From: Flavobacterium sp. 270
Lineage (GTDB): Bacteria; Bacteroidota; Bacteroidia; Flavobacteriales; Flavobacteriaceae
Direction: 5' to 3'
DNA: 64,000 bases
NCBI RefSeq assembly: GCF_004368785.1
Contig: NZ_SODM01000001.1
Span: forward strand, 620,001 to 684,000
Part shown: piece by piece, positions 1 through 64,000 of the stretch
How the letters are laid out: every line of letters starts with the position of its first letter
Position numbering within the stretch: position 1 is the stretch's first letter
Made by a program: the position numbers and the translations under genes
The notes under the pieces: model-generated
Database searches by the model: none
Told to the model about the DNA's origin: nothing
What the model saw: only the letters and a program-made list of their open reading frames with translations

Positions 1-447
1 ATAATAGTTTAAAGCTCTTAAAAACTTCGCCTGCGCGATGATTTGCTTTTTAGTTTGTTCATTTTGAAATGTAATAGTCGGAACATTTGCTAAAACCTGA
101 TTACATCTAAAAATAGCTTTGTAAGTATCTCTCCACGTTACGGCATTTCCTTCCCAGAAATTATAATTGATGTAATTAAATCTGGTCCAGTCTGCCAATT
201 CTGTCCACGGGCTTACGCTGTATCCTTCATCAGAAGTTAAATCTAAACGGAAATACATCCATCTTGCCCATAAACCATCTTTATAAAACATGGCATAAAT
301 AGAATTTACACCGGCTTGTGCATCACTTTCTGTTTTCCAATATTGATCTACTGTTATATCATTTGGGCTGTCCAGGTCTAATTCGCTTTCACAAGCTGTA
401 AAAACCAAGCCTAGAAAAGCTGCTGTTATTATGATTATTTTTTTCAT
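1..447 (-). CDS. SusD/RagB-like outer-membrane lipoprotein, C-terminal part missing
   Basis: The reading frame is open to the window edge, so only about the first 149 residues are present. It starts with a lipoprotein signal peptide (MKKIIIITAAFLGLVFTAC; lipid-accepting Cys19), followed by the SusD-type N-terminus in which a residue pattern like DQYWKTESDA leads into the helical TPR-like region. Proteins of this family sit on the outer surface and hand ligands, usually glycans, to a SusC partner. It lies 16 bases downstream of a SusC gene on the same strand, the normal susC-susD order. The substrate cannot be read from this fragment. Confidence 0.9.
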   Translation of the reverse strand, partial: MKKIIIITAAFLGLVFTACESELDLDSPNDITVDQYWKTESDAQAGVNSIYAMFYKDGLWARWMYFRLDLTSDEGYSVSPWTELADWTRFNYINYNFWEGNAVTWRDTYKAIFRCNQVLANVPTITFQNEQTKKQIIAQAKFLRALNYY

Positions 448-463
448 TATGCTGTTTTTTTAA

Positions 464-3400
464 TTAAAAGCTAAATTCTACACCAAAAGAATACGTCTTA
501 AGATTCGGGAAAGAACCATTATCAACACCTCGTTCAAAAATTCTATTATCGCCGGTATTGCTAAACTCAGGATCTAAACCTTGGTATTTAGTAATGGTAA
601 TAATATTTTGTGCCGATAAGCTTAATCTTGCTCTCGAAATACCTGAATTTTTTAATACGCTGTCTGGAAGATTATATCCAAAACCAATGTATTTTAGGCG
701 GATAAAATCACCGTTTTCTAAGAAACGATCGCTGTCTCCTCTTGAGTTTAATGTTGAACCTTTTGTAATTCTAGGAAAATCGGTATTTGGATTTTCTGGT
801 GTCCAAGGCTGAATTCCTGTTCTGTAGTTACTGTTGTCATCAAAACGATCCACAACACTTCTAAATCCGTCATAAACAGTCGCACCATGAGAAGCAATCC
901 AGTTCATAGAAAAATCAAAACCTTTGTATTCTGCTCCGGCGTTTAATCCCATTTCAAATTCTGGCCACGGACTTCCAACAACAGCTTTGTCTGCATTAGT
1001 AATTTGTCCGTCTCCGTTATTATCTTTAAAACGAATATCTCCAGGAACTGCATTTGGCATAATAACTTGTCCGTTTGCATTTTTGTAGTTGTTAATTTCC
1101 TGTTGGTTTTGGAATAATCCATCCGTTTCTAAAACATACCACATTCCTACCGGGTTGCCGCTGCGGGTGATGGTGTTTCCAATAATACTTTCATTTTGGC
1201 CGTTACCTAAAGAAACCAACTTGTTGTTTACTTTAGTAAAGTTTACAGAAGCATTAAAAGAGAAATCATTGATTTTTTTGCTGTAAGCCAATTCCAATTC
1301 AAAACCTTTATTTTCTACAGTTGCAGCGTTAGAAATCGGATTTCCGCCATCGTTTCCTGTCGTTAATAAAATTGGGAAACCAAATAATACATCTTCTGTA
1401 CGGGCAATAAAATAATCTGCCGTAAGACGCAAATCATTATTTAAAACTCCTAAATCTAAACCTAGATTGGTTTGTTTTAATTTCTCCCAACGCAATTGTG
1501 AATTTGACAATTTTACCTGAGAGGCAGAAGGATATAAAGTTTGATCTTTACCTAATACGATTTGTCCAAAATTATTCACGAAACTTCTGGATTCATATTC
1601 TCTGATGTTTCCAGAACCTAATTCTCCGTAACTCGCTCTTAATTTTAAATCTTTAATAAATTCTGATTTAAAAAACGATTCGTTGCTTATTCTCCATCCC
1701 ACAGAAAGTGATGGGAAATTTCCCCATTGATTCCCTTCGCTGAATCTTGATGAACCATCACGTCTGATTACTGCATTAAACAAATAACGATTATCATAAT
1801 TGTACTCTAATCTTCCTAAATAAGACGCTAAAGCTGCTTCGTTTATAAAACCGCCAACAACTGGCGAATCTCCTTGATTTAAAACCTCATAATACTGCCC
1901 AGTTCCAGAATTCATCGGAAGATTTCTCTTTGTTCCATAAATTTGGTTGTAAGTATCTTTCTGGAAAGTCTGACCTACTAAAACGGTTAAATCATGTTTG
2001 CCAAATTGTTTTTTGAAAGTCAGTGTATTTTCAAATAATGTTGTTTCTGATCTTCCTTTATTTTGATCCGTTTGAGATGGATCAATCGGTTGGTTTAATG
2101 ACCAGTTTCCAACCTTTCTCATGAATTTATAAGAATCAAAACTAGTTTCATATCCAAAATTGAAACGGTATTTCAACCAAGGCGCAAATTTTAATTCCGA
2201 CCAGATATTTCCTCTAATTCTAAAGTTTTCGTTTGTTACGTTAGAAAAATCAGCCAAAGCCAAAGGGTTTGTTCCAAAAGTATCTGCAACACCTTGTTTT
2301 CCGTAACCGTATCCGCCCGGATTAGAAGGATCGTAAAGCGGAATTGTAGGTGTCATTCTGTAAACATCAATAATTGGATTTCCAGACATTTCATCTGTTT
2401 TAGAATTACTGATTGCTAAGTTTTCTCCAATACTAAAAATTCCTTTTGAACCGCTTGAATTTACACGAAACGAAATTCTGTCAAAATCAGTTCCGATAAC
2501 GGTACCTTCATTTCCAAAATAATTTCCAGACATAAAGAAAGATGAATTATCTCCTCCTCCCGAAACACTGGCGTTATAATCCTGAATCATTCCTGTTTTA
2601 AAAACAGCATCCTGCCAGTCTGTATCAACCGCCATATTCAGGTTTTGTCTTGTAAATCCGGCATTGTCGTACGCCATATTATTCAATTTGGCAAACTCTT
2701 CGGTTCCCATCAAATCATAACGAGGCATAACCGTAAAACTGCTTTTTGCAGAAACTTCAACCTTAAGCGGGCCTTTTTTACCTTTTTTGGTTGTAATGAT
2801 AATTACTCCGTTCGCCGCTCTGGATCCGTAAATTGCTGCTGCAGATGCATCTTTTAAAACCTGAATCGATTCGATATCATTTGGGTTAAAATCCCTGTTT
2901 CCAGAAGTAACCAATCCGTCTATAACATAAAGCGGATTTGTGTTTTGAAGATTCTTAAGACCACGAATCTCGATATTAGCTTCTTGTCCCGGACGTCCGC
3001 CTCCACGAACTTTTACACCCGTAACAAGACCCTGAAGTCCGTCGGCAACAGTCGTAACTTGTCTTTTCTGGATTTCGTCTGCTTTTACTAAAGAAACAGC
3101 TCCCGTTAAATCTTTTTTCTGTTGCGATCCGTAACCAACAACTACGATTTCGTCTAATTTCATTGCATCTTCTGCTAATGAAACATTTATAGAAGTTCGA
3201 TTGTTGATTGCAATTTCCGTCGTTTTATAGCCCTGCGAGCTAAAAACTAACGTTTGATTTCCATTGGCGGCAATAGTATATTTTCCGTCAAAATCGGTTG
3301 CAACACCTTGCTGTGTATTTTTAATAAGAACATTTGCAAACGGAATTGGTTCTCCCGTTGCGCCGGTTACGGTTCCGGTAACCGTGATTTGCTGCTGGGC

Positions 3401-3478
3401 AAATGAGGTCTGCAGTAATAAACTAAAGAAAAACAAGAGGTAATATCTCTTTGTAATTTGATTGAACTTTGTTTTCAT
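464..3478 (-). CDS. SusC/RagA-family TonB-linked outer-membrane transporter
   Basis: 1004 residues, normal for SusC. Signal peptide ends near residue 28 (LLLQTSFAQ), followed by a carboxypeptidase-regulatory-like beta domain at about 30-105, a TonB-box-like stretch (DEIVVVGYG) near 110, the plug domain to about 235, and a 22-strand-type barrel ending in an aromatic residue (GVEFSF). There is no STN domain, so direct signalling to an anti-sigma factor is not expected. It is the import channel partner of the SusD fragment at the window start. The divergent hybrid two-component regulator across the 388-base gap is the likely controller, so this is the regulatory end of a glycan-utilisation locus whose enzymes lie outside the window. 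Confidence 0.95.
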   Translation of the reverse strand: MKTKFNQITKRYYLLFFFSLLLQTSFAQQQITVTGTVTGATGEPIPFANVLIKNTQQGVATDFDGKYTIAANGNQTLVFSSQGYKTTEIAINNRTSINVSLAEDAMKLDEIVVVGYGSQQKKDLTGAVSLVKADEIQKRQVTTVADGLQGLVTGVKVRGGGRPGQEANIEIRGLKNLQNTNPLYVIDGLVTSGNRDFNPNDIESIQVLKDASAAAIYGSRAANGVIIITTKKGKKGPLKVEVSAKSSFTVMPRYDLMGTEEFAKLNNMAYDNAGFTRQNLNMAVDTDWQDAVFKTGMIQDYNASVSGGGDNSSFFMSGNYFGNEGTVIGTDFDRISFRVNSSGSKGIFSIGENLAISNSKTDEMSGNPIIDVYRMTPTIPLYDPSNPGGYGYGKQGVADTFGTNPLALADFSNVTNENFRIRGNIWSELKFAPWLKYRFNFGYETSFDSYKFMRKVGNWSLNQPIDPSQTDQNKGRSETTLFENTLTFKKQFGKHDLTVLVGQTFQKDTYNQIYGTKRNLPMNSGTGQYYEVLNQGDSPVVGGFINEAALASYLGRLEYNYDNRYLFNAVIRRDGSSRFSEGNQWGNFPSLSVGWRISNESFFKSEFIKDLKLRASYGELGSGNIREYESRSFVNNFGQIVLGKDQTLYPSASQVKLSNSQLRWEKLKQTNLGLDLGVLNNDLRLTADYFIARTEDVLFGFPILLTTGNDGGNPISNAATVENKGFELELAYSKKINDFSFNASVNFTKVNNKLVSLGNGQNESIIGNTITRSGNPVGMWYVLETDGLFQNQQEINNYKNANGQVIMPNAVPGDIRFKDNNGDGQITNADKAVVGSPWPEFEMGLNAGAEYKGFDFSMNWIASHGATVYDGFRSVVDRFDDNSNYRTGIQPWTPENPNTDFPRITKGSTLNSRGDSDRFLENGDFIRLKYIGFGYNLPDSVLKNSGISRARLSLSAQNIITITKYQGLDPEFSNTGDNRIFERGVDNGSFPNLKTYSFGVEFSF

Positions 3479-3866
3479 TGATTTTGCATTTTAGATAGTT
3501 ATTTCTTTTGTGGTTTGGTTTAATAAATAGTACCTTTTTAATCGTCCGGTTTTCGAACAAAAAAGATAGTAGTACTATTCTTTTTTAATAAATTGTTCAT
3601 TTTGTTTCAAAATTAGTAATGGTTTAGTTTTTCAATCTTAATTTTATTGATAGTATATTTTTAACCTTAAAAAATTATCAATATCATTTATTTGAAAATT
3701 CAAAGTAGGCGCTTTTTATTCAAAATAAAATGCTTCATTTGTGTCAATATCTCTCTCAAATGATTCAAATTGTATTAAAAACAGCCCAATTTCATTCTTC
3801 TGCAACATTTTGTAGAACATTGACACGATTTGCAGAAACAGCTATTTAAGCCTAAAAAACATAACA
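3479..3866. other. Divergent intergenic region between susC and the hybrid regulator
   Basis: 388 AT-rich bases separate the divergent susC and regulator genes, so both promoters and any regulator binding site must lie here. I see no clean TTTG/TAnnTTTG promoter pair and no strong dyad. A GATTTGC stretch near 3828-3834 is a weak -7 candidate for the regulator gene. No open reading frame worth calling. Confidence 0.5.
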
Positions 3867-6800
3867 ATGCGTAAATTCTTTCTTTTTTTATATACCGCTC
3901 TTTTTTCGACTTTTTTTTCGAATGCACAAGAATATTATTTCAAACATTTTCAGGTCGAAGACGGACTTTCAAACAATACCGTAATTACATCATTGCAGGA
4001 CGAAGACGGTTTTATGTGGTTTGGTACAAAAGACGGCTTAAACCGATTCGATGGTTATCGATTTAAAACTTACAGAAGCCAATCTGACCCGATTCACAGT
4101 CTGGGAAGCAACTACATACAAACGATGCACGAATATAAAGGTGTAATTTGGGTAGGAACAGACAAAGGTTTGTATCAATACGATAAAAAAACAGATCGAT
4201 TTACGGTTTTAAACGAAGCCATAAACGACAGAATCAATGATATTAACCACGATAATAAAGGCAATATCTGGTTTGTATCAGGAAATATACTGTATAAATA
4301 TTCGACCGTAAAAAAGGAAACTAAAACCTTTAATCCCAATAAATATTTTGCCACAACATCAATAACCAGAGATTACAAAGGCGAAATCTGGGCTTCATCT
4401 TTAAATAAAATTTATCATTATTCTGAAGAAAATCTGTCTTTTGAAAGTATAACATTAAATCCGCCAGCCAGTAAAGCTAATTTTAGAATTACTATAATTT
4501 ATGCTTTAGACAAAGAAAATATTTTGATAGGCACACAAGATCAGGGCGTTTTGGTTTACAACCGAAAAAACAAAACCACAACCGAATTAAAGTTTGATAC
4601 CAAAGAGCCTGTTTTTGTTCGTCAGTTTAAAAAAAGAGGAAATAATGAATTGTGGATTGCCTGCGAATCTGGGGTTTATGTTTATAATCTACAAACTAAA
4701 ACAGCCGTAAATCTCAAAAAAAATTACAACGATCCGTATGCGATTTCAGACAACGCAGCCTACTCTATTACCATTGATAAGGAAAACGGAATCTGGATTG
4801 GAACTTATTTTGGCGGAATCAATTACCACCAAAAACAATACACCCAATTTAAGAAATACTTTCCGCAGAAAAATCAGAATTCTATCAGCGGAAGCGCTGT
4901 AAGAGAAATACATAAAGACGATCAAGGCGATTTATGGATTGGTACAGAAGATGCCGGCGTAAACCGTTTTAACCCTAAAACCCAAAAATTTACTTCTTAT
5001 CCGGTTTCCTATTATAACATTCATGCTTTGCTGCCGCGAAAAGACAAAATCTGGGTGGGAACTTTTGAGCATGGTTTGGATGTTTTAGATCGAAATTCGG
5101 GTCGCGTTCTCAAGCATTACAGCGCCAACGATCCGGCGACAGGTTTGCACAGTAATTTTATTTTTTCTTTTTATGAAATGAAAAACAAAAGCCTGGTTGT
5201 AATTACAACTTTTGGCTTGTACCATTATAATGAAGAAAAAGACAATTTTGAAATCCTGAAAATGTTTCCGGAAACGGCACATTTCACTTATTTTAAAGAA
5301 GATTACAGCGGTAATTACTGGGCAGGAAGTTACAGAGACGGTTTGTTTTTTTACAATCCGAAAACTAGGAAACGCGAAGTTTTTACGTATGACTATAAAA
5401 ACCCAAACGGAATCAGCAATAATTCTATCAATTCTTTATTTGAAGACAGTCGAAAAAATCTTTGGATTGCCACAGAAAACGGACTGAATTTATTCAACCC
5501 AAAAAACAGGACTTTTACTAAATTCACCACCAAAAATGGATTGCCGAGCAATGTTGTGTATTCCATTTTAGAAGATGATTCCCAGAATTTATGGATGACA
5601 ACTTCTAAGGGTTTGGTAAAATTTAGTCCGGATCATAAAACCATTAAAATTTTTACAACTGCAAACGGACTTTTGAGCGATCAGTTTAATTATAGTTCGG
5701 CGTTTAAAGATGCCAACGGCGATATGTATTTTGGAAATCTAAACGGAATGATTAGTTTTAATCCGAAGCATTTTACGAAGAATAAATACACGCCTTCTAT
5801 TTTTATTACCAATCTTCAGATTAACAATAAAGATATTGTTGCAGACGAAAATAATTCTCCAATAAAACAGTCCATTTCGCATATTTCAGAATTAGAATTA
5901 AACAATAATCAATCTTCTTTTAATCTTGAGTTTGCTTCTTTAAACTTTACCGCGCCCGAACTTACAGAATATTGGTACAAGCTCGAAGACGTAAACAAAG
6001 ACTGGGTTTATCTGGAACGCAACAACAAAGTTTTCTTTACAGAACTGGCGCCTGGCGATTATGTTTTTAAAGTAAAAGCCTTGAACAGTTTTGGCGTTTG
6101 GAGTAAAGAAGTAAAACTGAAAATCAAAATATTACCGCCATTTTATGCGAGTTCTTACGCGTACTTTTTGTATTTTCTATTAATCTGCGGCGGTTTTTAT
6201 TATGTAATTCGTTATTCTCAAAATCTAACTCAGATTAAAAATAACCGCAAAATAAAACACCTGAACGACGAAAAAGAAAAAGAAATCTATCAGGCTAAAA
6301 TTGATTTTTTTACGAATGTAGCACACGAAATCAGAACACCATTGACGTTGATAAAAGGGCCTTTGGAAAAACTTTTGGTTATGGAACATCCAGCGCCGGA
6401 AGTACCTCAGAATCTTTCTATAATGAAGAAAAATACGTCGCGATTATTAAAATTGGTGAATGAATTATTAGATTTTAGAAAATCTGAAATCGGCGGTTTG
6501 AAATTGACTTTCGTCGAAGCCAATATTTCGTCTCAGGTTCGAAATTTACATCTAAGATTCAGCCAGCTTATTGAAGAAAGAGGTATTGAATTTGAACTGG
6601 AACTGGGCGAAAAAGACATTTTTGCTTTTGTGGATAAAGAAGCTTTCAAGAAAATCCTGAGTAATTTGATCGGAAACGCCATAAAATACTCCAAGGACAA
6701 AGTTTCGATTTCTTTGTTTAGAGATGAAAAAAAGCTGACGATTATCGTGAAAAATGATGGAAATCTGATTCCGTTTCATTTGAAAGATAAAATTTTTGAG

Positions 6801-7793
6801 CCGTTTTTTAGAGTGGATATGAATACAACTTCCGGAACCGGAATCGGACTTTCGCTGGCGCATTCGCTTACACAACTGCATAACGGAAGTTTGCAATTGG
6901 TTTCTGATGCTGCTTTTAATGTTTTTGAATTGACTGTTCCGCTGCATCAGGAAGAAGAATTTATGTTTTATAATGAATCTGAAAAAGAACAAACCGAAAA
7001 AGAAATTGAAAAAGCTTCAATTGAAATTAAAAATGAAAAAGCACAGATTTTAGTCGTAGAAGATAATGAAGATCTTTTGAGTTTTATTATTTCGGAACTG
7101 GCTTCTAACTATATTGTTTTAAAAGCCGAAAATGGCGAAAGTGCTTTAAAAATCATTCATAACGAAAATATTCAGCTTGTAATAAGTGATATTCAAATGC
7201 CCGTTATGGATGGGATTACACTTTGCAAAACCATTAAAACCAACTTAGAAACCAGTCATATTCCGGTGATTTTATTAACGGCAAAAAGCTCATTGAAATC
7301 CCAAATTGACGGCCTGGAAGTTGGCGCAGATGCGTATGTAGCAAAACCTTTCTCTATGGATTATCTTAAAGTTCAGGCCAATAATCTAATCGAAAACAGA
7401 AAACAGATTATGAATTATTATGCGAGTTCGCCTTTGTCTCACATTAAAAGCATAGCACACAACAAAACCGACGAAAAGTTCCTGAAAAAGCTGGACGATG
7501 AAATTCTTAAAAACATTACAGATCAGGATTTAAGCGTAGAATCACTGGCCGAAATCATGAACATGAGCCGATCGACTTTATATAGAAAAATTAAAGACAT
7601 TACGAATTTAAGTCCGAACGAATTGATAAATATTGTCCGCCTAAAACGCGCCGCAGAATTATTATTAAACGAAAATTATAAAATGTACGAAATCGCAGAA
7701 ATGGTGGGTTATAAATCTCAGACGAGTTTTGGACGTAATTTCCAGAAGCATTTTAGTATGTCGCCTTCTGATTATGTTAGTGCTAATCGTTAA
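3867..7793 (+). CDS. Hybrid two-component system (propeller sensor, kinase, receiver, AraC HTH)
   Basis: 1308 residues. Signal peptide at 1-21, then two seven-bladed regulator propellers built of repeats such as GFMWFGTKDGLNRFDGY, giving a large periplasmic sensor to about residue 690. A Y_Y_Y domain follows to about 770, a single membrane segment near 775-795, and a kinase core with the H-box AHEIRTPLTLI (His820), N-box NLIGNAIKYS and G-box GTGIGLSLA. The receiver starts near 1060 and has phospho-acceptor Asp1108 in VISDIQMPVMDG. The AraC-type HTH lies at about 1205-1305. All key residues are present. This family binds a sugar in the periplasm and switches on the neighbouring susC-susD genes, and the divergent susC fits that role. 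Confidence 0.96.
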   Translation: MRKFFLFLYTALFSTFFSNAQEYYFKHFQVEDGLSNNTVITSLQDEDGFMWFGTKDGLNRFDGYRFKTYRSQSDPIHSLGSNYIQTMHEYKGVIWVGTDKGLYQYDKKTDRFTVLNEAINDRINDINHDNKGNIWFVSGNILYKYSTVKKETKTFNPNKYFATTSITRDYKGEIWASSLNKIYHYSEENLSFESITLNPPASKANFRITIIYALDKENILIGTQDQGVLVYNRKNKTTTELKFDTKEPVFVRQFKKRGNNELWIACESGVYVYNLQTKTAVNLKKNYNDPYAISDNAAYSITIDKENGIWIGTYFGGINYHQKQYTQFKKYFPQKNQNSISGSAVREIHKDDQGDLWIGTEDAGVNRFNPKTQKFTSYPVSYYNIHALLPRKDKIWVGTFEHGLDVLDRNSGRVLKHYSANDPATGLHSNFIFSFYEMKNKSLVVITTFGLYHYNEEKDNFEILKMFPETAHFTYFKEDYSGNYWAGSYRDGLFFYNPKTRKREVFTYDYKNPNGISNNSINSLFEDSRKNLWIATENGLNLFNPKNRTFTKFTTKNGLPSNVVYSILEDDSQNLWMTTSKGLVKFSPDHKTIKIFTTANGLLSDQFNYSSAFKDANGDMYFGNLNGMISFNPKHFTKNKYTPSIFITNLQINNKDIVADENNSPIKQSISHISELELNNNQSSFNLEFASLNFTAPELTEYWYKLEDVNKDWVYLERNNKVFFTELAPGDYVFKVKALNSFGVWSKEVKLKIKILPPFYASSYAYFLYFLLICGGFYYVIRYSQNLTQIKNNRKIKHLNDEKEKEIYQAKIDFFTNVAHEIRTPLTLIKGPLEKLLVMEHPAPEVPQNLSIMKKNTSRLLKLVNELLDFRKSEIGGLKLTFVEANISSQVRNLHLRFSQLIEERGIEFELELGEKDIFAFVDKEAFKKILSNLIGNAIKYSKDKVSISLFRDEKKLTIIVKNDGNLIPFHLKDKIFEPFFRVDMNTTSGTGIGLSLAHSLTQLHNGSLQLVSDAAFNVFELTVPLHQEEEFMFYNESEKEQTEKEIEKASIEIKNEKAQILVVEDNEDLLSFIISELASNYIVLKAENGESALKIIHNENIQLVISDIQMPVMDGITLCKTIKTNLETSHIPVILLTAKSSLKSQIDGLEVGADAYVAKPFSMDYLKVQANNLIENRKQIMNYYASSPLSHIKSIAHNKTDEKFLKKLDDEILKNITDQDLSVESLAEIMNMSRSTLYRKIKDITNLSPNELINIVRLKRAAELLLNENYKMYEIAEMVGYKSQTSFGRNFQKHFSMSPSDYVSANR

Positions 7794-7952
7794 AATTTAA
7801 ATTCCAAATTTTTAAAATCCAAATTCCAATGTTGAGATTTTTTGCCACGAATTTCACGAATCAACACGAATTGTTTTGTTCGTTTTTGTCATTCTGAGCG
7901 ATCCCGAGGCTGCGGGAGAAGAACACGCAAGAAACTCCATAACAATATCCGC

Positions 7953-8051
7953 TTCCTGCAAGGTTTCCAAAACCTTGTAGGTATAAATAAGTTTGGTTAA
8001 GAAAAAGAGTAGATATTAGAAACCTACAAGGTTTTGGAAACCTTGCAGGAA
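7953..8051. repeat. Perfect 30-bp inverted repeat with nested palindromes
   Basis: Arms 7953-7982 and 8022-8051 are exact reverse complements with a 39-base spacer. Each arm contains its own small hairpin (AAGGTTT, three bases, AAACCTT), so the unit can fold as one long stem or two short ones. It lies between the regulator gene (stop 7793) and the thiolase gene (start 8133), both on the plus strand. It could end transcription or be a dispersed repeat. The rest of the 339-base gap contains a GTCATTCTGAGCGATCCC stretch resembling degenerate repeat sequence and no gene. Confidence 0.85.
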
Positions 8052-8132
8052 CGTGTCTAAAAAACGTTACAAAAATTTAATTTTTAATTCTCAATTTTTA
8101 ATTAATTTTATAGAAACAAATCCCAAAAAAGT

Positions 8133-9413
8133 ATGAACACAACAAATACCACCAGAAAAGTCGCGATCGTTGGCTATAACCGAATTCCGTTTGCGAGGGC
8201 AAACACCGCATATTCTGATGTAGGAAACCAGCAAATGATGACGGCTGCACTAAATGGTCTTGTTGAAAAATACAAATTGCAAGGAAAACTTCTTGGCGAA
8301 GTTGCCGGAGGTGCAGTTATCAAACATACTTACGACAATAACCTGATTAGAGAATGCGTAATGAAAACTGCTCTTGATCCCGCAACTCCCGCCTGCGATT
8401 TACAGCAAGCCTGCGATACCGGAATTGAAAGTGCTGTTTATATTGCCAACAAAATTGCACTCGGACAAATAGATTGCGGCATTGCAGGCGGTGTAGATTC
8501 TATAAGCGATATGCCGATTGCAGTAAGCGAAAATTTGAGAAAAATTTTATTAGGCGCCAGAAAAGCAAAGTCTTTTGGCGAAAAATTGAAGTTGTTTCTA
8601 AAAATTAGACCAAAAGACCTTTCGCCGCTTGTTCCTCGTAATGAAGAATCGCAAACCGGACTTTCGATGGGCGGACATACCGAAATCACAGCAAAATATT
8701 ATAAAATATCAAGAGAAGAACAAGATCAATTGGCATTAAGAAGTCATTTAAATATGGCAAAAGCCTACGATGAAGGCTTTTTTGACGATATGATTACACC
8801 TTTTAACGGACTTGAAAAAGATAATAATCTACGTAAAGACAGCACGATAGAAAAATTAGCGACTCTTAAACCTGCATTCGATAAAACAAACGGAACTTTA
8901 ACAGCAGGAAATTCTACACCTCTTACAGATGGCGCTTCGTGCATACTTTTAGCGAGCGAAGAATGGGCAAAAGAACAAGGTTTACCTATTTTAGCGTACA
9001 TCACTTTTGCAGAAATTGCTGCTATAGAGTATGTCAAAAAGCAGCAGAATTTATTATTAGCGCCATTATTTGCTGCTTCGCGAATGCTGGAAAAAGCAGG
9101 ATTAAATCTTCAGGATTTTGATTATTATGAAATTCACGAAGCTTTTGCTGCACAGGTTTTAACCACTTTAAAAATTTGGGAAAGTCCTGAACTTAGCGCA
9201 GAAATAGGTCTTAAAAAGCCACTTGGCGCAATAGATCGCAATAAACTAAACGTAAAAGGAAGCAGTTTGGCGGCAGCGCATCCATTTGCTGCAACCGGAG
9301 GAAGAATTATTGGCGTTATGGCCAAATTACTAAACGAAAAAGGATCCGGAAGAGGTTTTGTCTCGATATGTGCGGCTGGCGGACAAGGCGTTACAATGAT
9401 TATTGAGAAATAA
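8133..9413 (+). CDS. fadI: Acetyl-CoA C-acyltransferase (thiolase), FadI-like
   Basis: 426 residues, close to the 436 of E. coli FadI. It catalyses thiolytic cleavage of 3-ketoacyl-CoA in beta-oxidation, or the reverse condensation. The nucleophile is Cys94 in LQQACDTGIE, the second conserved histidine is His383 in AAAHPFAATGG, and the C-terminal cysteine is Cys413 in ICAAGGQGV; HEAFAAQ is also present. The middle region (KILLGARKAKSFGEKLKLF) resembles FadI more than short biosynthetic thiolases. It stands alone, with no fadJ-like partner beside it, so assignment to FadI rather than a general thiolase is by resemblance. A terminator follows the stop. Confidence 0.88.
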   Translation: MNTTNTTRKVAIVGYNRIPFARANTAYSDVGNQQMMTAALNGLVEKYKLQGKLLGEVAGGAVIKHTYDNNLIRECVMKTALDPATPACDLQQACDTGIESAVYIANKIALGQIDCGIAGGVDSISDMPIAVSENLRKILLGARKAKSFGEKLKLFLKIRPKDLSPLVPRNEESQTGLSMGGHTEITAKYYKISREEQDQLALRSHLNMAKAYDEGFFDDMITPFNGLEKDNNLRKDSTIEKLATLKPAFDKTNGTLTAGNSTPLTDGASCILLASEEWAKEQGLPILAYITFAEIAAIEYVKKQQNLLLAPLFAASRMLEKAGLNLQDFDYYEIHEAFAAQVLTTLKIWESPELSAEIGLKKPLGAIDRNKLNVKGSSLAAAHPFAATGGRIIGVMAKLLNEKGSGRGFVSICAAGGQGVTMIIEK

Positions 9414-9422
9414 GATAATTTA

Positions 9423-9456
9423 AAATCCCAGCTTTTTAGACTGGGATTTTTTTATT
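9423..9456 (+). terminator. Rho-independent terminator after the thiolase gene
   Basis: Stem AAATCCCAG (9423-9431) pairs with CTGGGATTT (9441-9449) around a nine-base loop and is followed by a T run. It sits 9 bases after the thiolase stop and just before the convergent azoreductase stop at 9460. Confidence 0.85.
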
Positions 9457-9459
9457 CCA

Positions 9460-10071
9460 TTAAAATGCAAATTCTTCAACGGAAGACAATGCTTTTGGCA
9501 ATGCATTTTCTGCTAAATCAGGAATTGCAGTTCCTTCTACTCTAAAAGTCGTAACATCTGTCATACCCATAAATCCTAATACAGTTCGTAAATACGATTC
9601 AGAGAAATCATAACTTTTGTACGGACCTTCAGAAAATACAGCTCCAGAGGCAATAGCTAAATATACTTTTTTATCGGTAACCAAACCTTTTGGCGATCCG
9701 TCTGCATAAGAAAAAGTCTTTCCTGCTCTGGCAATCTGATCGATCCATCCTTTTAATACTGCCGGAATTCCGAAGTTGTATAAAGGAACTCCAATCACAA
9801 TTACATCAGCTTCTAATAAGTTTTCTATTGCTTCGTCTGAATATTTTACGGCTGCAGTTTGTTCTGCTGTATGCGCTTCTTCAGGAGTATATACGGCACT
9901 TATATGCAAATCAGTCAAATAAGGTAAAGGTGTTTTAGAAAGATCCAAGATCTGTACTTGACTTTCTGGCTGTGCTGTTTTTAGTTTTTCGATAACAGCA
10001 TTCGATAATTGATTGCTAAACGAGGTTTCTCCTTTTAGACTTGTTATTATTTGTAGAATCTTTTGGCTCAT
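9460..10071 (-). CDS. azoR: FMN-dependent NADH-azoreductase (flavodoxin-like fold)
   Basis: 203 residues from the ATG at 10071 (MSQKILQIITSLKG); the frame runs further upstream, but that part overlaps the promoter region and does not look like protein. Family features are the N-terminal strand and phosphate-binding loop (TSLKGETSFS), PLYNFGIPAVLKGWIDQ near 95-112, and GFMGMTDV near the C-terminus. Members reduce quinones and azo compounds with FMN and NADH in the cytoplasm. It is divergent from an HxlR regulator with a large dyad in between, an arrangement typical of electrophile- or quinone-responsive control. Confidence 0.92.
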   Translation of the reverse strand: MSQKILQIITSLKGETSFSNQLSNAVIEKLKTAQPESQVQILDLSKTPLPYLTDLHISAVYTPEEAHTAEQTAAVKYSDEAIENLLEADVIVIGVPLYNFGIPAVLKGWIDQIARAGKTFSYADGSPKGLVTDKKVYLAIASGAVFSEGPYKSYDFSESYLRTVLGFMGMTDVTTFRVEGTAIPDLAENALPKALSSVEEFAF

Positions 10072-10132
10072 AATTTTAGGATTATTTGTTTTACAATACA
10101 AACTTATATACATTTACTATCTAATTTATAGT

Positions 10133-10168
10133 ACTATCCTCAAGGATAGCGCTACCCTTGAGGATAGT
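10133..10168. promoter_or_regulatory. Tandem-dyad operator between azoR and the HxlR gene
   Basis: Arms ACTATCCTCAAGG (10133-10145) and CCTTGAGGATAGT (10156-10168) are perfect reverse complements, and the centre TAGCGCTA is itself a palindrome. The block can also be read as two adjacent dyads, TATCCTCAAGGATA and TACCCTTGAGGATA. It lies 13 bases before the HxlR start codon and about 60 bases before the azoR start. HxlR proteins are dimeric winged-helix factors that often regulate a divergent neighbour, so this is the probable operator; binding is inferred. Confidence 0.75.
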
Positions 10169-10180
10169 AAAGGAATTGAT

Positions 10181-10564
10181 ATGGAAACAACCACAGAAAA
10201 TATATTTGATAAAGCAAAAAGATTAGGCCATCAGCCACAAGAATGCATGGGAGCTTTACTTCCTGTAAGAGATGCATTGGAAATTTTAAGCGGTAGATGG
10301 AAACTCCCTATTTTAATCGCTCTTGCTGAAGGCCCGCAAAGATTTAAGGAGATTTCTAAAACCATTAACGGAATTACCGACAAAATGCTTTCGAAAGAAT
10401 TGAAAGATCTTGAAATTAACAAGCTGGTTATTAGAACTGTTTACGATACTTTTCCGCCAACGGTAGAATATGCAAGAACAAAACACAGCGAATCGCTTTC
10501 TCCTGTTATTATTGCTTTAAAGGATTGGGGAACTTTGCACAGAAAAGAGATTATTGGGAAATAG
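10181..10564 (+). CDS. HxlR-family winged-helix transcriptional regulator
   Basis: 127 residues from the ATG at 10181; the frame is open further upstream, but that stretch runs through the operator dyad. The HxlR pattern is clear: CMGALLPVRDALEILSGRWK, then LPILIALAEGPQRFKEI, then GITDKMLSKELKDLE, with the wing after about residue 80. Cys near position 19 is the conserved N-terminal cysteine that serves as redox or electrophile sensor in several members (QorR, YodB types). It probably represses or activates the divergent azoR gene and itself. Confidence 0.92.
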   Translation: METTTENIFDKAKRLGHQPQECMGALLPVRDALEILSGRWKLPILIALAEGPQRFKEISKTINGITDKMLSKELKDLEINKLVIRTVYDTFPPTVEYARTKHSESLSPVIIALKDWGTLHRKEIIGK

Positions 10565-10590
10565 AAAGACCTTTTTTCATAAACATTGCG

Positions 10591-10708
10591 ATTACACAAC
10601 GTAACCACAACGATTGTCACCTTGATCTAAGTCGAAGGGCATCCCAATTAGCACGGGGCTTCGACTCCACTCCGTCTGACAAAGATTACGGATTATTGTT
10701 TGTGTAAT
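10591..10708. repeat. MITE-like palindromic element
   Basis: Ends are ATTACACAA (10591-10599) and TTGTGTAAT (10700-10708), an exact inverted pair. Inside lie GTAACCACAA and two inverted AGTCGAAG/CTTCGACT blocks, so most of the element can fold on itself. The same internal words occur in elements at 17399-17547, 52106-52329 and 59120-59200. It has no coding capacity and is probably a non-autonomous dispersed repeat. Confidence 0.65.
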
Positions 10709-10762
10709 TTTGATTTCTCTTTCATCGAAATCACAAAATGATACTGAACTTAATATTGGATC

Positions 10763-10801
10763 AAGCTTTGTCAAAGTTTAAAACTTTGACAAAGCTTTTT
10801 T
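10763..10801. repeat. 35-bp palindrome followed by T run; copy 1 of a dispersed repeat
   Basis: AAGCTTTGTCAAAGTTT and its exact reverse complement are separated by one base (10763-10797), then T residues follow. The 31-base core is repeated exactly at 25833-25863. On the plus strand it has the form of a rho-independent terminator and lies before the promoter of the small His/Cys-rich protein gene. Confidence 0.8.
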
Positions 10802-10808
10802 CGAAGTC

Positions 10809-10853
10809 TTGTTGATTAATAAATTTAGATTTCTATATTTGCAACACTGTTGC
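10809..10853 (+). promoter_or_regulatory. Bacteroidota-type promoter with overlapping palindromic operator
   Basis: TTGTTG at 10809-10814 and TATATTTG at 10834-10841 are separated by 19 bases and match the -33 and TAnnTTTG -7 elements of Bacteroidota housekeeping promoters. The last base of the -7 box begins a perfect palindrome, GCAACA-C-TGTTGC (10841-10853), which would cover the transcription start. A site in this position suits a repressor such as a Fur-superfamily metal regulator; that identity is a guess. It drives the small His/Cys-rich protein gene starting at 10889. Confidence 0.65.
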
Positions 10854-10888
10854 GTTTTTACCACTAAAAAAGCAATGCAAAAACAGGA

Positions 10889-11239
10889 ATGAAGAAGAAA
10901 ATTATAATTGTCAATTTCTTGATGTCTCTAATAGTATTGTCTGCAATGCTGTTTCAGACCCTTCACTCCTACGAACACGTTTACAGGCAATTAACCGAAA
11001 AACACTGTGAACACCATACAAGTGCCAATCAAAAGCAAATAACACATAGTCACTCTGTTGATACGCAGTGTCATATTTGTCATTTTTCTTTCAGTACTTT
11101 CATTCCTAACTCATTTCAGACTTTATTTTTTCAAAAAATACAATTTGAAACCGTTGCTGTATTTGAATATACCAAATCGGTTTCTACATTCTTTAAAGGC
11201 AGTCTTTTTGCCCTTAGAGCACCTCCCGCTTTAGTTTAA
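10889..11239 (+). CDS. Small exported His/Cys-rich protein, possible metal handling
   Basis: 116 residues; no family firmly recognised. The N-terminus is a signal peptide or membrane anchor (IIIVNFLMSLIVLSAMLF). A His-rich segment follows (HCEHHTS, THSHSV), then CHICHF near residue 66, and the C-terminus ends in ALRAPPALV. This layout (export signal, histidines, CxxC, terminal proline pair) resembles small copper- or zinc-associated proteins such as DUF2946 of Proteobacteria and the DUF6660-like protein at 38714-39034 here. Its promoter carries a palindrome over the start site. It lies 309 bases upstream of an ABC/TonB-receptor operon on the same strand. Metal binding is inferred from residues only. 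Confidence 0.7.
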   Translation: MKKKIIIVNFLMSLIVLSAMLFQTLHSYEHVYRQLTEKHCEHHTSANQKQITHSHSVDTQCHICHFSFSTFIPNSFQTLFFQKIQFETVAVFEYTKSVSTFFKGSLFALRAPPALV

Positions 11240-11423
11240 TTTTCATTTTATTCTTTTAATTGAAAGATAACATTTGCCAGTTCATAAAAATTGGCAGACA
11301 AATTTATTTATTCTTGACGCTGATTTATTTCTGCTAAAGATCAAATACTGATGTTATTTTCAATATTAAAATAAAATTTTACAGCCGTTATCTTATCGGC
11401 AAATTCCTTATTCAGATATATCT

Positions 11424-11520
11424 AAGATTCTAAGTTAATAAGATTCTAAGTTAATAAGATTCTAAGCTGCTAAGCTTTTAAGCTTTTAAAAACTTAGAAC
11501 CTTAGTCGCTTAGAATCTTA
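11424..11520. repeat. Short direct and inverted repeats of AAGATTCTAAG type
   Basis: AGATTCTAAG occurs three times in direct orientation (11425, 11441 and 11458) with TTAATA between copies, followed by gctaag-type words and one inverted copy (CTTAGAATCTTA at 11509-11520). It could fold as a long imperfect hairpin just upstream of the ABC ATPase start. Similar words recur at 52681-52767. The rest of the 309-base gap is AT-rich with no gene. Confidence 0.6.
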
Positions 11521-11548
11521 GCAACTTTTTTAAACTAAATACACAACC

Positions 11549-12244
11549 ATGCTAATTGCTGAAAATCTTACCAAAAAATACGGTGACAACATTGCCTTAA
11601 ACGCTTTAAACTTGACGATCAAGGAAGGCGAAATCTTTGCTCTTTTAGGGCAGAACGGCGCAGGAAAAACGACTACAATCAACCTTTTTTTAGGTTTTAT
11701 AGCACCAACCGAAGGAACTTTAGAAATAAACAATATTCCCGTTACTCAAAACGCGGTAACTACTAAGCAATATGTCGCGTACATTCCGGAAACAGTAATG
11801 CTGTACCCAAATCTTACGGGTTTAGAGAATCTTAAATTCTTTTCTTCTCTGGCGGGATTTAAATATTCACTTGGAGAATTGACTTATTTTCTATCAAAAG
11901 CAGGTTTACAAATCAAAGCACACGATCAGGATTTGGGCGGTTATTCTAAAGGAATGCGTCAGAAAGTGGGCATTGCGATTGCGATTGCCAAAAAGGCAAA
12001 AGTGCTTTTACTCGACGAACCTACAAGCGGTTTAGACCCAAAAGCTTCTAATGAATTTTCGCAGATCTTAAAAGAGCTTTCAGCAGACGGAACCGCGATT
12101 TTAATGGCGACACACGACATTTTTAGAGCCAGAGAAGTTGCTACACATATCGGAATCATGAAACAAGGAAACTTGGTTACTGTTATAGAAGCTTCTAAAA
12201 TCTCGGCAAACGAACTCGAAGATTTGTATTTACAAACGGTTTAA
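11549..12244 (+). CDS. ABC transporter ATP-binding protein
   Basis: 231 residues. Walker A GQNGAGKTT at 34-42, signature GYSKGMRQ at 131-138 and Walker B VLLLDEPTSGLD with Asp156-Glu157 are intact, followed by an H-loop (ATHD). The sequence type is that of the ATPases that power ABC-2 exporters (NosF/CcmA class), not importer ATPases. It is the first gene of a tight operon with a TonB-dependent receptor and two ABC-2 permeases, which are its probable membrane partners. Confidence 0.93.
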   Translation: MLIAENLTKKYGDNIALNALNLTIKEGEIFALLGQNGAGKTTTINLFLGFIAPTEGTLEINNIPVTQNAVTTKQYVAYIPETVMLYPNLTGLENLKFFSSLAGFKYSLGELTYFLSKAGLQIKAHDQDLGGYSKGMRQKVGIAIAIAKKAKVLLLDEPTSGLDPKASNEFSQILKELSADGTAILMATHDIFRAREVATHIGIMKQGNLVTVIEASKISANELEDLYLQTV

Positions 12245-12274
12245 AAGGAAACAGAGATTTCCATCTACATAAAA

Positions 12275-14572
12275 ATGAAACACTTATATAGCTTACTTTT
12301 TTTAGTGAGCACTTTACCTATGCTCCATGCGCAAACCGTTAACCAAAAAGTTCGGGACAGCATTGCAAAAGATTCTGTCGAAATGGAATCTAAACGAAAT
12401 GAATTACAAACTGTTGAAATCGTTGGTCGTTCGACCAAAAAATACAATAGCGATTATTCTTTTTCGGCCACAAAAACAGCGTCATTAAACAAAGATATTC
12501 CGCAATCTATTGCTACAATTACCAAAGAATTGATTGCAGATAAAGGCGCTATTTATCTTGCTGATGCCGTAAAAATGTCGAGCGGTGTGATTCCGGCGAG
12601 TTATTACAACCAATACACCATTCGAGGCATTAGCCAAAATGAAGAAGGCCAGATTATCAACGGAATGCGTACGCGTCAATATTATTTTTTGCAGCCACTT
12701 ACCAGCAATATCGAACGTGTAGAAGTGATAAAAGGACCTTCGAGTGCTACATTTTCGTCTGTAGATCCGGGCGGAAGTATTAATATGGTAACGAAAAAAC
12801 CTTTGGCAATTGACCGAAAAGAAGTCAGTTTTACGGTTGGAAGTTTTAGTACTTTACGCGGAACGCTTGATTTTACGGGACCATTAAACGAATCAAAAAC
12901 ACTTTTGTACCGCGTAAATGGCGCGTATCAGGAAGCAAAATCTTTTCGTGATTTAGTTCATAATAAGTCGTTTTTGATCTCTCCATCATTCAGTTATATT
13001 CCGAATGAAAAAACGGCTATTAATACCGAGTTGATTTTAAGCGACATGACAGGAGTTTTAGATCGAGGACAGCCTATTTTTGGCGCGACAGCCGGCGTTA
13101 CCAATTTAAATAAAACGCCAATAAGCCTGAATTTAGGCGCATCTGGAGATTATTTTAAATCTAAAGAAATGATTTTGATGACAAATTTTGCTCATAAATT
13201 CAATTCAAAAATTGGTTTTAATGCGTCGTACATGAAACAAACCTGGACAGAAAACCTTCAGGAACACCGTACTACAAATGCTTTTGCTGTTGATATCAAC
13301 AATCAGCTGGTAACAAGTCTGGCGATGATGCAGTTTGTGCAGCGCCAGCAATATTGGGATATTGATAACTTAAGCACTTATTTTAATTTTGATTTTAAAA
13401 CCGGAAAACTTCATCATAAATTATTAACTGGTTACGATTTAAGCAGCTGGAATAAAAACAAAGGCGGTGGACAAAATACGGCGCGCGGTTATGTATTAAA
13501 AGACGGAACTGTTGCTAGTTCTTTTGTTCCGGCAAATGCATCAAACTACCAAACCGTTACCGTTAATGGTGTTGTACTGCCAAAACCAAATGTAAATTTC
13601 TTTGATTTAAATAATCCGTCGTACGCGCTCAGAAGTCCGGAAGATTATATATTAAATGTTAGAACGGCGCTTCCTTCGGCATTAACAACTACAAATGCGA
13701 TTTATGTTCAGGATCAGATTCAGTGGGAAAAGTTTCGTTTTTTATTGGGTTTACGAAACGAGTGGTTTGAAGATATTACGAATTATGAAACCAATAATGA
13801 ACTGACGGTTAAAAAGTCGGCGCTGTTACCGCGAATTGGAATTACATACGCTGTAAATCAAGCTATAAACATTTACACAACATATTTAGAAGGTTATCAG
13901 CCACAATCGAATACGACAACTTTGATGCCCCAAACAGGAAGTCTGCCGGCTGGAAGTCTTTTTAAACCGCTTGAAAGTGATTTGAAAGAATTTGGTATGA
14001 AAGCCACTTTCCTAAACAATACAATGAGTTTTAATGCTGCTGTTTACGAAATCAATCAGCGTAATATTTTGATGAATGCCAATGATCCTGTAAACCCAGA
14101 TTTGTTGATAACAAGAGGAAGTGAAAGAAGCCGTGGTTTTGAGTGTGATTTGGCGGGATATATTACTCCAGATTGGCAGATAAACGCCTCTTACAGTTAT
14201 ATTGATGCAGAAATTACCAACGATGCAAATCCGGATTTAATTGGTGCGCGAAAGCAAAACACGCCTAAGAATAGTGCCAATTTATGGACTCGTTACAACT
14301 TTACTTCAGATTCGGCTTTACGAGATTTAGGAATTGGATTTGGGATGCAGTACCAAAGCAGTAAAGTGCCTTGGTTTACCCGTGATTTTACACTTCCTGA
14401 TTTTACCATTTTTGATGCCGCACTTTATTACAAACCAAGCCAAAGTATGCAAATTGCCGTAAATGCAGGCAATCTGCTGAATAAAACCTATTGGCTTGGT
14501 GCTCAGAATTATTTGAGATTATTTCCCGGAAGTCCGCGAAATGTGAGCCTTACCGTAACTTATAAATTTTAA
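12275..14572 (+). CDS. TonB-dependent receptor, siderophore-receptor type
   Basis: 765 residues. Signal peptide ends at about residue 20 (STLPMLHAQ), followed by a short linker, a TonB-box-like ELQTVEIVGR near 44-53, the plug (DKGAIYLADAVKMSSGV, then RVEVIKGPSSATFSS) and a beta-barrel ending in VSLTVTYKF. The pattern matches the siderophore-receptor branch and not SusC. There is no STN domain. Its stop codon directly abuts the next start codon (14572/14573), and the ABC ATPase ends 30 bases upstream, so it is translated within an ABC transporter operon. The ligand is unknown; a chelated metal or small cofactor is plausible. Confidence 0.93.
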   Translation: MKHLYSLLFLVSTLPMLHAQTVNQKVRDSIAKDSVEMESKRNELQTVEIVGRSTKKYNSDYSFSATKTASLNKDIPQSIATITKELIADKGAIYLADAVKMSSGVIPASYYNQYTIRGISQNEEGQIINGMRTRQYYFLQPLTSNIERVEVIKGPSSATFSSVDPGGSINMVTKKPLAIDRKEVSFTVGSFSTLRGTLDFTGPLNESKTLLYRVNGAYQEAKSFRDLVHNKSFLISPSFSYIPNEKTAINTELILSDMTGVLDRGQPIFGATAGVTNLNKTPISLNLGASGDYFKSKEMILMTNFAHKFNSKIGFNASYMKQTWTENLQEHRTTNAFAVDINNQLVTSLAMMQFVQRQQYWDIDNLSTYFNFDFKTGKLHHKLLTGYDLSSWNKNKGGGQNTARGYVLKDGTVASSFVPANASNYQTVTVNGVVLPKPNVNFFDLNNPSYALRSPEDYILNVRTALPSALTTTNAIYVQDQIQWEKFRFLLGLRNEWFEDITNYETNNELTVKKSALLPRIGITYAVNQAINIYTTYLEGYQPQSNTTTLMPQTGSLPAGSLFKPLESDLKEFGMKATFLNNTMSFNAAVYEINQRNILMNANDPVNPDLLITRGSERSRGFECDLAGYITPDWQINASYSYIDAEITNDANPDLIGARKQNTPKNSANLWTRYNFTSDSALRDLGIGFGMQYQSSKVPWFTRDFTLPDFTIFDAALYYKPSQSMQIAVNAGNLLNKTYWLGAQNYLRLFPGSPRNVSLTVTYKF

Positions 14573-16030
14573 ATGGGTATGAAAGTATTACACGCCGAAA
14601 TTTTAATCGCCAAACATTTTAGAAACTCCGTTTTTAAAAATAGTGCTATTTTTATTATTACACTTTTTATTGGCATTTTATTGCTTTATGCTGCGTTTTC
14701 GGGTTGGGAGAATTATTCGAACCAAAACGAAACGAGCGAAAAATACCAGCACCAATCACGGGAAGACTGGTTGAAAAATCCAGATAAAAATCCGCACAGA
14801 ATGGCGCATTACGGAAATTTTGCTTTTAGAAAGAGTACTTCTCTAAGCGTTTTTGAATTCGGAATGGAACCTTTCTTCGGAAATGCCATTTTTCTGGAAG
14901 CGCACAAACGAAATACAGCCAATTTTTCTGAAGCTGGATTTTCTAACAGTATGCTGCGTTTTGGTGAAATCAACATTGCAATGGTTTTGCAGATTTTACT
15001 TCCGTTGTTGATCTTTTTCTTAGGATTTAATTCGATTGCATACGAACATGAAAACGGAACTCTGAAAATCCTTTTAACGCAGGGAATCAATTGGAAACAA
15101 CTTTTGACAGGAAAAATATTAGGTGTTGCAAGCGTTATTATGCTGCTTTTTGTACCCACAATTATTGTGTTGGTTTTTATTTGGTTAGTTCTTCAAAATT
15201 TTACTATTTCGGCAGATGAAACGATCAAAATGCTTTTGTTTATTGGGTTTCATTTTATTTATCTGCTCTTTTTCTGCATCATTGCAGTTTTAATTTCAGC
15301 GGTAAGCAAAACATCCAAAAAAGCGTTGATTTCCCTTATCGGGATTTGGCTTGTATTTACGATCATTCTGCCGAGAACTACGCAGGCGGTTGGCGCTTAC
15401 ATCTATGAAGCACCTTCAAAAATAAAATTCAACAGCGATATCGAAAAAGATATTCTCCTGCAGGGCGACAGTCACGACCCAAACGATCTGCATTATAAAG
15501 CGATTAAAGATTCTTTGCTTCTGGTTTATAAAGTCGATTCGGTACAGAAACTTCCGTTTAATTATTCGGGTTTTATAATGGCTGAGGGCGAAAAAATAAG
15601 TTCCAGAATTTACAACGAACATCTTGCCGAACTTCTTAAGATTTACGAAAATCAAAATAGTTTTTCTAAAACATTTTCGTTTTTAAATCCGTACATCGCT
15701 ATCAAAAATCTTTCGATGGGATTGTCTAATACTGATTATGATTCTTATATCGATTTTCAAAAACAAGCCGAAGCATATCGTTACAATATGGCGCAGAAAA
15801 TGAATGCTTTACAGGTAAAATTCATTAGCAATAAAAAACCCGGACCAAATGATAAACCGCTTACAATTGGCAAAGAGCATTGGGCCGATGTAGCAGCATT
15901 TCATTATGAACCAAAAGGAATCCGGGAAGTTTTAAAAAGTGAAATTATCTCTATTCTTTCTATTATTCTCTGGATTACAATTCTGTTTATTTTCATCAGA
16001 ATTGCTGCCAAAAAACTTAAAGCCATCTAA
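14573..16030 (+). CDS. ABC-2 type permease (DUF3526-like), first of two
   Basis: 485 residues; a second start at the third codon is possible. There is a transmembrane segment at about 24-42 (AIFIITLFIGILLLYAAF), a large outside loop of about 100 residues, then a cluster of segments from about 140 to 275 containing EHENGTLKILLTQGINW, the typical coupling motif of ABC-2 permeases. A second large loop and a last segment near 460-478 follow. This is the layout of DUF3526 permeases, which act in pairs with one ATPase. It starts at the base after the receptor stop codon. Confidence 0.88.
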   Translation: MGMKVLHAEILIAKHFRNSVFKNSAIFIITLFIGILLLYAAFSGWENYSNQNETSEKYQHQSREDWLKNPDKNPHRMAHYGNFAFRKSTSLSVFEFGMEPFFGNAIFLEAHKRNTANFSEAGFSNSMLRFGEINIAMVLQILLPLLIFFLGFNSIAYEHENGTLKILLTQGINWKQLLTGKILGVASVIMLLFVPTIIVLVFIWLVLQNFTISADETIKMLLFIGFHFIYLLFFCIIAVLISAVSKTSKKALISLIGIWLVFTIILPRTTQAVGAYIYEAPSKIKFNSDIEKDILLQGDSHDPNDLHYKAIKDSLLLVYKVDSVQKLPFNYSGFIMAEGEKISSRIYNEHLAELLKIYENQNSFSKTFSFLNPYIAIKNLSMGLSNTDYDSYIDFQKQAEAYRYNMAQKMNALQVKFISNKKPGPNDKPLTIGKEHWADVAAFHYEPKGIREVLKSEIISILSIILWITILFIFIRIAAKKLKAI

Positions 16031-16031
16031 T

Positions 16032-17375
16032 ATGTTAGTACTAGTATTTAAAAATTTCTTACGATCAAAAGGTACCAAAATTGGCTTACTTTTTTTATTA
16101 TTAATCTGTTTTATAAGCCTTTTAATCGGACATCAATTTCAACAAAAACAGCAAAATAATATTACCGAAGCTGCAGTCTATCAAAAAGAACATATTGCCA
16201 GAAACGCTGCTTTCCATAAAGACGAAATTGGACTTTTGCTGTATAATATCAAATTTTCGTTAGTCAATAAAACACTGCCGATAAACAGTTTAGCGATTGG
16301 ACAAAGAGATGTAAATCCATCGATTCAGAGTGTTACGATTCGCGGTTTGGAAGCGCAGAAATACGATTCAGAACTTAATAATCCGAATAATTTACTTTCT
16401 GGAAATATCGATTTTAGTTTTGTATTGATTTATCTATTTCCGCTTCTTATTGTGGCTTTTTCATACAATATAATTTCCGAAGAAAAAGAAAGCGGTACCT
16501 GGAAAATCGTGGCAACGCAGAGCAAAAACACGTTTCTATATATTCTACAATTATTTTATGTTAGAATTTTAAGCGTTTTAGCGTTGTTTACTATAGTTTC
16601 CCTAATTGCAGTTTTGTTTTTGAATATTCCGTTAGACACTTCTCTCCTAACCTTTTTTGGATTGGGCGTTTTGTATATTTTGTTTTGGTTTTCGGTTTGT
16701 TTCTTCATCGTTTCACTTCAAAAACATTCTAATTTTAATGCGGTTATTTTATTGACAATCTGGTTGTTTTTGATCATAATTCTTCCGGCTACAATTAACA
16801 CTTATATCGTAAACAAATACAAAGTTCCAGAAGCTTTAGAACTAACATTAACGCAGCGAAATGCGTATCACGAAAAATGGGATTTGGATAAACAGAAGAC
16901 TTTAAATAAATTCTATGCTCATTATCCGCAGTTTAAACATTATGCTTTGCCGGAGAAAGAATTCAGCTGGCTTTGGTATTATGCGATGCAGCAAATGGGC
17001 GATGATGAATCGGCAATACAATCGCGCGAATTAGAGTCTAAATTGAAACAGCGAAATCAGGCGAGTCAGACAATTGCTATGTTTATTCCAACACTTCACA
17101 CGCAGATTCAGCTGAATGAAACCGCAAAATCAGATCTGGGAAATCAGCTTTTGTTTTTGAAGGCAACAGCTAAATTTCACGAAAAAATGAGGTTGTATTT
17201 TTATCCAAAAATATTTGATGAAGTGCCGGTTGATAAGGAAAATTGGAAGAAATTTAAGGTTGAAACTTTTACGGATTCTACAAAAATAGATTTCTTTAAA
17301 GTGATTCTTCCTTTATTGATTTTTAATATTTTATTGTTTGCTTTTGGATGGAGGAATTTTAGATTTTTTTCTTAA
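16032..17375 (+). CDS. ABC-2 type permease (DUF3526-like), second of two
   Basis: 447 residues from the ATG at 16032, one base after the previous stop; the frame is open upstream, but that part overlaps the previous gene. The layout repeats that of its neighbour: N-terminal segment (IGLLFLLLICFISLLIG), outside loop, a cluster of segments with EEKESGTWKIVATQ as the coupling motif, second loop, and a final segment near the C-terminus. With the neighbour it probably forms a heterodimeric membrane channel powered by the ATPase at 11549-12244. The direction of transport is not shown by sequence, but this permease class is mostly exporting. Confidence 0.88.
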   Translation: MLVLVFKNFLRSKGTKIGLLFLLLICFISLLIGHQFQQKQQNNITEAAVYQKEHIARNAAFHKDEIGLLLYNIKFSLVNKTLPINSLAIGQRDVNPSIQSVTIRGLEAQKYDSELNNPNNLLSGNIDFSFVLIYLFPLLIVAFSYNIISEEKESGTWKIVATQSKNTFLYILQLFYVRILSVLALFTIVSLIAVLFLNIPLDTSLLTFFGLGVLYILFWFSVCFFIVSLQKHSNFNAVILLTIWLFLIIILPATINTYIVNKYKVPEALELTLTQRNAYHEKWDLDKQKTLNKFYAHYPQFKHYALPEKEFSWLWYYAMQQMGDDESAIQSRELESKLKQRNQASQTIAMFIPTLHTQIQLNETAKSDLGNQLLFLKATAKFHEKMRLYFYPKIFDEVPVDKENWKKFKVETFTDSTKIDFFKVILPLLIFNILLFAFGWRNFRFFS

Positions 17376-17398
17376 TCACAAAGCACGCAAAGTTTTTC

Positions 17399-17547
17399 TG
17401 TAGAGACGTACAACAGTGTGTATAACACAATGATTGTCAGTCTGATCGGAGTCGAAGCCTGTGCCAATTGGAGCGCCCTTCGACTCCGCTCAGGGTGACA
17501 AACTGTATGGTTATGTTGTGTTAGACGCACTGCTGGGCATCTCTACA
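17399..17547. repeat. MITE-like element with 32-bp terminal inverted repeats
   Basis: The outer 32 bases at each end (17399-17430 and 17516-17547; TGTAGAGACG... and ...CATCTCTACA) match in inverted orientation at 26 of 32 positions. The interior has a second inverted pair built on GGAGTCGAAG and CTTCGACTCC. There is no open reading frame. It lies between the ABC permease gene and the sigma factor gene, and its interior resembles 10591-10708. The remainder of this 337-base gap holds the sigma-gene promoter. Confidence 0.75.
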
Positions 17548-17632
17548 AATTAAAAACAAAGCTTATTCTGAATAAAATTTCCTGATTTACTCTTTATTTC
17601 AATTTTATTTAGAATTAATATAAATAAACTTT

Positions 17633-17657
17633 TATATTTGCCGCTTTCCGGGCAAAT
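17633..17657 (+). promoter_or_regulatory. -7 box with overlapping dyad upstream of the sigma factor gene
   Basis: TATATTTG at 17633-17640 matches the Bacteroidota -7 consensus TAnnTTTG. It overlaps an inverted pair, ATTTGCC (17636-17642) and GGCAAAT (17651-17657), placed where a repressor would block initiation. No good -33 TTTG is visible. The sigma gene starts 56 bases further on. Confidence 0.5.
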
Positions 17658-17712
17658 CCCTTAAGTAGTCAAACACAAATTACTTATATTGCCTCCCAAG
17701 TAATCCTGTTCG

Positions 17713-18312
17713 ATGAATATAAATAGTAGTTTAGAATCCGATCATTTTGAATCTTTCAAGGAAGGAAACGAAACTGCTTTCACTTATTTTTACGATAAAT
17801 ATTTTCGCAGGATACAATCTTTCAGTGTTCAGTTTATTTACGATGCTGAAGAAGCTGAAAATCTGGCTCAGGAAGCTTTTCTTCATTTATGGCAAAATAG
17901 AGAAACTGTCGAGTCTATCAACGGAATTCAGTCTTTTTTGTACACTTATGCCAAATCAAAATGTTTGAATTTTATTCGTCATAATAAAGTGAAGGATAAA
18001 TTCAAAAGTGATCTTTTAAATCAAAAAGAACGCGAACTGAATATTGAAGTTTTAAATTCGATATCATTTGATACTTTAGAATTAACCGAATTAGAACGCA
18101 TAATTCAGGAATCTATAAACGAATTACCTCCCAAAACCCGCGAAGTTTTTATAAAAAAACGCTTCGAAAATAAAAAAAATGCAGAAATCGCAGAAGAAAT
18201 GCAAGTTACTTTAAAAGCTGTTGAAGCCCACATGACCAAGGCTTTGAAGATTTTAAAAACCAAATTATCCGATTATTTATTCCTTCTTTTTATTCTTATT
18301 TATAATAATTAA
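17713..18312 (+). CDS. ECF-type RNA polymerase sigma factor
   Basis: 199 residues. The sigma-2 region contains FDKYFRRIQSF-like helix 2.1 and DAEEAENLAQEAFLHLWQNR (region 2.2) near 55-75. The sigma-4 HTH contains LPPKTREVFIKKRFE and NAEIAEEMQVTLKAVE near 140-180. It belongs to the Bacteroidetes FecI-like group that is paired with a FecR protein and a SusC-type transporter carrying an STN domain, and both partners follow directly. It should direct transcription of the downstream transport operon when released by its anti-sigma factor. Confidence 0.94.
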   Translation: MNINSSLESDHFESFKEGNETAFTYFYDKYFRRIQSFSVQFIYDAEEAENLAQEAFLHLWQNRETVESINGIQSFLYTYAKSKCLNFIRHNKVKDKFKSDLLNQKERELNIEVLNSISFDTLELTELERIIQESINELPPKTREVFIKKRFENKKNAEIAEEMQVTLKAVEAHMTKALKILKTKLSDYLFLLFILIYNN

Positions 18313-18380
18313 AAACAAAAGGTAGGGTATTTTAATTCTGAAGTGTACTTACTAAAGCGAGGAGTTTTAAAAACGCAAAT

Positions 18381-19487
18381 ATGACATCAGAATTAATTTA
18401 TAAATACTTATCTAACGAAGCTTCAGAACAAGAAGTTCAGGCACTTTTTGAATGGATTGATGCTTCTGAAGATCATAAAAAGCAATTTATAACTTTAAAG
18501 AAAGCTTGGATTTTAAGCGATTTCTCTGATGCTGCTTTGATTGATGCTGTTCCGGTAATCCAAATCAAATCAAAAAATAAATGGAGGCAATATTTAAGTT
18601 ATGCAGCCGTATTTTTAGTTTTAATAGGATTAGGAAGCTCTATTTTATTATTTACGGATAAAAATAAATCTTCAAAAAAAGAAATTGTTCTGGAATTTAG
18701 CGACGGCTATTCAGAAAATTATTCTCAAAAAAATCAAACTGTATTGTACAATGACAAGGGATTAGTGGCCAAAAAATTCCCGGATCACATTGTATATTTC
18801 GGAAAAGTTCTTGATAAAGAAGTTTTATATCACACACTTACAGTGCCATACGGAAAAAGATTCAAACTTCAGCTTTCAGATGGAACTGTTGTGAGTTTAA
18901 ATTCCGGAACTACTTTTCGTTATCCGGAGCAGTTTGGCATTAACGGAAAAAGAAATGTTTATTTAACCGGTGAAGCATTTTTTGAAGTTGCCAAAGACAA
19001 ACAGCATCCGTTTATTGTGCATGCCAATCAAGCTGATATACAAGTTCTTGGAACTAAATTTAACGTGAGCGCTTATCCTGAAAACCCAACTGTAAATAGT
19101 ACTTTGGTCGAAGGAAGTATTCAAATGTCTGAGGCTGCAAATGCTTCAAATGTCGTTTTATTAGCTCCAAATCAAATGGCGACATGGATTAATAATTCGA
19201 AAAAAATTGTAACAAAATCTGTCGAACCTGCCTTCTACTCTGCCTGGACAAAAGGTGAACTTGCGTTTAAAGATACCCCATTTTCAACTATCGCAAAAAT
19301 TATTCAGCGTACCTACGACGTTGAAATTGTAAACGAAAATTCTGATTTGGCCAGACAGAATTTTACGGGTACAATTACGATTAGCGAATCTAGTGTCGAA
19401 AACATTTTAGAACTTCTAAAACGTGACACGCCTTTTAATTATTCTATTAAAAATAAGACTATTACCATTACCAATATTCCAAACTAA
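18381..19487 (+). CDS. FecR-family anti-sigma factor
   Basis: 368 residues. A short cytoplasmic domain (ISNEASEQEVQ-type start) spans about 1-65, a single membrane segment lies at about 72-91 (SYAAVFLVLIGLGSSILLF), a FecR domain with VPYGKRFKLQLSDGTVVSL and LTGEAFFEVAKD at about 155-250, and a C-terminal DUF4974-like domain (FKDTPFSTIAKIIQR) at about 290-365. It sits in the inner membrane, holds the sigma factor and receives a signal from the STN domain of the next gene product. It lies 68 bases after the sigma gene and 7 bases before the transporter gene. Confidence 0.95.
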   Translation: MTSELIYKYLSNEASEQEVQALFEWIDASEDHKKQFITLKKAWILSDFSDAALIDAVPVIQIKSKNKWRQYLSYAAVFLVLIGLGSSILLFTDKNKSSKKEIVLEFSDGYSENYSQKNQTVLYNDKGLVAKKFPDHIVYFGKVLDKEVLYHTLTVPYGKRFKLQLSDGTVVSLNSGTTFRYPEQFGINGKRNVYLTGEAFFEVAKDKQHPFIVHANQADIQVLGTKFNVSAYPENPTVNSTLVEGSIQMSEAANASNVVLLAPNQMATWINNSKKIVTKSVEPAFYSAWTKGELAFKDTPFSTIAKIIQRTYDVEIVNENSDLARQNFTGTITISESSVENILELLKRDTPFNYSIKNKTITITNIPN

Positions 19488-19494
19488 ATAAAAC

Positions 19495-22400
19495 ATGACT
19501 TTAACGATACCCAATACTTTAAGAAAAATTCTGTTTTTCTTAGCCCTTCTTATATCCGGTTTTAAAGGTTTTTCTCAAAATAAATCGATCACTTTACATT
19601 TAAAAAATAAACCTATCAGCTTCATTATTAAATCAATTGAAGAACAAAGTGATTTTAGGATTATTTATAATGCCAGAAAAATTGATGCCGAACAACTGGC
19701 CGATATTGATGTAAATAATGCCTCTCTTGAAACAACTTTAACGCAGTTACTGGCTGGTAAAAATATTTCGTTTTACATTCAGAAAAAGCAGGTTTTATTA
19801 ACGAGTGCTCCGCCTCAAACTTTAAATCCAGACAATCAGGAAACAGCAAGATTTATAAGCGGAACGGTTTATAATGCCAAAGACAAACTGCCTCTTCCCG
19901 GCGCAACGATTCGCATAAAAGGAACGGGAATGGGCGCGATTACTGATTTTAACGGAAAATTTGTTTATGAATTAAAAGGAAATAACATCTCAAATCTGGT
20001 GCTTGAAGTTGGCTTTTTAGGAATGGAAACGCAGTCTCAAAAAGCAGAAAACAAAAAAGAGTTTATTTTTTATCTTGAAGAAACTACAGACGAATTAAAT
20101 CCGGTGGTAATTACTTCATCTTACGGAACTAAAAAATTAAAAGAAGAAATTGTTGGAAGTATTTCGACTTTAAACGCAAAAGATATTCCGGTACAACAGG
20201 CTTCTGAAAGCATTGATAAAATGATCGAAGGACAAATTCCCGGGGTTTTGGTAGAAAATACTTCTGGTGTTGGTGGTCCGGTTAAAATTAATATTCGCGG
20301 TCAGGGAACTTTAAAATCTCTAAATGGGAATCTTTTAGGAACTTCAACTCAGCCTTTGATTATTGTTGACGGAATTATTATGACGGAAGAAACAGGTATT
20401 GATAACGACTTTTTTAATGCTGCAGGAGTGGGTTCAGAAAATTTATCAAATCCTCTTGCTTTATTATCTCCTGATAATATAGAAAACCTAACGGTACTTA
20501 AAGATGCAGCTGCGGTTGGTCTTTATGGTGCTGACGGTGCAAATGGCGTAATTTTGATTACGACCAAAAGAGGAAAACAAGGTAAAGCTAAATTTAGTTT
20601 TTCAAATCAGCTTGGTGTTTCTTCTGCCATTAATCAAATTAAATATTTAAATGGCGCACAATATACTGAACTTAGAAATGACTATTTAAAAAATACATCA
20701 ACGGGTTATGTTCCAGTTCCTTACAACGGTGTCGATACTAATTGGTTTGATTTATTAAATAATTCTGGAATTTACAATAAGTATAATTTTAGTGTTTCTG
20801 GCGGAACTTCAAAATTCTTTTATAATACTAATTTGACGTATTTGAATATTGATGAGCCCCAATTAGGAAATACAACAAAACAGCTTGATGCCGGAATTAA
20901 TTTAGGTTACAGAACTTCAAAATGGGATCTAAATTTGTCTTTTAATCCGAGTTATATTAAAAAAGATGCACCAAACATTTTTTATGATTTTGCTTATGTG
21001 CCTACTCTTTCGCCTTATAATGCAGACGGTTCTTATTCTAATACTGGTTTAATAGGTGCAACGGGCGGAAATCCTTTAGCAGCAATTGACCAAAATAAAA
21101 ATATCACAGATACGTACGGAATTTTAAGTAGTTTGAATGTAGGTTATGAATTGAATAAGAACATCAAATTTGCCACTTTATTCGGAATCGATTATAAAGA
21201 TAAGTCACAGGATCGCTATTTTTCTGGTGAAAATGAAAGCGGACAAGCGAACGGTTCTTTTTTATTAAACGGTGATACGTACCCAAATTGGGGAAGACGT
21301 CTTTTTAATAAACGTAATTCGACGAAATGGAACTGGCAGGGACAAGTTTTATTCAATAAAGAAATCAATCACGATAATACTATTGATGGTGTTGCTGGGT
21401 TTGAACTTTCTGAAGAAAAAACCAATTTTGGGTATCGATCTGCGACAGGTTTTGTGAACCCGAATGTGATACACAATATCGAAGATGCGATTCAGGATGA
21501 TAATCTTTTGACACCGCTTGTTGACGAAAGCAAAGCAAAACAAGTTTCTCAATCGGATATTAATTACAATTCTAGAGTTTCTTTGTTTACTCAAATCAAT
21601 TATAATTATAAAAAGAAATATTATTTCTTAGGCAATTTTAGACGCGACGAAAGTTCTGTTTTTGGAAATGATACGAATGTTGCGCTTAACAGCGGCGCAG
21701 GTCTTGCCTGGATTATGAGCAACGAAGATTTCTTAAAATCAAATTCGTGGGTTGATTTCTTAAAACTAAAAGTAAGTTACGGTTCTACAGGAAATTCAAG
21801 AATTGGTTCTTACCGATCAAAAGGTCTTTATTCGATTTCTAAAAATGGTTATAATGGTGAAGAATATGCTACACCAACTGATGCCCCAAATGGAAATTTA
21901 AGCTGGGAAAAGAATAAAAAGTTTAATGCCGGTGTTGATTTTAATGTATTCAATACTATCGAATTGACTTTAGAATATTACTACGACGATCTAAGCGATT
22001 TAATTACGAGCAGAGATCTTCCTATAGAATCTGGTTATACTTCGCTGCAATTAAACGCCGCAAGTATGTACAATAAAGGTTTTGAATTGGGTACCCGAAT
22101 TAAATGGTTGCAGAAAGGAAAGTTTAAATGGACTACTTCTTTTAATATTTCAACGGTACAAAACAAGGTAACGGATTTAGTTGGTTTAGGAAGTGATTAT
22201 TCTATAGCGTCACTTGCGCTTGCTCAAAAAATTGGATACAGTACAACAAAAATCTGGGGAATGAAATGGGCTGGCGTTGACCCTGCAACGGGTCGGGATT
22301 TGGTTAATAAAGGCGGACAAATTTATGATGCTGCAACTTATAACCAAACTTTTACTGCTGCCGATTGGGAACCTATTGGAGATACACAGCCAAAAGCTTA

Positions 22401-22854
22401 TGGAGGTTTTAGCAATAGTTTTTCTTTTAATAATCGCATTACTTTGGGTATTACAGGCGCTTTTCAATTGGGCGGAGATAAATTGGTTTCAGACGATATT
22501 ATTGCCAAATATCGTACGACTTCAAACCGAAATATGTCTGTAAATGCTTTTGACTATTGGAGAAATCAGGGAGATGTTGTTGCGCAGCCAACGCCAAGCA
22601 ATAACACTTTACTGCCCAACTTAAGCAAATATGTTTATGATGCTACGTATGTCAAGATCAGCAATATTAATTTGAGTTATAATGTTCCTCTAAAAAATAC
22701 TTTTCTGGATGCTTTAACGGTGTTTGCAGATGTTTCAAACGCATTGTATTGGTATAAAGAAAAAAGTCCGGCGGGAATGAACGGTATTCGAGAATTTAAT
22801 TACACTTATCCACAAGCCAGAACTATTTCATGTGGAATTAATACAAAATTTTAA
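19495..22854 (+). CDS. SusC/RagA-family transporter with N-terminal STN signalling domain
   Basis: 1119 residues, longer than the first SusC because an STN (secretin/TonB short N-terminal) domain lies at about 33-103 (LHLKNKPISFIIKSIEEQS) after the signal peptide. A carboxypeptidase-regulatory-like domain (ISGTVYNAKDKLPLPGATI) spans about 122-205, then a TonB-box region (NPVVITSSYGTKK), a plug and a barrel ending in CGINTKF. The STN domain explains the sigma/FecR pair upstream: ligand binding is relayed through FecR to the sigma factor, as in FecA. The ligand is not evident; the downstream peroxidase hints at a redox or iron-linked function rather than simple glycan use. Confidence 0.95.
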   Translation: MTLTIPNTLRKILFFLALLISGFKGFSQNKSITLHLKNKPISFIIKSIEEQSDFRIIYNARKIDAEQLADIDVNNASLETTLTQLLAGKNISFYIQKKQVLLTSAPPQTLNPDNQETARFISGTVYNAKDKLPLPGATIRIKGTGMGAITDFNGKFVYELKGNNISNLVLEVGFLGMETQSQKAENKKEFIFYLEETTDELNPVVITSSYGTKKLKEEIVGSISTLNAKDIPVQQASESIDKMIEGQIPGVLVENTSGVGGPVKINIRGQGTLKSLNGNLLGTSTQPLIIVDGIIMTEETGIDNDFFNAAGVGSENLSNPLALLSPDNIENLTVLKDAAAVGLYGADGANGVILITTKRGKQGKAKFSFSNQLGVSSAINQIKYLNGAQYTELRNDYLKNTSTGYVPVPYNGVDTNWFDLLNNSGIYNKYNFSVSGGTSKFFYNTNLTYLNIDEPQLGNTTKQLDAGINLGYRTSKWDLNLSFNPSYIKKDAPNIFYDFAYVPTLSPYNADGSYSNTGLIGATGGNPLAAIDQNKNITDTYGILSSLNVGYELNKNIKFATLFGIDYKDKSQDRYFSGENESGQANGSFLLNGDTYPNWGRRLFNKRNSTKWNWQGQVLFNKEINHDNTIDGVAGFELSEEKTNFGYRSATGFVNPNVIHNIEDAIQDDNLLTPLVDESKAKQVSQSDINYNSRVSLFTQINYNYKKKYYFLGNFRRDESSVFGNDTNVALNSGAGLAWIMSNEDFLKSNSWVDFLKLKVSYGSTGNSRIGSYRSKGLYSISKNGYNGEEYATPTDAPNGNLSWEKNKKFNAGVDFNVFNTIELTLEYYYDDLSDLITSRDLPIESGYTSLQLNAASMYNKGFELGTRIKWLQKGKFKWTTSFNISTVQNKVTDLVGLGSDYSIASLALAQKIGYSTTKIWGMKWAGVDPATGRDLVNKGGQIYDAATYNQTFTAADWEPIGDTQPKAYGGFSNSFSFNNRITLGITGAFQLGGDKLVSDDIIAKYRTTSNRNMSVNAFDYWRNQGDVVAQPTPSNNTLLPNLSKYVYDATYVKISNINLSYNVPLKNTFLDALTVFADVSNALYWYKEKSPAGMNGIREFNYTYPQARTISCGINTKF

Positions 22855-22858
22855 AAAG

Positions 22859-24337
22859 ATGAAATATTTTAAAAACAATATAAGAGCCCATTTTCTGATG
22901 CTTTTTGCAATGCCTTTTTTATTGCAAAGCTGCAGTGATTTTTTAGAACAGGAGCCTGGAACCAAAACTTCTATCACAGAGCAATTAAAAGACAAAAAGG
23001 GTGTTTTGACGGCCTTAAACGGTGTTTATCAAAATCTTGAAGGAGATTTAAGAGGCGAACGTTTTGCTGTTTATGCAGATGTGCAGGGAGGCAATATAAA
23101 GTTTACTCCTTCTTACACTGGAGCTTCAAAAGGGCAGATCAGCATTCCAACCAATATCAAAGACGTTTATTCTTTTGATGATAAAGCTCTTGCATCCAAT
23201 TTTTCTTCTTTTTACTCCGACGGTTATGATATTATCAATCAGGTCAATCTAATTTTGGAATATACAGATGCCGTTTCTGATGCTACCGATGCAGAAAAAA
23301 ATCAGATAAAAGCGCAGGCATTAACCATTCGTGCGTATGTTCATTTTTTATTGAGCGAAATCTACAGCCAGAATTACGGCTATACTAATGATGCTTCTCA
23401 TTTAGGAATTGTTTATAATTTAAAATCTATCAGCCAAGGACTTACCTATCCGGCAAGAGAAACTGCTGCCAATACGTATTCTTTAATTATAAATGATATT
23501 AAAGCTTCTTTAGATTTATATTCTAATACCACGCTTAATGCTGGGCCGGCTTATTCTTATTTCAATAGTAATAGCGCAAAAGCTTTATTGGCAAGAGTTT
23601 ATCTTTCTAAAAAAGATTATAAAAATGCATACGATACTGCCAATGATGTGATTGCAAATTCAGGCGTAAGTTTAGTGAGCTCAGCCAATTATATTTCGCA
23701 ATGGGAACAGCCGGATCTTCCAATTTCTGAAATTTTACTAGAATTATCGGTTACCAAAAGCTCAGATGGAACTGTAAACGGGTCATTATCTTCTTATTTC
23801 GGATATATTTTTGATACCAATTATGGCAATTACGCAGCTTCTCAGGATTTAGTTGATTTGTATGAAACCGGAGATATTAGAAAGCAGCTGTTTTTAGAAA
23901 AACCATTATCTACATTGGTTAATTTACAGCCTGTAAATAAAAATTATTATTTCACTAAAAAATTTCAGGGCAATCCCGGATATGTTGCTTTTAGATTGAG
24001 CGAACAATATTTAATTCGTGCCGAAGCGTCAATTGGACTTAACAATCCGGAACAGGCAAAAACAGATATCAACATTATTAGAGCCAGATCAAATGCGGCT
24101 GTATTGACCAATACCAACAATATAACCGAAGCTTTATTTTTAGAAAGAAGAAAAGAATTGTGTTTTGAAGGTCATTTATTTTTTGATATTGCCCGAAACA
24201 AAAAAGACGTTTCGCGCAACGACGGCTGTATTTCGCTCAGCTGCGGACTCACCTATCCGTCGCCAAAATATGTATTGCCAATACCGCAAAGTACGCTTAA
24301 CCTTAACTCAAACCTAAAACAAAATGAATCGTATTAA
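22859..24337 (+). CDS. SusD/RagB-like outer-membrane lipoprotein
   Basis: 492 residues from the ATG at 22859, 4 bases after the SusC stop; an earlier in-frame start inside susC is less likely. The lipoprotein signal peptide ends in LLQSC (Cys25). SusD features are DFLEQEPGTKTSI at the start, YDIINQVNLILEY and AQALTIRAYVHFLLSEIY in the TPR-like helices, and RKELCFEGHLFFDIARN near the C-terminus. It caps the SusC channel and binds ligand at the cell surface. Its 3' end overlaps the next gene by 14 bases, so the two are translationally coupled. Confidence 0.95.
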   Translation: MKYFKNNIRAHFLMLFAMPFLLQSCSDFLEQEPGTKTSITEQLKDKKGVLTALNGVYQNLEGDLRGERFAVYADVQGGNIKFTPSYTGASKGQISIPTNIKDVYSFDDKALASNFSSFYSDGYDIINQVNLILEYTDAVSDATDAEKNQIKAQALTIRAYVHFLLSEIYSQNYGYTNDASHLGIVYNLKSISQGLTYPARETAANTYSLIINDIKASLDLYSNTTLNAGPAYSYFNSNSAKALLARVYLSKKDYKNAYDTANDVIANSGVSLVSSANYISQWEQPDLPISEILLELSVTKSSDGTVNGSLSSYFGYIFDTNYGNYAASQDLVDLYETGDIRKQLFLEKPLSTLVNLQPVNKNYYFTKKFQGNPGYVAFRLSEQYLIRAEASIGLNNPEQAKTDINIIRARSNAAVLTNTNNITEALFLERRKELCFEGHLFFDIARNKKDVSRNDGCISLSCGLTYPSPKYVLPIPQSTLNLNSNLKQNESY

Positions 24338-25790
24338 AATTATATCCATATTAAGTATCGCTATAACATTATTTACAGCTTGTTCTAAGGATGATTATAG
24401 ATTAGAATCACAGAACATTAATCCTTTTATCAGGTTTAATTTCCTTGTAAACAACAATATACCGCTGGAATATCCGGCTGTAAATACTTCTTCAATGGCA
24501 TCTGTAAGTTTTGAAAACAAATCGGTTAAGACCTTAAAAGTTCCGGTAACTTTAACTTCTGCTACTTTAAAATCGGCTGTAATGGCTAATTTTAGTGCTG
24601 TTTCAACAGGAGATGCTGCAAGTTTTAGCTTAGAACCCGCCAACCAATTGTTGTTTAAAGGATCACAACTTACAGATACAATTTATGTTTCTTTTGATAA
24701 AAGATGGAAAGACAAACAAAGTATTACCTTAAAATTAGAAAATACTTCTGATCCTGAAATTCATATCGGAAATTTAAATACAACGGCTGTAAATGACACT
24801 TTTACGATTAATTTAGGCGAAGTGAGCACACCGTATTCGCTTTCAACAAACCGAATTGTAATAAAAGGACAGGCAGGCGAAACATTCGATTTTAAAGTAA
24901 ATTTCCCTAACGGATTTATTCCGTCTGAAATTGAAAAACTTAGTATTTTTAAGTTCTTAAATGGTTTTGAATATTCCTTAAAACATGATGATTTTGGAGA
25001 TAACAGAAGTTCAATTACCTATCATTTAACGCTTTTAGAAGATATTCAGAGCGATGATGTTTATTATGAAACTAATATTTCACTTGTAAATGCTGGCGAT
25101 TATATTGCATCTGGCACAACCATTCTGCAAATCGTAAAACCAATAAAATCAACACGTGATATTCAGGCAAATCCAGCTTCTAAATTTTACGATTTATCCA
25201 ATCAATTTTATCTAACGTATGGCGAAACCTGGTTTGATAAATCGGGCGTTTGTGCATGGCAGGCTTTTAATGCCTTTACGTTTCCGGTTGTTGTAACAAA
25301 AGACAACGAAAACGCCATTTTATACAGCGACAAAGGAACAGCAAACCCAAATGATGATGTTTATCACGATGCTTTTAAAATCGGGTTTAATGTTTCTACA
25401 GGAGCCAACACGACAAATTCATTCAATTTAAAAAGATGGTTTTCTAACGAAAGTGTAACTGCTGCACTTTCTCCAGGTTTCAATATTACCTCTGCTTTGG
25501 AATTTTTTCCAGCAAACGGAAACAGCAAAACCAATGGTAAAGTATTAGTGATTCCACAATATATTACGATTAGCAGCAGCACTAAAGTTAGTCATAGTAT
25601 TGCCATTTCCGGCGAAGGAACCTATAAAGAAATAAGCGCAGGTCTATTTGAAATTTCTTTTGAATTGAAATTAACCAACGACGAACTTTTTGGAGGAACG
25701 GTTTCTACGCAATACAAAATTTACAACAACAAAACCTATCCTAAAATAGATCCGATAAATGAAGCTTGTCCTAAAGAAATTGCTTTATAA
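24324..25790 (+). CDS. Surface lipoprotein of the SusCD operon, DUF4843-like
   Basis: 488 residues. The lipoprotein signal peptide ends in TLFTAC (Cys20). The rest is beta-rich with Ig-like character (FSLEPANQLLFKGSQLTDT, TDTIYVSFDKRWKDKQSI), as in the DUF4843-type or other accessory lipoproteins that follow susD genes. It probably contributes to ligand capture on the cell surface. The start overlaps the susD end by 14 bases in a different frame. No catalytic motif was recognised, and the family name is tentative. Confidence 0.8.
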   Translation: MNRIKIISILSIAITLFTACSKDDYRLESQNINPFIRFNFLVNNNIPLEYPAVNTSSMASVSFENKSVKTLKVPVTLTSATLKSAVMANFSAVSTGDAASFSLEPANQLLFKGSQLTDTIYVSFDKRWKDKQSITLKLENTSDPEIHIGNLNTTAVNDTFTINLGEVSTPYSLSTNRIVIKGQAGETFDFKVNFPNGFIPSEIEKLSIFKFLNGFEYSLKHDDFGDNRSSITYHLTLLEDIQSDDVYYETNISLVNAGDYIASGTTILQIVKPIKSTRDIQANPASKFYDLSNQFYLTYGETWFDKSGVCAWQAFNAFTFPVVVTKDNENAILYSDKGTANPNDDVYHDAFKIGFNVSTGANTTNSFNLKRWFSNESVTAALSPGFNITSALEFFPANGNSKTNGKVLVIPQYITISSSTKVSHSIAISGEGTYKEISAGLFEISFELKLTNDELFGGTVSTQYKIYNNKTYPKIDPINEACPKEIAL

Positions 25791-25832
25791 AATTAGATAA
25801 TTAGACAATTTGCAAATTAGATAATTCTTCAG

Positions 25833-25863
25833 GCTTTGTCAAAGTTTAAAACTTTGACAAAGC
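25833..25863. repeat. 31-bp palindrome, copy 2 of a dispersed repeat
   Basis: GCTTTGTCAAAGTTT, one base, and its exact reverse complement, identical to the core at 10765-10795. It lies between the lipoprotein stop and the peroxidase start on the same strand. It could reduce read-through into the peroxidase gene; the run after the stem (TTTTGG) is poorer in T than at copy 1. Confidence 0.85.
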
Positions 25864-25926
25864 TTTTGGAGTCTAAACTGGGACTGGAAATTGAGATTAA
25901 AAATTTAAATCAAATAAAAAACAAAA

Positions 25927-27069
25927 TTGAAAAAGCTAATTTTCCCTATTCTGTTTCTACTCATTTTAACCGCTTACAAGAGCATCGAAGAACCCGAATA
26001 CATCGATATTCAGGAACTGAGAAAAGTGTATTCCAGCGGTGATCCATCGTTGTGGCCTGCAGCAGCATTAAATGAGCGAATTGATAAATCGAAATTTCAG
26101 GATATTGGTATTCTTCCTGCTGTTCCTTATCCGGCTTACAATCCGTATTCTAAAGAAAAGGAAAGTCTGGGGAAAATACTCTTTTTTGATCCGAGATTAT
26201 CGCTTAGCGGACAAATTGCCTGCGCTTCCTGCCATAATCCAGAATTGGGCTGGACAGATAATTTGACGCGTTCTTTTGGACACGACCGCCAGACTGGAAA
26301 ACGAAATTCGATGACCATTCTAAATGCCGCTTACGCGAAAACGCTCTTCTGGGATGGACGTGCGTCTAGTCTTGAAGATCAGGCTCAATTTCCGATCGGC
26401 GATCCATTAGAAATGAATGAAAAACTGACGATTGCGGTTGATAAAATTGCACAGGTTAAAGGTTATAAAACCCTTTTTGAAGCTGCTTTTGGAGATAAAA
26501 AAATATCACTGGAAAGAATACAATATGCCATTGCAACTTTCGAAAGATCTATAAATAGTCCGAAAAGTAAATTTGATCAATTTATAAGTGGAAAATCAGA
26601 TGCTTATACGGATTCGCAAGTAAAAGGATTGCATCTTTTTAGAACTAAAGCACAATGCATTAATTGTCATAATACGCCTTATTTCAGCGATAATCAATTC
26701 CATAATGATGGACAAACTTTATTCGGTACAAAAAACGAAGATTTCGGACGTTATAATGTTACTAAAGATGTTGCGGACATAGGGAAGTTTAGAACTCCAA
26801 CTTTACGCGAAGCAGTAAACACAAAACCGTGGATGCATCACGGACATTTTCCGTCTTTATTGGATGTAGTAGAATTGTATAATCTTGGAAATCCTTCTCC
26901 TATTCAGAAAAAATATCTCGGAACTGCAAGAGATTCACTGATTCCAAAAGCGGACCCAATGCTTCGTAAATTAAATTTAAACAAAGAGGAAATAAATGAT
27001 CTTTTGGCTTTTATAGAGACTTTAAGTACGCCAACAAGAAGAATTATTTATCCAACTCTTCCACAATAA
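25927..27069 (+). CDS. Di-haem cytochrome c peroxidase (MauG/CCP family), TTG start
   Basis: 380 residues. Two c-type haem sites are visible: CASCH at 99-103 and CINCH at 244-248. GKILFFDPRLSLSG, KRNSMTILNAAY, FWDGRASSLEDQ and FRTPTLREA are typical of bacterial di-haem peroxidases, which reduce hydrogen peroxide or oxidise protein side chains in the periplasm. The start must be TTG at 25927, since an in-frame TAA at 25915-25917 excludes anything earlier and no ATG follows for a long way. The signal peptide ends in LTAYKS where related lipoproteins would have a Cys in the Tyr position. It follows the SusCD lipoprotein gene across a palindrome. Confidence 0.93.
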   Translation: MKKLIFPILFLLILTAYKSIEEPEYIDIQELRKVYSSGDPSLWPAAALNERIDKSKFQDIGILPAVPYPAYNPYSKEKESLGKILFFDPRLSLSGQIACASCHNPELGWTDNLTRSFGHDRQTGKRNSMTILNAAYAKTLFWDGRASSLEDQAQFPIGDPLEMNEKLTIAVDKIAQVKGYKTLFEAAFGDKKISLERIQYAIATFERSINSPKSKFDQFISGKSDAYTDSQVKGLHLFRTKAQCINCHNTPYFSDNQFHNDGQTLFGTKNEDFGRYNVTKDVADIGKFRTPTLREAVNTKPWMHHGHFPSLLDVVELYNLGNPSPIQKKYLGTARDSLIPKADPMLRKLNLNKEEINDLLAFIETLSTPTRRIIYPTLPQ

Positions 27070-27118
27070 GTTTTTTATTTTTCGTTTGTAATTTGCCCCA
27101 AAACTTTGCAAATTTTAA

Positions 27119-27149
27119 AGGCCTGTTTCTGTTGAAATGGGCTTTTTTT
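27119..27149 (+). terminator. Rho-independent terminator after the peroxidase gene
   Basis: GCCTGTTTC (27121-27129) pairs with GAAATGGGC (27134-27142), allowing two G-U pairs in RNA, around a four-base loop, then seven T. It lies about 50 bases after the stop. Confidence 0.7.
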
Positions 27150-27172
27150 GTTTTAATCTGTGTGGCTTATTA

Positions 27173-27265
27173 GAGCGGGCACGAGCGGGACGCTCGCGCT
27201 AGCATGCGTACAAAACAATACCGCAGTTCATGTCGCTAGCGCGAGCGTCCCGCTCGTGCCCGCTC
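27173..27265. repeat. Inverted pair of REP elements (BIME-like) downstream of RAYT gene
   Basis: Two 31-base arms (27173-27203 and 27235-27265) are exact reverse complements with a 31-base spacer. Each arm carries a small GC-rich hairpin (CGAGCG, three bases, CGCTCG) flanked by GCAC and CGCTA. This GC-rich sequence stands out from the AT-rich surroundings. It lies 31 bases past the stop of the RAYT gene, the expected position for REP pairs served by that protein. Confidence 0.88.
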
Positions 27266-27296
27266 CAAATTAACGTAATCAAAATCAATACTTAAA

Positions 27297-27845
27297 CTAA
27301 TTCAAATCTATTTCTAAAACCGTCTGGTCATTGTTTCCATAATTACGAGCACTACTGTATTTCCAGTCTATAGGGTCTGTTACAAAGCCAGTTTCAACAG
27401 GATTTTGATGAACATAATTTAGTTTTTGTTCAAATACTTTTAAGGACCAAATTTCTATCGGATGATTATGTTGCTGCCAAAATTGTTTTTTCTCAACATT
27501 ACAATTTTTCTTTCCAGCACGTTCAAACATCCAAAGCATCCAATCTTTTCTACTTTCTTCTGGATTCTCTTCTATGATTTTTACCATTTTCTTAGAGGTA
27601 AAGCCTTTAAAATCTCTAAGTAAACCAGATGGATCACCAAAAGTCGAGCGGAAAATTATATGCAAATGACTTGGCATAATACAATAACCAAATATTTCCA
27701 TTCCTTTATTTTTCCGGCAATATTCTAAAGATTCAATTATGCAGGCAAAATATGCTTCACGTGTAAAAACGTCAATCCAATGTACTGTTGCAAATGAAAT
27801 GAAGTATGCACTATTTTTTTCTCTAAACTTATATTTTCTACTCAT
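27297..27845 (-). CDS. REP-associated tyrosine transposase (RAYT, Y1-Tnp/IS200-like)
   Basis: 182 residues from the ATG at 27845 (MSRKYKFREKNSAYF). The frame extends upstream, but that part reads through a REP element. The HUH motif is His60-Leu-His62 in PSHLHIIF and the nucleophile is Tyr144 in QKLNYVHQNPVETG; the conserved tail WKYSSARNY is present. RAYTs are single-copy domesticated relatives of IS200/IS605 transposases that nick REP palindromes. REP copies lie on both sides of this gene (27173-27265 and 27862-27886), which supports the assignment. All catalytic residues are intact, so the protein is probably active. Confidence 0.93.
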   Translation of the reverse strand: MSRKYKFREKNSAYFISFATVHWIDVFTREAYFACIIESLEYCRKNKGMEIFGYCIMPSHLHIIFRSTFGDPSGLLRDFKGFTSKKMVKIIEENPEESRKDWMLWMFERAGKKNCNVEKKQFWQQHNHPIEIWSLKVFEQKLNYVHQNPVETGFVTDPIDWKYSSARNYGNNDQTVLEIDLN

Positions 27846-27861
27846 TTCAGATTTTGATTGT

Positions 27862-27886
27862 GCGCACGAGCGATACGCTCGCGCTA
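27862..27886. repeat. Single REP element upstream of RAYT gene
   Basis: Same pattern as the downstream pair: GCAC, CGAGCG, ATA, CGCTCG, CGCTA. Only the central bases differ (ATA against GGA). It lies 17 bases before the RAYT start codon, within its 5' leader. Confidence 0.82.
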
Positions 27887-28085
27887 ACAATAGTAATAAA
27901 ATTGAAATCAAAAATGTTTCAAATTTATAAAAATTAAAGAAAAAACCTACTTATTTGTGTTTCAATATTAAATATTTATACTTCAATCAACTTATAAAAT
28001 GATCCGTAGATTTATATACTATTGACATTTTTTAAATTTGATAAGAACAAAAAAGAAGTTTTCTTCTTTTCTAAATGACATAACA

Positions 28086-28739
28086 ATGAAAGTAGAACAG
28101 ATCCAAATTCAAACAAAAAATATTCAAGAAACTTTCTTTTTTTATAAAGATATACTTGAACTCAAAATCATAGAAAAAGATGAGAAATCTGTAACGATTC
28201 AGGCAGGAAATTCTATTTTAAAATTCGTTGAAAATTCTCAATTTAATTCCATTTATCATTTTGCATTTAACATTCCACAAAACAAGCTTGAAGAAGCAAT
28301 TGAGTGGTGTAAAAGCAAAGTAGATTTAATTATTATAGAAGATCAAAATGTAATCACCAATTTTGAAAACTGGAATGCTCACGCTGTTTATTTTTACGAT
28401 AACAACGGAAATTTATTAGAATTTATAGCAAGACATGATCTTGAGAATCAACAATCAGGTGAATTCAATTCTAAATCCATTTTGAATATAAGCGAAATAG
28501 GGATCGTAACTAAAAATCCGCTGGAATTAGGAAAAGAATTAATAGCAAAACATGGATTAGAATTCTTTAGTAAAAATACTAATAGTGAAGCATTTTCTGC
28601 AATTGGTGATGATGAAGGTTTATTAATTTTGGTAACGCCAAATCGAAATTGGTATCCAACGCAAACACCATCTGAAAACAATGAGCTTGAAGTTATATTA
28701 AAAAATAATGAAAATAGAATTGAACTAAATTTTAATTAA
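28086..28739 (+). CDS. VOC (glyoxalase/bleomycin-resistance fold) family protein
   Basis: 217 residues from the ATG at 28086; an upstream TTG would add 16 poorly conserved residues. The first half has the VOC pattern: MKVEQIQIQTKNIQETFFFY, then YHFAFNIPQNKLEEAIEW, then AVYFYDNNGNLLEFIAR with the Glu that usually binds metal. The second half is a weaker copy, so two beta-alpha-beta modules form one domain. Substrate unknown: VOC proteins include isomerases, dioxygenases and resistance proteins. No operon partner is evident. Confidence 0.85.
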   Translation: MKVEQIQIQTKNIQETFFFYKDILELKIIEKDEKSVTIQAGNSILKFVENSQFNSIYHFAFNIPQNKLEEAIEWCKSKVDLIIIEDQNVITNFENWNAHAVYFYDNNGNLLEFIARHDLENQQSGEFNSKSILNISEIGIVTKNPLELGKELIAKHGLEFFSKNTNSEAFSAIGDDEGLLILVTPNRNWYPTQTPSENNELEVILKNNENRIELNFN

Positions 28740-28774
28740 AACTGATTTGCACGTTCTGGATATAAGGTTGTTTT

Positions 28775-30373
28775 TTACTTTTCCGATTTAACAAGCGATA
28801 CATCATCAATTAAACAAAAAGAATTTGCTTTTCCATCTGCAAGAAATCCAACCTCTACATTTCCTTTTTTAATCATGAAGTTTTTGATTTCGATAGTTTT
28901 CCATTCCTTATTTTCTTCAGAAATAACATATTTATTTCTTTTTCCGTTACTCAAAATATACATTTCCAAATTATTAAAACCTTGGCTGTTTTTAATTTTT
29001 GCAGTTAATGTATAGGATCCGTCTTCTAATTTAACAAAAGGTGAAGAAGAAATTATCTGAGTTATTTTTCTTTTAAAGTTTACTTTATCACTAATATTTA
29101 AACTTTTTTCTCCAATTACAATTCTTCTATCTTCCTCTGTATTAAAATAATTTAAAACGGGTGATATGGAATCCTGACTCAGTTTATTACCCTCTATAAT
29201 ATCGCTATTCCAACCTGTTAATTGAATTTGTACTGGTTTAACAGGACTTGGAATATGTCTTCTGTCAGCTTCAAAACTATTGTTTTTGATGTAATTATTG
29301 TCATCCGCAACCTTCCAGATACCTGTTTTAGCATCTAGATTCCAGGAACTAAGTGAATTAAAATAAGGCATTTCTCCATCAAACGAAACGGGACACCATT
29401 GGTTATATCCTAATCCGTTGCCTGCAAAATTCGCCCATCGATCTCCACAATATACTATGGTTTCTTGTTTGTTTCCTTTTAAGGAAAAGAAAAAACCGGT
29501 TTGAGATACGTGAGCAAAATCTTCAGAAGCGCCCTTCATAACCAACATATCATTTGTGGGTGTGTAAGGTCCTCGAATATCATCGGCAATAAGATAATAC
29601 GCAAATGAAGAATCCCAGCCATAAATATTAGAAGCAAACATATAATACTTATTGTTGTATTTAAACATACAGTTTCCTTCGCGGCTTTCTCCCTTAAAAA
29701 CCTGCGTGCAGTCTAAAAGATTAACCATTCCGTCCTTCACTCCTATTTCTGACACATAAATTTTGTTTCGTCCATTTCCATAAGAATAAATAAGATACGA
29801 TTTTCCGGTATCTTCATCTGTAAAAACCGTTTGATCGCCCGTATTACTGGTGCCAATCATCGGTTCCATATTGATCTTCTGATGCCACTTAAATTCTCCA
29901 ACAGGTGAATCTGAAACCGTTATTAGAACTTCTTTATCATGCTGTACAAACATCGCGTACTTCTTGATCTCTTTTATATAAGCGACTCCTAAACGACCAA
30001 CCCAGCTTTTGCCAGATTGATTTACTTTGTCTTTAGTCAGAACATCTCCTTCAAACTTCCAATTGACCAAATCTAAAGAACTATAGCACGTTACGGATTG
30101 AAAGGTTGCATTTGGTAAGGTAATGGAGGGATTGTTTCTGTATGTATCAGCTTCCTGATAATGAACTCCATACCAATAATATTTTTGCTCTCCGGTTGAT
30201 GGATCATTAAATTTGAAAATTCCTCCGCCCTGACTATTAATTGGAAGTCCTTCTTTGGTAGTCCAAAAAGAATCATTTTTAATATTTTGTGACTGTGATT
30301 TACTGTTTTGTATTCCAAAACCAATCACTAGTATTAATAGCAGTATTCTAAAATGATTTTTTCTTTGTTTCAT
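28775..30373 (-). CDS. GH43-like five-bladed propeller glycosidase with C-terminal carbohydrate-binding-type domain
   Basis: 532 residues from the ATG at 30373. A signal peptide covers about 1-27 (ILLLILVIGFGIQNSKSQ). The propeller spans about 28-330, with GLPINSQGGGIFKF and YYWYGVHYQEAD near the start, then SSLDLVNWKFEG and GDQTVFTDEDTGKSYLIYS. This matches the GH43 branch in which the usual N-terminal catalytic Asp is replaced, as in exo-beta-1,3-galactanase-like enzymes. From about residue 385 a beta-sandwich domain resembles a carbohydrate-binding module and ends in FCLIDDVSLVK. Secreted or periplasmic; substrate uncertain. It is separated from the metal operon by a repeat region. Confidence 0.82.
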   Translation of the reverse strand: MKQRKNHFRILLLILVIGFGIQNSKSQSQNIKNDSFWTTKEGLPINSQGGGIFKFNDPSTGEQKYYWYGVHYQEADTYRNNPSITLPNATFQSVTCYSSLDLVNWKFEGDVLTKDKVNQSGKSWVGRLGVAYIKEIKKYAMFVQHDKEVLITVSDSPVGEFKWHQKINMEPMIGTSNTGDQTVFTDEDTGKSYLIYSYGNGRNKIYVSEIGVKDGMVNLLDCTQVFKGESREGNCMFKYNNKYYMFASNIYGWDSSFAYYLIADDIRGPYTPTNDMLVMKGASEDFAHVSQTGFFFSLKGNKQETIVYCGDRWANFAGNGLGYNQWCPVSFDGEMPYFNSLSSWNLDAKTGIWKVADDNNYIKNNSFEADRRHIPSPVKPVQIQLTGWNSDIIEGNKLSQDSISPVLNYFNTEEDRRIVIGEKSLNISDKVNFKRKITQIISSSPFVKLEDGSYTLTAKIKNSQGFNNLEMYILSNGKRNKYVISEENKEWKTIEIKNFMIKKGNVEVGFLADGKANSFCLIDDVSLVKSEK

Positions 30374-30530
30374 TATGTTTGGCTGGATTTGGTACATTTT
30401 TTTAATGAGAATTAAATGTACTAAATGCTAATTAGCTCTGTATCATGGACTATCCTGTTTCATGATCATCACCAAACATAAAATTGACTAAAATTATATT
30501 CAATAGAATTGAATTAAAATGATCTGCACT

Positions 30531-30586
30531 ATCTGCAAAATCTACGAGAAAAAATCTCACGCAGATTTTGCAGATTGAGCAGATTT
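30531..30586. repeat. Dispersed CACGCAGATTTT repeat with 13-bp hairpin
   Basis: ATCTGCAAAATCT (30531-30543) and AGATTTTGCAGAT (30563-30575) form a perfect inverted pair, followed by further GCAGATT words. A related unit, also beginning CACGCAGATTTT, lies at 35394-35484. It lies after the P-type ATPase stop on the minus strand and may act as a terminator there. Confidence 0.7.
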
Positions 30587-30614
30587 AATTGATTAAACTA
30601 AATTATTTTAAGTT

Positions 30615-32624
30615 TTAAAACTTCATTCTCTGAATCCTTACTGCATTCAAGATTGCCAATAATGCAACTCCAACATCAGCAAAAACAGCTTCCCACATTG
30701 TAGCAAGTCCGCCGGCGCCTAAAAGTAACACTGCAGCTTTTACAACAAAAGCCAAAGTAATATTCTGCCAGACGATTTTTTTGGTTTGTTTTCCGATGTT
30801 TATTGCCATTGCAATTTTGCTTGGTTTATCATCTTGAATTACCACATCTGCGGTTTCGATTGCGGCGTCGCTTCCTAAACCTCCCATTGCAATTCCAACC
30901 GTACTTAATGCAATTACTGGCGCATCATTTACTCCATCGCCTACAAAAGCTACAGTTTCATTTTTTGCTTTGATTTCGTTTAGTTTATCTACTTTATCTT
31001 CTGGAAGTAAATCGCCAAAAGCATTTGCGATTCCGAGTTTTTCCGCTACAAATTGCACCACATTTGTTTTATCACCGCTCAGCATTGTAGTTTTTACGCC
31101 CAATGCTTTTAATTTTGACACCGTAATTTGTGCATCTTCTTTTATCGCATCTGCAATGGTTAAATAACCCGCAAATTTATTATCGTAAGCAATTGCAATT
31201 GTCGTGTAAACAATAGTATTCGGATCGATATCATATTGAATATTAAACTTATCCATTAGTTTAAAATTACCTGCGTGTAATTCTTTCCCGTTAATTGAAG
31301 CTTTTAGTCCGTGGCCTGAAATTTCTTCTATATTTTCTAAAGTGATTGAGGAATCTATTTCACCAACGTAATCGTGAATTGCAACGGCAACAGGATGTGT
31401 GCTTTTACTTTCCAGAACATTAAGGAGTTTTAGAATTTCATCTTTATCAAAATCATTCGAAATAACAACTTCCTGCACTTTAAAAACACCTTCTGTCATT
31501 GTTCCGGTTTTGTCCACAACTACATTCTGAATATTGGCAATACTATCCAGAAAATTACTTCCTTTAAATAAAATTCCGTTTTTACTTGCCGCGCCGATAC
31601 CGCCAAAATACCCAAGCGGAATACTAATTACTAAAGCACACGGGCACGAAATAACCAGGAAAACCAAAGCGCGATACAACCAATCGCTAAAAACATAATT
31701 ACTCACAAAAAGCATTGGAAGTAAACAAATTGCAATCGCTAGATATACCACAATTGGCGTGTAGATTTTAGCAAATTTCCTGATAAAGAGTTCTGCAGGC
31801 GCTTTTTTTGTCGTAGCATTTTGTACCAATTCTAAAATTTTAGCCAATTTACTGTCTTTATAAAGCGCTGTCACTTTTACCAATGCGATTGTATTTCCGT
31901 TTATCATTCCTGCCAAAACAGTTTCGCCTTTTACTTTTGTATCAGGTTTGCTTTCGCCTGTTAAAGCTGCTGTATTAAACGAAGCTGTATCGGATAATAA
32001 TTCGCCGTCTAAGCCTAATTTTTCTCCTGCTTTTAGCTGTATAATTACGCCTATTGCTGCATCTTTTGCTTTTACATTTTTTGCAATATTATCTTCTAAA
32101 ATCGTAACCTCATCTGGACGCTGATCCAGCAAACTTTTAATATTCGATTTTGCTTTACTCACCGCCAAACCTTGAAATACTTCTCCAATCGAATAAAACA
32201 ACATTACGGCAACTCCTTCAGGATATTGACCAATTGCAAAAGCGCCAATTGTAGCGATACACATCAGAAAAAATTCTGAAAAAACATCGCCTTTTACAAT
32301 ACTTTCGTAAGCTTCTTTTAAAACCGGAATTCCAACTGGAAGATACGCTATAAAGTACCAGCCGATTCTAACATATCCAGAAAACCAATCTTGCGGAAAA
32401 TAGTTGTCAAACGCAATTCCAATCAACAGTAAAACAAAGGATATTATTGCTGGAAGAAACATTTTAAAAGCACTGCCTTCTACATTGTGTTCGTGATCGT
32501 GTCCATCATGTTCGTCGTGATTATGTCCATCATTATCATGATGTTCCGGTTCGTCGTGTGAACAACAGCAAGTTGGTTTTACTTTCTTTTTTATAATTTT
32601 TTCTTCTTTATGTAGATGTTCCAT
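30615..32624 (-). CDS. cadA: Heavy-metal translocating P1B-type ATPase
   Basis: 669 residues from the ATG at 32624; an upstream in-frame TTG is unlikely to be used. The metal site is Cys327-Pro-Cys329 in ISCPCALV, the phosphorylated residue is Asp371 in VDKTGTMTEG, and GDGVNDAPV closes the ATP-binding core. The CPC motif plus the neighbouring Czc genes suggest export of Zn, Cd or similar ions from the cytoplasm. There is no HMA domain at the N-terminus; instead Cys19-Cys20-Cys21 and a run of histidines up to residue 46 probably bind metal. Last gene of the efflux operon. Zn/Cd versus Cu specificity is inferred. Confidence 0.93.
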   Translation of the reverse strand: MEHLHKEEKIIKKKVKPTCCCSHDEPEHHDNDGHNHDEHDGHDHEHNVEGSAFKMFLPAIISFVLLLIGIAFDNYFPQDWFSGYVRIGWYFIAYLPVGIPVLKEAYESIVKGDVFSEFFLMCIATIGAFAIGQYPEGVAVMLFYSIGEVFQGLAVSKAKSNIKSLLDQRPDEVTILEDNIAKNVKAKDAAIGVIIQLKAGEKLGLDGELLSDTASFNTAALTGESKPDTKVKGETVLAGMINGNTIALVKVTALYKDSKLAKILELVQNATTKKAPAELFIRKFAKIYTPIVVYLAIAICLLPMLFVSNYVFSDWLYRALVFLVISCPCALVISIPLGYFGGIGAASKNGILFKGSNFLDSIANIQNVVVDKTGTMTEGVFKVQEVVISNDFDKDEILKLLNVLESKSTHPVAVAIHDYVGEIDSSITLENIEEISGHGLKASINGKELHAGNFKLMDKFNIQYDIDPNTIVYTTIAIAYDNKFAGYLTIADAIKEDAQITVSKLKALGVKTTMLSGDKTNVVQFVAEKLGIANAFGDLLPEDKVDKLNEIKAKNETVAFVGDGVNDAPVIALSTVGIAMGGLGSDAAIETADVVIQDDKPSKIAMAINIGKQTKKIVWQNITLAFVVKAAVLLLGAGGLATMWEAVFADVGVALLAILNAVRIQRMKF

Positions 32625-32774
32625 AGGAAAATTCAAGTTTTAGGTTTCACGTTTCAAGTTGTTTAAACTCTACGTGAATAATGTTCTAAATTTAAGTATT
32701 TTATGCGAATTGATAATTATGTAAAGCTATTTTAATCTCGCAAAGACACAGAGGCGCAAAGTTTTTTTATTTAG

Positions 32775-32884
32775 GTACAAAGGCTCAAAGGTACAGAGGT
32801 TTGATGCAAGATCTTTTCCTGACTTTGTAGCTATAATTTAGGCTCTATAGCTTTGAACCTCTGTACCTTTGAACCTTTGAACCT
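32775..32884. repeat. Inverted arrays of AACCTTTG octamers
   Basis: CAAAGGTACAGAGGTT (32786-32801) is the exact reverse complement of 32855-32870, and both belong to runs of the octamer AACCT(T/C)TG. Similar octamer arrays are found at 52365-52402 and 53935-53972. The unit ends 10 bases past the czcB stop (minus strand) and could form a terminator-like hairpin between czcB and the ATPase gene. Confidence 0.7.
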
Positions 32885-32893
32885 CAAAAAGAC

Positions 32894-34135
32894 CTAATGT
32901 TCATGTTCGCCGCCGCCTTTCATTGTCGAAAGCAGATAAAAAGCGCCTTCGGTAACAATCTTTGCGTCTGCCGGAATTTCATCAATAAATTTTACTTCGG
33001 TGAAGCCTAAATCTGTTGTTCCGGGAATAACTTCTATGGTTTTAAAATGAATTTCTTCTTCGTGTTTTTCTTTAGGTTTCTCGTGTTTTTCTTCCTGTAC
33101 AAATACGAAATATTTATCGGCATTTCGTACTACAGCATCTTTTGGAAGCGCAGGAACAGTCGCATTCGTGATATTGATATTAGCCGAAACATACATTCCC
33201 GGAATCAAACCTTTTGCATCAGCCGATTCGATTTTGGCATGTACGGCAACCGTTTTACTTTCGTTAGAAAATGATTTATTGATTCCGAAAATTTTTCCTT
33301 TTATCGATTTGTTAGACTGATTTGTTAATACAAAATCAATTACCTGCCCAACAGAAATAGAGCCCAAATCTTTCTCATAAACATTCAAATCTAAATGCAT
33401 CTGCGTATTATCTACAACCTCAAAAAGTGAAACTCCGGTTTGTGCATACGCTCCTTTCGCAATGCTTATTTTGCCTACATAACCGCTTATAGGTGCTACA
33501 ATTGGTACTAAAGACGAACTTCCTTTTGTACTCACGTGCAGGGCGTCTAATTTGCTTTTTGCTCCCTGAGCTCTTACTCTTTCTGCCGCTAATTTTGATT
33601 TTACTTCCTGAAAAACTTTCCTTGGATTTACATTTTCATCACTCAAAGTTTTCTGACGGTTGTATTCTAACTGCAGATATTCGATATTGGCTAAAGCCGA
33701 ATGATAATCTTCCTGCATTTCAATCACTTCAAGGTTTTGAATTGTGGCCAAAACTTTTCCTTTATTTACATAAGTGCCTTCTAAAACAAAAATATCTTTT
33801 ACGGTTCCTCCTATCAAAGTCGATATTTCGGCTGAGTTTTGTGGCGGTACAGTGGTGTAACCATTTGCTTTGATAATTTTATTCAGGTTTCTGTTTTCTA
33901 CAAGACCGGTTTCTATGCCGATTGTTATGTATTGAGAAGCTGTTAATACGGTTTCTGTTTTTTCGGTTTCTTCTTCTTCAGGAGTTTCTTCCACCTTTTT
34001 TTCGTTACATGAATTGAGGATAATAACCGCAAAGAACACAAAGGAAAAACGCAAAGAACACAAGAAAACCAAGCTTTCTAAACTTTGTGAAACCTTTGTA
34101 AACTTTGTGGTAAAATTTTTAAGTATATATTTCAT
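32894..34135 (-). CDS. czcB: RND efflux periplasmic adaptor, CzcB/CusB type
   Basis: 413 residues from the ATG at 34135, one base after the czcC stop. The lipoprotein signal ends in IILNSC (Cys43), an unusually long leader of which residues 8-37 are encoded by repeat-like DNA. The adaptor core has the biotinyl-lipoyl half motifs (GTYVNKGKVLATIQNLE and SGYVGKISIAKGAYAQTG), a coiled-coil hairpin at about 130-190, and a beta-barrel (NVYEKDLGSISVGQ). The C-terminus is His-rich (GGGEHEH), and EEKHEKPKEKHEEEIH near 370 may bind metal. It bridges CzcA and CzcC across the periplasm. Confidence 0.93.
   Translation of the reverse strand: MKYILKNFTTKFTKVSQSLESLVFLCSLRFSFVFFAVIILNSCNEKKVEETPEEEETEKTETVLTASQYITIGIETGLVENRNLNKIIKANGYTTVPPQNSAEISTLIGGTVKDIFVLEGTYVNKGKVLATIQNLEVIEMQEDYHSALANIEYLQLEYNRQKTLSDENVNPRKVFQEVKSKLAAERVRAQGAKSKLDALHVSTKGSSSLVPIVAPISGYVGKISIAKGAYAQTGVSLFEVVDNTQMHLDLNVYEKDLGSISVGQVIDFVLTNQSNKSIKGKIFGINKSFSNESKTVAVHAKIESADAKGLIPGMYVSANINITNATVPALPKDAVVRNADKYFVFVQEEKHEKPKEKHEEEIHFKTIEVIPGTTDLGFTEVKFIDEIPADAKIVTEGAFYLLSTMKGGGEHEH
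34023..34112 (-). repeat. Dispersed CGCAAAG-type repeat inside the czcB signal-peptide region
   Basis: Two direct units beginning CGCAAAGAACACAA (near 34026 and 34048) are followed by AAACTTTGTGAAACC and AAACTTTGTGG words. The same kind of sequence is intergenic at 17375-17400 and 32735-32763. Here it is in frame within the leader of CzcB and encodes about residues 8-37 of the protein. Confidence 0.7.
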
Positions 34136-34136
34136 T

Positions 34137-35375
34137 TTAATAATTTTTAATAGTTGGAAATTGAAGTTCAATCGCACTCTGATTGTAACTGTGAACCGCT
34201 TCTGCATGTTGTTTTTTAATATCAATAGCCTGATTTAAAAAACTGATGTACGACCAATAACTCATATCGCCGTTGGCATAACTTTTTTGAGCCGAATTGA
34301 TAATCTGATCAGCATATTGCAAGCCTTCATTCTGAAAATATTCTAAGGCTTTTTGCTGCTTTTCGAAGTTATTCTGCAATTCTATTTTCTGAAGATTTAA
34401 TGCCAATTTGCTTTTGTCTAATGCCAATTGAGATTGTTGCGTATTTATTGCAGAAGCCTGAGCTTTAGCTGTATTCACGCCTCCAAATAACGGAATCTGT
34501 AATCCAGCTGTAAAACCTTGAAACAACGATTCTGTATTGATTGTCTGTGCAAAATATCCCAATCCTAATTTTGGTGTGCGCGCAGCTTTAAATGTGTTTT
34601 CTTCTTTTTTGTACACTGAAATCTGTTGTTGATAATAATCTGAAAGTAAACCTTCTGCACCCAAATTCCCTTGTTCTTTTACAACTGAATATTGCAACGA
34701 AGTCTGAACATCTGGAACAATATTTTCTTCTGTCTGCATAAAAAACTGCAGCTGTTTCTGATAAATCACCAAGTCATATTCCAGTTGTTTTTTCTGGGTT
34801 TCAATTTCTTTTACTTTCGCTTTAGCGCTGATGACTTCAATGTTGCCACTTTCTCCGGTTTGAAAACGCAACTCAGCATTTTTCAAGAATTTGGTGTAAA
34901 TTTCATTGAGTTCTGAGTTTAGTTTTTGAATCGAAATTCCATACAAATATTGATAATAGGCCAATGTCATGGCTTTTTCAATTTCATACGCAGACAAAGC
35001 TTTTCGTTTTTCGGCTAATTTTGCCAGTTCTTCCTGTAGTTGTCTGTTTGCTTTTGTGATATTTCCTATCGGGAAAAATTGCTGCACAGAAACATTATGG
35101 TCAAAATCTACGCTGTTAAACTGTCCGCCCTGATATTGCACTTGCAATGGATCGGGCTGAAATGCAGTCTTTTTCAGAATGGTTTGTTTCTCGATTTCTT
35201 TGTCAGCGATTTTTAAATCAATGTTGTTTGATTTGGCTAATTGAATGGCTTCTTCTAAAGATATTTTTGTTTGTGAGTTTGCTATTGTGCTTATTAACAA
35301 TAATGCAATTAACCGCAAAGTTTGCGAAGGTTTTTTCGCAAGGTTCGCAAAGATTTTATGTTTTATATTTTTCAT
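34137..35375 (-). CDS. czcC: TolC-family outer-membrane efflux protein, CzcC/CusC type
   Basis: 412 residues from the ATG at 35375; an in-frame GTG further upstream is unlikely. The signal peptide ends near residue 35 (LLLISTIANSQ). The repeated helical hairpins of TolC proteins are visible (ISLEEAIQLAKSNNIDLKIA and, in the second half, QLALDKSKLALNLQKIELQ), with beta strands in between (LGLGYFAQTINTES). It forms the outer-membrane exit duct of the CzcCBA pump. Residues 8-22 of the signal peptide are encoded by repeat-like DNA. The stop is one base away from the czcB start, so the two are coupled. Confidence 0.93.
   Translation of the reverse strand: MKNIKHKIFANLAKKPSQTLRLIALLLISTIANSQTKISLEEAIQLAKSNNIDLKIADKEIEKQTILKKTAFQPDPLQVQYQGGQFNSVDFDHNVSVQQFFPIGNITKANRQLQEELAKLAEKRKALSAYEIEKAMTLAYYQYLYGISIQKLNSELNEIYTKFLKNAELRFQTGESGNIEVISAKAKVKEIETQKKQLEYDLVIYQKQLQFFMQTEENIVPDVQTSLQYSVVKEQGNLGAEGLLSDYYQQQISVYKKEENTFKAARTPKLGLGYFAQTINTESLFQGFTAGLQIPLFGGVNTAKAQASAINTQQSQLALDKSKLALNLQKIELQNNFEKQQKALEYFQNEGLQYADQIINSAQKSYANGDMSYWSYISFLNQAIDIKKQHAEAVHSYNQSAIELQFPTIKNY
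35309..35354 (-). repeat. Dispersed CGCAAAG-type repeat inside the czcC signal-peptide region
   Basis: AACCGCAAAG, TTTGCGAAGG, TTCGCAAGG and TTCGCAAAG follow each other here, an alternation of words also found in intergenic repeats and in the czcB leader. In frame it encodes about residues 8-22 of CzcC, between the start and the hydrophobic core. Confidence 0.65.
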
Positions 35376-35393
35376 TTTATTTCTTTTTTGTTT

Positions 35394-35484
35394 CACGCAG
35401 ATTTTAAAGATTTAAGCAGATAAAGACAGATTATTTTTTTTTAAAATTTCTATTTGATCTGTTGCAATCTGTAAAATCTGCGTG
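35394..35484. repeat. CACGCAGATTTT inverted repeat between czcA and czcC
   Basis: CACGCAGATTTT (35394-35405) and AAAATCTGCGTG (35473-35484) are exact reverse complements that nearly fill the gap between czcA and czcC. The left part continues like 30558-30586. A hairpin here could adjust expression of czcC and czcB relative to czcA. Confidence 0.75.
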
Positions 35485-35490
35485 AAAAAA

Positions 35491-38400
35491 TCATTTTATT
35501 TTGCGGTTAAATTTTTCCAGCAGTAAATACAAAATCGGCAATACAATCAATGTTAGTAATGTTGCAGAGAATAAACCGCCAATTACTACGGTTGCCAATG
35601 GTTTTTGTACTTCTGCCCCGCCACTTGTTGATAATGCCATTGGTAAAAATCCTAAAGAAGCTACGGCAGCCGTCATTAAAACGGGACGTAATCTGGTTTT
35701 GGTTCCGATTAAAACTCTTTGAAGCGGATCTGTAATGCCTTCTAATTTGAGCTGATTGAAATACGAAATCAAGACAATTCCGTTAAGAACCGCAATTCCA
35801 AATAAGGCAATAAAACCAATTCCAGCCGAAATACTAAAAGGCATGCCGCGGAGCCAAAGCGCAAAAACACCGCCAATTGCAGAAAGCGGAATTGCTGTAA
35901 AGATTAAACCTGCTTGTTTGAAACTTTTGAAAGTAAAATATAACAAGACTAAAATCAGTCCTAAAGCAATTGGTAATGCAATAGAAAGTCGTTTGGTTGC
36001 TTCTATAAGATTTTCAAATTGTCCGCCATAGGTTACATAATAACCCGTGGGAAGTTTGAAATCTTTGTCTAATTTTTGCTGAATTTCATCTACAAGACTT
36101 TTAATATCGCGGCCGCGCGCATTGAGCCCAACCGTAATACGACGCTTTCCGTCTTCGCGGGTAACTTGCACCGGCCCTTGCTCGTAATCTACTGTTGCCA
36201 CCTGCGAAAGTGGTACTTGCTGTCCGTTTGGAAGCGGAATAAACAAATTGCTTACATCGGTAATATCGCCCCGATTGTCCTGATTCATGCGTACCACTAC
36301 ATCAAATCTTTTGCTTTGCTCGTAAATTTTTCCTGCACTTGCTCCCGCAAAAGACGAACGAATAATTTGATTGATATCAGAAATATTCAAACCGTATAAA
36401 GCGATTTTATTATAATCGTATTTAATGGTAATCTGCGGCAATCCGGTTACTTTATCGGCTTTTAAATCGCCGATTCCTTCGATGCTTTTAATCTTCGAAA
36501 TCAGCTCTTTTGCTTTGGCATCTAAAATCTCCAGATCATCACCAAAAATTTTAATGGCAATATCAGATCGGCTTCCTGTCATTAATTCGTTAAAACGCAT
36601 TTGTATAGGCTGTGAAATCTCGATATTAGCGCCCGGAATCACTTCCATTTCTTCTTTCATGGCATTGGCCAAATCTTCCCAATTATGATATTTTCCGTGC
36701 CATTCCTTTTTGTCTTTCAAAACAATAATCAAATCGCCGCTTTCTATCGGCATCGGATCGGTCGGAATTTCACCGCTTCCGATTTTGGTAACAATGGTTT
36801 TGATTTCGGGAAATTTATCTTTTAATATTTTCTCGTATTTTGTGGTGGTTTCTACCATCTGCGTAAGCGAACTTCCGGTCATGATACTGGCATTGATTGC
36901 CAAATCGCCTTCTTCGATTGTTGGAATAAATTCGCCTCCCATGTTTTGGAAAATGATAAGACTTAAAGCGAATAATCCTAAAGCAATTCCTAAAACTATT
37001 TTTTTATATTCTAATGCTTTGTTCAGAAATGGTCTGTAAATATTCTCCAGCCAGGTGATCATTTTATCGCTAAAATTGTCTTTGTGCTCTGTATTTTTGG
37101 ATAAAAAAAGCGCACTCATCATCGGGATATAGGTAAGCGAAAGGATAAATGCACCAATAATGGCAAAACCAACGGTCATTGCCATAGGTTTAAACATTTT
37201 TCCTTCGGTACCAATTAGAGCCAGAATGGGTAAATAAACTATCAGAATAATGATTTCGCCAAAAGCAGCGCTGTTTCTAATTTTTGAAGCTGAATTGTAA
37301 ACCTCAACGTCCATTTCTTCCTGAGAAAGTTCTTTTTTGATTTTTCGCTGCTGCAAATGATGCATTGTGGCTTCGACAATAATAACGGCACCATCTACAA
37401 TGATTCCGAAATCTATTGCGCCCAAACTCATTAAGTTACCGCTTACGCCAAAAGCATTCATTAAAATAACGGCAAAAAGCATGGCTAACGGAATTACAGA
37501 TGCGACGATTAATCCTGCACGAAGATTTCCGAGAAATAATATCAATACAAAAATCACGATAAGCGCGCCTTCGAGTAAGTTTTTGGTAACGGTTCCTACA
37601 GCATTATCAACTAATTTTCCTCTGTCTATAAAAGCTTCGGCAACAACACCTTCTGGCAGACTTTTATTAATCTGAACCATCCTTTCGTGAATTCGGTTTA
37701 CGACTTCGCTCGAGTTTTCTCCTTTTAGCATTAATACCAAACCCGACACAATTTCGCCTTTTCCGTCTTTTGTAGAGGCGCCGTAACGCAGCGCAACACC
37801 TTCTCGTACTTCGGCAACGTCACGAACTAAAACGGGCGAACCGTTTCGGTTTTTTACCACAACATTTCCAAGATCTGCTGTTCCTTTTGCCATTCCTACG
37901 CCGCGGATAAAATACGCGTATTGATCTTTTTCGATATAAGCACCGCCAGTGTTTTGATTGTTTTTTTCTAAAGCATCAAAAATTTCTGTAATCGTAACTC
38001 CCAAACTGTTTAGGGTATTTGGGTTTACAGCAATTTCGTATTGTTTTAATTTTCCGCCCCAGGTACTTACGTCGGCAACGCCTTTTATTCCCTGCAATTG
38101 CGGAATAATAATCCAATCCTGAATGCTTCTTAGTTTTATGGCATCGTATTGTTTTTCGTAACCTTTTTTAGCGTAAACATCATATTGGTAAATTTCCCCA
38201 AGACCTGTAGAAATTGGCGCTAATTCTGGCGAACCTGCATATTCTGGTATGTTTTCTTCGGCTTGTTTTAAGCGCTGAAATATTTGCTCTCTTGCCCAAT
38301 AAATATCTACATCGTCTTCAAAAACAACAGTTACGACCGATAATCCGAAGCGGGAAATACTTCTAAGTTCGATTACATCGGGAACGGTTTTTACGGCTTG

Positions 38401-38610
38401 TTCCAGCGGATATGTAATTAACTGCTCTACTTCCTGACTGGCAAGAGTTGGTGCGGTTGTAATAATTTGTACCTGATTGTTGGTTACATCGGGAAGTGCG
38501 TCTAGTGGTAATTTTTTGAGCGAATAACTACCAAAAGCAATTAATGCTACGGTAAATAAGAGTATAACGAACTTGTTCCTTATACTAAATTGTATGGTTT
38601 TATCTAACAT
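35491..38610 (-). CDS. czcA: Heavy-metal RND efflux pump, CzcA type
   Basis: 1039 residues, full length. The N-terminus (LDKTIQFSIRNKFVILLF) and PDVTNNQVQI are typical of the HME branch. The family signature in transmembrane segment 4 reads AIDFGIIVDGAVIIVE, which fits the divalent-cation (Zn, Co, Cd, Ni) type better than the Cu/Ag type. Twelve transmembrane segments and two large periplasmic loops are laid out normally, with the last segments near 870-1030. It is the proton-driven pump of a tripartite complex with CzcC and CzcB. The DUF6660-like gene lies 103 bases upstream on the same strand. Confidence 0.95.
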   Translation of the reverse strand: MLDKTIQFSIRNKFVILLFTVALIAFGSYSLKKLPLDALPDVTNNQVQIITTAPTLASQEVEQLITYPLEQAVKTVPDVIELRSISRFGLSVVTVVFEDDVDIYWAREQIFQRLKQAEENIPEYAGSPELAPISTGLGEIYQYDVYAKKGYEKQYDAIKLRSIQDWIIIPQLQGIKGVADVSTWGGKLKQYEIAVNPNTLNSLGVTITEIFDALEKNNQNTGGAYIEKDQYAYFIRGVGMAKGTADLGNVVVKNRNGSPVLVRDVAEVREGVALRYGASTKDGKGEIVSGLVLMLKGENSSEVVNRIHERMVQINKSLPEGVVAEAFIDRGKLVDNAVGTVTKNLLEGALIVIFVLILFLGNLRAGLIVASVIPLAMLFAVILMNAFGVSGNLMSLGAIDFGIIVDGAVIIVEATMHHLQQRKIKKELSQEEMDVEVYNSASKIRNSAAFGEIIILIVYLPILALIGTEGKMFKPMAMTVGFAIIGAFILSLTYIPMMSALFLSKNTEHKDNFSDKMITWLENIYRPFLNKALEYKKIVLGIALGLFALSLIIFQNMGGEFIPTIEEGDLAINASIMTGSSLTQMVETTTKYEKILKDKFPEIKTIVTKIGSGEIPTDPMPIESGDLIIVLKDKKEWHGKYHNWEDLANAMKEEMEVIPGANIEISQPIQMRFNELMTGSRSDIAIKIFGDDLEILDAKAKELISKIKSIEGIGDLKADKVTGLPQITIKYDYNKIALYGLNISDINQIIRSSFAGASAGKIYEQSKRFDVVVRMNQDNRGDITDVSNLFIPLPNGQQVPLSQVATVDYEQGPVQVTREDGKRRITVGLNARGRDIKSLVDEIQQKLDKDFKLPTGYYVTYGGQFENLIEATKRLSIALPIALGLILVLLYFTFKSFKQAGLIFTAIPLSAIGGVFALWLRGMPFSISAGIGFIALFGIAVLNGIVLISYFNQLKLEGITDPLQRVLIGTKTRLRPVLMTAAVASLGFLPMALSTSGGAEVQKPLATVVIGGLFSATLLTLIVLPILYLLLEKFNRKIK

Positions 38611-38713
38611 TTGAAATGATAATGAAATGAGAAATGAGACAATTTCTTGTCTGTTTTAGCTTGTGGAAAATCCACACTTCTCTACCAAGCCCCAAATCGT
38701 TGGGACGGCTTCA

Positions 38714-39034
38714 TTATGCTATCTGTGGCGGCTGCCAGATACTTCCGTAGAAATTGGAAATAAAAACTGATTTGTAATTTGGTACTACTGCTGTTATCGC
38801 TGTGTAAACAACTGGAAATGTAATGTTATTTGTGGATTGATAACTTAAGATCTGCGCACCACAGCAATTGCAGGCGCAAAATGGTGAACATAGATCGTTT
38901 TCTTTATCGTGTGAGTGCGAATCTGATGAAAACTGGGCTTTTTGGTGTACAATGCTGTTTACTTCCATATCTGCGCAGGGCATATTAGAAAGTGCTATTA
39001 AATAAATTGATAATATGATTGTTATCCATTTCAC
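38714..39034 (-). CDS. Small exported Cys/His-containing protein, DUF6660-like, GTG start
   Basis: 106 residues if started at the GTG at 39034 (KWITIILSIYLIALSNMPC follows); the frame is open further upstream, but that part is hydrophobic-basic junk with no fitting start. The leader is followed by PCADME, a segment with HSHDKEND, then LCSPFCACNCCG, and the C-terminus GSIWQPPQIA. Cysteine clusters of this kind in small Bacteroidota proteins are found before heavy-metal efflux genes. It probably binds metal or reports it in the periplasm. Layout parallels the protein at 10889-11239. Confidence 0.75.
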   Translation of the reverse strand: MKWITIILSIYLIALSNMPCADMEVNSIVHQKAQFSSDSHSHDKENDLCSPFCACNCCGAQILSYQSTNNITFPVVYTAITAVVPNYKSVFISNFYGSIWQPPQIA

Positions 39035-39292
39035 AAATACAAAAATAAGACTTATTCTTTTATAAAGTTTAATTTTTATTGATTGTTCCAAAAAACCGTA
39101 CAACACTAACAAATAAACACTTAAGTTTATTTTTACAAAATTTTTAATTACCTTTAACACTAAATAACATATAAAAACACTCACTGCCTGAAAAATTTAA
39201 TCCTTTCTTAAAGGCCAAAATCCATACTTTTCTCTAAGCCTAATATTTTTTTTTAGATCGAAATCATTAATTAACTTTTATCAGTAAATTTT

Positions 39293-40414
39293 ATGAGAGG
39301 TACAAAACTAATATCAGCCTTTTTGTTATTTGCGTTCTCTTCAATATCTGCGCAGGTATATACAGAAAAAATTGTAGGTCAAAAAAATAAAGAACTAAAA
39401 GATAGTCTTAAGGTTGCAGATTATCCTTACGCACTGCCGATCTGGGGGAAAAAAGTAGCTCAAAAAGGCTATAAACTTCCGTATTCTGCCGGATTATCTG
39501 TTAATTATTTTTGGCAGGATTCAGAAATTATAATCAGCGATCTGGAAGTTGGTTTTAATAATGGTCAAAAATTTAATCTGGATGAAATTGTACGTTTTGA
39601 TAAATCTTCTGTAGAAGCAAGTTCAATATCTGTTCGCCCGGATATTTGGCTGCTTCCGTTTTTAAATATTTACGGCGTTTTTGGAAAAGCCAGTACATCT
39701 ACTAAAATTAATGCTGGAATCTGGATTCCTGATGCAACTAATAATTGGTCAAAGATTGCTGATTTTAATACTAGCGCAAGTTTTGATGCGACTACTTTTG
39801 GTTTGGGTATGACGCCTACAATTGGTATTGGAGGCGGATGGCTGGCACTTGACATGAATATGGCCTGGACTGATATAAGTTCGCTGGACAAACCTGCCTT
39901 TTCTTTTGTTTTTGGTCCAAGGTTGGGCAAAACTTTTCAACTTCCTAAACCAGACAGAAACATTGCGGTTTGGGCTGGTGGTTTTAGAGTACATATTTCG
40001 GGAGATACAAACGGAAATATTGCTTTATCCGATATTTTTTCGCTTGAAGATGCACAGGCAAAAGTAGATAACGGTTTTGCAAAGGTTGCTGAAAATCAGG
40101 AAAAAGTAGACAATTGGTGGAATAGCTTATCTCCCGCCCAACAAAATAATCCTGCCAATATTGCGAAACATAACACCGCAGACAGAGCTTTAACAAGTGC
40201 TGGAAATTTTCTTACTACAATCGATGGTGCTTTAAGCACTGTAGATTCATCGTCAATTCAATATTCACTTCAGAAGAAACCAAAAGATTTATGGAATTTT
40301 ATTGTTGGATCTCAGTTTCAGTATAATAAACATATAATGTTTAGGGTTGAATGTGGTTTTTTATCCAGCAGGACTCAGGTTCTTGGTGGTGTTCAATATC
40401 GTTTTGGACTTTAA
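39293..40414 (+). CDS. Outer-membrane beta-barrel protein, unknown function
   Basis: 373 residues. Signal peptide at 1-20 (LLFAFSSISAQ). The rest alternates amphipathic strands (GLSVNYFWQDSEIIISDLE, RPDIWLLPFLNIYGVFGKA, TIGIGGGWLALDMNMAWTD) and ends in GGVQYRFGL, the aromatic end typical of outer-membrane barrels. A helical insertion lies near 255-320 (AQAKVDNGFAKVAENQEKVD). No family recognised. The next gene, also a barrel protein, begins 10 bases downstream, so the two are co-transcribed. Confidence 0.8.
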   Translation: MRGTKLISAFLLFAFSSISAQVYTEKIVGQKNKELKDSLKVADYPYALPIWGKKVAQKGYKLPYSAGLSVNYFWQDSEIIISDLEVGFNNGQKFNLDEIVRFDKSSVEASSISVRPDIWLLPFLNIYGVFGKASTSTKINAGIWIPDATNNWSKIADFNTSASFDATTFGLGMTPTIGIGGGWLALDMNMAWTDISSLDKPAFSFVFGPRLGKTFQLPKPDRNIAVWAGGFRVHISGDTNGNIALSDIFSLEDAQAKVDNGFAKVAENQEKVDNWWNSLSPAQQNNPANIAKHNTADRALTSAGNFLTTIDGALSTVDSSSIQYSLQKKPKDLWNFIVGSQFQYNKHIMFRVECGFLSSRTQVLGGVQYRFGL

Positions 40415-40424
40415 TCTTCATTAT

Positions 40425-41183
40425 ATGAAAAAGATTTTATTGCTTTTAATGCTTTTTTGCATTACTCAGGCACATTCGCAGGTTTTGATTTCTTTGATTT
40501 TTGGAGACAAACTGAATTCTCCTTTTTTGGAATTTGGTTTGGAGGGCGGTGCTAATTTTTCGAGTATTTCTAATCAGGAATCTTCGGGAACGAATGTGGG
40601 TTTTAATCTTGGTTTTTATTTTGATTTTAGAGCTAAAAAAAATCCGGCATGGATGATTCATACGGGTGTGATTGTAAAATCGCCAATGGGTGCCAATAAT
40701 ATTCCGGTTTATTCTCTTAATGATGATGCTCTGGATGCGACTTTTGCGGGAGGAAATGTTAACCGCGAAATACGTTATTTTAATGTTCCAATTTTAATTA
40801 AATATCAGTTTAAAAATAATATTTACGTTCAGGCTGGTCCGCAGGCCGGATTATTGGCTACGGCTTTTGATAAATTTTCTAATGAAATTGACAAGGACGA
40901 TATTGTTTATAAAAAAACAATTCGGGATCAGCTTCATGTTATCGATGCCGGAATTGCAGCTGGTGTTGGTTATCATTTAAAAGTGGGTTACGGTTTAAAT
41001 ATAACGGTACAATATTATTATGGTTTGGTGCCTTTATTAAAAGGAGATTCTAGCCCGACACAATACAATCGTTCGCTTTATGTAACTGCCGGAATTCCGA
41101 TTGGAAAAGGAAAAGCGGCCAAAAAAAGAGCAGAAAATGAAGAGGATATAAACAATATTCCGCTTCCTGAAGATGGGAAATAA
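40425..41183 (+). CDS. PorT-family-like outer-membrane beta-barrel protein
   Basis: 252 residues from the ATG at 40425; the longer upstream frame overlaps the previous gene. Signal peptide ends near residue 19 (CITQAHSQ). The barrel has the PorT-like pattern: FGLEGGANFSSIS, GFNLGFYFDFR, YFNVPILIKYQF, YVQAGPQAGLLATAF, then VQYYYGLVPLLKG. The C-terminus is a charged tail (KKRAENEEDINN) after the last strand. Such eight-stranded barrels are common in Bacteroidota and mostly of unknown role. Confidence 0.82.
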   Translation: MKKILLLLMLFCITQAHSQVLISLIFGDKLNSPFLEFGLEGGANFSSISNQESSGTNVGFNLGFYFDFRAKKNPAWMIHTGVIVKSPMGANNIPVYSLNDDALDATFAGGNVNREIRYFNVPILIKYQFKNNIYVQAGPQAGLLATAFDKFSNEIDKDDIVYKKTIRDQLHVIDAGIAAGVGYHLKVGYGLNITVQYYYGLVPLLKGDSSPTQYNRSLYVTAGIPIGKGKAAKKRAENEEDINNIPLPEDGK

Positions 41184-41267
41184 TTACAGTTAACCTAAGA
41201 TAAAAGGTGCTGTATAAACTGCAACTCTCTAAAATAATTCAAAGACTTTTGTAACACCTTCATTTTT

Positions 41268-41277
41268 TGATTGTCCA
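41268..41277 (+). promoter_or_regulatory. TGATTGTCCA motif, copy 1
   Basis: TGATTGTCCA followed by an AT-rich stretch with TAATA, 51 bases before the SDR start codon. The same ten bases lie 66 bases before the alpha/beta hydrolase start (43197-43206), on the other side of a sigma factor gene. Could be part of a promoter read by that sigma factor, or an operator; not proven. Confidence 0.35.
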
Positions 41278-41318
41278 AATAATAGTAACAATGATGTTGC
41301 TGTTAAATTAAAAAAACA

Positions 41319-42068
41319 ATGGACAAATTAAAAAACAAAGTTGCCGTAATAACAGGTGGCGGCAGTGGAATTGGTTTTGCGACAGCCAAAGAATTTATCG
41401 CAAATGGTGCAACGGTGGTCATCTTTGAACGAAACAAGCAATCAATTGACAAAGCAACAGATGAGCTGGGTTCTATGAGTTATGGGATTCAGGGCGATGT
41501 AACTAATATTTCTGATTTGGAAAAATTATTCACCGAAACAAAATCAAAATTTGGTGGAATTGATGTTCTATTTGTAAACGTAGGACAAGGAAAATTGGCA
41601 CCAATTGCTGAAACATCAGAAACTTTTTTTGATGATATGATGAACGTAAACCTGAAAGGTGCTTACTTTTCTTTGCAAAAAGCAATTGCACACTTAAATC
41701 CAAACGCTTCTATTATTATTACTACTTCTTGGTTGAATGAAATCGGTTTTGCCGGAAGTAGTTTGTTGAGTGCCAGCAAGGCTGCACTTCGTTCGGTTGT
41801 AAGAGTTGCTAGTGCTGAACTTGCATCGCAGGGCATTAGGGTGAATGCAGTAAGTCCGGGTCCAATAGGAACACCTTTTTGGAGCAAAATTGGATTGCCG
41901 GATGATGTGTTACAAGGTGCTGCCGAAGCAATAACCAATCAGACCGCATTAAAAAGATTTGGACAACCTGAAGAAGTGGCAAAAGCAGTATTATTCCTTG
42001 CTTCAAATGACGCATCATATATTACAGGACATGAAATAGCTGTAGATGGTGGTATAAATCAAGTTTAA
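41319..42068 (+). CDS. SDR-family protein lacking the catalytic tyrosine
   Basis: 249 residues. The Rossmann nucleotide-binding motif TGGGSGIG (12-19) is intact and NVNLKGAYFSLQKA is typical. The active-site serine is Ser137 (TTSWLNE) and lysine is Lys154, but the YxxxK tyrosine position reads leucine (SLLSASKAAL, Leu150). RVNAVSPGPIGTPF and the C-terminal SYITGHEIAVDGG match classical SDRs. The fold and cofactor site are therefore normal while the acid-base tyrosine is gone, so activity may be altered, use another residue, or be absent. A terminator follows the gene. Confidence 0.9.
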   Translation: MDKLKNKVAVITGGGSGIGFATAKEFIANGATVVIFERNKQSIDKATDELGSMSYGIQGDVTNISDLEKLFTETKSKFGGIDVLFVNVGQGKLAPIAETSETFFDDMMNVNLKGAYFSLQKAIAHLNPNASIIITTSWLNEIGFAGSSLLSASKAALRSVVRVASAELASQGIRVNAVSPGPIGTPFWSKIGLPDDVLQGAAEAITNQTALKRFGQPEEVAKAVLFLASNDASYITGHEIAVDGGINQV

Positions 42069-42079
42069 TCTATAAATTC

Positions 42080-42115
42080 ACCAATTGAAAACTTCAAGGT
42101 TTGCAATTGGTTTTA
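42080..42115 (+). terminator. Rho-independent terminator after the SDR gene
   Basis: ACCAATTG (42080-42087) pairs with CAATTGGT (42104-42111), with AAAC and GTTT pairing inside, then a T run. It separates the SDR gene from the sigma factor gene at 42126. Confidence 0.75.
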
Positions 42116-42125
42116 TCTTATTATT

Positions 42126-42998
42126 ATGGACAATCCTTTTCAACTTAATTATACCGACCAAGGTGATACAGACTTGGTAAATTTGGCTGTAAATGGCGAT
42201 AAAAAAGCATTGCAAAATCTTATTATCCGTCATCAGCTGTTTGTATATAATCTTGCGCTGAAAATGACAAAAAGCGTTGAGGATGCGGAAGATTTAACAC
42301 AAGAAGTATTTATTAAAGCAATCACTGCGCTGACGAAATTTGAAGGTAAAAGCAAATTCAGAACCTGGCTGTACAGAATTGCTGTAAATCATTTTCTAAA
42401 TACGAAAAAGAGTAAGGCTGAATTATCAACAACAGACTTTGAGACCTATTTTGACTCAATTGATAGTATTCCCAATCATGTAATATCAATAACGGAAGAA
42501 AATGACCTTTCAGACTCAATAGAAGAGATCAGAATTAATTGTACAGCAGGAATGCTGCTTTGTCTGGACAGGGAACAAAGGATGATTTATATCCTTGGTG
42601 AAATGTTTGACATTGACCACAGTTTAGGTTCTGAAATATTAGGAATTTCGGCAGGTAATTTTCGGATACGTTTAATGAGAGCAAGGCAGGACTTGTATAA
42701 TTGGATGAACGAAAGATGCGGGTTAATAAACAAATCTAACCCGTGCAGGTGCGCAAAAAAGACAAGAGCAAATATTGAAGCAGGTTTTGTAGACCCGAAC
42801 AATTTAGTATTTAACACGCGTTATAAGAAAAAAATATACGAAGTATCGGCGCATAATGCATTGCCAATTGCAAACACAATAGAGGACTTGAACAAGCATA
42901 TTTTTCAACAGCACCCGTTACAAGAACCATTCACTTCTCAAAAAATAGTGGAAGAAATTTTCAATAATGATTTTATTAAAAAGATTTTGAATATCTAA
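42126..42998 (+). CDS. ECF-type sigma factor with C-terminal extension
   Basis: 290 residues, about 90 more than the sigma factor at 17713. Region 2 is clear (VYNLALKMTKSVEDAEDLTQ and KFEGKSKFRTWLYRIAVNHF). Region 4 is weaker but present (LCLDREQRMIYILGEMFDI, then SEILGISAGNFRIRLMRAR). After region 4 an extension of about 85 residues begins with SNPCRCAKKT, a Cys pair that may bind zinc, and has no FecR-like partner next to it. Such long sigma factors may be controlled through the extension itself. Neighbours are an SDR gene and a hydrolase gene that share a ten-base motif. Confidence 0.88.
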   Translation: MDNPFQLNYTDQGDTDLVNLAVNGDKKALQNLIIRHQLFVYNLALKMTKSVEDAEDLTQEVFIKAITALTKFEGKSKFRTWLYRIAVNHFLNTKKSKAELSTTDFETYFDSIDSIPNHVISITEENDLSDSIEEIRINCTAGMLLCLDREQRMIYILGEMFDIDHSLGSEILGISAGNFRIRLMRARQDLYNWMNERCGLINKSNPCRCAKKTRANIEAGFVDPNNLVFNTRYKKKIYEVSAHNALPIANTIEDLNKHIFQQHPLQEPFTSQKIVEEIFNNDFIKKILNI

Positions 42999-43196
42999 GC
43001 TAGTCTCATAGTAAAAGAATCTACTAACAACGTATTGGTAATAGCAAGGCTAAGAATTACAAATTCAAAAATTGTATTTCTATTAGGCATTTGTGCAAAT
43101 GCTGGGCTTACGGTTTTAAATGCTGAATATCGCCAATATGTTTTTTTTAGCAGTAAACCAAGATTGTTATTTTCCAAAAAAAAATACTAAATAAAG

Positions 43197-43206
43197 TGAT
43201 TGTCCA
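43197..43206 (+). promoter_or_regulatory. TGATTGTCCA motif, copy 2
   Basis: Exact copy of the ten bases at 41268-41277, again followed by AT-rich sequence with TAATA, upstream of the alpha/beta hydrolase gene. The 264-base gap that holds it has no other convincing feature. Confidence 0.35.
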
Positions 43207-43262
43207 TTTAATAATGTACAGGGGCTAAACCTGTGCACCTAACAATTAAAAATTATTAATAA

Positions 43263-43988
43263 ATGAATAATTCAAACAAAACATTTGTGCTTGTGCATGC
43301 AGCATGGCACGGTGCATGGTCTTTTGATAAGACCAAAAAGAAACTAGAAGAATCAGGCGCAAAAGTCATTAGTTTCGACTTGCCGGGACATGGTAAAGAT
43401 AAGACTGAAATCAAAGATGTTTCGCTTGCAGCCTATGTTAAAAAAGTTAAAGATGAAATCCTGAAACTGGATGAACCTGTTGTTTTGGTGGGACACAGTC
43501 TGGCAGGGTTTGTAGTTTCGCAGGTAGCAGAAGAAATTCCACATAAAATTGAAAAGCTGGTATTCGTATCGGCTATGATTCCGTACGAGGGAAAAACTGT
43601 TTTTGACATCGTTAGTGCAGATACAGAAAGCCAGCTTTTGCAAAACTTAATTTTTGCAGAAGACAAGAGCTGGGCTACCGTAAATGAGGAAACACTTAAA
43701 AATGTGATCTATAATGGGGCTTCTGCACAACAAATAATGGAAGCAGCACCGAATTTAGTGCATCAAGCCACTCAGCCATTTTTTGAGGCAGTTGAAACCA
43801 GTGCAAATGCTTTTGGTAAAATTGACAAAACGTATATTGTTTGTGAAAACGATAGAATCCTTTCACCGGCAGCACAAAGAAATTTAATGGAACAAATTGG
43901 CATTAGTAAATCACTTTCTCTTACCACAGGACATGTGCCTAATGTTGAAAACCCTGAAGCACTGGCACTGGCAATCCTAAATTCATAA
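43263..43988 (+). CDS. Alpha/beta hydrolase, salicylate-esterase/hydroxynitrile-lyase-like
   Basis: 241 residues. The nucleophile elbow is GHSLAG with Ser79, the acid is the Asp in CENDRIL near 199, and the histidine is in TGHVPN near 220, a complete triad. The start FVLVHAAWHGAWSFDKTK matches the esterase branch that includes plant salicylate-binding and hydroxynitrile lyase proteins (oxyanion loop HAAWHGAW). No signal peptide, so cytoplasmic. The substrate cannot be told. It may be under the sigma factor just upstream. Confidence 0.88.
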   Translation: MNNSNKTFVLVHAAWHGAWSFDKTKKKLEESGAKVISFDLPGHGKDKTEIKDVSLAAYVKKVKDEILKLDEPVVLVGHSLAGFVVSQVAEEIPHKIEKLVFVSAMIPYEGKTVFDIVSADTESQLLQNLIFAEDKSWATVNEETLKNVIYNGASAQQIMEAAPNLVHQATQPFFEAVETSANAFGKIDKTYIVCENDRILSPAAQRNLMEQIGISKSLSLTTGHVPNVENPEALALAILNS

Positions 43989-44073
43989 CTTTTCAAAAAT
44001 AAATTATTTATTATTTGAGCAAAGTCGCCAGTGAAGCCAAAAGCTATTCAAGCTTCATCATTTTTCAAAAATT

Positions 44074-44105
44074 AAACCTATTCATTAATTTGGATAGGTT
44101 TATTT
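44074..44105 (+). terminator. Hairpin terminator candidate after the hydrolase gene
   Basis: AAACCTAT (44074-44081) pairs with ATAGGTTT (44094-44101); the T run afterwards is short. It lies about 85 bases after the hydrolase stop and before the convergent CheB-like gene. Confidence 0.5.
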
Positions 44106-44190
44106 GTGCTCTAATTTTTGAGCACTGCTGATTTTGGTTGTTTGCTTGTCTGGGTATAAGTATACGAATCGATTTATCCTTATTAGGATT

Positions 44191-44778
44191 TTAAATATTA
44201 TTTATTCTTAGAATGAATTCCAGCAATTCTGGTATATTTAAAATATAATCGGGATTGGTATTTAAAATAGCATTATTGGGCATAAATGGCATATCTGCAG
44301 ATGTCGGATTCTGAACTGCTATTGTTCCTCCTGCAGCCTGAATTGCTTTTAAACCAAGAGTTCCATCGGTATTAGAACCAGATAAAATTATTCCGACCAA
44401 AGCGCTGCCGTAAATTTCTGCTGCCGATTCAAAAGAAACGTCTATACTTGGTCTGCTGTAATTTATTTTTTCTGAGGTATCTAGCGAAAGTGTTTCGTCT
44501 TTTTCGAATAATAAATGATAATTAGACGGGGCAATATAAATAAATCCCGGTAAAAGCGGTACTTTGTCTTCTACTGGTTTTACTTCGAGCTTAGATCTTA
44601 CAGCAAGAAGATCTTCAAGAGTCTGCTCATCAGAACTTTTTCTGTGTACTACGATTACAATGGCAAAAGAATTTACATGGTCAATTTCTGGCAATATCTG
44701 CATAAGTGCATTCAGACTTCCGGCCGAACCACCTATTATTACAACTTTACAGCCAGATATTAACTTATTTTCCTCCAT
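44191..44778 (-). CDS. CheB-type protein-glutamate methylesterase domain
   Basis: 195 residues, the catalytic domain alone without the receiver of classical CheB. The triad residues are Ser in GGSAGS, His in VVHRKSS and Asp in SGSNTDGT; PSNYHLLFEKD and FMPNNAILNT are conserved. It would remove methyl groups that CheR adds. The start overlaps the CheR gene by 19 bases, so both are translated together. No chemoreceptor is in the window, so the methylated target may be a kinase of this cluster. Confidence 0.92.
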   Translation of the reverse strand: MEENKLISGCKVVIIGGSAGSLNALMQILPEIDHVNSFAIVIVVHRKSSDEQTLEDLLAVRSKLEVKPVEDKVPLLPGFIYIAPSNYHLLFEKDETLSLDTSEKINYSRPSIDVSFESAAEIYGSALVGIILSGSNTDGTLGLKAIQAAGGTIAVQNPTSADMPFMPNNAILNTNPDYILNIPELLEFILRINNI

Positions 44779-45569
44779 ATTTTCTCTTTCTCCAGCTGTT
44801 TGTATTTACTTGTAGATATCGAATATTTTATAGTTTCTTTTGTTCCTAATGCCAGAAAACCTAAGACAGCCAGACTATCATCAAACAAATTGATGACTCT
44901 TTTTTGCAGGTTATGATCAAAATAGATTAACACATTGCGGCATAAAATAAGATCAAACTCATTAAACGAGTTGTCTGACACCAGATTATGTTGTGAGAAA
45001 ACCATTTTTTCGGCTAGATTTTCATTAAACTTTGCAAAACCGTAATTGGCTATATAATAGTTAGAAAAGTCTTCCTGACCGCCAGAATCTCTATAATTGT
45101 CTGCATAATCTTTGATCATTCGCAAAGGAAAAATTCCTTTTTTTGCGGTTTCTAAAACAGAGGCATTTACGTCTGTTGCATACAGTATTGATTTGTGCAG
45201 TAATCCGGTTTCTTTTAATAAAATTGCCATCGAATATACTTCTTCACCGGTAGAACATCCTGCATGCCAAATGCGTATAAAAGGTTTTGGGCCTAATAAC
45301 GGCAAAATATCTTTTCTTAATACGCTGTAAAAAGACGGATCACGAAACATTTCTGTTACGTTGACCGTAATTTCGTCGACCATTCTTTTATAATATTCTG
45401 CGTCTGTACGAACTCTGGAAAGAAATTCTGTAAAATCTTTAAATCCATCCAAATGAAAAACCCTGTTTACGCGCCTTTTTAGTGAAGCTCTGGAGTAACT
45501 CCCAAAGTCAAAGCCATAATATTCGTAAACCTCATTTATTAGGGTTTCTAATTCGATATCTTCAATCAT
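44760..45569 (-). CDS. cheR: CheR-type protein-glutamate methyltransferase
   Basis: 269 residues. The N-terminal helical domain (IELETLINEVYEYYGFDF) precedes the SAM-binding domain with WHAGCSTGEEVYSMA near 100 and LILCRNVLIYFD near 205. EMFRDPSFYSVL is the conserved link. It methylates glutamates on receptor or signalling proteins using S-adenosylmethionine. It is 7 bases from the receiver gene and overlaps the CheB-like gene, forming an operon of signalling proteins on the minus strand. Confidence 0.94.
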   Translation of the reverse strand: MIEDIELETLINEVYEYYGFDFGSYSRASLKRRVNRVFHLDGFKDFTEFLSRVRTDAEYYKRMVDEITVNVTEMFRDPSFYSVLRKDILPLLGPKPFIRIWHAGCSTGEEVYSMAILLKETGLLHKSILYATDVNASVLETAKKGIFPLRMIKDYADNYRDSGGQEDFSNYYIANYGFAKFNENLAEKMVFSQHNLVSDNSFNEFDLILCRNVLIYFDHNLQKRVINLFDDSLAVLGFLALGTKETIKYSISTSKYKQLEKEKIWRKIS

Positions 45570-45576
45570 AATTCAT

Positions 45577-45948
45577 TTAAATTTCACTAAGCGCCAAAAG
45601 GAGCTTATCTACATCTACTGGTTTAGAAATATATGCATCTGCCCCAGCCTCTAAACATTTTTCTTTATCACCATTCATGGCCTGTGCGGTAACCGCTATA
45701 ACAAAAGTAGATTCGCGCAAGGGAAGTTCTTTTATTATAGGAATGGCATCGTAACCATCCATTTCCGGCATCATCATATCAATTAAAATAGCATCTATAT
45801 GAACATCTGTACTTAATAATTTTATAGCTTCTTCGGCACTTAAACAAGACATACATTCAAAAGAACGGGCGCGTAAAGTGTTTTCTAAAGCAAAAATATT
45901 CCTAGAGTCATCATCTATTATCAAAAGTCGTTTTTTATCCATTAGCAT
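45577..45948 (-). CDS. Single-domain response regulator
   Basis: 123 residues; a second ATG two codons in is equally possible. Receiver domain only: LLIIDDDSRN at the start, phospho-acceptor Asp in ILIDMMMPEMDGYD, VIAVTAQAM and the conserved Lys in YISKPVDVDKL. It closely resembles the third receiver of the adjacent hybrid kinase (same SKPVDVD/TKPVDVD ending), which suggests a duplication. It lies 12 bases after the hybrid kinase gene and 7 bases before cheR. Confidence 0.93.
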   Translation of the reverse strand: MLMDKKRLLIIDDDSRNIFALENTLRARSFECMSCLSAEEAIKLLSTDVHIDAILIDMMMPEMDGYDAIPIIKELPLRESTFVIAVTAQAMNGDKEKCLEAGADAYISKPVDVDKLLLALSEI

Positions 45949-45960
45949 AAACTTTAAAAA

Positions 45961-48900
45961 TTAGATTTTATCATACAACCAAACTCGTAATAAAGACAAT
46001 AACTGGTCTACATCAACAGGTTTTGTAATATAATCTGAAGCTCCTGCTCTTATACATTTTTCCCTGTCTCCTGTCATTGCTTTTGCTGTAACAGCAATTA
46101 CTGCTAAGTTAAGGAATTTTGGGTTACTTCTTATCTTTTCGGCTGTTTCATAACCGTCCATATTTGGCATCATCATGTCTAATAAAACAACATCTGTATC
46201 TGGATTTTCCTCCAGAATTTTGATTGCTTCTTTTCCGTCAAAAGCAGTTATTACAGTCATTTTAAAGACTTCCAAAGCTTTTGTAAGCGAATAAATATTT
46301 CGCACATCATCATCTACAATCAAAACTTTTTTATCCAGTAAAATATTATTTAAAGAATTTAGTTTTTTCTGGCTCTCTTTTTTAGACCCGCCTTCTTTTT
46401 TATCTTCGACTAAATGCAGGAAAAGTGAAACTTCATCGAGCATTCGCTGATAAGAATGTGCCGTTTTTACAATAATAGAATCAGCATATTTCTTGATTTT
46501 AAGTTCTTCTTTTATAGACAAACTTTTTCCGGTAAATACAATTACAGGCAGATTTTCTAAACCTGGATTTTTCTTAACTCCTTCAAGGATTTCGTATGCC
46601 TGCTTGTCCGGAACTCCCATATCCAGAATTACGCAGTCAACTTCTTTTTTGCTTAAGGCAGATAAACCATCAGAAACTTCGCTTTTTATCTCCGAATTGA
46701 TGTTGTAAGTTTCTAAGAAATAAGCCAAAGCTTTAGCATGTTTTGGATTGTCTTCTATAATCAGTACTTTTTGCGATTCTTTGTTTACAATATGTTCTAT
46801 ACGCTTAAAGACATCTGGAATTCTATCAAACGCAACGGGTTTGTCTAAGAAATCTACGGCGCCTTTTAATAAACTTTCTTGTTTTAGTTTATGCGAAGAC
46901 ATGATGTGTACGGAAATATGTTTGGTTTGAGAATTATTTTTTAATTCTTCCAGAACCTGCCAGCCGTTTTTAATTGGAAGTTCAATATCCAGTAAAATTC
47001 CAACCGGTTTATAGATTAAGGCAAAATTTAAAGCATAATCGCCTCTTACGGCAACAATTCCTTTATATCCTTTTTTCTGTGTAAACGTTAAAAGTGATTT
47101 TGCAAAGTTAATGTCGTCTTCAATAATCAAAATTACTTTATCACCTTCCTGAATAGAATGTCTGTCGTCTTCTATTTCTTCTGGAATTGTAACGCTTAAA
47201 TATTTATTTCCTGCTGTTGTTTCTTTTACTTCTTCTTTGTCCTCGATTACTTCTGCATGCGGAATTTTATCTACAGAAATTCTATTAATCGCGTATCCTA
47301 AAACGGGAACACACAAAGTAAAAGTACTTCCTTCGTTTTCTTTACTGTGCAGGATAATTTCTCCTCTAAGCAATCTTGCCAATTCCCTGCTGATAGACAA
47401 TCCTAAACCAGTACCGCCGTATTTACGTTTTGTAGATCCGTCTGCTTGTTGGAAAGCTTCAAAAATAAGCGGCTGTTTTGCCAGCGGAATTCCAATACCG
47501 CTGTCTTTTACAATAAAAAAAATAATTTTATCGTCGTCTGTACTAACTTTAATTTCCAGACTTACAGTTCCTTTTTCGGTAAATTTAATAGCGTTTGAAA
47601 TTAAATTTTTAAGGATCTGCTCTAAACGCATTTTGTCTGTTTTAATGACAATTGGCGCGTCTTTTGCAATAATTTCAAAATTAATATTCTTCTCTTTTGC
47701 CAGTTGGTTAAACAAATTCCAAAGGTTATCTGTAATTTCTTTAGTTGAAACATCAAGGAATTCAAGATCCATTTTTCCGGCTTCAATTTTAGATAAATCC
47801 AGAATTTCATCAATTAAACCTAATAAACTATTTCCTGAACTCTGAATAACTTTAGCAAATTCAATTTCCTCATTATTCATGTTTTTATTATTGTTTTCAG
47901 ATAATAATCTGCTCAATAATAAAATCGAATTCAGCGGTGTTCTTAATTCGTGCGACATATTCGCCAAAAACTCTGATTTATAACGTGTTGTTATTTCCAA
48001 AGCTTCTGATTTTTTCTGAATTTCTGTATTTTTTTCTTCTAATAAAACACTGCGCTCAGACAATTCTTCATTCGTTTGTTCCAATTCTTCTTGTTGTACA
48101 CGCAATTCTTCCTCAGAAGCTTGTAGTTTTTCTGTCTGCGCTTCCAATTCTGCATTAATCGCCTCTAATTCTGTGTGTTGTTCCTGAAGTTCTTCAGATT
48201 GTGCTTTGGTTTCTTCTAATAATTCCATCACACGTCTTCTGTTTTGAGTCGATTTTATGGCAACTCCAATGTTATTCGCAATCAGGTTTAAAAACTCCAA
48301 TTGCAAATCAGAAAAACCATAAATACTGGCAAGTTCAACAGCGCCTTCCACTTTATAATCAATCAGCGGAATCGCAACAATATGTGTTGGTTTTACTTGT
48401 CCTAAAGCATAATTAATTTGAATATCGTCTGGTGTTAATGTTTTTAATTCCAACATTTTTCCAGACGTAATCGCTTGTCCAATTAATCCTTCGCCTTTCT
48501 TGATTCGCTCACGGCTTTTACTCGGAATATAGCTGTATCCGCCGGAAACCGCCAGTTCTTCTCCATCTAAAACATACAAAACCCCCGCGCTGCTGTTGGT
48601 ATATTGACATAAAAATTCGATAACATCTTTAGATAATTTATCGATTGATTTATCGCCCAGCATTTTCTCATTTAAATTGGCAACACCAGTCTGCATCCAT
48701 TGTTTTTGCGATAATAATTCGAAAGAATCTTTAAGAGAATCTCTCATATTATGCAACGAACTTCCTAAAGCGCCCAGCGTATCTGATTTTTTATCATCGA
48801 TCTGAACGTCATAATTTCCGTTAGAAATATTACTTGCAATACCACTGATAACTTCGATTCTTTCTGCGGTTTCTATTTCATTTTTTTCTAATTGTTCCTG

Positions 48901-49533
48901 TAGTAAAGTGCGCGCGTTATGGTCTCTTAAGATTCTCGAGAAAAATACTAACGAAATAATAAAGGCAATAAAAAAGGCCACTACAATTAAAACAAAACTA
49001 TAATTTCCGTAACGTTCAGAATTACCAATTCGTTCTTTTAGAAGTCCTTGTTCTGTATTTTCAATACTTTTAAACTTCACACGAAGTTCATCCATCATTT
49101 TTTTGCCTTCTTCAAGATCAAAATTAACAACAGTTCTTCCTAATTCTTTTTTAACGATTTGATTGTGGAGGTATTTAAAAAAGATTTCGCGCAGCGGCTT
49201 TAATTCCTGCAGTTTTTTTTGCTGTGAAGGATTATCAACCGTTAATTCCTCTAATTTTTCAAAATATATTTTCGAAACTTTTTCTGCATCGTAATGTTCT
49301 TCCAAAAAATCTTTATTTCCAGTAATCAAATAACCTCGCATACTGGTTTGTGCATCAGTCATTACAGACGAAGCCTCGTTTAAATTATAAATAACTTCTT
49401 GCGTATGGTTTACCCAGGAATTACTTTCGAGCAGACTTTTTATACTTAAAAAAGAGGCAGTAGAACTAATCATTAAAATCAGCATGGAAACTGATGAGCT
49501 GACTAATAAATTTCTTTTAAAATTGTTCTTCAT
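45961..49533 (-). CDS. Hybrid histidine kinase (CHASE3-HAMP-GAF-kinase-three receivers)
   Basis: 1190 residues. Membrane segments near 10-32 and 180-203 flank a CHASE3 periplasmic sensor domain. A HAMP domain follows (about 205-275), a GAF domain (about 290-430), a long Glu-rich coiled coil (about 440-515) and a kinase with H-box NMSHELRTPLNS (His528) and GGTGLGLSISREL. Three receivers have Asp849 (LLDIELP), Asp971 (LDMGVPD) and Asp1119 (LDMMMPNMDG). The second has lost the usual MPxMDG spacing. The chain suggests branched phosphotransfer to the separate receiver and to effectors. It is the core of the CheR/CheB cluster. Confidence 0.95.
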   Translation of the reverse strand: MKNNFKRNLLVSSSVSMLILMISSTASFLSIKSLLESNSWVNHTQEVIYNLNEASSVMTDAQTSMRGYLITGNKDFLEEHYDAEKVSKIYFEKLEELTVDNPSQQKKLQELKPLREIFFKYLHNQIVKKELGRTVVNFDLEEGKKMMDELRVKFKSIENTEQGLLKERIGNSERYGNYSFVLIVVAFFIAFIISLVFFSRILRDHNARTLLQEQLEKNEIETAERIEVISGIASNISNGNYDVQIDDKKSDTLGALGSSLHNMRDSLKDSFELLSQKQWMQTGVANLNEKMLGDKSIDKLSKDVIEFLCQYTNSSAGVLYVLDGEELAVSGGYSYIPSKSRERIKKGEGLIGQAITSGKMLELKTLTPDDIQINYALGQVKPTHIVAIPLIDYKVEGAVELASIYGFSDLQLEFLNLIANNIGVAIKSTQNRRRVMELLEETKAQSEELQEQHTELEAINAELEAQTEKLQASEEELRVQQEELEQTNEELSERSVLLEEKNTEIQKKSEALEITTRYKSEFLANMSHELRTPLNSILLLSRLLSENNNKNMNNEEIEFAKVIQSSGNSLLGLIDEILDLSKIEAGKMDLEFLDVSTKEITDNLWNLFNQLAKEKNINFEIIAKDAPIVIKTDKMRLEQILKNLISNAIKFTEKGTVSLEIKVSTDDDKIIFFIVKDSGIGIPLAKQPLIFEAFQQADGSTKRKYGGTGLGLSISRELARLLRGEIILHSKENEGSTFTLCVPVLGYAINRISVDKIPHAEVIEDKEEVKETTAGNKYLSVTIPEEIEDDRHSIQEGDKVILIIEDDINFAKSLLTFTQKKGYKGIVAVRGDYALNFALIYKPVGILLDIELPIKNGWQVLEELKNNSQTKHISVHIMSSHKLKQESLLKGAVDFLDKPVAFDRIPDVFKRIEHIVNKESQKVLIIEDNPKHAKALAYFLETYNINSEIKSEVSDGLSALSKKEVDCVILDMGVPDKQAYEILEGVKKNPGLENLPVIVFTGKSLSIKEELKIKKYADSIIVKTAHSYQRMLDEVSLFLHLVEDKKEGGSKKESQKKLNSLNNILLDKKVLIVDDDVRNIYSLTKALEVFKMTVITAFDGKEAIKILEENPDTDVVLLDMMMPNMDGYETAEKIRSNPKFLNLAVIAVTAKAMTGDREKCIRAGASDYITKPVDVDQLLSLLRVWLYDKI

Positions 49534-49560
49534 TTTTGAAATTAAAAATTGGTTATGATT

Positions 49561-50769
49561 TTATATGGAAGGAAGGATTATAATAAAATTTGCGCCCTCG
49601 CCTATTTTACTTTTAGCCGTAATTAATCCGTTATGTTTCTCGATTATTTTTTTGGCGATAGCCAAACCAATTCCGGTGCCTTCGTAACTCTGACGGTCGT
49701 TTAGACTTTGGAAAATAACAAAAATCCTGTCGAGGTAAATTTCGTCAAAACCAATTCCGTTGTCTTTTACCATAATTCTGCAAAATTTTCCGTCTGGCGA
49801 AATTGGACTGTCAAACGACTTTTCTGCAATAAGTTCTGAAGTAATTTCGATAACAGGCTGTTCTGTATTACCGGAAAATTTGAGCGCGTTTCCGATCAAA
49901 TTCTGAAAAACCTGACGCATCTGGCTCGGAATACTGCTTACGGTAGGAAGGTCATTGGTTATTATAGTGGCATTTTTACGCTCAATTAGATAATCAAAAT
50001 CAGAAAGCACTTCCTGCAAAACAATGTTTAAGTCTGTTGTTTCGGGCTCAACCTGAGAAGAAAGTCTTGAATAAGCCAATAAATCGGTAATCAAAGTCTG
50101 CATTCTTACGGCAGATTTGATTGTTCTGTCAACATAATCAATTCCTTTTTCGTCGTCTTTTAAATAAAGATCTTTGATGATTTTAATGAAGATTTGAATC
50201 TTACGGATCGGTTCGTTCAAATCGTGTGAAACTACCCAGGAAAACTGCTGTAATTCGTGATTTCTAAGTTCCAGTTCTTCGTTTTTCTGAACCAGTTCTT
50301 TTGTTCGCGCAGCAATTTTGATTTCGAGATTATCCTGCGCTTCTTTTCTAATTTTTATTTCTTTAGAAAGAAGATCTTTGGTTGCTTTTAATTCTCTTTG
50401 CTGTTCGTATATTTTTATGAATGTTTTGACTTTAAGAATCAGCAGGTCGCTGTCTACGGGCTTTGTAATGTATTCTACTGCGCCGGTTTCATATCCTTTA
50501 AAAATGTATTTTTTCTCGATATTAAGTGCCGAAAGAAAAATAACCGGAATGTCTTTTGTTCTCTTATTGCCCGAAAGAATTTTTACCACCTCAAAACCGT
50601 CCAGTCCAGGCATCTGAACATCCATGATAATAAGACAGTATTCTGTTTTTAAAATCTTCTTTAAGGCTTCTTCACCAGATTCAGCAGTATCTACATCAAT
50701 ATTATGTATTTCTAATGTCTTCTTTAAGGCAATAATATTTGCCCGAATGTCATCTACAATTAATACCAT
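49561..50769 (-). CDS. Receiver-histidine kinase fusion (cytoplasmic)
   Basis: 402 residues. N-terminal receiver with phospho-acceptor Asp50 (IIMDVQMPGLDG) and the Lys in YITKPVDSD; a coiled coil at about 125-175; then a kinase with H-box SWVVSHDLNEPIRK, as in phytochrome-type kinases, and the ATP site KDNGIGFDEIYLDR and GTGIGLAIAKKI. It has no membrane segment and probably receives phosphate or a conformational signal from the neighbouring hybrid kinase. First gene of the cluster, 27 bases before the hybrid kinase. Confidence 0.94.
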   Translation of the reverse strand: MVLIVDDIRANIIALKKTLEIHNIDVDTAESGEEALKKILKTEYCLIIMDVQMPGLDGFEVVKILSGNKRTKDIPVIFLSALNIEKKYIFKGYETGAVEYITKPVDSDLLILKVKTFIKIYEQQRELKATKDLLSKEIKIRKEAQDNLEIKIAARTKELVQKNEELELRNHELQQFSWVVSHDLNEPIRKIQIFIKIIKDLYLKDDEKGIDYVDRTIKSAVRMQTLITDLLAYSRLSSQVEPETTDLNIVLQEVLSDFDYLIERKNATIITNDLPTVSSIPSQMRQVFQNLIGNALKFSGNTEQPVIEITSELIAEKSFDSPISPDGKFCRIMVKDNGIGFDEIYLDRIFVIFQSLNDRQSYEGTGIGLAIAKKIIEKHNGLITAKSKIGEGANFIIILPSI

Positions 50770-51130
50770 GCTGTTGGGAGGCTAAAATCGGTTATGAGTT
50801 AAAATTTGATCTTTTTTTAAAATAAATATGAAAAAATATTCTCTTTTTTAAAATTGATTAGGTTTTAAAAAATCGCGTGCGATCTCAAATTTATAAAAAA
50901 AACGTATCATGTCTTTTTCATCAAAATCAAAAATAGTTTCAAAATTCCCATATTTGATTCTATCATGCTTATACTAAGTGCTCACAATCTTATAGATTTT
51001 TCTTATTTTTTCGTGTTTTGAGCATTATGAAAGAAATTTCTTTAAACATTTATTGAGATACTTTTAATTTTTATCCGGTTATCTTTTTTTTAGACTCCTT
51101 TTTAACTTAGATAGTCTAAAATTATTTACG
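50770..51130. other. Divergent intergenic region between signalling operon and SDR
   Basis: 361 AT-rich bases between divergent genes, so promoters for both the signalling operon and the SDR gene lie here. Apart from the dyad just before the SDR start I see no strong repeat or box, and no small gene. Confidence 0.5.
51088..51121 (+). promoter_or_regulatory. Dyad in the leader of the SDR gene
   Basis: TTTTAGAC (51088-51095) and GTCTAAAA (51114-51121) are reverse complements, with TTAGA-TAG-TCTAA nested at 51107-51119. It ends 9 bases before the SDR start codon, so it could be an operator or a hairpin that hides the ribosome site. Confidence 0.35.
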
Positions 51131-51988
51131 ATGGATACTAAAAAGAAACCCAAAACATTTCCTGAACAAAAACAAAAACTGCCGGGAAATGAACATCAAA
51201 TGAATCCAGAACCTGAAATTATCCGCCAAAACTATGTTGGAAGCGGAAAACTTTTAGGAAAAGTGGCTTTTATAACGGGCGGTGACAGCGGTATCGGCCG
51301 AAGTGTGGCCGTACATTTTGCCCGCGAAGGCGCCGATATTGCGATTGTTTATCTAAAAGAAGATAAAGATGCGCTTGAAACGAAAGCGATGATTGAGAAA
51401 GAAGGACAACAATGCCTTATTATAAGCGGTGACTTAACAGACGAGAAATTTTGTAAAGCTGCGGTTAAAAAATGCCATACACAATTTAAAAAAATAAACA
51501 TTATAGTGAATAATGCTGCGGTACAATTTCCGCAGAAAGAGCTGGAAAAAATAACAACAGCCCAACTTCACAAAACGTTTGAGACAAATATTTATCCTTA
51601 TTTTTATGTTACAAAAGCGGCGCTGCCTTTTCTTCAGGAAGGCGATACGATCATTAATACGAGTTCGGTTACAGCTTATCGAGGCAGTGAACACTTAGTT
51701 GATTATTCGAGTACAAAAGGTGCTATTGTCAGTTTTACCAGATCGTTATCTACCATGCTGGCAAAAAAACAAATACGCGTAAACGGTGTCGCTCCTGGCC
51801 CAATCTGGACGCCTCTAATCGTAGCAAGTTTTGATAAAGTTTCTGATTTCGGAAAAGACAACCCTATGGGAAGAGCCGGACAACCGTCTGAAGTTGCGCC
51901 TGCTTATGTTTTTCTAGCCTCTCAAGATAGTACTTATATTACTGGACAATTTATTCATGTGAATGGTGGAGAATTGGTTAATGGGTGA
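51131..51988 (+). CDS. SDR-family oxidoreductase, general-stress type (YhxC/YghA-like)
   Basis: 285 residues. The N-terminal tail (KKKPKTFPEQKQKLPGNEHQ) is characteristic of the subgroup that includes Bacillus general-stress dehydrogenases. The nucleotide-binding motif is TGGDSGIG, the active site is INTSSVTAYRG and VDYSSTKGAI with both Tyr and Lys present, and RVNGVAPGPIWTPL and SYITGQFIHVNGG-type ends follow. NAD(P)-dependent, cytoplasmic, substrate unknown. The contrast with the tyrosine-lacking SDR at 41319 is useful: this one has a complete site. Confidence 0.92.
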   Translation: MDTKKKPKTFPEQKQKLPGNEHQMNPEPEIIRQNYVGSGKLLGKVAFITGGDSGIGRSVAVHFAREGADIAIVYLKEDKDALETKAMIEKEGQQCLIISGDLTDEKFCKAAVKKCHTQFKKINIIVNNAAVQFPQKELEKITTAQLHKTFETNIYPYFYVTKAALPFLQEGDTIINTSSVTAYRGSEHLVDYSSTKGAIVSFTRSLSTMLAKKQIRVNGVAPGPIWTPLIVASFDKVSDFGKDNPMGRAGQPSEVAPAYVFLASQDSTYITGQFIHVNGGELVNG

Positions 51989-51995
51989 TTTTTAG

Positions 51996-52023
51996 TTTTG
52001 AGTTTTGAGTTTTGAGTTTTGAG
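51996..52023. repeat. Tandem TTTTGAG heptamer, four perfect copies
   Basis: Four consecutive TTTTGAG units directly follow the SDR gene. Slippage-prone; no function evident. Confidence 0.8.
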
Positions 52024-52067
52024 TTTGAAAACTTGAAACTTATTACCTCAAATTGATCGACTTGATA

Positions 52068-52329
52068 ATATACTTTTAATACATCATAAATATACTCAAA
52101 GTATTGTCATTTCGAGCGGAGTCGAGAAATTGCGCTAGATTTTCAAGTATTGTGGTTACGAGTGCGATTTCTCGACTCCGCTCGAATGACAAGATTGTGT
52201 GATAAAAATATACTTTTAATTTAATTAAATATACTTAAAGTACTGTCATTTCGACTGAAAGGAGAAATCACACTCGTAACCACAATGCTTGAAAATCTAG
52301 CGCAATTTCTCGACTCCGCTCGAAATGAC
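52068..52329. repeat. Duplicated unit whose palindromic half is flipped in the second copy
   Basis: Two 85-base palindromic elements, 52106-52190 and 52245-52329, have ends GTCATTTCGA and TCGAA(A)TGAC. The second, read as reverse complement, matches the first over most of its length (shared core TTGCGCTAGATTTTCAAG and TTGTGGTTACGAGTG). Each is preceded by a similar AT-rich stretch (52068-52105 and 52208-52244, both starting ATATACTTTTAAT) in the same orientation. So the unit is duplicated directly while its palindrome is inverted. A third relative is at 59120-59200. The remaining gap up to 52413 holds only the octamer array. Confidence 0.8.
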
Positions 52330-52364
52330 AAGATTGGGAAAAACCTGAAACTCCCCAAACTAAA

Positions 52365-52402
52365 AACCTTTGAACCTTTGAACCTCTGAACCTCTGAACC
52401 TT
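52365..52402. repeat. Tandem AACCTTTG/AACCTCTG octamers
   Basis: Four full octamers and part of a fifth, ending 11 bases before the SemiSWEET start codon. Same octamer family as 32775-32884 and 53935-53972. Confidence 0.8.
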
Positions 52403-52413
52403 AAAAAGAAAAA

Positions 52414-52674
52414 ATGAACTACATAGACATTATCGGACTTTTTGCTGGTGCTTGTGTAACAATATCAGTGATTCCGCAGATTTTGAAAGTATGGAGAACT
52501 AAAAAAGTAAAAGAAATTTCGCTTAAAATGTTCAGCATCTTAACTTTTGGTCTTGCGGTTTGGGTTGTTTATGGTATTCTCAAAAAAGATGCGCCTATTA
52601 TTATTACGAATAGTGTTTCGCTTTTTTTGAATTTGATTATGGTTTATTTTATTATTTATTATGAGAAAGAGTGA
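52414..52674 (+). CDS. SemiSWEET-family small sugar transporter
   Basis: 86 residues with three transmembrane segments (about 6-25, 36-56 and 62-82), the size of bacterial SemiSWEETs. The PQ motif is in ISVIPQILKVWRTKKVKEIS, followed by LAVWVVYGILKKDAP and NSVSLFLNLIMVYF. Dimers of such proteins form a sugar uniporter in the inner membrane. It stands alone between repeat-rich gaps, preceded by octamer repeats and followed by an inverted repeat and a terminator. Confidence 0.92.
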   Translation: MNYIDIIGLFAGACVTISVIPQILKVWRTKKVKEISLKMFSILTFGLAVWVVYGILKKDAPIIITNSVSLFLNLIMVYFIIYYEKE

Positions 52675-52686
52675 GTACAAGGTGCT

Positions 52687-52745
52687 AAGGTGCTAAGCTA
52701 CTGAGACTCTAAGCTTTTTACTTAAGTATAATTGCTTAGCACCTT
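52687..52745. repeat. 12-bp inverted repeat of AAGGTGCTAAGC
   Basis: AAGGTGCTAAGC (52687-52698) and GCTTAGCACCTT (52734-52745) are exact reverse complements. Flanking CTTAG/CTAAG words resemble those at 11424-11520. It lies directly after the SemiSWEET gene. Confidence 0.7.
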
Positions 52746-52774
52746 AGAAACTTAGCATCTTAGAACCTCAAAAA

Positions 52775-52803
52775 AAAAACAGCTGGTGGGCTGTTTTTTT
52801 TTG
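52775..52803 (+). terminator. Terminator after the SemiSWEET gene
   Basis: AACAGC (52778-52783) pairs with GCTGTT (52790-52795), followed by a T run; preceded by an A run, so it can also work on the minus strand for the convergent gene at 52829. Confidence 0.7.
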
Positions 52804-52828
52804 AAAGTGATAGATATGGAGGGCTTTA

Positions 52829-53659
52829 TTAGCTAGCTAGTTTCTGGTTGTATGGCTTGAATGAAAAGTGGTATTTCCCTTTTATAACTCTTGGAAAGAA
52901 GTGTAAACTTGCTGTTCCTGCAGCATGAAGTACTTCTGAGAAATTCATGCTTGAAATTCTTTTAATTTCGCCAATTTGTCTGACTGCTAAATTTACAATC
53001 GGATCAAAAGTGTTAAGATAGTTGTAACTGTGCTGCGCTATCTCATGTTCGACGATATCTCTTAAAATGCTCTTCATCAACAAATAACGAACTGTTCCTT
53101 TTTGCGGAATTGAATTTAGTTCCTGAAATTTCTCTTTTACTTTTAAGTTTTGAACTCCTTGATGAATATAGTTTCCTGATTCATGAATGAATTTTTTTCT
53201 TAATTGTGTAACAAAATCAATATTGTCTTCTTTAGCATTTACAAATGTTGGTACTCCAATGATAGAAAACTGTATTTGTTTATGACTTTCAAAAGATAAA
53301 ACGCTGTTGATTGCAGAGGTGTTACTTACAATACCAGAATGCTTTTCTTTAATGGTTTTATTTTCACCGTTTACACCAAAACTATGTGCAAAACGTCCTT
53401 TTGTGCAGTAAGCAAAAAATACCGGAGCACTAGGATTTGATTCCATACTTAAATTTACGTCATCGTAAAAAGTAAGATCAAAATGCATGTACGTCATTTC
53501 TTTTTCAAAACGTGCACCGCTTATAGTTCCTTTTGCCCATTTTGATTTAAAAGTCAGTTTATATTCATTGGCGGTAGAGGTCAGCTCGCCATTAAAAGTA
53601 TCTTTAAGTTCGTTAAAGATAGTATCAAATCCTCCTGTATTTAAGTAAAGTTTTTTCAT
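52829..53659 (-). CDS. Degenerate AraC-like protein with a single helix-turn-helix remnant
   Basis: 276 residues. The C-terminal 35 residues read FSEVLHAAGTASLHFFPRVI and KGKYHFSFKPY, which align well in spirit with the second HTH of AraC regulators (FSEVAyxxGFxSxSYFSRxFKkxYGxSPxxY). The first HTH is not recognisable. The N-terminal 200 residues, with FDLTFYDDVNLSMESNP and FSIIGVPTFVN, look like the beta-rich ligand domain of such regulators. Possible readings are a decayed regulator, a co-regulator that binds DNA weakly, or another family. Start ATG at 53659 has good hydrophilic context. Confidence 0.55.
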   Translation of the reverse strand: MKKLYLNTGGFDTIFNELKDTFNGELTSTANEYKLTFKSKWAKGTISGARFEKEMTYMHFDLTFYDDVNLSMESNPSAPVFFAYCTKGRFAHSFGVNGENKTIKEKHSGIVSNTSAINSVLSFESHKQIQFSIIGVPTFVNAKEDNIDFVTQLRKKFIHESGNYIHQGVQNLKVKEKFQELNSIPQKGTVRYLLMKSILRDIVEHEIAQHSYNYLNTFDPIVNLAVRQIGEIKRISSMNFSEVLHAAGTASLHFFPRVIKGKYHFSFKPYNQKLAS

Positions 53660-53934
53660 TTTGGTAAGGTTTAAATAAAGTCATCCGTACATTTGGTAAG
53701 TACAAAATCTAACTTTTGTTTTTTATCTCATTTTCATAATTCAAATTTCGCATATATTGCTAATCAAATTATTACAGAATTTTCGCGAGATATTTCATAA
53801 TTAAAATCTTACCTTGGGAATTAGAGAATTAGTCAATTAGATAATTAGTCATTAGTAAATATTTAATTAGAGAATTAGAGATTAGAAAATTTAAATCGTA
53901 ATAACCTTAGAACCTAAGTCCTTCCAAAACTAAA

Positions 53935-53972
53935 AACCTTTGAACCTCAGTCCCTTTGAACCTTTGAACCTC
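53935..53972. repeat. AACCTTTG octamer array, degenerate
   Basis: Units AACCTTTG, AACCTCAG, TCCCTTTG, AACCTTTG and AACCTC follow one another; third array of this octamer in the window. Confidence 0.7.
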
Positions 53973-54019
53973 AAAAAAAAGAAAAAGCAGCTGCCTCAGA
54001 TTAATCTGAAACAACTGCT
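53973..54019 (-). terminator. Rho-independent terminator of the small gene at 54055
   Basis: On the minus strand a 17-base-pair stem with four G-U pairs forms from 54003-54019 and 53986-54002 (centre TCAGATTAATCTGA), followed by a T run with one interruption. It lies 35 bases past the stop. Confidence 0.8.
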
Positions 54020-54054
54020 CATCAGCAAAATAAAAATATCAATCTATTTTATCT

Positions 54055-54396
54055 TTATGTAAGCTCGTTTATATCGGCGTTTTTAGAATAATTTGCTTTC
54101 GGAATATCTTTAAAAAATTCCGCTTCTTCTAAATCCGCTGTAGGGCCATATCCTATTAAATGTGTTCCTTTACGCTGATCTCCAGTTTCTATAACATACA
54201 AAATAGACATATCGTCTGGATCGCTCATGCCTTCGTAGCGATGATGCGCAACGATAAAAATTTCATTTGGCTGATAGGCAATCTTCGTTTCAGTATCTAT
54301 CAATGCGTTATTCTGAAACAAATAGTTGGTAGTATAACCTTCTCCCTGATACTTTTTTATATAGTCGGTCTCGTGTTTTGAAGTTTCGTTTTTCAT
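54055..54396 (-). CDS. Conserved small protein of unknown function
   Basis: 113 residues, acidic, no signal peptide. ETDYIKKYQGEGYTTNYLF, then FIVAHHRYEGMSDPDDMSI and LYVIETGDQRKGTHLIGYG, match a family of about 100-residue Bacteroidota proteins that is sometimes labelled phosphoribosylpyrophosphate synthetase without good reason. It has no PRPP-binding motif, so that label should not be used. It has its own terminator and stands alone before the multi-PAS kinase gene on the other strand. Confidence 0.75.
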   Translation of the reverse strand: MKNETSKHETDYIKKYQGEGYTTNYLFQNNALIDTETKIAYQPNEIFIVAHHRYEGMSDPDDMSILYVIETGDQRKGTHLIGYGPTADLEEAEFFKDIPKANYSKNADINELT

Positions 54397-54599
54397 GATT
54401 TCCTGTATTAAAGATTTTCTTGAATCTATTGTTATTCAAATTTCATCATTGAAACCGTATAACTTTAACTCAAACGATTTAATTTTTATCTCATTCAAAA
54501 AATCAAAAACATTATCAATTTTTAATTTATTAATTTTAGCTAATAATAAATCAAAATAACAAACCACTTATTTAAATAATAGGAACAAAACCAGTCTTA

Positions 54600-57500
54600 A
54601 TGGAGCATACAAATCAAGATTTTCTTGCCAATGGAGGCGAAATGGGCGAATTAACACGGGCTTTAGATTGGAGCAAAACTGCGGTTGGCGGTGTAGAATC
54701 CTGGCCTCAAAGTTTACGTACTACTTTAGGAATTCTTTTAAATTCTAAATTTCCAATGTTTTTGTTTTGGGGACCAGAACATGTTTGTTTCTACAATGAT
54801 GCTTACCGCCCGAGTCTTGGCAATAACGGAAAACATCCTACTATTTTAGGACAAAAAGGCGCCGATTTTTGGGAAGAAATCTGGGATTTCATAAAACCTC
54901 TTATAGATCAGGTTCTTACGCAAGGAGAAGCGACCTGGCACGAAGATCAATATTTACCTATATATCGTAACGGAAAAATGGAAGATGTTTACTGGACTTT
55001 TAGTTACAGTCCTGTAAACGATGAATCTGGCAAAACTGCCGGGGTTTTAGTTATTTGTAATGAAACTACAGAAAAAGTAAAACTCGTTAGGAAATTAGAA
55101 GACAGCAGTACCCGTTACCTTAATCATATTCTGCAAACGCCAAGTGCGATGTGTGTGTTTAGAGGAAAAGATTTTGTAGTTGAAATTGCCAATAAAAATA
55201 TGCTCGAATTATGGGGAAGAAAATTACACGAAGTATTAAACAAACCCATTTTTGATGCACTTCCGGAAGTAAAAGGCCAAGGTTTAGAAATCATTCTGGA
55301 AAATGTTTACACTGCCGGCGAAAAATTTGAAGCGCATGAACGTCTTGTAAAAATTGCCCGAAATGGCAAAATCGAAGATGTTTATATCAATTTTATATAT
55401 CAGCCTTTAAAAGATCCGGACGGAACTATTTCTGGTATTGTTGCCATTGCAAACGACGTTACAGCGCAGGTTAATTCGCGTCTTGCCGTAGAAGAAAGCG
55501 AGAAAAAATTTAGAAATACCGTAAAACAAGTACCGCTTGGAATTGCGATTTTAAAAGGAAAAGAAATGATTCTGGAAATGGCAAATACGGCTTATCTGGA
55601 AATTACAGATCAGGAAGAAGATGCCATTTTGGGTAAACCAATATTTGATTCTGTTCCTCTGGCCAAAGAAACCATTTATCCTTATCTCGCTAAAGTTTAT
55701 GAAGAAGGCGCAGTTTATTCTGCAGATGAATTTCCGGTAACATTAAACCGTTATGGACGAGAAGAAGTGTGCTATTTTAATTTGGTTTCGCAGCCGCTAA
55801 AAGAAGAAAACTCCTTTATATCAGGCATTATAATTGTAGCTTTTGAAGTTACAGAAGCTGTAAAAGCCCGTTATCTTTTAACAGAAAGCGAAAATGCTTT
55901 CCGTAAATTAGTAATGGACTCTCCTATTGCTATGACTGTTTTAAGGGGTAAAAATCACGTTATCGAAATGGCCAATATCACAATGTTAGAAATGATTTGG
56001 CAAAAAGAAGAAAGTGAAGTTATTGGCAAACCGATTGTCGAATTATTTCCGGAATTGATCGAACAAAAATATCCTGAATTACTGGATGAAGTTTTTATAA
56101 ATGGTAAAATAATACGAGAAAAAGACTCTATTGCTTATGTTGATGTAAAAGGTGTAATCGAAAAATTTTACCTTGATTATCAATATACGCCGTTGTTTGA
56201 AAAAGAAGGAAATATATCGGGCGTTATGGTTACCGTAAATGATGTTACCGATAAAGTTGAAGCCCGTAAAAAAGTAGAAGATGCCGAACAAAGAGCAAGA
56301 TTAGCAGCCGAAATTGCCGAAATTGGCACTTGGGATGTAGATCTGCCAACTCAAAATATTATTTATTCTGAAAATTTACTTAAGATTTTCGGCTTTGACA
56401 AAAATGCAAAATTATCGCGTGTACAGCTTCAAAGTGTAATCCATCCAGATGATCGTCATATTTTGGACGAAGCTTTTGCAAAAGCCCTTAAAACAAGTAT
56501 TTACAAATATGAATCGCGCATTATAAAAAATGATAATTCGATTTCATGGATAAAAGCGCATGGCAAAATATTTTTTGATGACAATAAAGTTCCCATAAAA
56601 ATGGTTGGAACTATCCTGGATATCACCGATGAAAAATTCAGCCGTGAGGTGCTGATGAAAAGCGAAGAAAAATTCAGACTTCTTGCCGACTCTATGCCAC
56701 AGCATATCTGGACTAGCGATGCTTTGGGAAATCTAAATTATTTTAATCAGTCTGTGCATAATTATTCAGGAATCAGCGTAAAAGAAATTAAGAAAAATGG
56801 ATGGCTTCAGATTGTTCACCCTGAAGATCGCGAAGACAATATAAACAGCTGGATCGAAGCTTTAAAAACTGGAAATGACTTTTTGGTAGAGCATCGTTTT
56901 CGTCGTAAAGATGGAGAATATCGCTGGCATCTCACACGTGCTATTGCTCAAAAAGATAAAAAGGGAAACATCCAAATGTGGGTTGGAACAAGCACCGATA
57001 TTCAGGATCAGAAGAATTTTGCAACGCAATTGGAAAATCAGGTTTCTGAACGAACAGAAGAATTAGAACGCAAAAACAAAGATCTTATCAATATGAATAT
57101 TGAACTTCAGTCGTTTGCGTATATTTCCAGCCATGATTTGCAGGAACCACTTAGAAAAATCCAGACTTTTGCCAGTAGATTGACTGAATTGGACGAACAG
57201 AATATTTCGGCGAAAGCCAAAACCTATTTAAGCCGTATTGAAATCGCTGCGAAAAGAATGCAGACTTTGATACAAGATCTTCTTACGTATTCCAGAACGA
57301 ACTCTGCCGAAAGAATTTTTGTAAAAGCAAATTTAGACGAAATTGCCGAAGAAATTAAAAGTGATTTCTCTGAGCGTATTGAAGAAACCAATGCTGTTTT
57401 AAATTTCCATCCTTTGGGCGAAGCTACCGTTATGCCTTTTCAGATAAGACAGCTTTTGCATAATCTGATTGGAAATTCGTTGAAATTCGCTCAAAAAGGA

Positions 57501-57806
57501 AGACCGCCATATATTGAAATTAAAGCAGAAAGAATAAAAGGCAGTGACTTAAAATTTCCCGTAGATTATCCAGACAAAACATATTATTGTCTTAAAATTT
57601 CTGATAACGGAATTGGTTTTGAACCTGAATATAAGGAAAGAATCTTTGAAGTTTTTCAGCGGTTAAATACAGAAACTGAGTTCCTTGGAACCGGAATTGG
57701 ACTGGCAATTGTTAAGAAAATTGTAGAAAACCATAAAGGTGTTATTACTGCAGAAAGCGAAAAAGGAAAAGGCGCTTCTTTTGAGGTTTTCCTTCCAGAA
57801 TTGTAG
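54600..57806 (+). CDS. Multi-PAS sensor histidine kinase, cytoplasmic
   Basis: 1068 residues with no membrane segment. About six PAS domains in tandem fill residues 1-820. Domains 2, 3 and 4 are close copies of one another (TPSAMCVFRGKDFVVEIAN, VPLGIAILKGKEMILEMAN, SPIAMTVLRGKNHVIEMAN). A coiled coil (QVSERTEELERKNKDL) leads to the kinase with H-box YISSHDLQEPLRK (His845), N-box LLHNLIGNSLKFA and GTGIGLAIVKKI. The ligand or cofactor of the PAS domains is unknown. Convergent with a single receiver gene at 57914, its possible partner. Confidence 0.94.
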   Translation: MEHTNQDFLANGGEMGELTRALDWSKTAVGGVESWPQSLRTTLGILLNSKFPMFLFWGPEHVCFYNDAYRPSLGNNGKHPTILGQKGADFWEEIWDFIKPLIDQVLTQGEATWHEDQYLPIYRNGKMEDVYWTFSYSPVNDESGKTAGVLVICNETTEKVKLVRKLEDSSTRYLNHILQTPSAMCVFRGKDFVVEIANKNMLELWGRKLHEVLNKPIFDALPEVKGQGLEIILENVYTAGEKFEAHERLVKIARNGKIEDVYINFIYQPLKDPDGTISGIVAIANDVTAQVNSRLAVEESEKKFRNTVKQVPLGIAILKGKEMILEMANTAYLEITDQEEDAILGKPIFDSVPLAKETIYPYLAKVYEEGAVYSADEFPVTLNRYGREEVCYFNLVSQPLKEENSFISGIIIVAFEVTEAVKARYLLTESENAFRKLVMDSPIAMTVLRGKNHVIEMANITMLEMIWQKEESEVIGKPIVELFPELIEQKYPELLDEVFINGKIIREKDSIAYVDVKGVIEKFYLDYQYTPLFEKEGNISGVMVTVNDVTDKVEARKKVEDAEQRARLAAEIAEIGTWDVDLPTQNIIYSENLLKIFGFDKNAKLSRVQLQSVIHPDDRHILDEAFAKALKTSIYKYESRIIKNDNSISWIKAHGKIFFDDNKVPIKMVGTILDITDEKFSREVLMKSEEKFRLLADSMPQHIWTSDALGNLNYFNQSVHNYSGISVKEIKKNGWLQIVHPEDREDNINSWIEALKTGNDFLVEHRFRRKDGEYRWHLTRAIAQKDKKGNIQMWVGTSTDIQDQKNFATQLENQVSERTEELERKNKDLINMNIELQSFAYISSHDLQEPLRKIQTFASRLTELDEQNISAKAKTYLSRIEIAAKRMQTLIQDLLTYSRTNSAERIFVKANLDEIAEEIKSDFSERIEETNAVLNFHPLGEATVMPFQIRQLLHNLIGNSLKFAQKGRPPYIEIKAERIKGSDLKFPVDYPDKTYYCLKISDNGIGFEPEYKERIFEVFQRLNTETEFLGTGIGLAIVKKIVENHKGVITAESEKGKGASFEVFLPEL

Positions 57807-57812
57807 TTTGTT

Positions 57813-57905
57813 TTTAAACCATATAAGTGATATAAGTTCATTTAGTTTTTTGCTTCCTTATTAAGGTTTGCATTAAATGAACTTATATCACTTATATGGT
57901 TTAAA
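57813..57905. repeat. Perfect 32-bp inverted repeat between convergent genes
   Basis: 57813-57844 and 57874-57905 are exact reverse complements with a 29-base spacer (arm begins TTTAAACCATATAAGTGATA). It sits between the kinase stop (57806) and the receiver stop (57914), so it can terminate transcription from both sides. Sequence differs from the other two long inverted repeats at 7953 and 27173, but the geometry is the same. Confidence 0.88.
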
Positions 57906-57913
57906 TATATTTG

Positions 57914-58345
57914 TTAAGATTTATAAACAAAGTTATTTGGCGTTGGTGTAAATTCTTTCCAGTTTATTGCCAAAGCATGTTCGATAGATTTTACAATATC
58001 TTTCATGAGAATAGGTTTTGTAATAAACAAATCTGCTCCTAAAACGCGGCATTTTTCGATAATACTCGGTTCGTTTGAAGTAGAAAATATAACAATCGGA
58101 ATGTCTTTTTTCTCGGCAGATTGCCTAAGTTCTGTCAAAACATCAAATCCGTTTTTTCCCGGCATATTCAAATCTAAAAAAACTACATGTGGCGTAGGCG
58201 GCGGATTGTAAATTGCATTTAGCAGTTTTTGTCCACCTGAGTAAGTTCTAAGCTCTATTTTTTTTGGTAATGACTCTACAGCATCTGCAAAAATGCTCAA
58301 ATCATCTTCGTCGTCGTCTGTATAAAATATGGTCAAATCTTTCAT
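57914..58345 (-). CDS. Single-domain response regulator (Rcp1-like)
   Basis: 143 residues. The receiver starts with IFYTDDDEDDLSIF, the phospho-acceptor is Asp58 in VVFLDLNMPGKNG, and IVIFSTSNEPS and FITKPILMKDI provide the Thr/Ser and Lys positions. This type (long alpha-1 and FLDLNMPG) is usually paired with phytochrome-like kinases with the HDLQEPLR box, which fits the convergent multi-PAS kinase. Confidence 0.93.
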   Translation of the reverse strand: MKDLTIFYTDDDEDDLSIFADAVESLPKKIELRTYSGGQKLLNAIYNPPPTPHVVFLDLNMPGKNGFDVLTELRQSAEKKDIPIVIFSTSNEPSIIEKCRVLGADLFITKPILMKDIVKSIEHALAINWKEFTPTPNNFVYKS

Positions 58346-58591
58346 GGTCTATTTAGGATCGTATTTTTAAATTTCTGATCAAAGATAGTTAAATTTTTGA
58401 ATTTTAAATTCCCTGAAATAAACGTTTTAAATTGAAATCTCATAATTTATAAACCAAATTGTATAACCGTAAAAAAACTAAAAAAGTGAACTTTACAGTT
58501 AATCATATTTTGCATAAAACTGAAAGCTCGTTTTTCAGAAAATAAAAATTTTGTGCAGTTATTTCTAATAAAAATATAAAATATAAACGTT

Positions 58592-59095
58592 ATGGGAGAT
58601 CATAAAGACCTTAGTGAAAATCTTGCTGCAGACAAAATAAAAGATCTGGCAGAAGATATTAAAACATGTATGTTTTGTACTTACAAAGAAACTAGATTAC
58701 AATCTAGACCAATGTCTGTACAAAAAATTGATGAACTTGGTAATCTCTGGTTTTTATCTGACAGAAACAGCAGTCAAAACGCAGAAATTACTCAAAATCC
58801 TCTTGTAGAATTATTCTTTTCATCACCGCATGATAAGTTTCTGACTTTACACGGTACGGCAACTATTATGTACAAAAGAGAAATTATTGAAGAATTATAC
58901 GATCCGATTGTAAAAGTATGGATGCCAGGCGGCGTAGACGACCCAAACTTAAGTGTAATAAAAGTAGTGCCAGAAGACGGTTATTACTGGAACAATAAAC
59001 ACGGAAAAGTTGTTGCCATTGCCAAAATGACGGCGGCTTTTGTTACCGGAAAAACTATGGATGACGGTATTGAAGGTACTTTGGAGTTGAAGTAA
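58592..59095 (+). CDS. Pyridoxamine-phosphate-oxidase-like protein (general stress protein 26 family)
   Basis: 167 residues. The split-barrel flavin-binding fold is recognisable from CTYKETRLQSRPMSVQ, GNLWFLSDRNSSQNAEI, NPLVELFFSSPHDKFLTL and HGTATIMYKREIIEELYDP. VWMPGGVDDPNL is conserved in the stress-protein 26 subgroup. Members bind FMN or F420-type cofactors and are induced by stress. It begins a set of stress-related genes reaching 63842, but these are on both strands and not one operon. Confidence 0.9.
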   Translation: MGDHKDLSENLAADKIKDLAEDIKTCMFCTYKETRLQSRPMSVQKIDELGNLWFLSDRNSSQNAEITQNPLVELFFSSPHDKFLTLHGTATIMYKREIIEELYDPIVKVWMPGGVDDPNLSVIKVVPEDGYYWNNKHGKVVAIAKMTAAFVTGKTMDDGIEGTLELK

Positions 59096-59119
59096 AATTA
59101 AAATTTCAATTCTTATTTT

Positions 59120-59200
59120 GTCATTTCGACGAAAGAGAAAAATCGCACTCGTAACCACAATGTTGGGTATCGAATGCGATTTTTTTTTAGTCGAAATGAC
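59120..59200. repeat. GTCATTTCGAC palindromic element, third family member
   Basis: Ends GTCATTTCGAC (59120-59130) and GTCGAAATGAC (59190-59200) are exact reverse complements; the interior has CACTCGTAACCACAATG as in 52245-52329. It lies between a plus-strand gene and a convergent minus-strand gene. Confidence 0.78.
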
Positions 59201-59234
59201 AAAAATGAGGTTTAGATGATGGTTAAAAAAACTT

Positions 59235-59957
59235 TTAAACAACAACCAAACCATTCAACTCCAAAGCATTTAAAATTCCTGCCGTACTCGCAGTATTATT
59301 AAAATAAATATAAGCTTTCTGATGCCTTAACTCCAGCATGTTTTTTATAATTTCTAATTCTTCTGAAGAATAATTCGAATAAAACAATTTTGCATCGCCA
59401 TGCATGCGAATATAAAGCAGCGGAAATGCATAAAAAATCGTATTGGGTAAATTTGGATAACTCACACTGCAAAAAGTAATGTTGTTTGCTGCAAAAGCAT
59501 CCCAGACTTCCTGATTCCACCAGCTTTTATGACGGAATTCGATAACGTTTTGAAAATTAGGATTTACTTTATCGATTATATTCTGAAGCTTTTCAGGACT
59601 AAAATCATAACTCGGCGGAAACTGAAATAATATACAACCCAGCTTTTCTTTTAAACCTTCATTGCAGATATCATAAAATTCGTTTAGACGGTCTTCGCAA
59701 TCTATAAACTTTTTAATATGTGTAATTTCTTTTGGTGCTTTTACAGAAAATAAAAAATTCTGCGGCACTTTATTGTACCAATTTTCCATCACTTTTAAAG
59801 TCGGAAATTTGTAAAAAGTGCCATTTATTTCGTAAGTATCAAAATGCTGGCAGTAATAATCAAACCATTGTTTTGTTGGAAGATTTTCGGGATAAAAAAC
59901 ACCTTTCCAAAAACGGTTATTATAACTAGAGCATCCTATTAAAACATCTTCTTTCAT
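59235..59957 (-). CDS. DUF72-family (YecE-like) protein
   Basis: 240 residues, TIM-barrel-like. DUF72 motifs are IGCSSYNNRFWKGVFYPE at the start, FDTYEINGTFYKFP, FSVKAPKEITHIKK, LGCILFQFPPSY, NVIEFRHKSWW and LYIRMHGDAKLF. Biochemical function is unknown in general; several members are stress-induced. Its ATG overlaps the stop of the DNA glycosylase gene by 4 bases, so the two are coupled, which points to a role near DNA repair. Confidence 0.93.
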   Translation of the reverse strand: MKEDVLIGCSSYNNRFWKGVFYPENLPTKQWFDYYCQHFDTYEINGTFYKFPTLKVMENWYNKVPQNFLFSVKAPKEITHIKKFIDCEDRLNEFYDICNEGLKEKLGCILFQFPPSYDFSPEKLQNIIDKVNPNFQNVIEFRHKSWWNQEVWDAFAANNITFCSVSYPNLPNTIFYAFPLLYIRMHGDAKLFYSNYSSEELEIIKNMLELRHQKAYIYFNNTASTAGILNALELNGLVVV

Positions 59958-60685
59958 TTGTATAATTTTTGACAGTTGGTACAGAAAAAACTACGGCGTT
60001 TTTTATCGCCCGTATGTTTTTTGTGAAATGGAAGGTTACAGCGCAGACAGGTTTTCTTGGTATGCGCAAGCCAATGTTGTTTCAATTCGAATTTTTTCTT
60101 CCAATACAAAAATTCAAAACTATATACAGAACATTCGCTGATAAGCTGATTAATATCTTCTGCCGGAATTTTACCTACAAGAGATTCCGGATGAATATAA
60201 CAGCGGTACAAAACTTCATTTTTAATAATATTTCCCACTCCAGAAAATACATTTTGGTCTAAAATGGCATCACAAATCATTTTGTCGCTCATTTTATCCA
60301 AACTCATTCTGGCTTTTTTAGGATCCCAATTTTCATTCATCACATCCACACTCCAATCGTAATGCGTATTAATATCGCCTTCCAGAATTTTGACAGAACA
60401 GGTATAAAAATTAAGTTCTCCATCAGAAAAACCCAGGCTGAGGCGCGGATCAATTTCCTTTCGCTCGTTTATGCGATAGGTTCCAAACATCAGCAAATGT
60501 ATTTTGACGGTGAAATCATTAAAACAGATCAAGAAATGTTTTCCCCAGGTTTTAAACTCCTGTATTGTTTTGTCTTGCAGTCTATTAATATCAATACTAG
60601 TGTTTCCGGAAACAGAAATTATTTTCTGACCCGTAAACTGCTGTACTTCTTCTTTTAATATTACTATGGATGGACCTTCGGGCAT
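59954..60685 (-). CDS. Fpg/Nei-family DNA glycosylase (endonuclease VIII-like)
   Basis: 243 residues. MPEGP gives the catalytic Pro2 (after Met removal the N-terminal nucleophile) and Glu3. An H2TH region (QNVFSGVGNIIKNEVLYR) lies near 145-162, and a four-cysteine zinc finger (CLRCN ... FFCTNCQ) is at the C-terminus. It removes oxidised bases and cuts the strand. The two cysteine pairs are intact. It overlaps the DUF72 gene by 4 bases, giving a two-gene operon. Confidence 0.93.
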   Translation of the reverse strand: MPEGPSIVILKEEVQQFTGQKIISVSGNTSIDINRLQDKTIQEFKTWGKHFLICFNDFTVKIHLLMFGTYRINERKEIDPRLSLGFSDGELNFYTCSVKILEGDINTHYDWSVDVMNENWDPKKARMSLDKMSDKMICDAILDQNVFSGVGNIIKNEVLYRCYIHPESLVGKIPAEDINQLISECSVYSFEFLYWKKKFELKQHWLAHTKKTCLRCNLPFHKKHTGDKKRRSFFCTNCQKLYK

Positions 60686-60884
60686 AGGATACTATTTAGA
60701 TGGATGAAAAAATAGATTTATAATTTTTAAAATTACAATATCAAACTATCGTGCTCCTTATATCATTATAAAAGAAAATTGCATATTAAACAGCTGTTAA
60801 TTATACAATTAGCCTTTAAAATTCTATAATAAAATTTTTCGCTTTCGGTTCTAGCTTTGTATTATAACATTAAAGATAAACGTC

Positions 60885-61436
60885 ATGAACACTACAGATA
60901 ATAAAAACAGTTTGGTAAAAGATAGAGATTCTAGAAATCAAAACTTTAACACCAATAGAAGCGGTCAAATCAACGAACATTTTGATGATATTGACAATGT
61001 AAAAGAGTCTGATACTAATAATAGTGAAATCGCAGAACGCGGCTATACAGTAAGAAACGGACATAATCCAGACATTCCTAATCCTGATGAGAATGTAAGC
61101 AGTTACGATGATGATTTGGATGATCTTGATGATGATTTCCATACCGATAGAGACCTGGAAGATAACAATGATGATATCTACGAAGTAGAACTTGAAAACG
61201 AGGATTTAGATGACGAAGATCTTGTTGATGAAGATTTAGACGAAGAGGAAGAGGACGAAATTGACGAACTCGACAATCCGTCTGATGCACGCGAAGATGA
61301 GGATTTTAACGAAACCGAAGATGTCTTGGAAGATATTGACCAAGATGATGAAGAAGACAATGAATATGTAGAAGATGATGTTCAGGAAGAAAACGATGAA
61401 GAAAATTATCCTGATAATGATCCTAGAAAATTCTAA
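60885..61436 (+). CDS. Highly acidic low-complexity protein
   Basis: 183 residues with Asp and Glu making up most of the C-terminal two thirds, for example DDDLDDLDDDFHTDRDLED and DLDEEEEDEIDELDN. The N-terminus is Asn- and Lys-rich. No domain, signal peptide or membrane segment was recognised; it is expected to be unstructured in the cytoplasm. Coding is supported by the sensible frame between its ATG and a strong terminator. Possible roles are a DNA-mimic or ion-binding protein in stress, both guesses. Confidence 0.75.
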   Translation: MNTTDNKNSLVKDRDSRNQNFNTNRSGQINEHFDDIDNVKESDTNNSEIAERGYTVRNGHNPDIPNPDENVSSYDDDLDDLDDDFHTDRDLEDNNDDIYEVELENEDLDDEDLVDEDLDEEEEDEIDELDNPSDAREDEDFNETEDVLEDIDQDDEEDNEYVEDDVQEENDEENYPDNDPRKF

Positions 61437-61451
61437 AATCATTGACTATTC

Positions 61452-61493
61452 AAAAAGAAAGGCTGTTTTACATGTAAAACAGCCTTTCTTTTT
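61452..61493. terminator. Perfect 42-bp palindromic bidirectional terminator
   Basis: AAAAAGAAAGGCTGTTTTA and its exact reverse complement flank CATG. The A run before and T run after the stem make it a terminator in both directions for the convergent genes ending at 61436 and 61512. Confidence 0.92.
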
Positions 61494-61511
61494 GTTTATA
61501 TATTGAATATT

Positions 61512-62156
61512 TTAATCTCCAATGATTTCTAAAACCGGAATATCATCCATTTTTTCTAAACGTTCTGCCAAACCTGCTCTGGCTTCGTTTAATTCTTGCT
61601 CGGCTTTGCCCAATTCTTTATACCATTCTTCCTGCCCCGTTGTTGAACTTTGAATTTTGCGAAGAATCTCATAGATTTCTCCTTCAGCTTCCATCACTTT
61701 AAGTCTTTTATAATAAGTCAAACTCTCCGTCATGTGCGCCAGAGCAATCATAGCCGTTAAAAACGGATGGTTGTTGGTCACATTTACATCCTTAATTTTT
61801 CCATGTTCTAATTCTACTTTTAAAGCAAAAGCAAATTCTTCCATGTTAAACGCTTCGTGTTTGCTGTTAGGATCTAAATATGCTTTTATGGCCTCTACAT
61901 TATTCATTGTAGAAAGATCAACATCCGTTTGTTTTGTGCTTAAATCTCTGTAAACAACATCGGCAATTACTCTTGCTTCTGCTACTGTAGGATCGTTTTC
62001 CGGATTTTCGAAATCACGCGTAGTCCAATCCCAATTTTCTGGATGAACAGGTTTTATATATTTTTCACAAAAGTCTATTACATCATTTTTTAAGCTCACC
62101 ATAGCATCGTCTCTTTTGATGTAAACGTCTTGATAAGCACCGCTTTTTGTTCCCAT
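61512..62156 (-). CDS. DUF5661-like protein
   Basis: 214 residues from the ATG at 62156 (MGTKSGAYQDVYIKRDDAM); the upstream in-frame extension is basic and probably not translated. The central part FAFALKVELEHGKIKD, then NHPFLTAMIALAHMTESLTY and YKRLKVMEAE, matches the DUF5661 pattern of an ELEHG and a HxxE segment that could bind a metal. C-terminal coiled coil (KAEQELNEARAGLAERLEK). Cytoplasmic, function unknown; found here among stress-related genes. Confidence 0.75.
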   Translation of the reverse strand: MGTKSGAYQDVYIKRDDAMVSLKNDVIDFCEKYIKPVHPENWDWTTRDFENPENDPTVAEARVIADVVYRDLSTKQTDVDLSTMNNVEAIKAYLDPNSKHEAFNMEEFAFALKVELEHGKIKDVNVTNNHPFLTAMIALAHMTESLTYYKRLKVMEAEGEIYEILRKIQSSTTGQEEWYKELGKAEQELNEARAGLAERLEKMDDIPVLEIIGD

Positions 62157-62264
62157 TTTTTTCTTTTTTGATATTTTTATTTGCTGTTTTTCAAACTGGA
62201 AAAACGACACATTTACCGAAATAAATGTGTCGCTTTGTTGTTTGTTTACTGATTTTCTTAAAAA

Positions 62265-62426
62265 CTAAACTCTTGTTCTTCCGGTAATTAGTGATATAAC
62301 GAATAAAACTAAAAATATGAAGAATAAAACTTTAGCTATACTAGCGGCTCCGGCAGCAATGCCTCCAAAACCAAATATTCCCGCCACTATGGCTAGAATA
62401 ATAAATGTGACTGTCCAACGTAACAT
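62265..62426 (-). CDS. DUF1328-like small membrane protein (YtjA family)
   Basis: 53 residues from the ATG at 62426: begins [18 protein letters not shown], then [17 protein letters not shown] and [15 protein letters not shown], the full DUF1328 pattern with two membrane segments. It is too short for most gene callers. DUF1328 proteins are envelope-stress-associated in many bacteria. It lies between the DUF5661-like and topoisomerase genes on the same strand. Confidence 0.9.
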
Positions 62427-62507
62427 AATATTAAGTATTTAGTTAATAATAGTTTTTGGCTTTTTAGAGATGCGCTAACTCTATTTATTTTTCTGCTTTT
62501 AAAATTC

Positions 62508-63593
62508 TTAAACCAAATTGATTTGATAGTTCTGAATCAATTCTGAAAAAGCGATTTCTGTGCGTGAAAAATATTTTCTATTGCTACGGCTGTTTTTAGC
62601 CATGTCAAAATATTTTTGAATTGATCCGTCTTCATAAGTCGAAATCAATAAGGGATGAACGTAATAATTTTTGCAAACATTTCTGGTATTTCCCAAAGCT
62701 TCTGCAGTGCAGTCAAAGGCCGAAATAACGTTTTTCTTGATTTCTTTTTCATCAGAAGTAACTCCCAAATCCATAAGACTTTCAAAAAATATAATAGATG
62801 CTGCCCACGTTCTAAAATCTTTCGCACTAAAATATTCTCCCGAAATCTCATGCAGATATTCATTTACCATATGGCTGTCTAAAACCTTTCTTTCGCCGTT
62901 GTTATCGTAATATTTAAAAACTTCCATACCCGGAATTTCTTCACATCGGCTAACCAATTTTATCAATTGTTTGTTTCGCGTTGTAATCGTATGCTTTACT
63001 CCTTTTTTGCCTGTAAACTCAAATCGAAGTGTATTTCTGTTGATATTGATATGTCTTTTTCGCAAAGTCGAAAGCCCGTAGGATTTATTGTCTTTCGCAT
63101 ATTTTTCATTTCCAATCCTGATATGCGTTTCTTCCATTAATCGGATAACCAAAGCGATAACTTTTTCTTTAGACCATTCTTTTTGTTCTAAATCCAAATC
63201 GACTTTTTTTCGAATCAGCGGAAGTTTACTTCCAAACTCGGCAATTTTATAAAACTTAGTCTGATTACGAATCAAATTCCATCTCGGATGATATCGGTAT
63301 TGCTTTCTGTTTTTAACATCTGTGCCAACTGCCTGAAGATGACCGTTTACAACATCTGTAATTCGAACATTTTCCCAAGCCGGCGGTAAAACCAAGCTGT
63401 TAAAACGTTTAATTTCGTTTTTGCTTTTTACGTTTCTGCCGTTTTTTTTATAAACAAACTCTTCACCTTCACGGCATCGCACAATCGTAAGCTGATGATC
63501 GTTTATATACGCTAAATCCAGTTTTTCTATTACTAAATGTGGCGTTTTTATAAGCTGATTCATTAGCTTTTCTTTTCTGGCCGTTGCATTCAT
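62508..63593 (-). CDS. DNA topoisomerase IB (poxvirus/bacterial type)
   Basis: 361 residues. It relaxes supercoils by nicking one strand through a 3'-phosphotyrosine. The N-terminal domain carries LVLPPAWENVRITDVVNGH and GTDVKNRKQYRYHPRW; the catalytic core has VIRLMEETHIRIGNEKYA (catalytic Arg), SYGLSTLRKRHI, KDFRTWAASI and the nucleophile Tyr311 in CKNYYVHP. All are present. Bacterial members are accessory, often stress-linked. The next gene upstream (63603) is a small Rho-N-like protein ending 9 bases before its start. Confidence 0.94.
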   Translation of the reverse strand: MNATARKEKLMNQLIKTPHLVIEKLDLAYINDHQLTIVRCREGEEFVYKKNGRNVKSKNEIKRFNSLVLPPAWENVRITDVVNGHLQAVGTDVKNRKQYRYHPRWNLIRNQTKFYKIAEFGSKLPLIRKKVDLDLEQKEWSKEKVIALVIRLMEETHIRIGNEKYAKDNKSYGLSTLRKRHININRNTLRFEFTGKKGVKHTITTRNKQLIKLVSRCEEIPGMEVFKYYDNNGERKVLDSHMVNEYLHEISGEYFSAKDFRTWAASIIFFESLMDLGVTSDEKEIKKNVISAFDCTAEALGNTRNVCKNYYVHPLLISTYEDGSIQKYFDMAKNSRSNRKYFSRTEIAFSELIQNYQINLV

Positions 63594-63602
63594 GTTGGTT
63601 TA

Positions 63603-63842
63603 TTAATTATTTTGTAATGAATTAATCAGGCTTTTTTTATTCATATAAGAACGTCCCGGAATACCTGCTTTTATAGCCTGTTGGTATAATTCCTCTTTTG
63701 TCCATTCGTTATAAGGTTTTGCTTTAACGCCATTCACACCTACGATTGGCGCATTGACAAGTGGAGTTATTTTTTCCATATTATATCCTTCTTTTAAAAG
63801 TCCGTGATATTGCTGCTTGCCATTTACTTCTGAATTTGTCAT
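63603..63842 (-). CDS. Small Rho-N-domain-like protein
   Basis: 79 residues from the ATG at 63842; the upstream extension is unlikely. The C-terminal WTKEELYQQAIKAGIPGRSY and MNKKSLINSLQ form a Rho-N/SAP-like nucleic-acid-binding helical pair (WTKxELYxxAxxxGIxGRSxMxKxxL). The N-terminal part is Gly/Asn-rich and flexible. It is 9 bases upstream of the topoisomerase start, so probably co-transcribed, with a likely DNA-related role. Beyond it, 63843-64000 is AT-rich with nothing recognisable. Confidence 0.8.
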   Translation of the reverse strand: MTNSEVNGKQQYHGLLKEGYNMEKITPLVNAPIVGVNGVKAKPYNEWTKEELYQQAIKAGIPGRSYMNKKSLINSLQNN

Positions 63843-64000
63843 TGCTAATAATTTAAAGTGAGTATTTAGTACTGTTTTGGTATTTTCAAAGTTCACTCAA
63901 AAAGACAGGAATTTTGTTACATAATTTTAGTTTGAAATTCTATAATTTACTATAGATGATTTTTCAAATTGAGCAAAAAAATCCCAATTCTGGGTAGAAT

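Follow-up and report, generated by a model that had tools for sequence, protein, structure and literature searches.

The cluster under study occupies positions 10,809-17,375 of a window, here the whole 64,000-nt stretch of DNA analysed, from Flavobacterium sp. 270 (assembly GCF_004368785.1, contig NZ_SODM01000001.1, positions 620,001-684,000 of the forward strand). It comprises five genes encoding a 116-aa small His/Cys protein (SML), an ABC-2 ATPase, a TonB-dependent siderophore-type receptor and two ABC-2 permeases, A and B (Table 1). Open reading frames were called by script and some starts are misplaced; for permease B, a longer GTG-start frame from 15939 was also called, and the ATG at 16032 leaves a 1-base gap. 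The intergenic gaps are 309 bases between SML and the ATPase, 30 between the ATPase and the receptor, 0 between the receptor and permease A, and 1 between the permeases. The preliminary description of an ATPase, a siderophore-type receptor and two DUF3526 permeases separated by 30, 0 and 1 bases was thus borne out by the reading frames and family models, and two regulatory parts were added to it: a palindrome over the SML promoter and a CruR-like layout of SML.

Table 1 Features of the cluster, with positions in the window
Feature	Positions	Strand	Basis or remark
SML promoter -7 element TATATTTG	10834..10841	+	Bacteroidota TAnnTTTG type
Palindromic operator TGCAACACTGTTGCG, candidate Zur box	10840..10854	.	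Overlaps -7 element
SML, 116-aa small His/Cys protein	10889..11239	+	ORF call; N-terminal hydrophobic helix
SML CxxC codons	11069..11080	+	Candidate metal motif
SML C-terminal RAPP codons	11216..11227	+	Arrest-type motif
SML-ATPase intergenic region	11240..11548	+	C>G; candidate Rho-type attenuation site
ABC-2 ATPase	11549..12244	+	ORF call, family and solved-structure matches
TonB-dependent siderophore-type receptor	12275..14572	+	ORF call, family models
Permease A, DUF3526	14573..16030	+	NosY-like ABC-2 core with two large extra regions
Permease A stretch with H75, H79, E109 and H111 codons	14795..14905	+	H301 codon: 15473-15475
Permease B, second DUF3526 ABC-2 permease	16032..17375	+	

The ATPase matched ABC_tran (1.4e-30), and its solved relatives were ABCA proteins followed by NosF. 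The receptor scored 291.7 bits with the siderophore model TIGR01783, above the cut-off of 223.5, and FhuA and FoxA were its nearest solved structures. PF12040 (DUF3526), of which a literature search found no mention, was detected in both permeases (5.3e-29 and 4.8e-26), its only matches in the whole genome. Permease A resembled NosY by HMM (6.1e-6) and by Foldseek (9.8e-5, with NosY alone above noise), and the two superposed with a Z of 23.7 at 3.0 A over 250 of 250 residues; the VIA-align matches after NosY, namely ABCA7, ABCG25 and PmtCD, were read as the common ABC-2 fold. Across 116 aligned proteins, mostly from Flavobacterium, H75, H79, E109 and H111 of permease A showed 99-100% identity and H301 97%. 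This His/Glu set is probably periplasmic, and permease B carries no comparable histidine set.

Conservation of the gene order and of a palindromic operator

The preliminary description had proposed searching Bacteroidota for the ordered gene set and for co-occurrence of the small protein. The order ATPase-receptor-permease A-permease B was kept at all 11 other loci with a permease A of at least 40% identity (149 family genomes searched), and the five-gene order headed by SML in 24 of 24 Flavobacterium genomes with an ortholog of at least 80% (199 genus genomes searched), counts that are non-independent because many loci are close relatives. The order is therefore not unique to this genome, the small His/Cys protein co-occurs with the other four genes throughout the genus set, and chance assembly of the cluster was rejected. 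By script, the full five-gene order was recovered at 62 of 80 retained loci; the remaining 18 comprise L245 and L246, with split or uncalled frames, L250 and L251, at a contig edge, and 14 non-Flavobacterium loci. A stop codon splits permease B at L037. Cluster variants occur in Cytophagales and Proteobacteria, Dyadobacter (L284, L285) and Methylocystis (L297) lack the receptor beside their ABC genes, and the laboratory-tractable F. johnsoniae carries the receptor-ABC module (L220). Of 14 plasmid records, 9 were examined. Downstream sigma, anti-sigma and SusC-SusD genes were rejected as members of the system; among genus loci L156-L177, 6 of 22 have a sigma gene after the cluster by script label, with some of these loci ending near that edge.

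The palindrome TGCAACnnnGTTGCA overlaps the SML promoter, and in this genome a second copy precedes the gene of a Zur-like repressor. The Bacteroidota -7 consensus TAnnTTTG appears, as TAnnTTTGCAA, ahead of the SML gene at 65 of the 66 loci. Exact TGCAACnnnGTTGC is present three times in the 5.73 Mb genome: at the SML site, before the repressor gene and inside an ORF. The operator pattern used to scan this genome gave 61 strand-wise matches versus 28 for a control. These fall at 47 distinct places, all inspected (two, L082 and L087, from short loci only): one in the window, two at the repressor promoter, an intergenic one with no called start downstream (L145:8502) and 43 in script-called ORFs, of which two, L096 (64 aa) and L143 (112 aa), are uncertain calls whose matches could be intergenic. 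Across 78 loci, the palindrome matched 74 times in 28,860 promoter positions versus 11 times in 1,637,526 positions elsewhere; reversed and arm-swapped control patterns gave 0 and 0 matches in promoters and 1 and 3 elsewhere. Among the non-Flavobacterium loci it occupied the promoter window in 6 of 14, or 11 of 14 counting leaders and upstream genes. Within 300 bases before one chosen gene, 6 of 11 related family loci (L034-L038, L043) and 12 of 15 second-group loci showed no palindrome. L278 carries two operator copies, at and within a called start that is misplaced. Because the operator in Flavobacterium stands before SML alone, its control of the ABC genes needs read-through.

The genes sharing the operator point to zinc. 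In three Cytophagales, the palindrome heads runs joining the receptor-ABC module to COG0523-type genes (ZigA-like where scanned), and at L041 the box, MerC, FolE, the ATPase, the receptor and both permeases form a single run with gaps of 2-14 bases. The COG0523 gene in a palindrome-headed run of Fibrella had ZigA as its top model (550.7 bits, cut-off 600). COG0523-type genes stand beside the palindrome at L194, L204, L210, L288, L291 and L292, and the two scanned (L194 and L288) matched ZigA best, below its cut-off. A COG0523 search of this genome returned three weak matches, none convincing. An iron regulon was rejected, as the operator is common to Zur-like, FolE, MerC and ZigA-like genes.

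The repressor's best solved match was E. coli Zur (E 1.6e-4), nearly tied with a Fur (2.6e-4), and PF01475 scored 25.1 bits (cut-off 23.1). It shows a Fur-family fold with a sensory-site Cys, aligned with that of E. coli Zur, and two structural Cys pairs; C70, H77, H81, H83, C86, C89, C121 and C124 were invariant in 8 of 8 sequences. It is named Zur-like because three relatives scored 17.8, 22.4 and 39.3 bits with the NCBIfam Zur model NF008646, below the cut-off of 167; in two of the three, a Fur model scored above Zur. The palindrome was present in all 30 repressor promoters read, from the 30 best-matching loci. Judged from sequence, candidate sites lie both at the repressor's own promoter and beside COG0523-type genes, as expected of a Zur regulator. 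All 24 genus genomes that carry the cluster also have the repressor, versus 47 of 175 that lack the cluster (p 9e-13, kinship ignored). Speaking against the zinc reading, an NRAMP gene follows the repressor here and in the other loci read.

SML as a candidate leader peptide

The CHICHF and end-of-chain RAPP noted earlier in SML were found at residues 61-66 (CxxC at 61-64) and 110-113. CxxC and RAPP are 45 residues apart in 65 of 66 leaders and 46 in one, three residues follow the PP in 63 of 66, and 24 distant leaders, chosen by their position before ABC genes, gave 23 of 24 when tallied alone for CxxC-RAPP. Further conserved His motifs are HSYEH, C.H, THSH and CHF, and the C-terminal stretch is among the best-conserved parts. 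The structure model (mean pLDDT 56) is confident for the N-terminal helix only; SML is probably exported. The window protein did not match PF11162 (DUF2946), and among 20 relatives only six did so weakly (best E 0.0061). Because it falls outside this model, SML is said to work like the CruR/DUF2946 leaders and is not classed as a member. The likeness to DUF2946 proposed in the preliminary description was a good lead, but it suggests a regulatory leader peptide of CruR type and not an exported metal-binding component. For SML, a role in sensing as a nascent chain is likelier than one in carrying metal.

The gap between SML and the ATPase spans 68-509 bases (median 263, 66 loci), and none of the 66 gaps contains a TTG-N17..21-TAnnTTTG promoter motif. 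In its layout, first in a putative operon with a TonB receptor and followed by a long gap, SML matches the CruR/DUF2946 leaders. Both SML and the gap were richer in C than in G (below -0.1) in 50 of 65 mutually related loci versus 1 of 192 control pairs; taken by itself, the gap is less distinctive, with C>G in 138 of 192 control gaps. A CutF-type stem-loop version of the model lost support, the mean z for RNA structure being -1.76 in 66 gaps versus -1.73 in 69 controls, without excess. Without regard to position, a small ORF with CxxC and a C-terminal [RK]xPP turned up in 17 of 26 family stretches (of which L058 and L036 overlap) and in 5 of 14 others. A second CxxC-RAPP-type leader in this genome heads another receptor, for which ZnuD was the top model (181 bits), followed by a heme-receptor model (176.5), both far below cut-off. 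A search of plasmids for relatives of the Eleftheria DUF2946 protein returned only itself.

Proposed function, rival readings and known systems

The dedicated envelope module for a metal envisaged earlier is supported, with zinc as the best-supported metal in view of the operator common to Zur-like and ZigA-like genes and the Caulobacter precedent. We lean slightly towards a zinc-starvation metal-acquisition operon with two stacked gates, at transcription and in the leader peptide. At the first gate, the zinc-bound Zur-like Fur-family repressor would sit on TGCAACnnnGTTGCA over the SML promoter and lift as cytoplasmic zinc falls. At the second, SML would be translated first; without metal, the ribosome would pause at the C-terminal RAPP and shield the C-rich gap, so that transcription continues into the ATPase-receptor-permease genes, and metal on the CxxC/His motif would relieve the pause and stop the operon. 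A zinc complex may then enter the periplasm through the FhuA-class receptor, and the NosFY-like ABC-2 complex may act outward on it, stripping or handing over the metal or returning the ligand, rather than importing in the manner of ZnuABC. The modelled NosY-type fold argues against a classical importer. Counting against the two-gate reading are the copper sensing of CruR, the lack of the palindrome at many related loci, the near-tie of the repressor with a Fur, the weak or missing match of SML to PF11162, the unexceptional RNA structure of the gap and the loci at which the receptor is missing. A bolder version, which we hold only tentatively, makes SML a zinc-tuned relative of CruR and the DUF3526 pair a NosFY-descended, ATP-driven metal-transfer device working directly with the TonB receptor.

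Most ABC-2 folds belong to exporters or mechanical transmitters, and the receptor is of the siderophore class, both of which suit a chelator cycle, with a zinc-binding small molecule leaving the cytoplasm through the ABC-2 part and its metal complex being taken back by the receptor. Pseudomonas aeruginosa offers a parallel, PA2911-2914 with PA4063-4066, where Zur-controlled import and MacB export serve pyochelin-cobalt (available passages of PMC11481552). Such a cycle seems rather unlikely here, however, with no biosynthetic gene among the five (neighbours elsewhere were viewed by eye, in part), IucA/IucC siderophore genes about 1 Mb away, no opine dehydrogenase PF10100 match in this genome in a search that was silent in controls too, and a His set in permease A that suggests action on metal outside the cytoplasm. 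A genuine zinc-import role for the ABC-2 part, completing what the receptor starts and suggested by the name znuGHI, is improbable: the Zur-repressed znuGHI is annotated as a putative high-affinity uptake system, and the operon holds no other inner-membrane transporter, but the fold is of NosY type, the five genes include neither a periplasmic binding protein nor an importer permease of ZnuABC type, and the available Caulobacter passages describe receptor mutants and no znuGHI mutant (PMC4176598).

An unlikely reading, though one with more in its favour than the importer, is a copper operon in which SML senses copper like CruR and a Fur-family protein without zinc specificity acts at the palindrome. 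NosFY serves copper, and the higher Fur scores of two repressor relatives fit as well. Both CruR and CutF of Rhodobacter capsulatus are copper-responsive in the available passages (PMC9426467, PMC9973294). Against copper stand the sharing of the operator between repressors that keep the Zur-type sensory Cys and MerC, FolE and ZigA-like genes, the 181 bits of ZnuD versus 94 of the TonB-copper model for the receptor behind the second leader, and the zinc precedent in Caulobacter (PMC4176598). Least probable of all is that SML is a plain exported metal-binding protein or chaperone made along with the transporter. Its conserved His and Cys and N-terminal helix would suit that role, but the spacing to RAPP is fixed, the C-terminal stretch ranks among the best-conserved parts, only the helix is confidently predicted, and 9 of the 14 non-Flavobacterium loci with the ABC genes yielded no CxxC...[RK]xPP small ORF.

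Zur control of zinc uptake in Bacteroidota is hardly present in the literature searched; the available part of a Riemerella ZntR study names zinc-linked TonB receptors and contained no Zur regulon. With a Bacteroidota candidate operator now open to direct testing, this unsolved question becomes testable. If the bolder version holds, SML would be the first zinc-responsive nascent-chain leader known to us, one operon would read cytoplasmic zinc at transcription and a second metal pool at translation, and the DUF3526 pair with a TonB receptor would represent a mode of zinc acquisition not found in the literature searched. Since, according to the CruR authors, neither Cu nor Zn has a known riboswitch (available passages of PMC9426467), a leader that senses zinc would close a gap already pointed out.

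By analogy, the closest precedent for the cluster is the Zur-repressed receptor and ABC-2 system znuK/znuGHI of Caulobacter crescentus (CC1517/CC1518-1520), whose znuK mutant fails without zinc; no mechanism for znuGHI was found in the parts of the literature available (PMC4176598). Both place a TonB receptor beside an ABC-2 ATPase and two ABC-2 permeases with a Zur-type operator over the promoter. The znuGHI permeases may be homologous to DUF3526, PF12040 being present in Caulobacter vibrioides. As far as the available passages go, the Caulobacter system differs in its separate promoters for receptor and ABC genes, versus one operon here, in its operator GTTA-N5-TAAC, which was absent from six proteobacterial plasmid loci, and in that no leader ORF was found. 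The P. aeruginosa system likewise combines a receptor and ABC systems, there Zur-controlled and for a metallophore, but uses a classical importer and a separate MacB exporter, with no ABC-2 DUF3526 pair in the receptor operon (PMC11481552, in part). The receptor resembles FhuA and FoxA over its whole sequence, whereas its operator and co-regulated genes are of zinc and not iron type. Like NosFY(D), the cluster has a permease A core that matches NosY over its whole length and an ATPase with NosF among its solved relatives, but it differs in the two large extra regions of permease A with their His/Glu set, in having two different permeases, in the absence of a NosD-type family among the five genes and in the outer-membrane receptor within the operon.

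SML resembles CutF as a nascent chain, probably exported, with a metal motif and a proline-rich C terminus, and CutF controls a downstream gene; CutF-like proteins have already been reported in Bacteroidota and before TonB-type genes, and CutF differs in needing a stem-loop over the next start (available passages of PMC9973294). Its closest counterpart in layout is CruR, the copper-sensing DUF2946 leader of Bordetella pertussis (bp2923), which, in the available passages of PMC9426467, likewise has CXXC, 45 residues and RAPP three residues before the end, stands first in a receptor operon with a long intergenic region and a C>G bubble, and belongs to a system in which Zn left BfrG protein little changed and moderately affected BfrG mRNA. 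Unlike CruR, SML lies outside PF11162, carries extra conserved His, is preceded by a Zur-type operator and stands at the head of an ABC-2/DUF3526 operon.

Conserved gene order and a NosY-type permease

The preliminary description had read this region as an ATPase, a siderophore-type receptor and two DUF3526-like permeases, separated by 30, 0 and 1 bases and headed by a small His/Cys-rich protein (SML), and ORF and family calls bore out the five genes and these gaps. The window belongs to the genus Flavobacterium, judging from contigs of same-genus relatives that recur under Flavobacterium names among the orthologs. Across the 5.7-Mb genome, the two permeases were the sole matches to PF12040 (DUF3526). 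The receptor scored above the TIGR01783 siderophore cut-off, with FhuA and FoxA as its closest solved structures. The gene order recurs and the small protein co-occurs: SML came first in 24 of 24 carriers (ortholog at least 80%; 199 genus genomes), and ATPase-receptor-permease-permease was the order at all 11 other loci found in 149 family genomes (permease A at least 40% identical).

A scan of named genomes retained the best 80 of 351 relatives, namely 66 Flavobacterium or Flavobacteriaceae loci (F. johnsoniae CI04 among them) and a further 14 from Arcicella, Dyadobacter, Spirosoma, Fibrella, Larkinella, Aquimarina, Cellulophaga, Paraflavitalea, Niastella, Sinomicrobium and a Cytophagales MAG. 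Among these 14, the order was ATPase-receptor-permease-permease at eight and receptor-permease-permease-ATPase at three; the receptor was absent from two Dyadobacter loci and permease B was uncalled at one locus. In the nine of 14 plasmid records opened, Eleftheria, Comamonas and Hymenobacter carried small protein-receptor-ATPase-DUF3526-DUF3526 (the Eleftheria small protein belonging to PF11162, DUF2946), Blastomonas carried ATPase-DUF3526-DUF3526-receptor, Novosphingobium had the receptor divergent to the ABC genes, and in Methylocystis no receptor accompanied the ABC genes. The 15 loci of a second, more distant group (L044-L058) had no receptor between ATPase and permease, and at several of them a DUF5916/CBM9-type gene (Pfam-checked at L054 only) adjoined the ABC genes. 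Such a neighbour, with the same limit, occurred together with an upstream CxxC...PP small protein at L036, L052, L054, L055 and L056.

The surroundings of the module varied (table). AstE/AspA-type deacylases at two loci or an M14 peptidase at one adjoined it and hint at an amide- or peptide-containing ligand. On an Aureibacter plasmid, a receptor, a DUF4374 protein, an ATPase and two DUF3526 genes were consecutive; DUF4374 is linked to siderophore binding. At two loci the DUF3526 genes were followed by a small protein (without Pfam match at L034) and an ABC pair of MacB/FtsX type that has a His-rich stretch, an arrangement recalling the Zur-controlled PA4063-4066. Downstream of the cluster, a TAnnTTTG element was seen by eye ahead of an ECF sigma gene, which adjoins the cluster in some relatives only.

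Coordinates of the features discussed
Feature	Positions	Location
SML	10889-11239	window
ATPase	11549-12244	window
Receptor	12275-14572	window
Permease A	14573-16030	window
Permease B	16032-17375	window
-7 element TATATTTG	10834-10841	window, SML promoter
Palindrome TGCAACACTGTTGCG	10840-10854	window, SML promoter, overlaps -7 element
AAGATTCTAAGTTAAT-type repeats	11410-11525	window, SML-ATPase gap
ECF sigma, FecR-type anti-sigma, SusC/SusD-like genes	17713-24337	window
Second SML-like leader	4556-4909	L307, contig C2, window genome
Its receptor	5079-7286	L307, contig C2, window genome
AstE/AspA-type deacylase or M14 peptidase	11723-12775	L043
AstE/AspA-type deacylase or M14 peptidase	10712-11767	L301
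AstE/AspA-type deacylase or M14 peptidase	3005-4825	L295
Receptor to DUF3526 genes	3351-10702	L302, Aureibacter plasmid
MacB/FtsX-type pair and small protein	3807-7532	L034
MacB/FtsX-type pair and small protein	12211-14496	L050
NRAMP fusion	7292-9157	L091

The model of permease A (pLDDT 81) had NosY as its sole Foldseek match above noise, with a Z of 23.7 and the whole of NosY covered. Two extra regions without NosY equivalent, at about residues 45-130 and 290-445, presumably lie in the periplasm, judging from NosY topology. In 116 aligned proteins, mostly from Flavobacterium, H75, H79, E109 and H111 were 99-100% conserved and H301 97%; most distant relatives retained the set too, except for Blastomonas (lacking H75) and L050 (lacking E109). 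Permease B had no comparable His/Glu set. Two short strands predicted at 81-85 and 105-109 have H79 and H111 at their flanks, so that a shared site for these residues is plausible.

An operator common to Zur-like repressors

When the window was aligned with 22 loci of the genus, the palindrome was, by eye, the longest conserved block 5' of SML. Exact TGCAACnnnGTTGC occurred three times in the genome: in the SML promoter, between a Fur-family repressor gene and the MerC gene divergent from it (where a weaker copy adjoins), and within an ankyrin-type ORF. With at most one mismatch it occupied 47 distinct places, 43 within script-called ORFs (two doubtful) and one intergenic with no downstream start. 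Across 78 named loci, such matches numbered 74 in 28,860 promoter positions versus 11 in 1,637,526 elsewhere, nine of the 11 lying upstream of the same clusters (L286, L287, L288, L291 and L292), while two control motifs gave 0 and 0 in promoters and 1 and 3 elsewhere.

The palindrome was present at 62 of 64 Flavobacterium loci. At the 14 non-Flavobacterium loci it fell in the promoter window of six, or of 11 counting the cluster's leader and upstream genes; L282, L283 and L293 had none with these included. At L041, a single run with gaps of 2-14 bases, made up of MerC, FolE, ATPase, receptor and the two permeases, was preceded by palindromes and faced by a Fur-like gene. Perfect palindromes stood ahead of MerC-like and COG0523-type genes, then receptor-permease-permease-ATPase, in Fibrella and Spirosoma, and in Larkinella they headed a Fur-like gene along with two of COG0523 type (labels by eye); the Fibrella COG0523-type protein was ZigA-like (550.7 bits, cut-off 600). 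Scans of 300 bases each did not find the palindrome at six of the 11 other family loci or 12 of the 15 second-group loci, and six proteobacterial plasmid loci had no GTTA-N5-TAAC site.

Among solved proteins, the repressor aligned best with E. coli Zur, sensory-site cysteine included, in a near tie with a Fur that lacks this cysteine. Presumed metal ligands were retained in eight regulators. By NCBIfam, one of three repressor relatives matched Zur best and two scored higher with Fur, all far under cut-off. All 30 best-matching repressor promoters of the genus contained the palindrome when one mismatch was allowed, 10 of them from genomes without the cluster. All 24 cluster-bearing genomes encoded the repressor, versus 47 of 175 cluster-free ones (p = 9e-13, uncorrected for kinship). 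At the repressor locus L194, the facing run contained a gene whose best score was for ZigA, a zinc GTPase. At L091, an NRAMP fused to a universal-stress domain was directly downstream of the repressor gene; the other 29 repressor loci had an ORF of like size and start there. The cluster shares a specific operator with Zur-like repressors and with FolE, MerC and ZigA-like genes, and would be repressed through it; control by zinc is quite likely.

A probable leader with the anatomy of CruR

As described in PMC9426467, the nascent CXXC of CruR, a DUF2946 leader of B. pertussis, senses copper and relieves arrest at RAPP, which lies 45 residues downstream and three short of the C-terminus; relief leads to Rho termination ahead of a TonB receptor, and a C>G bubble spans the leader into the gap. 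SML (116 residues) is alike, with CxxC at 61-64, RAPP at 110-113, 45 residues between them and three after. The spacing was 45 in 65 of 66 SML proteins and 46 in one, and 63 of 66 ended three residues past PP. Of 24 more distant small ORFs, chosen by position ahead of DUF3526 ABC genes, 23 had CxxC and a C-terminal [RK]xPP 43-53 residues apart, the exception (L301) having no CxxC. The promoter motif was absent from the SML-ATPase gap at all 66 loci. C>G exceeded 0.1 in both SML and gap at 50 of 65 loci versus one of 192 pairs of control gene and gap; by itself the gap was less distinctive, because 138 of 192 control gaps were likewise C>G. Gap RNA structure was not above controls. In the window, the gap held repeats with an unusually strong fold (z -5.9), absent from the few relatives' gaps inspected.

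These features make SML look like a sensor rather than a carrier, and probably a leader. Having no match to PF11162, it is described as working like CruR rather than as a DUF2946 member. CutF-like proteins have been reported in Bacteroidota and ahead of TonB-type genes, and are suggested to be not all copper-specific (PMC9973294). A second SML-like ORF in the genome (CxxC-44-RGPP) lay 169 bases 5' of a receptor scoring highest in NCBIfam with ZnuD (181 bits; heme-receptor model, 176.5; both under cut-off), with no palindrome in the vicinity.

Two proposed controls and the Caulobacter precedent

Flavobacterium combined operator and leader; Cytophagales tended to have the operator without the leader; Aquimarina, Cellulophaga, Sinomicrobium and several further family members had a leader with no operator found; and neither was found at L045, L047, L049 and L051. 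Of 26 family stretches, 17 had a CxxC...[RK]xPP small ORF, as did five of 14 non-Flavobacterium loci. A shared purpose would explain two separate controls on one transporter better than chance adjacency. The entire chain, in which a doubly gated operon serves acquisition under zinc starvation and its ABC part would work outward, is slightly favoured.

The closest precedent is in Caulobacter, where Zur represses both the receptor gene znuK and znuGHI, which encodes an ABC-2 ATPase with two permeases, from an operator overlapping the -10 region; unless zinc is supplied, mutants in znuK and znuL form no colonies at high EDTA (PMC4176598). Since Caulobacter vibrioides alone among 14 control genomes contained PF12040, znuH and znuI probably encode DUF3526 proteins.
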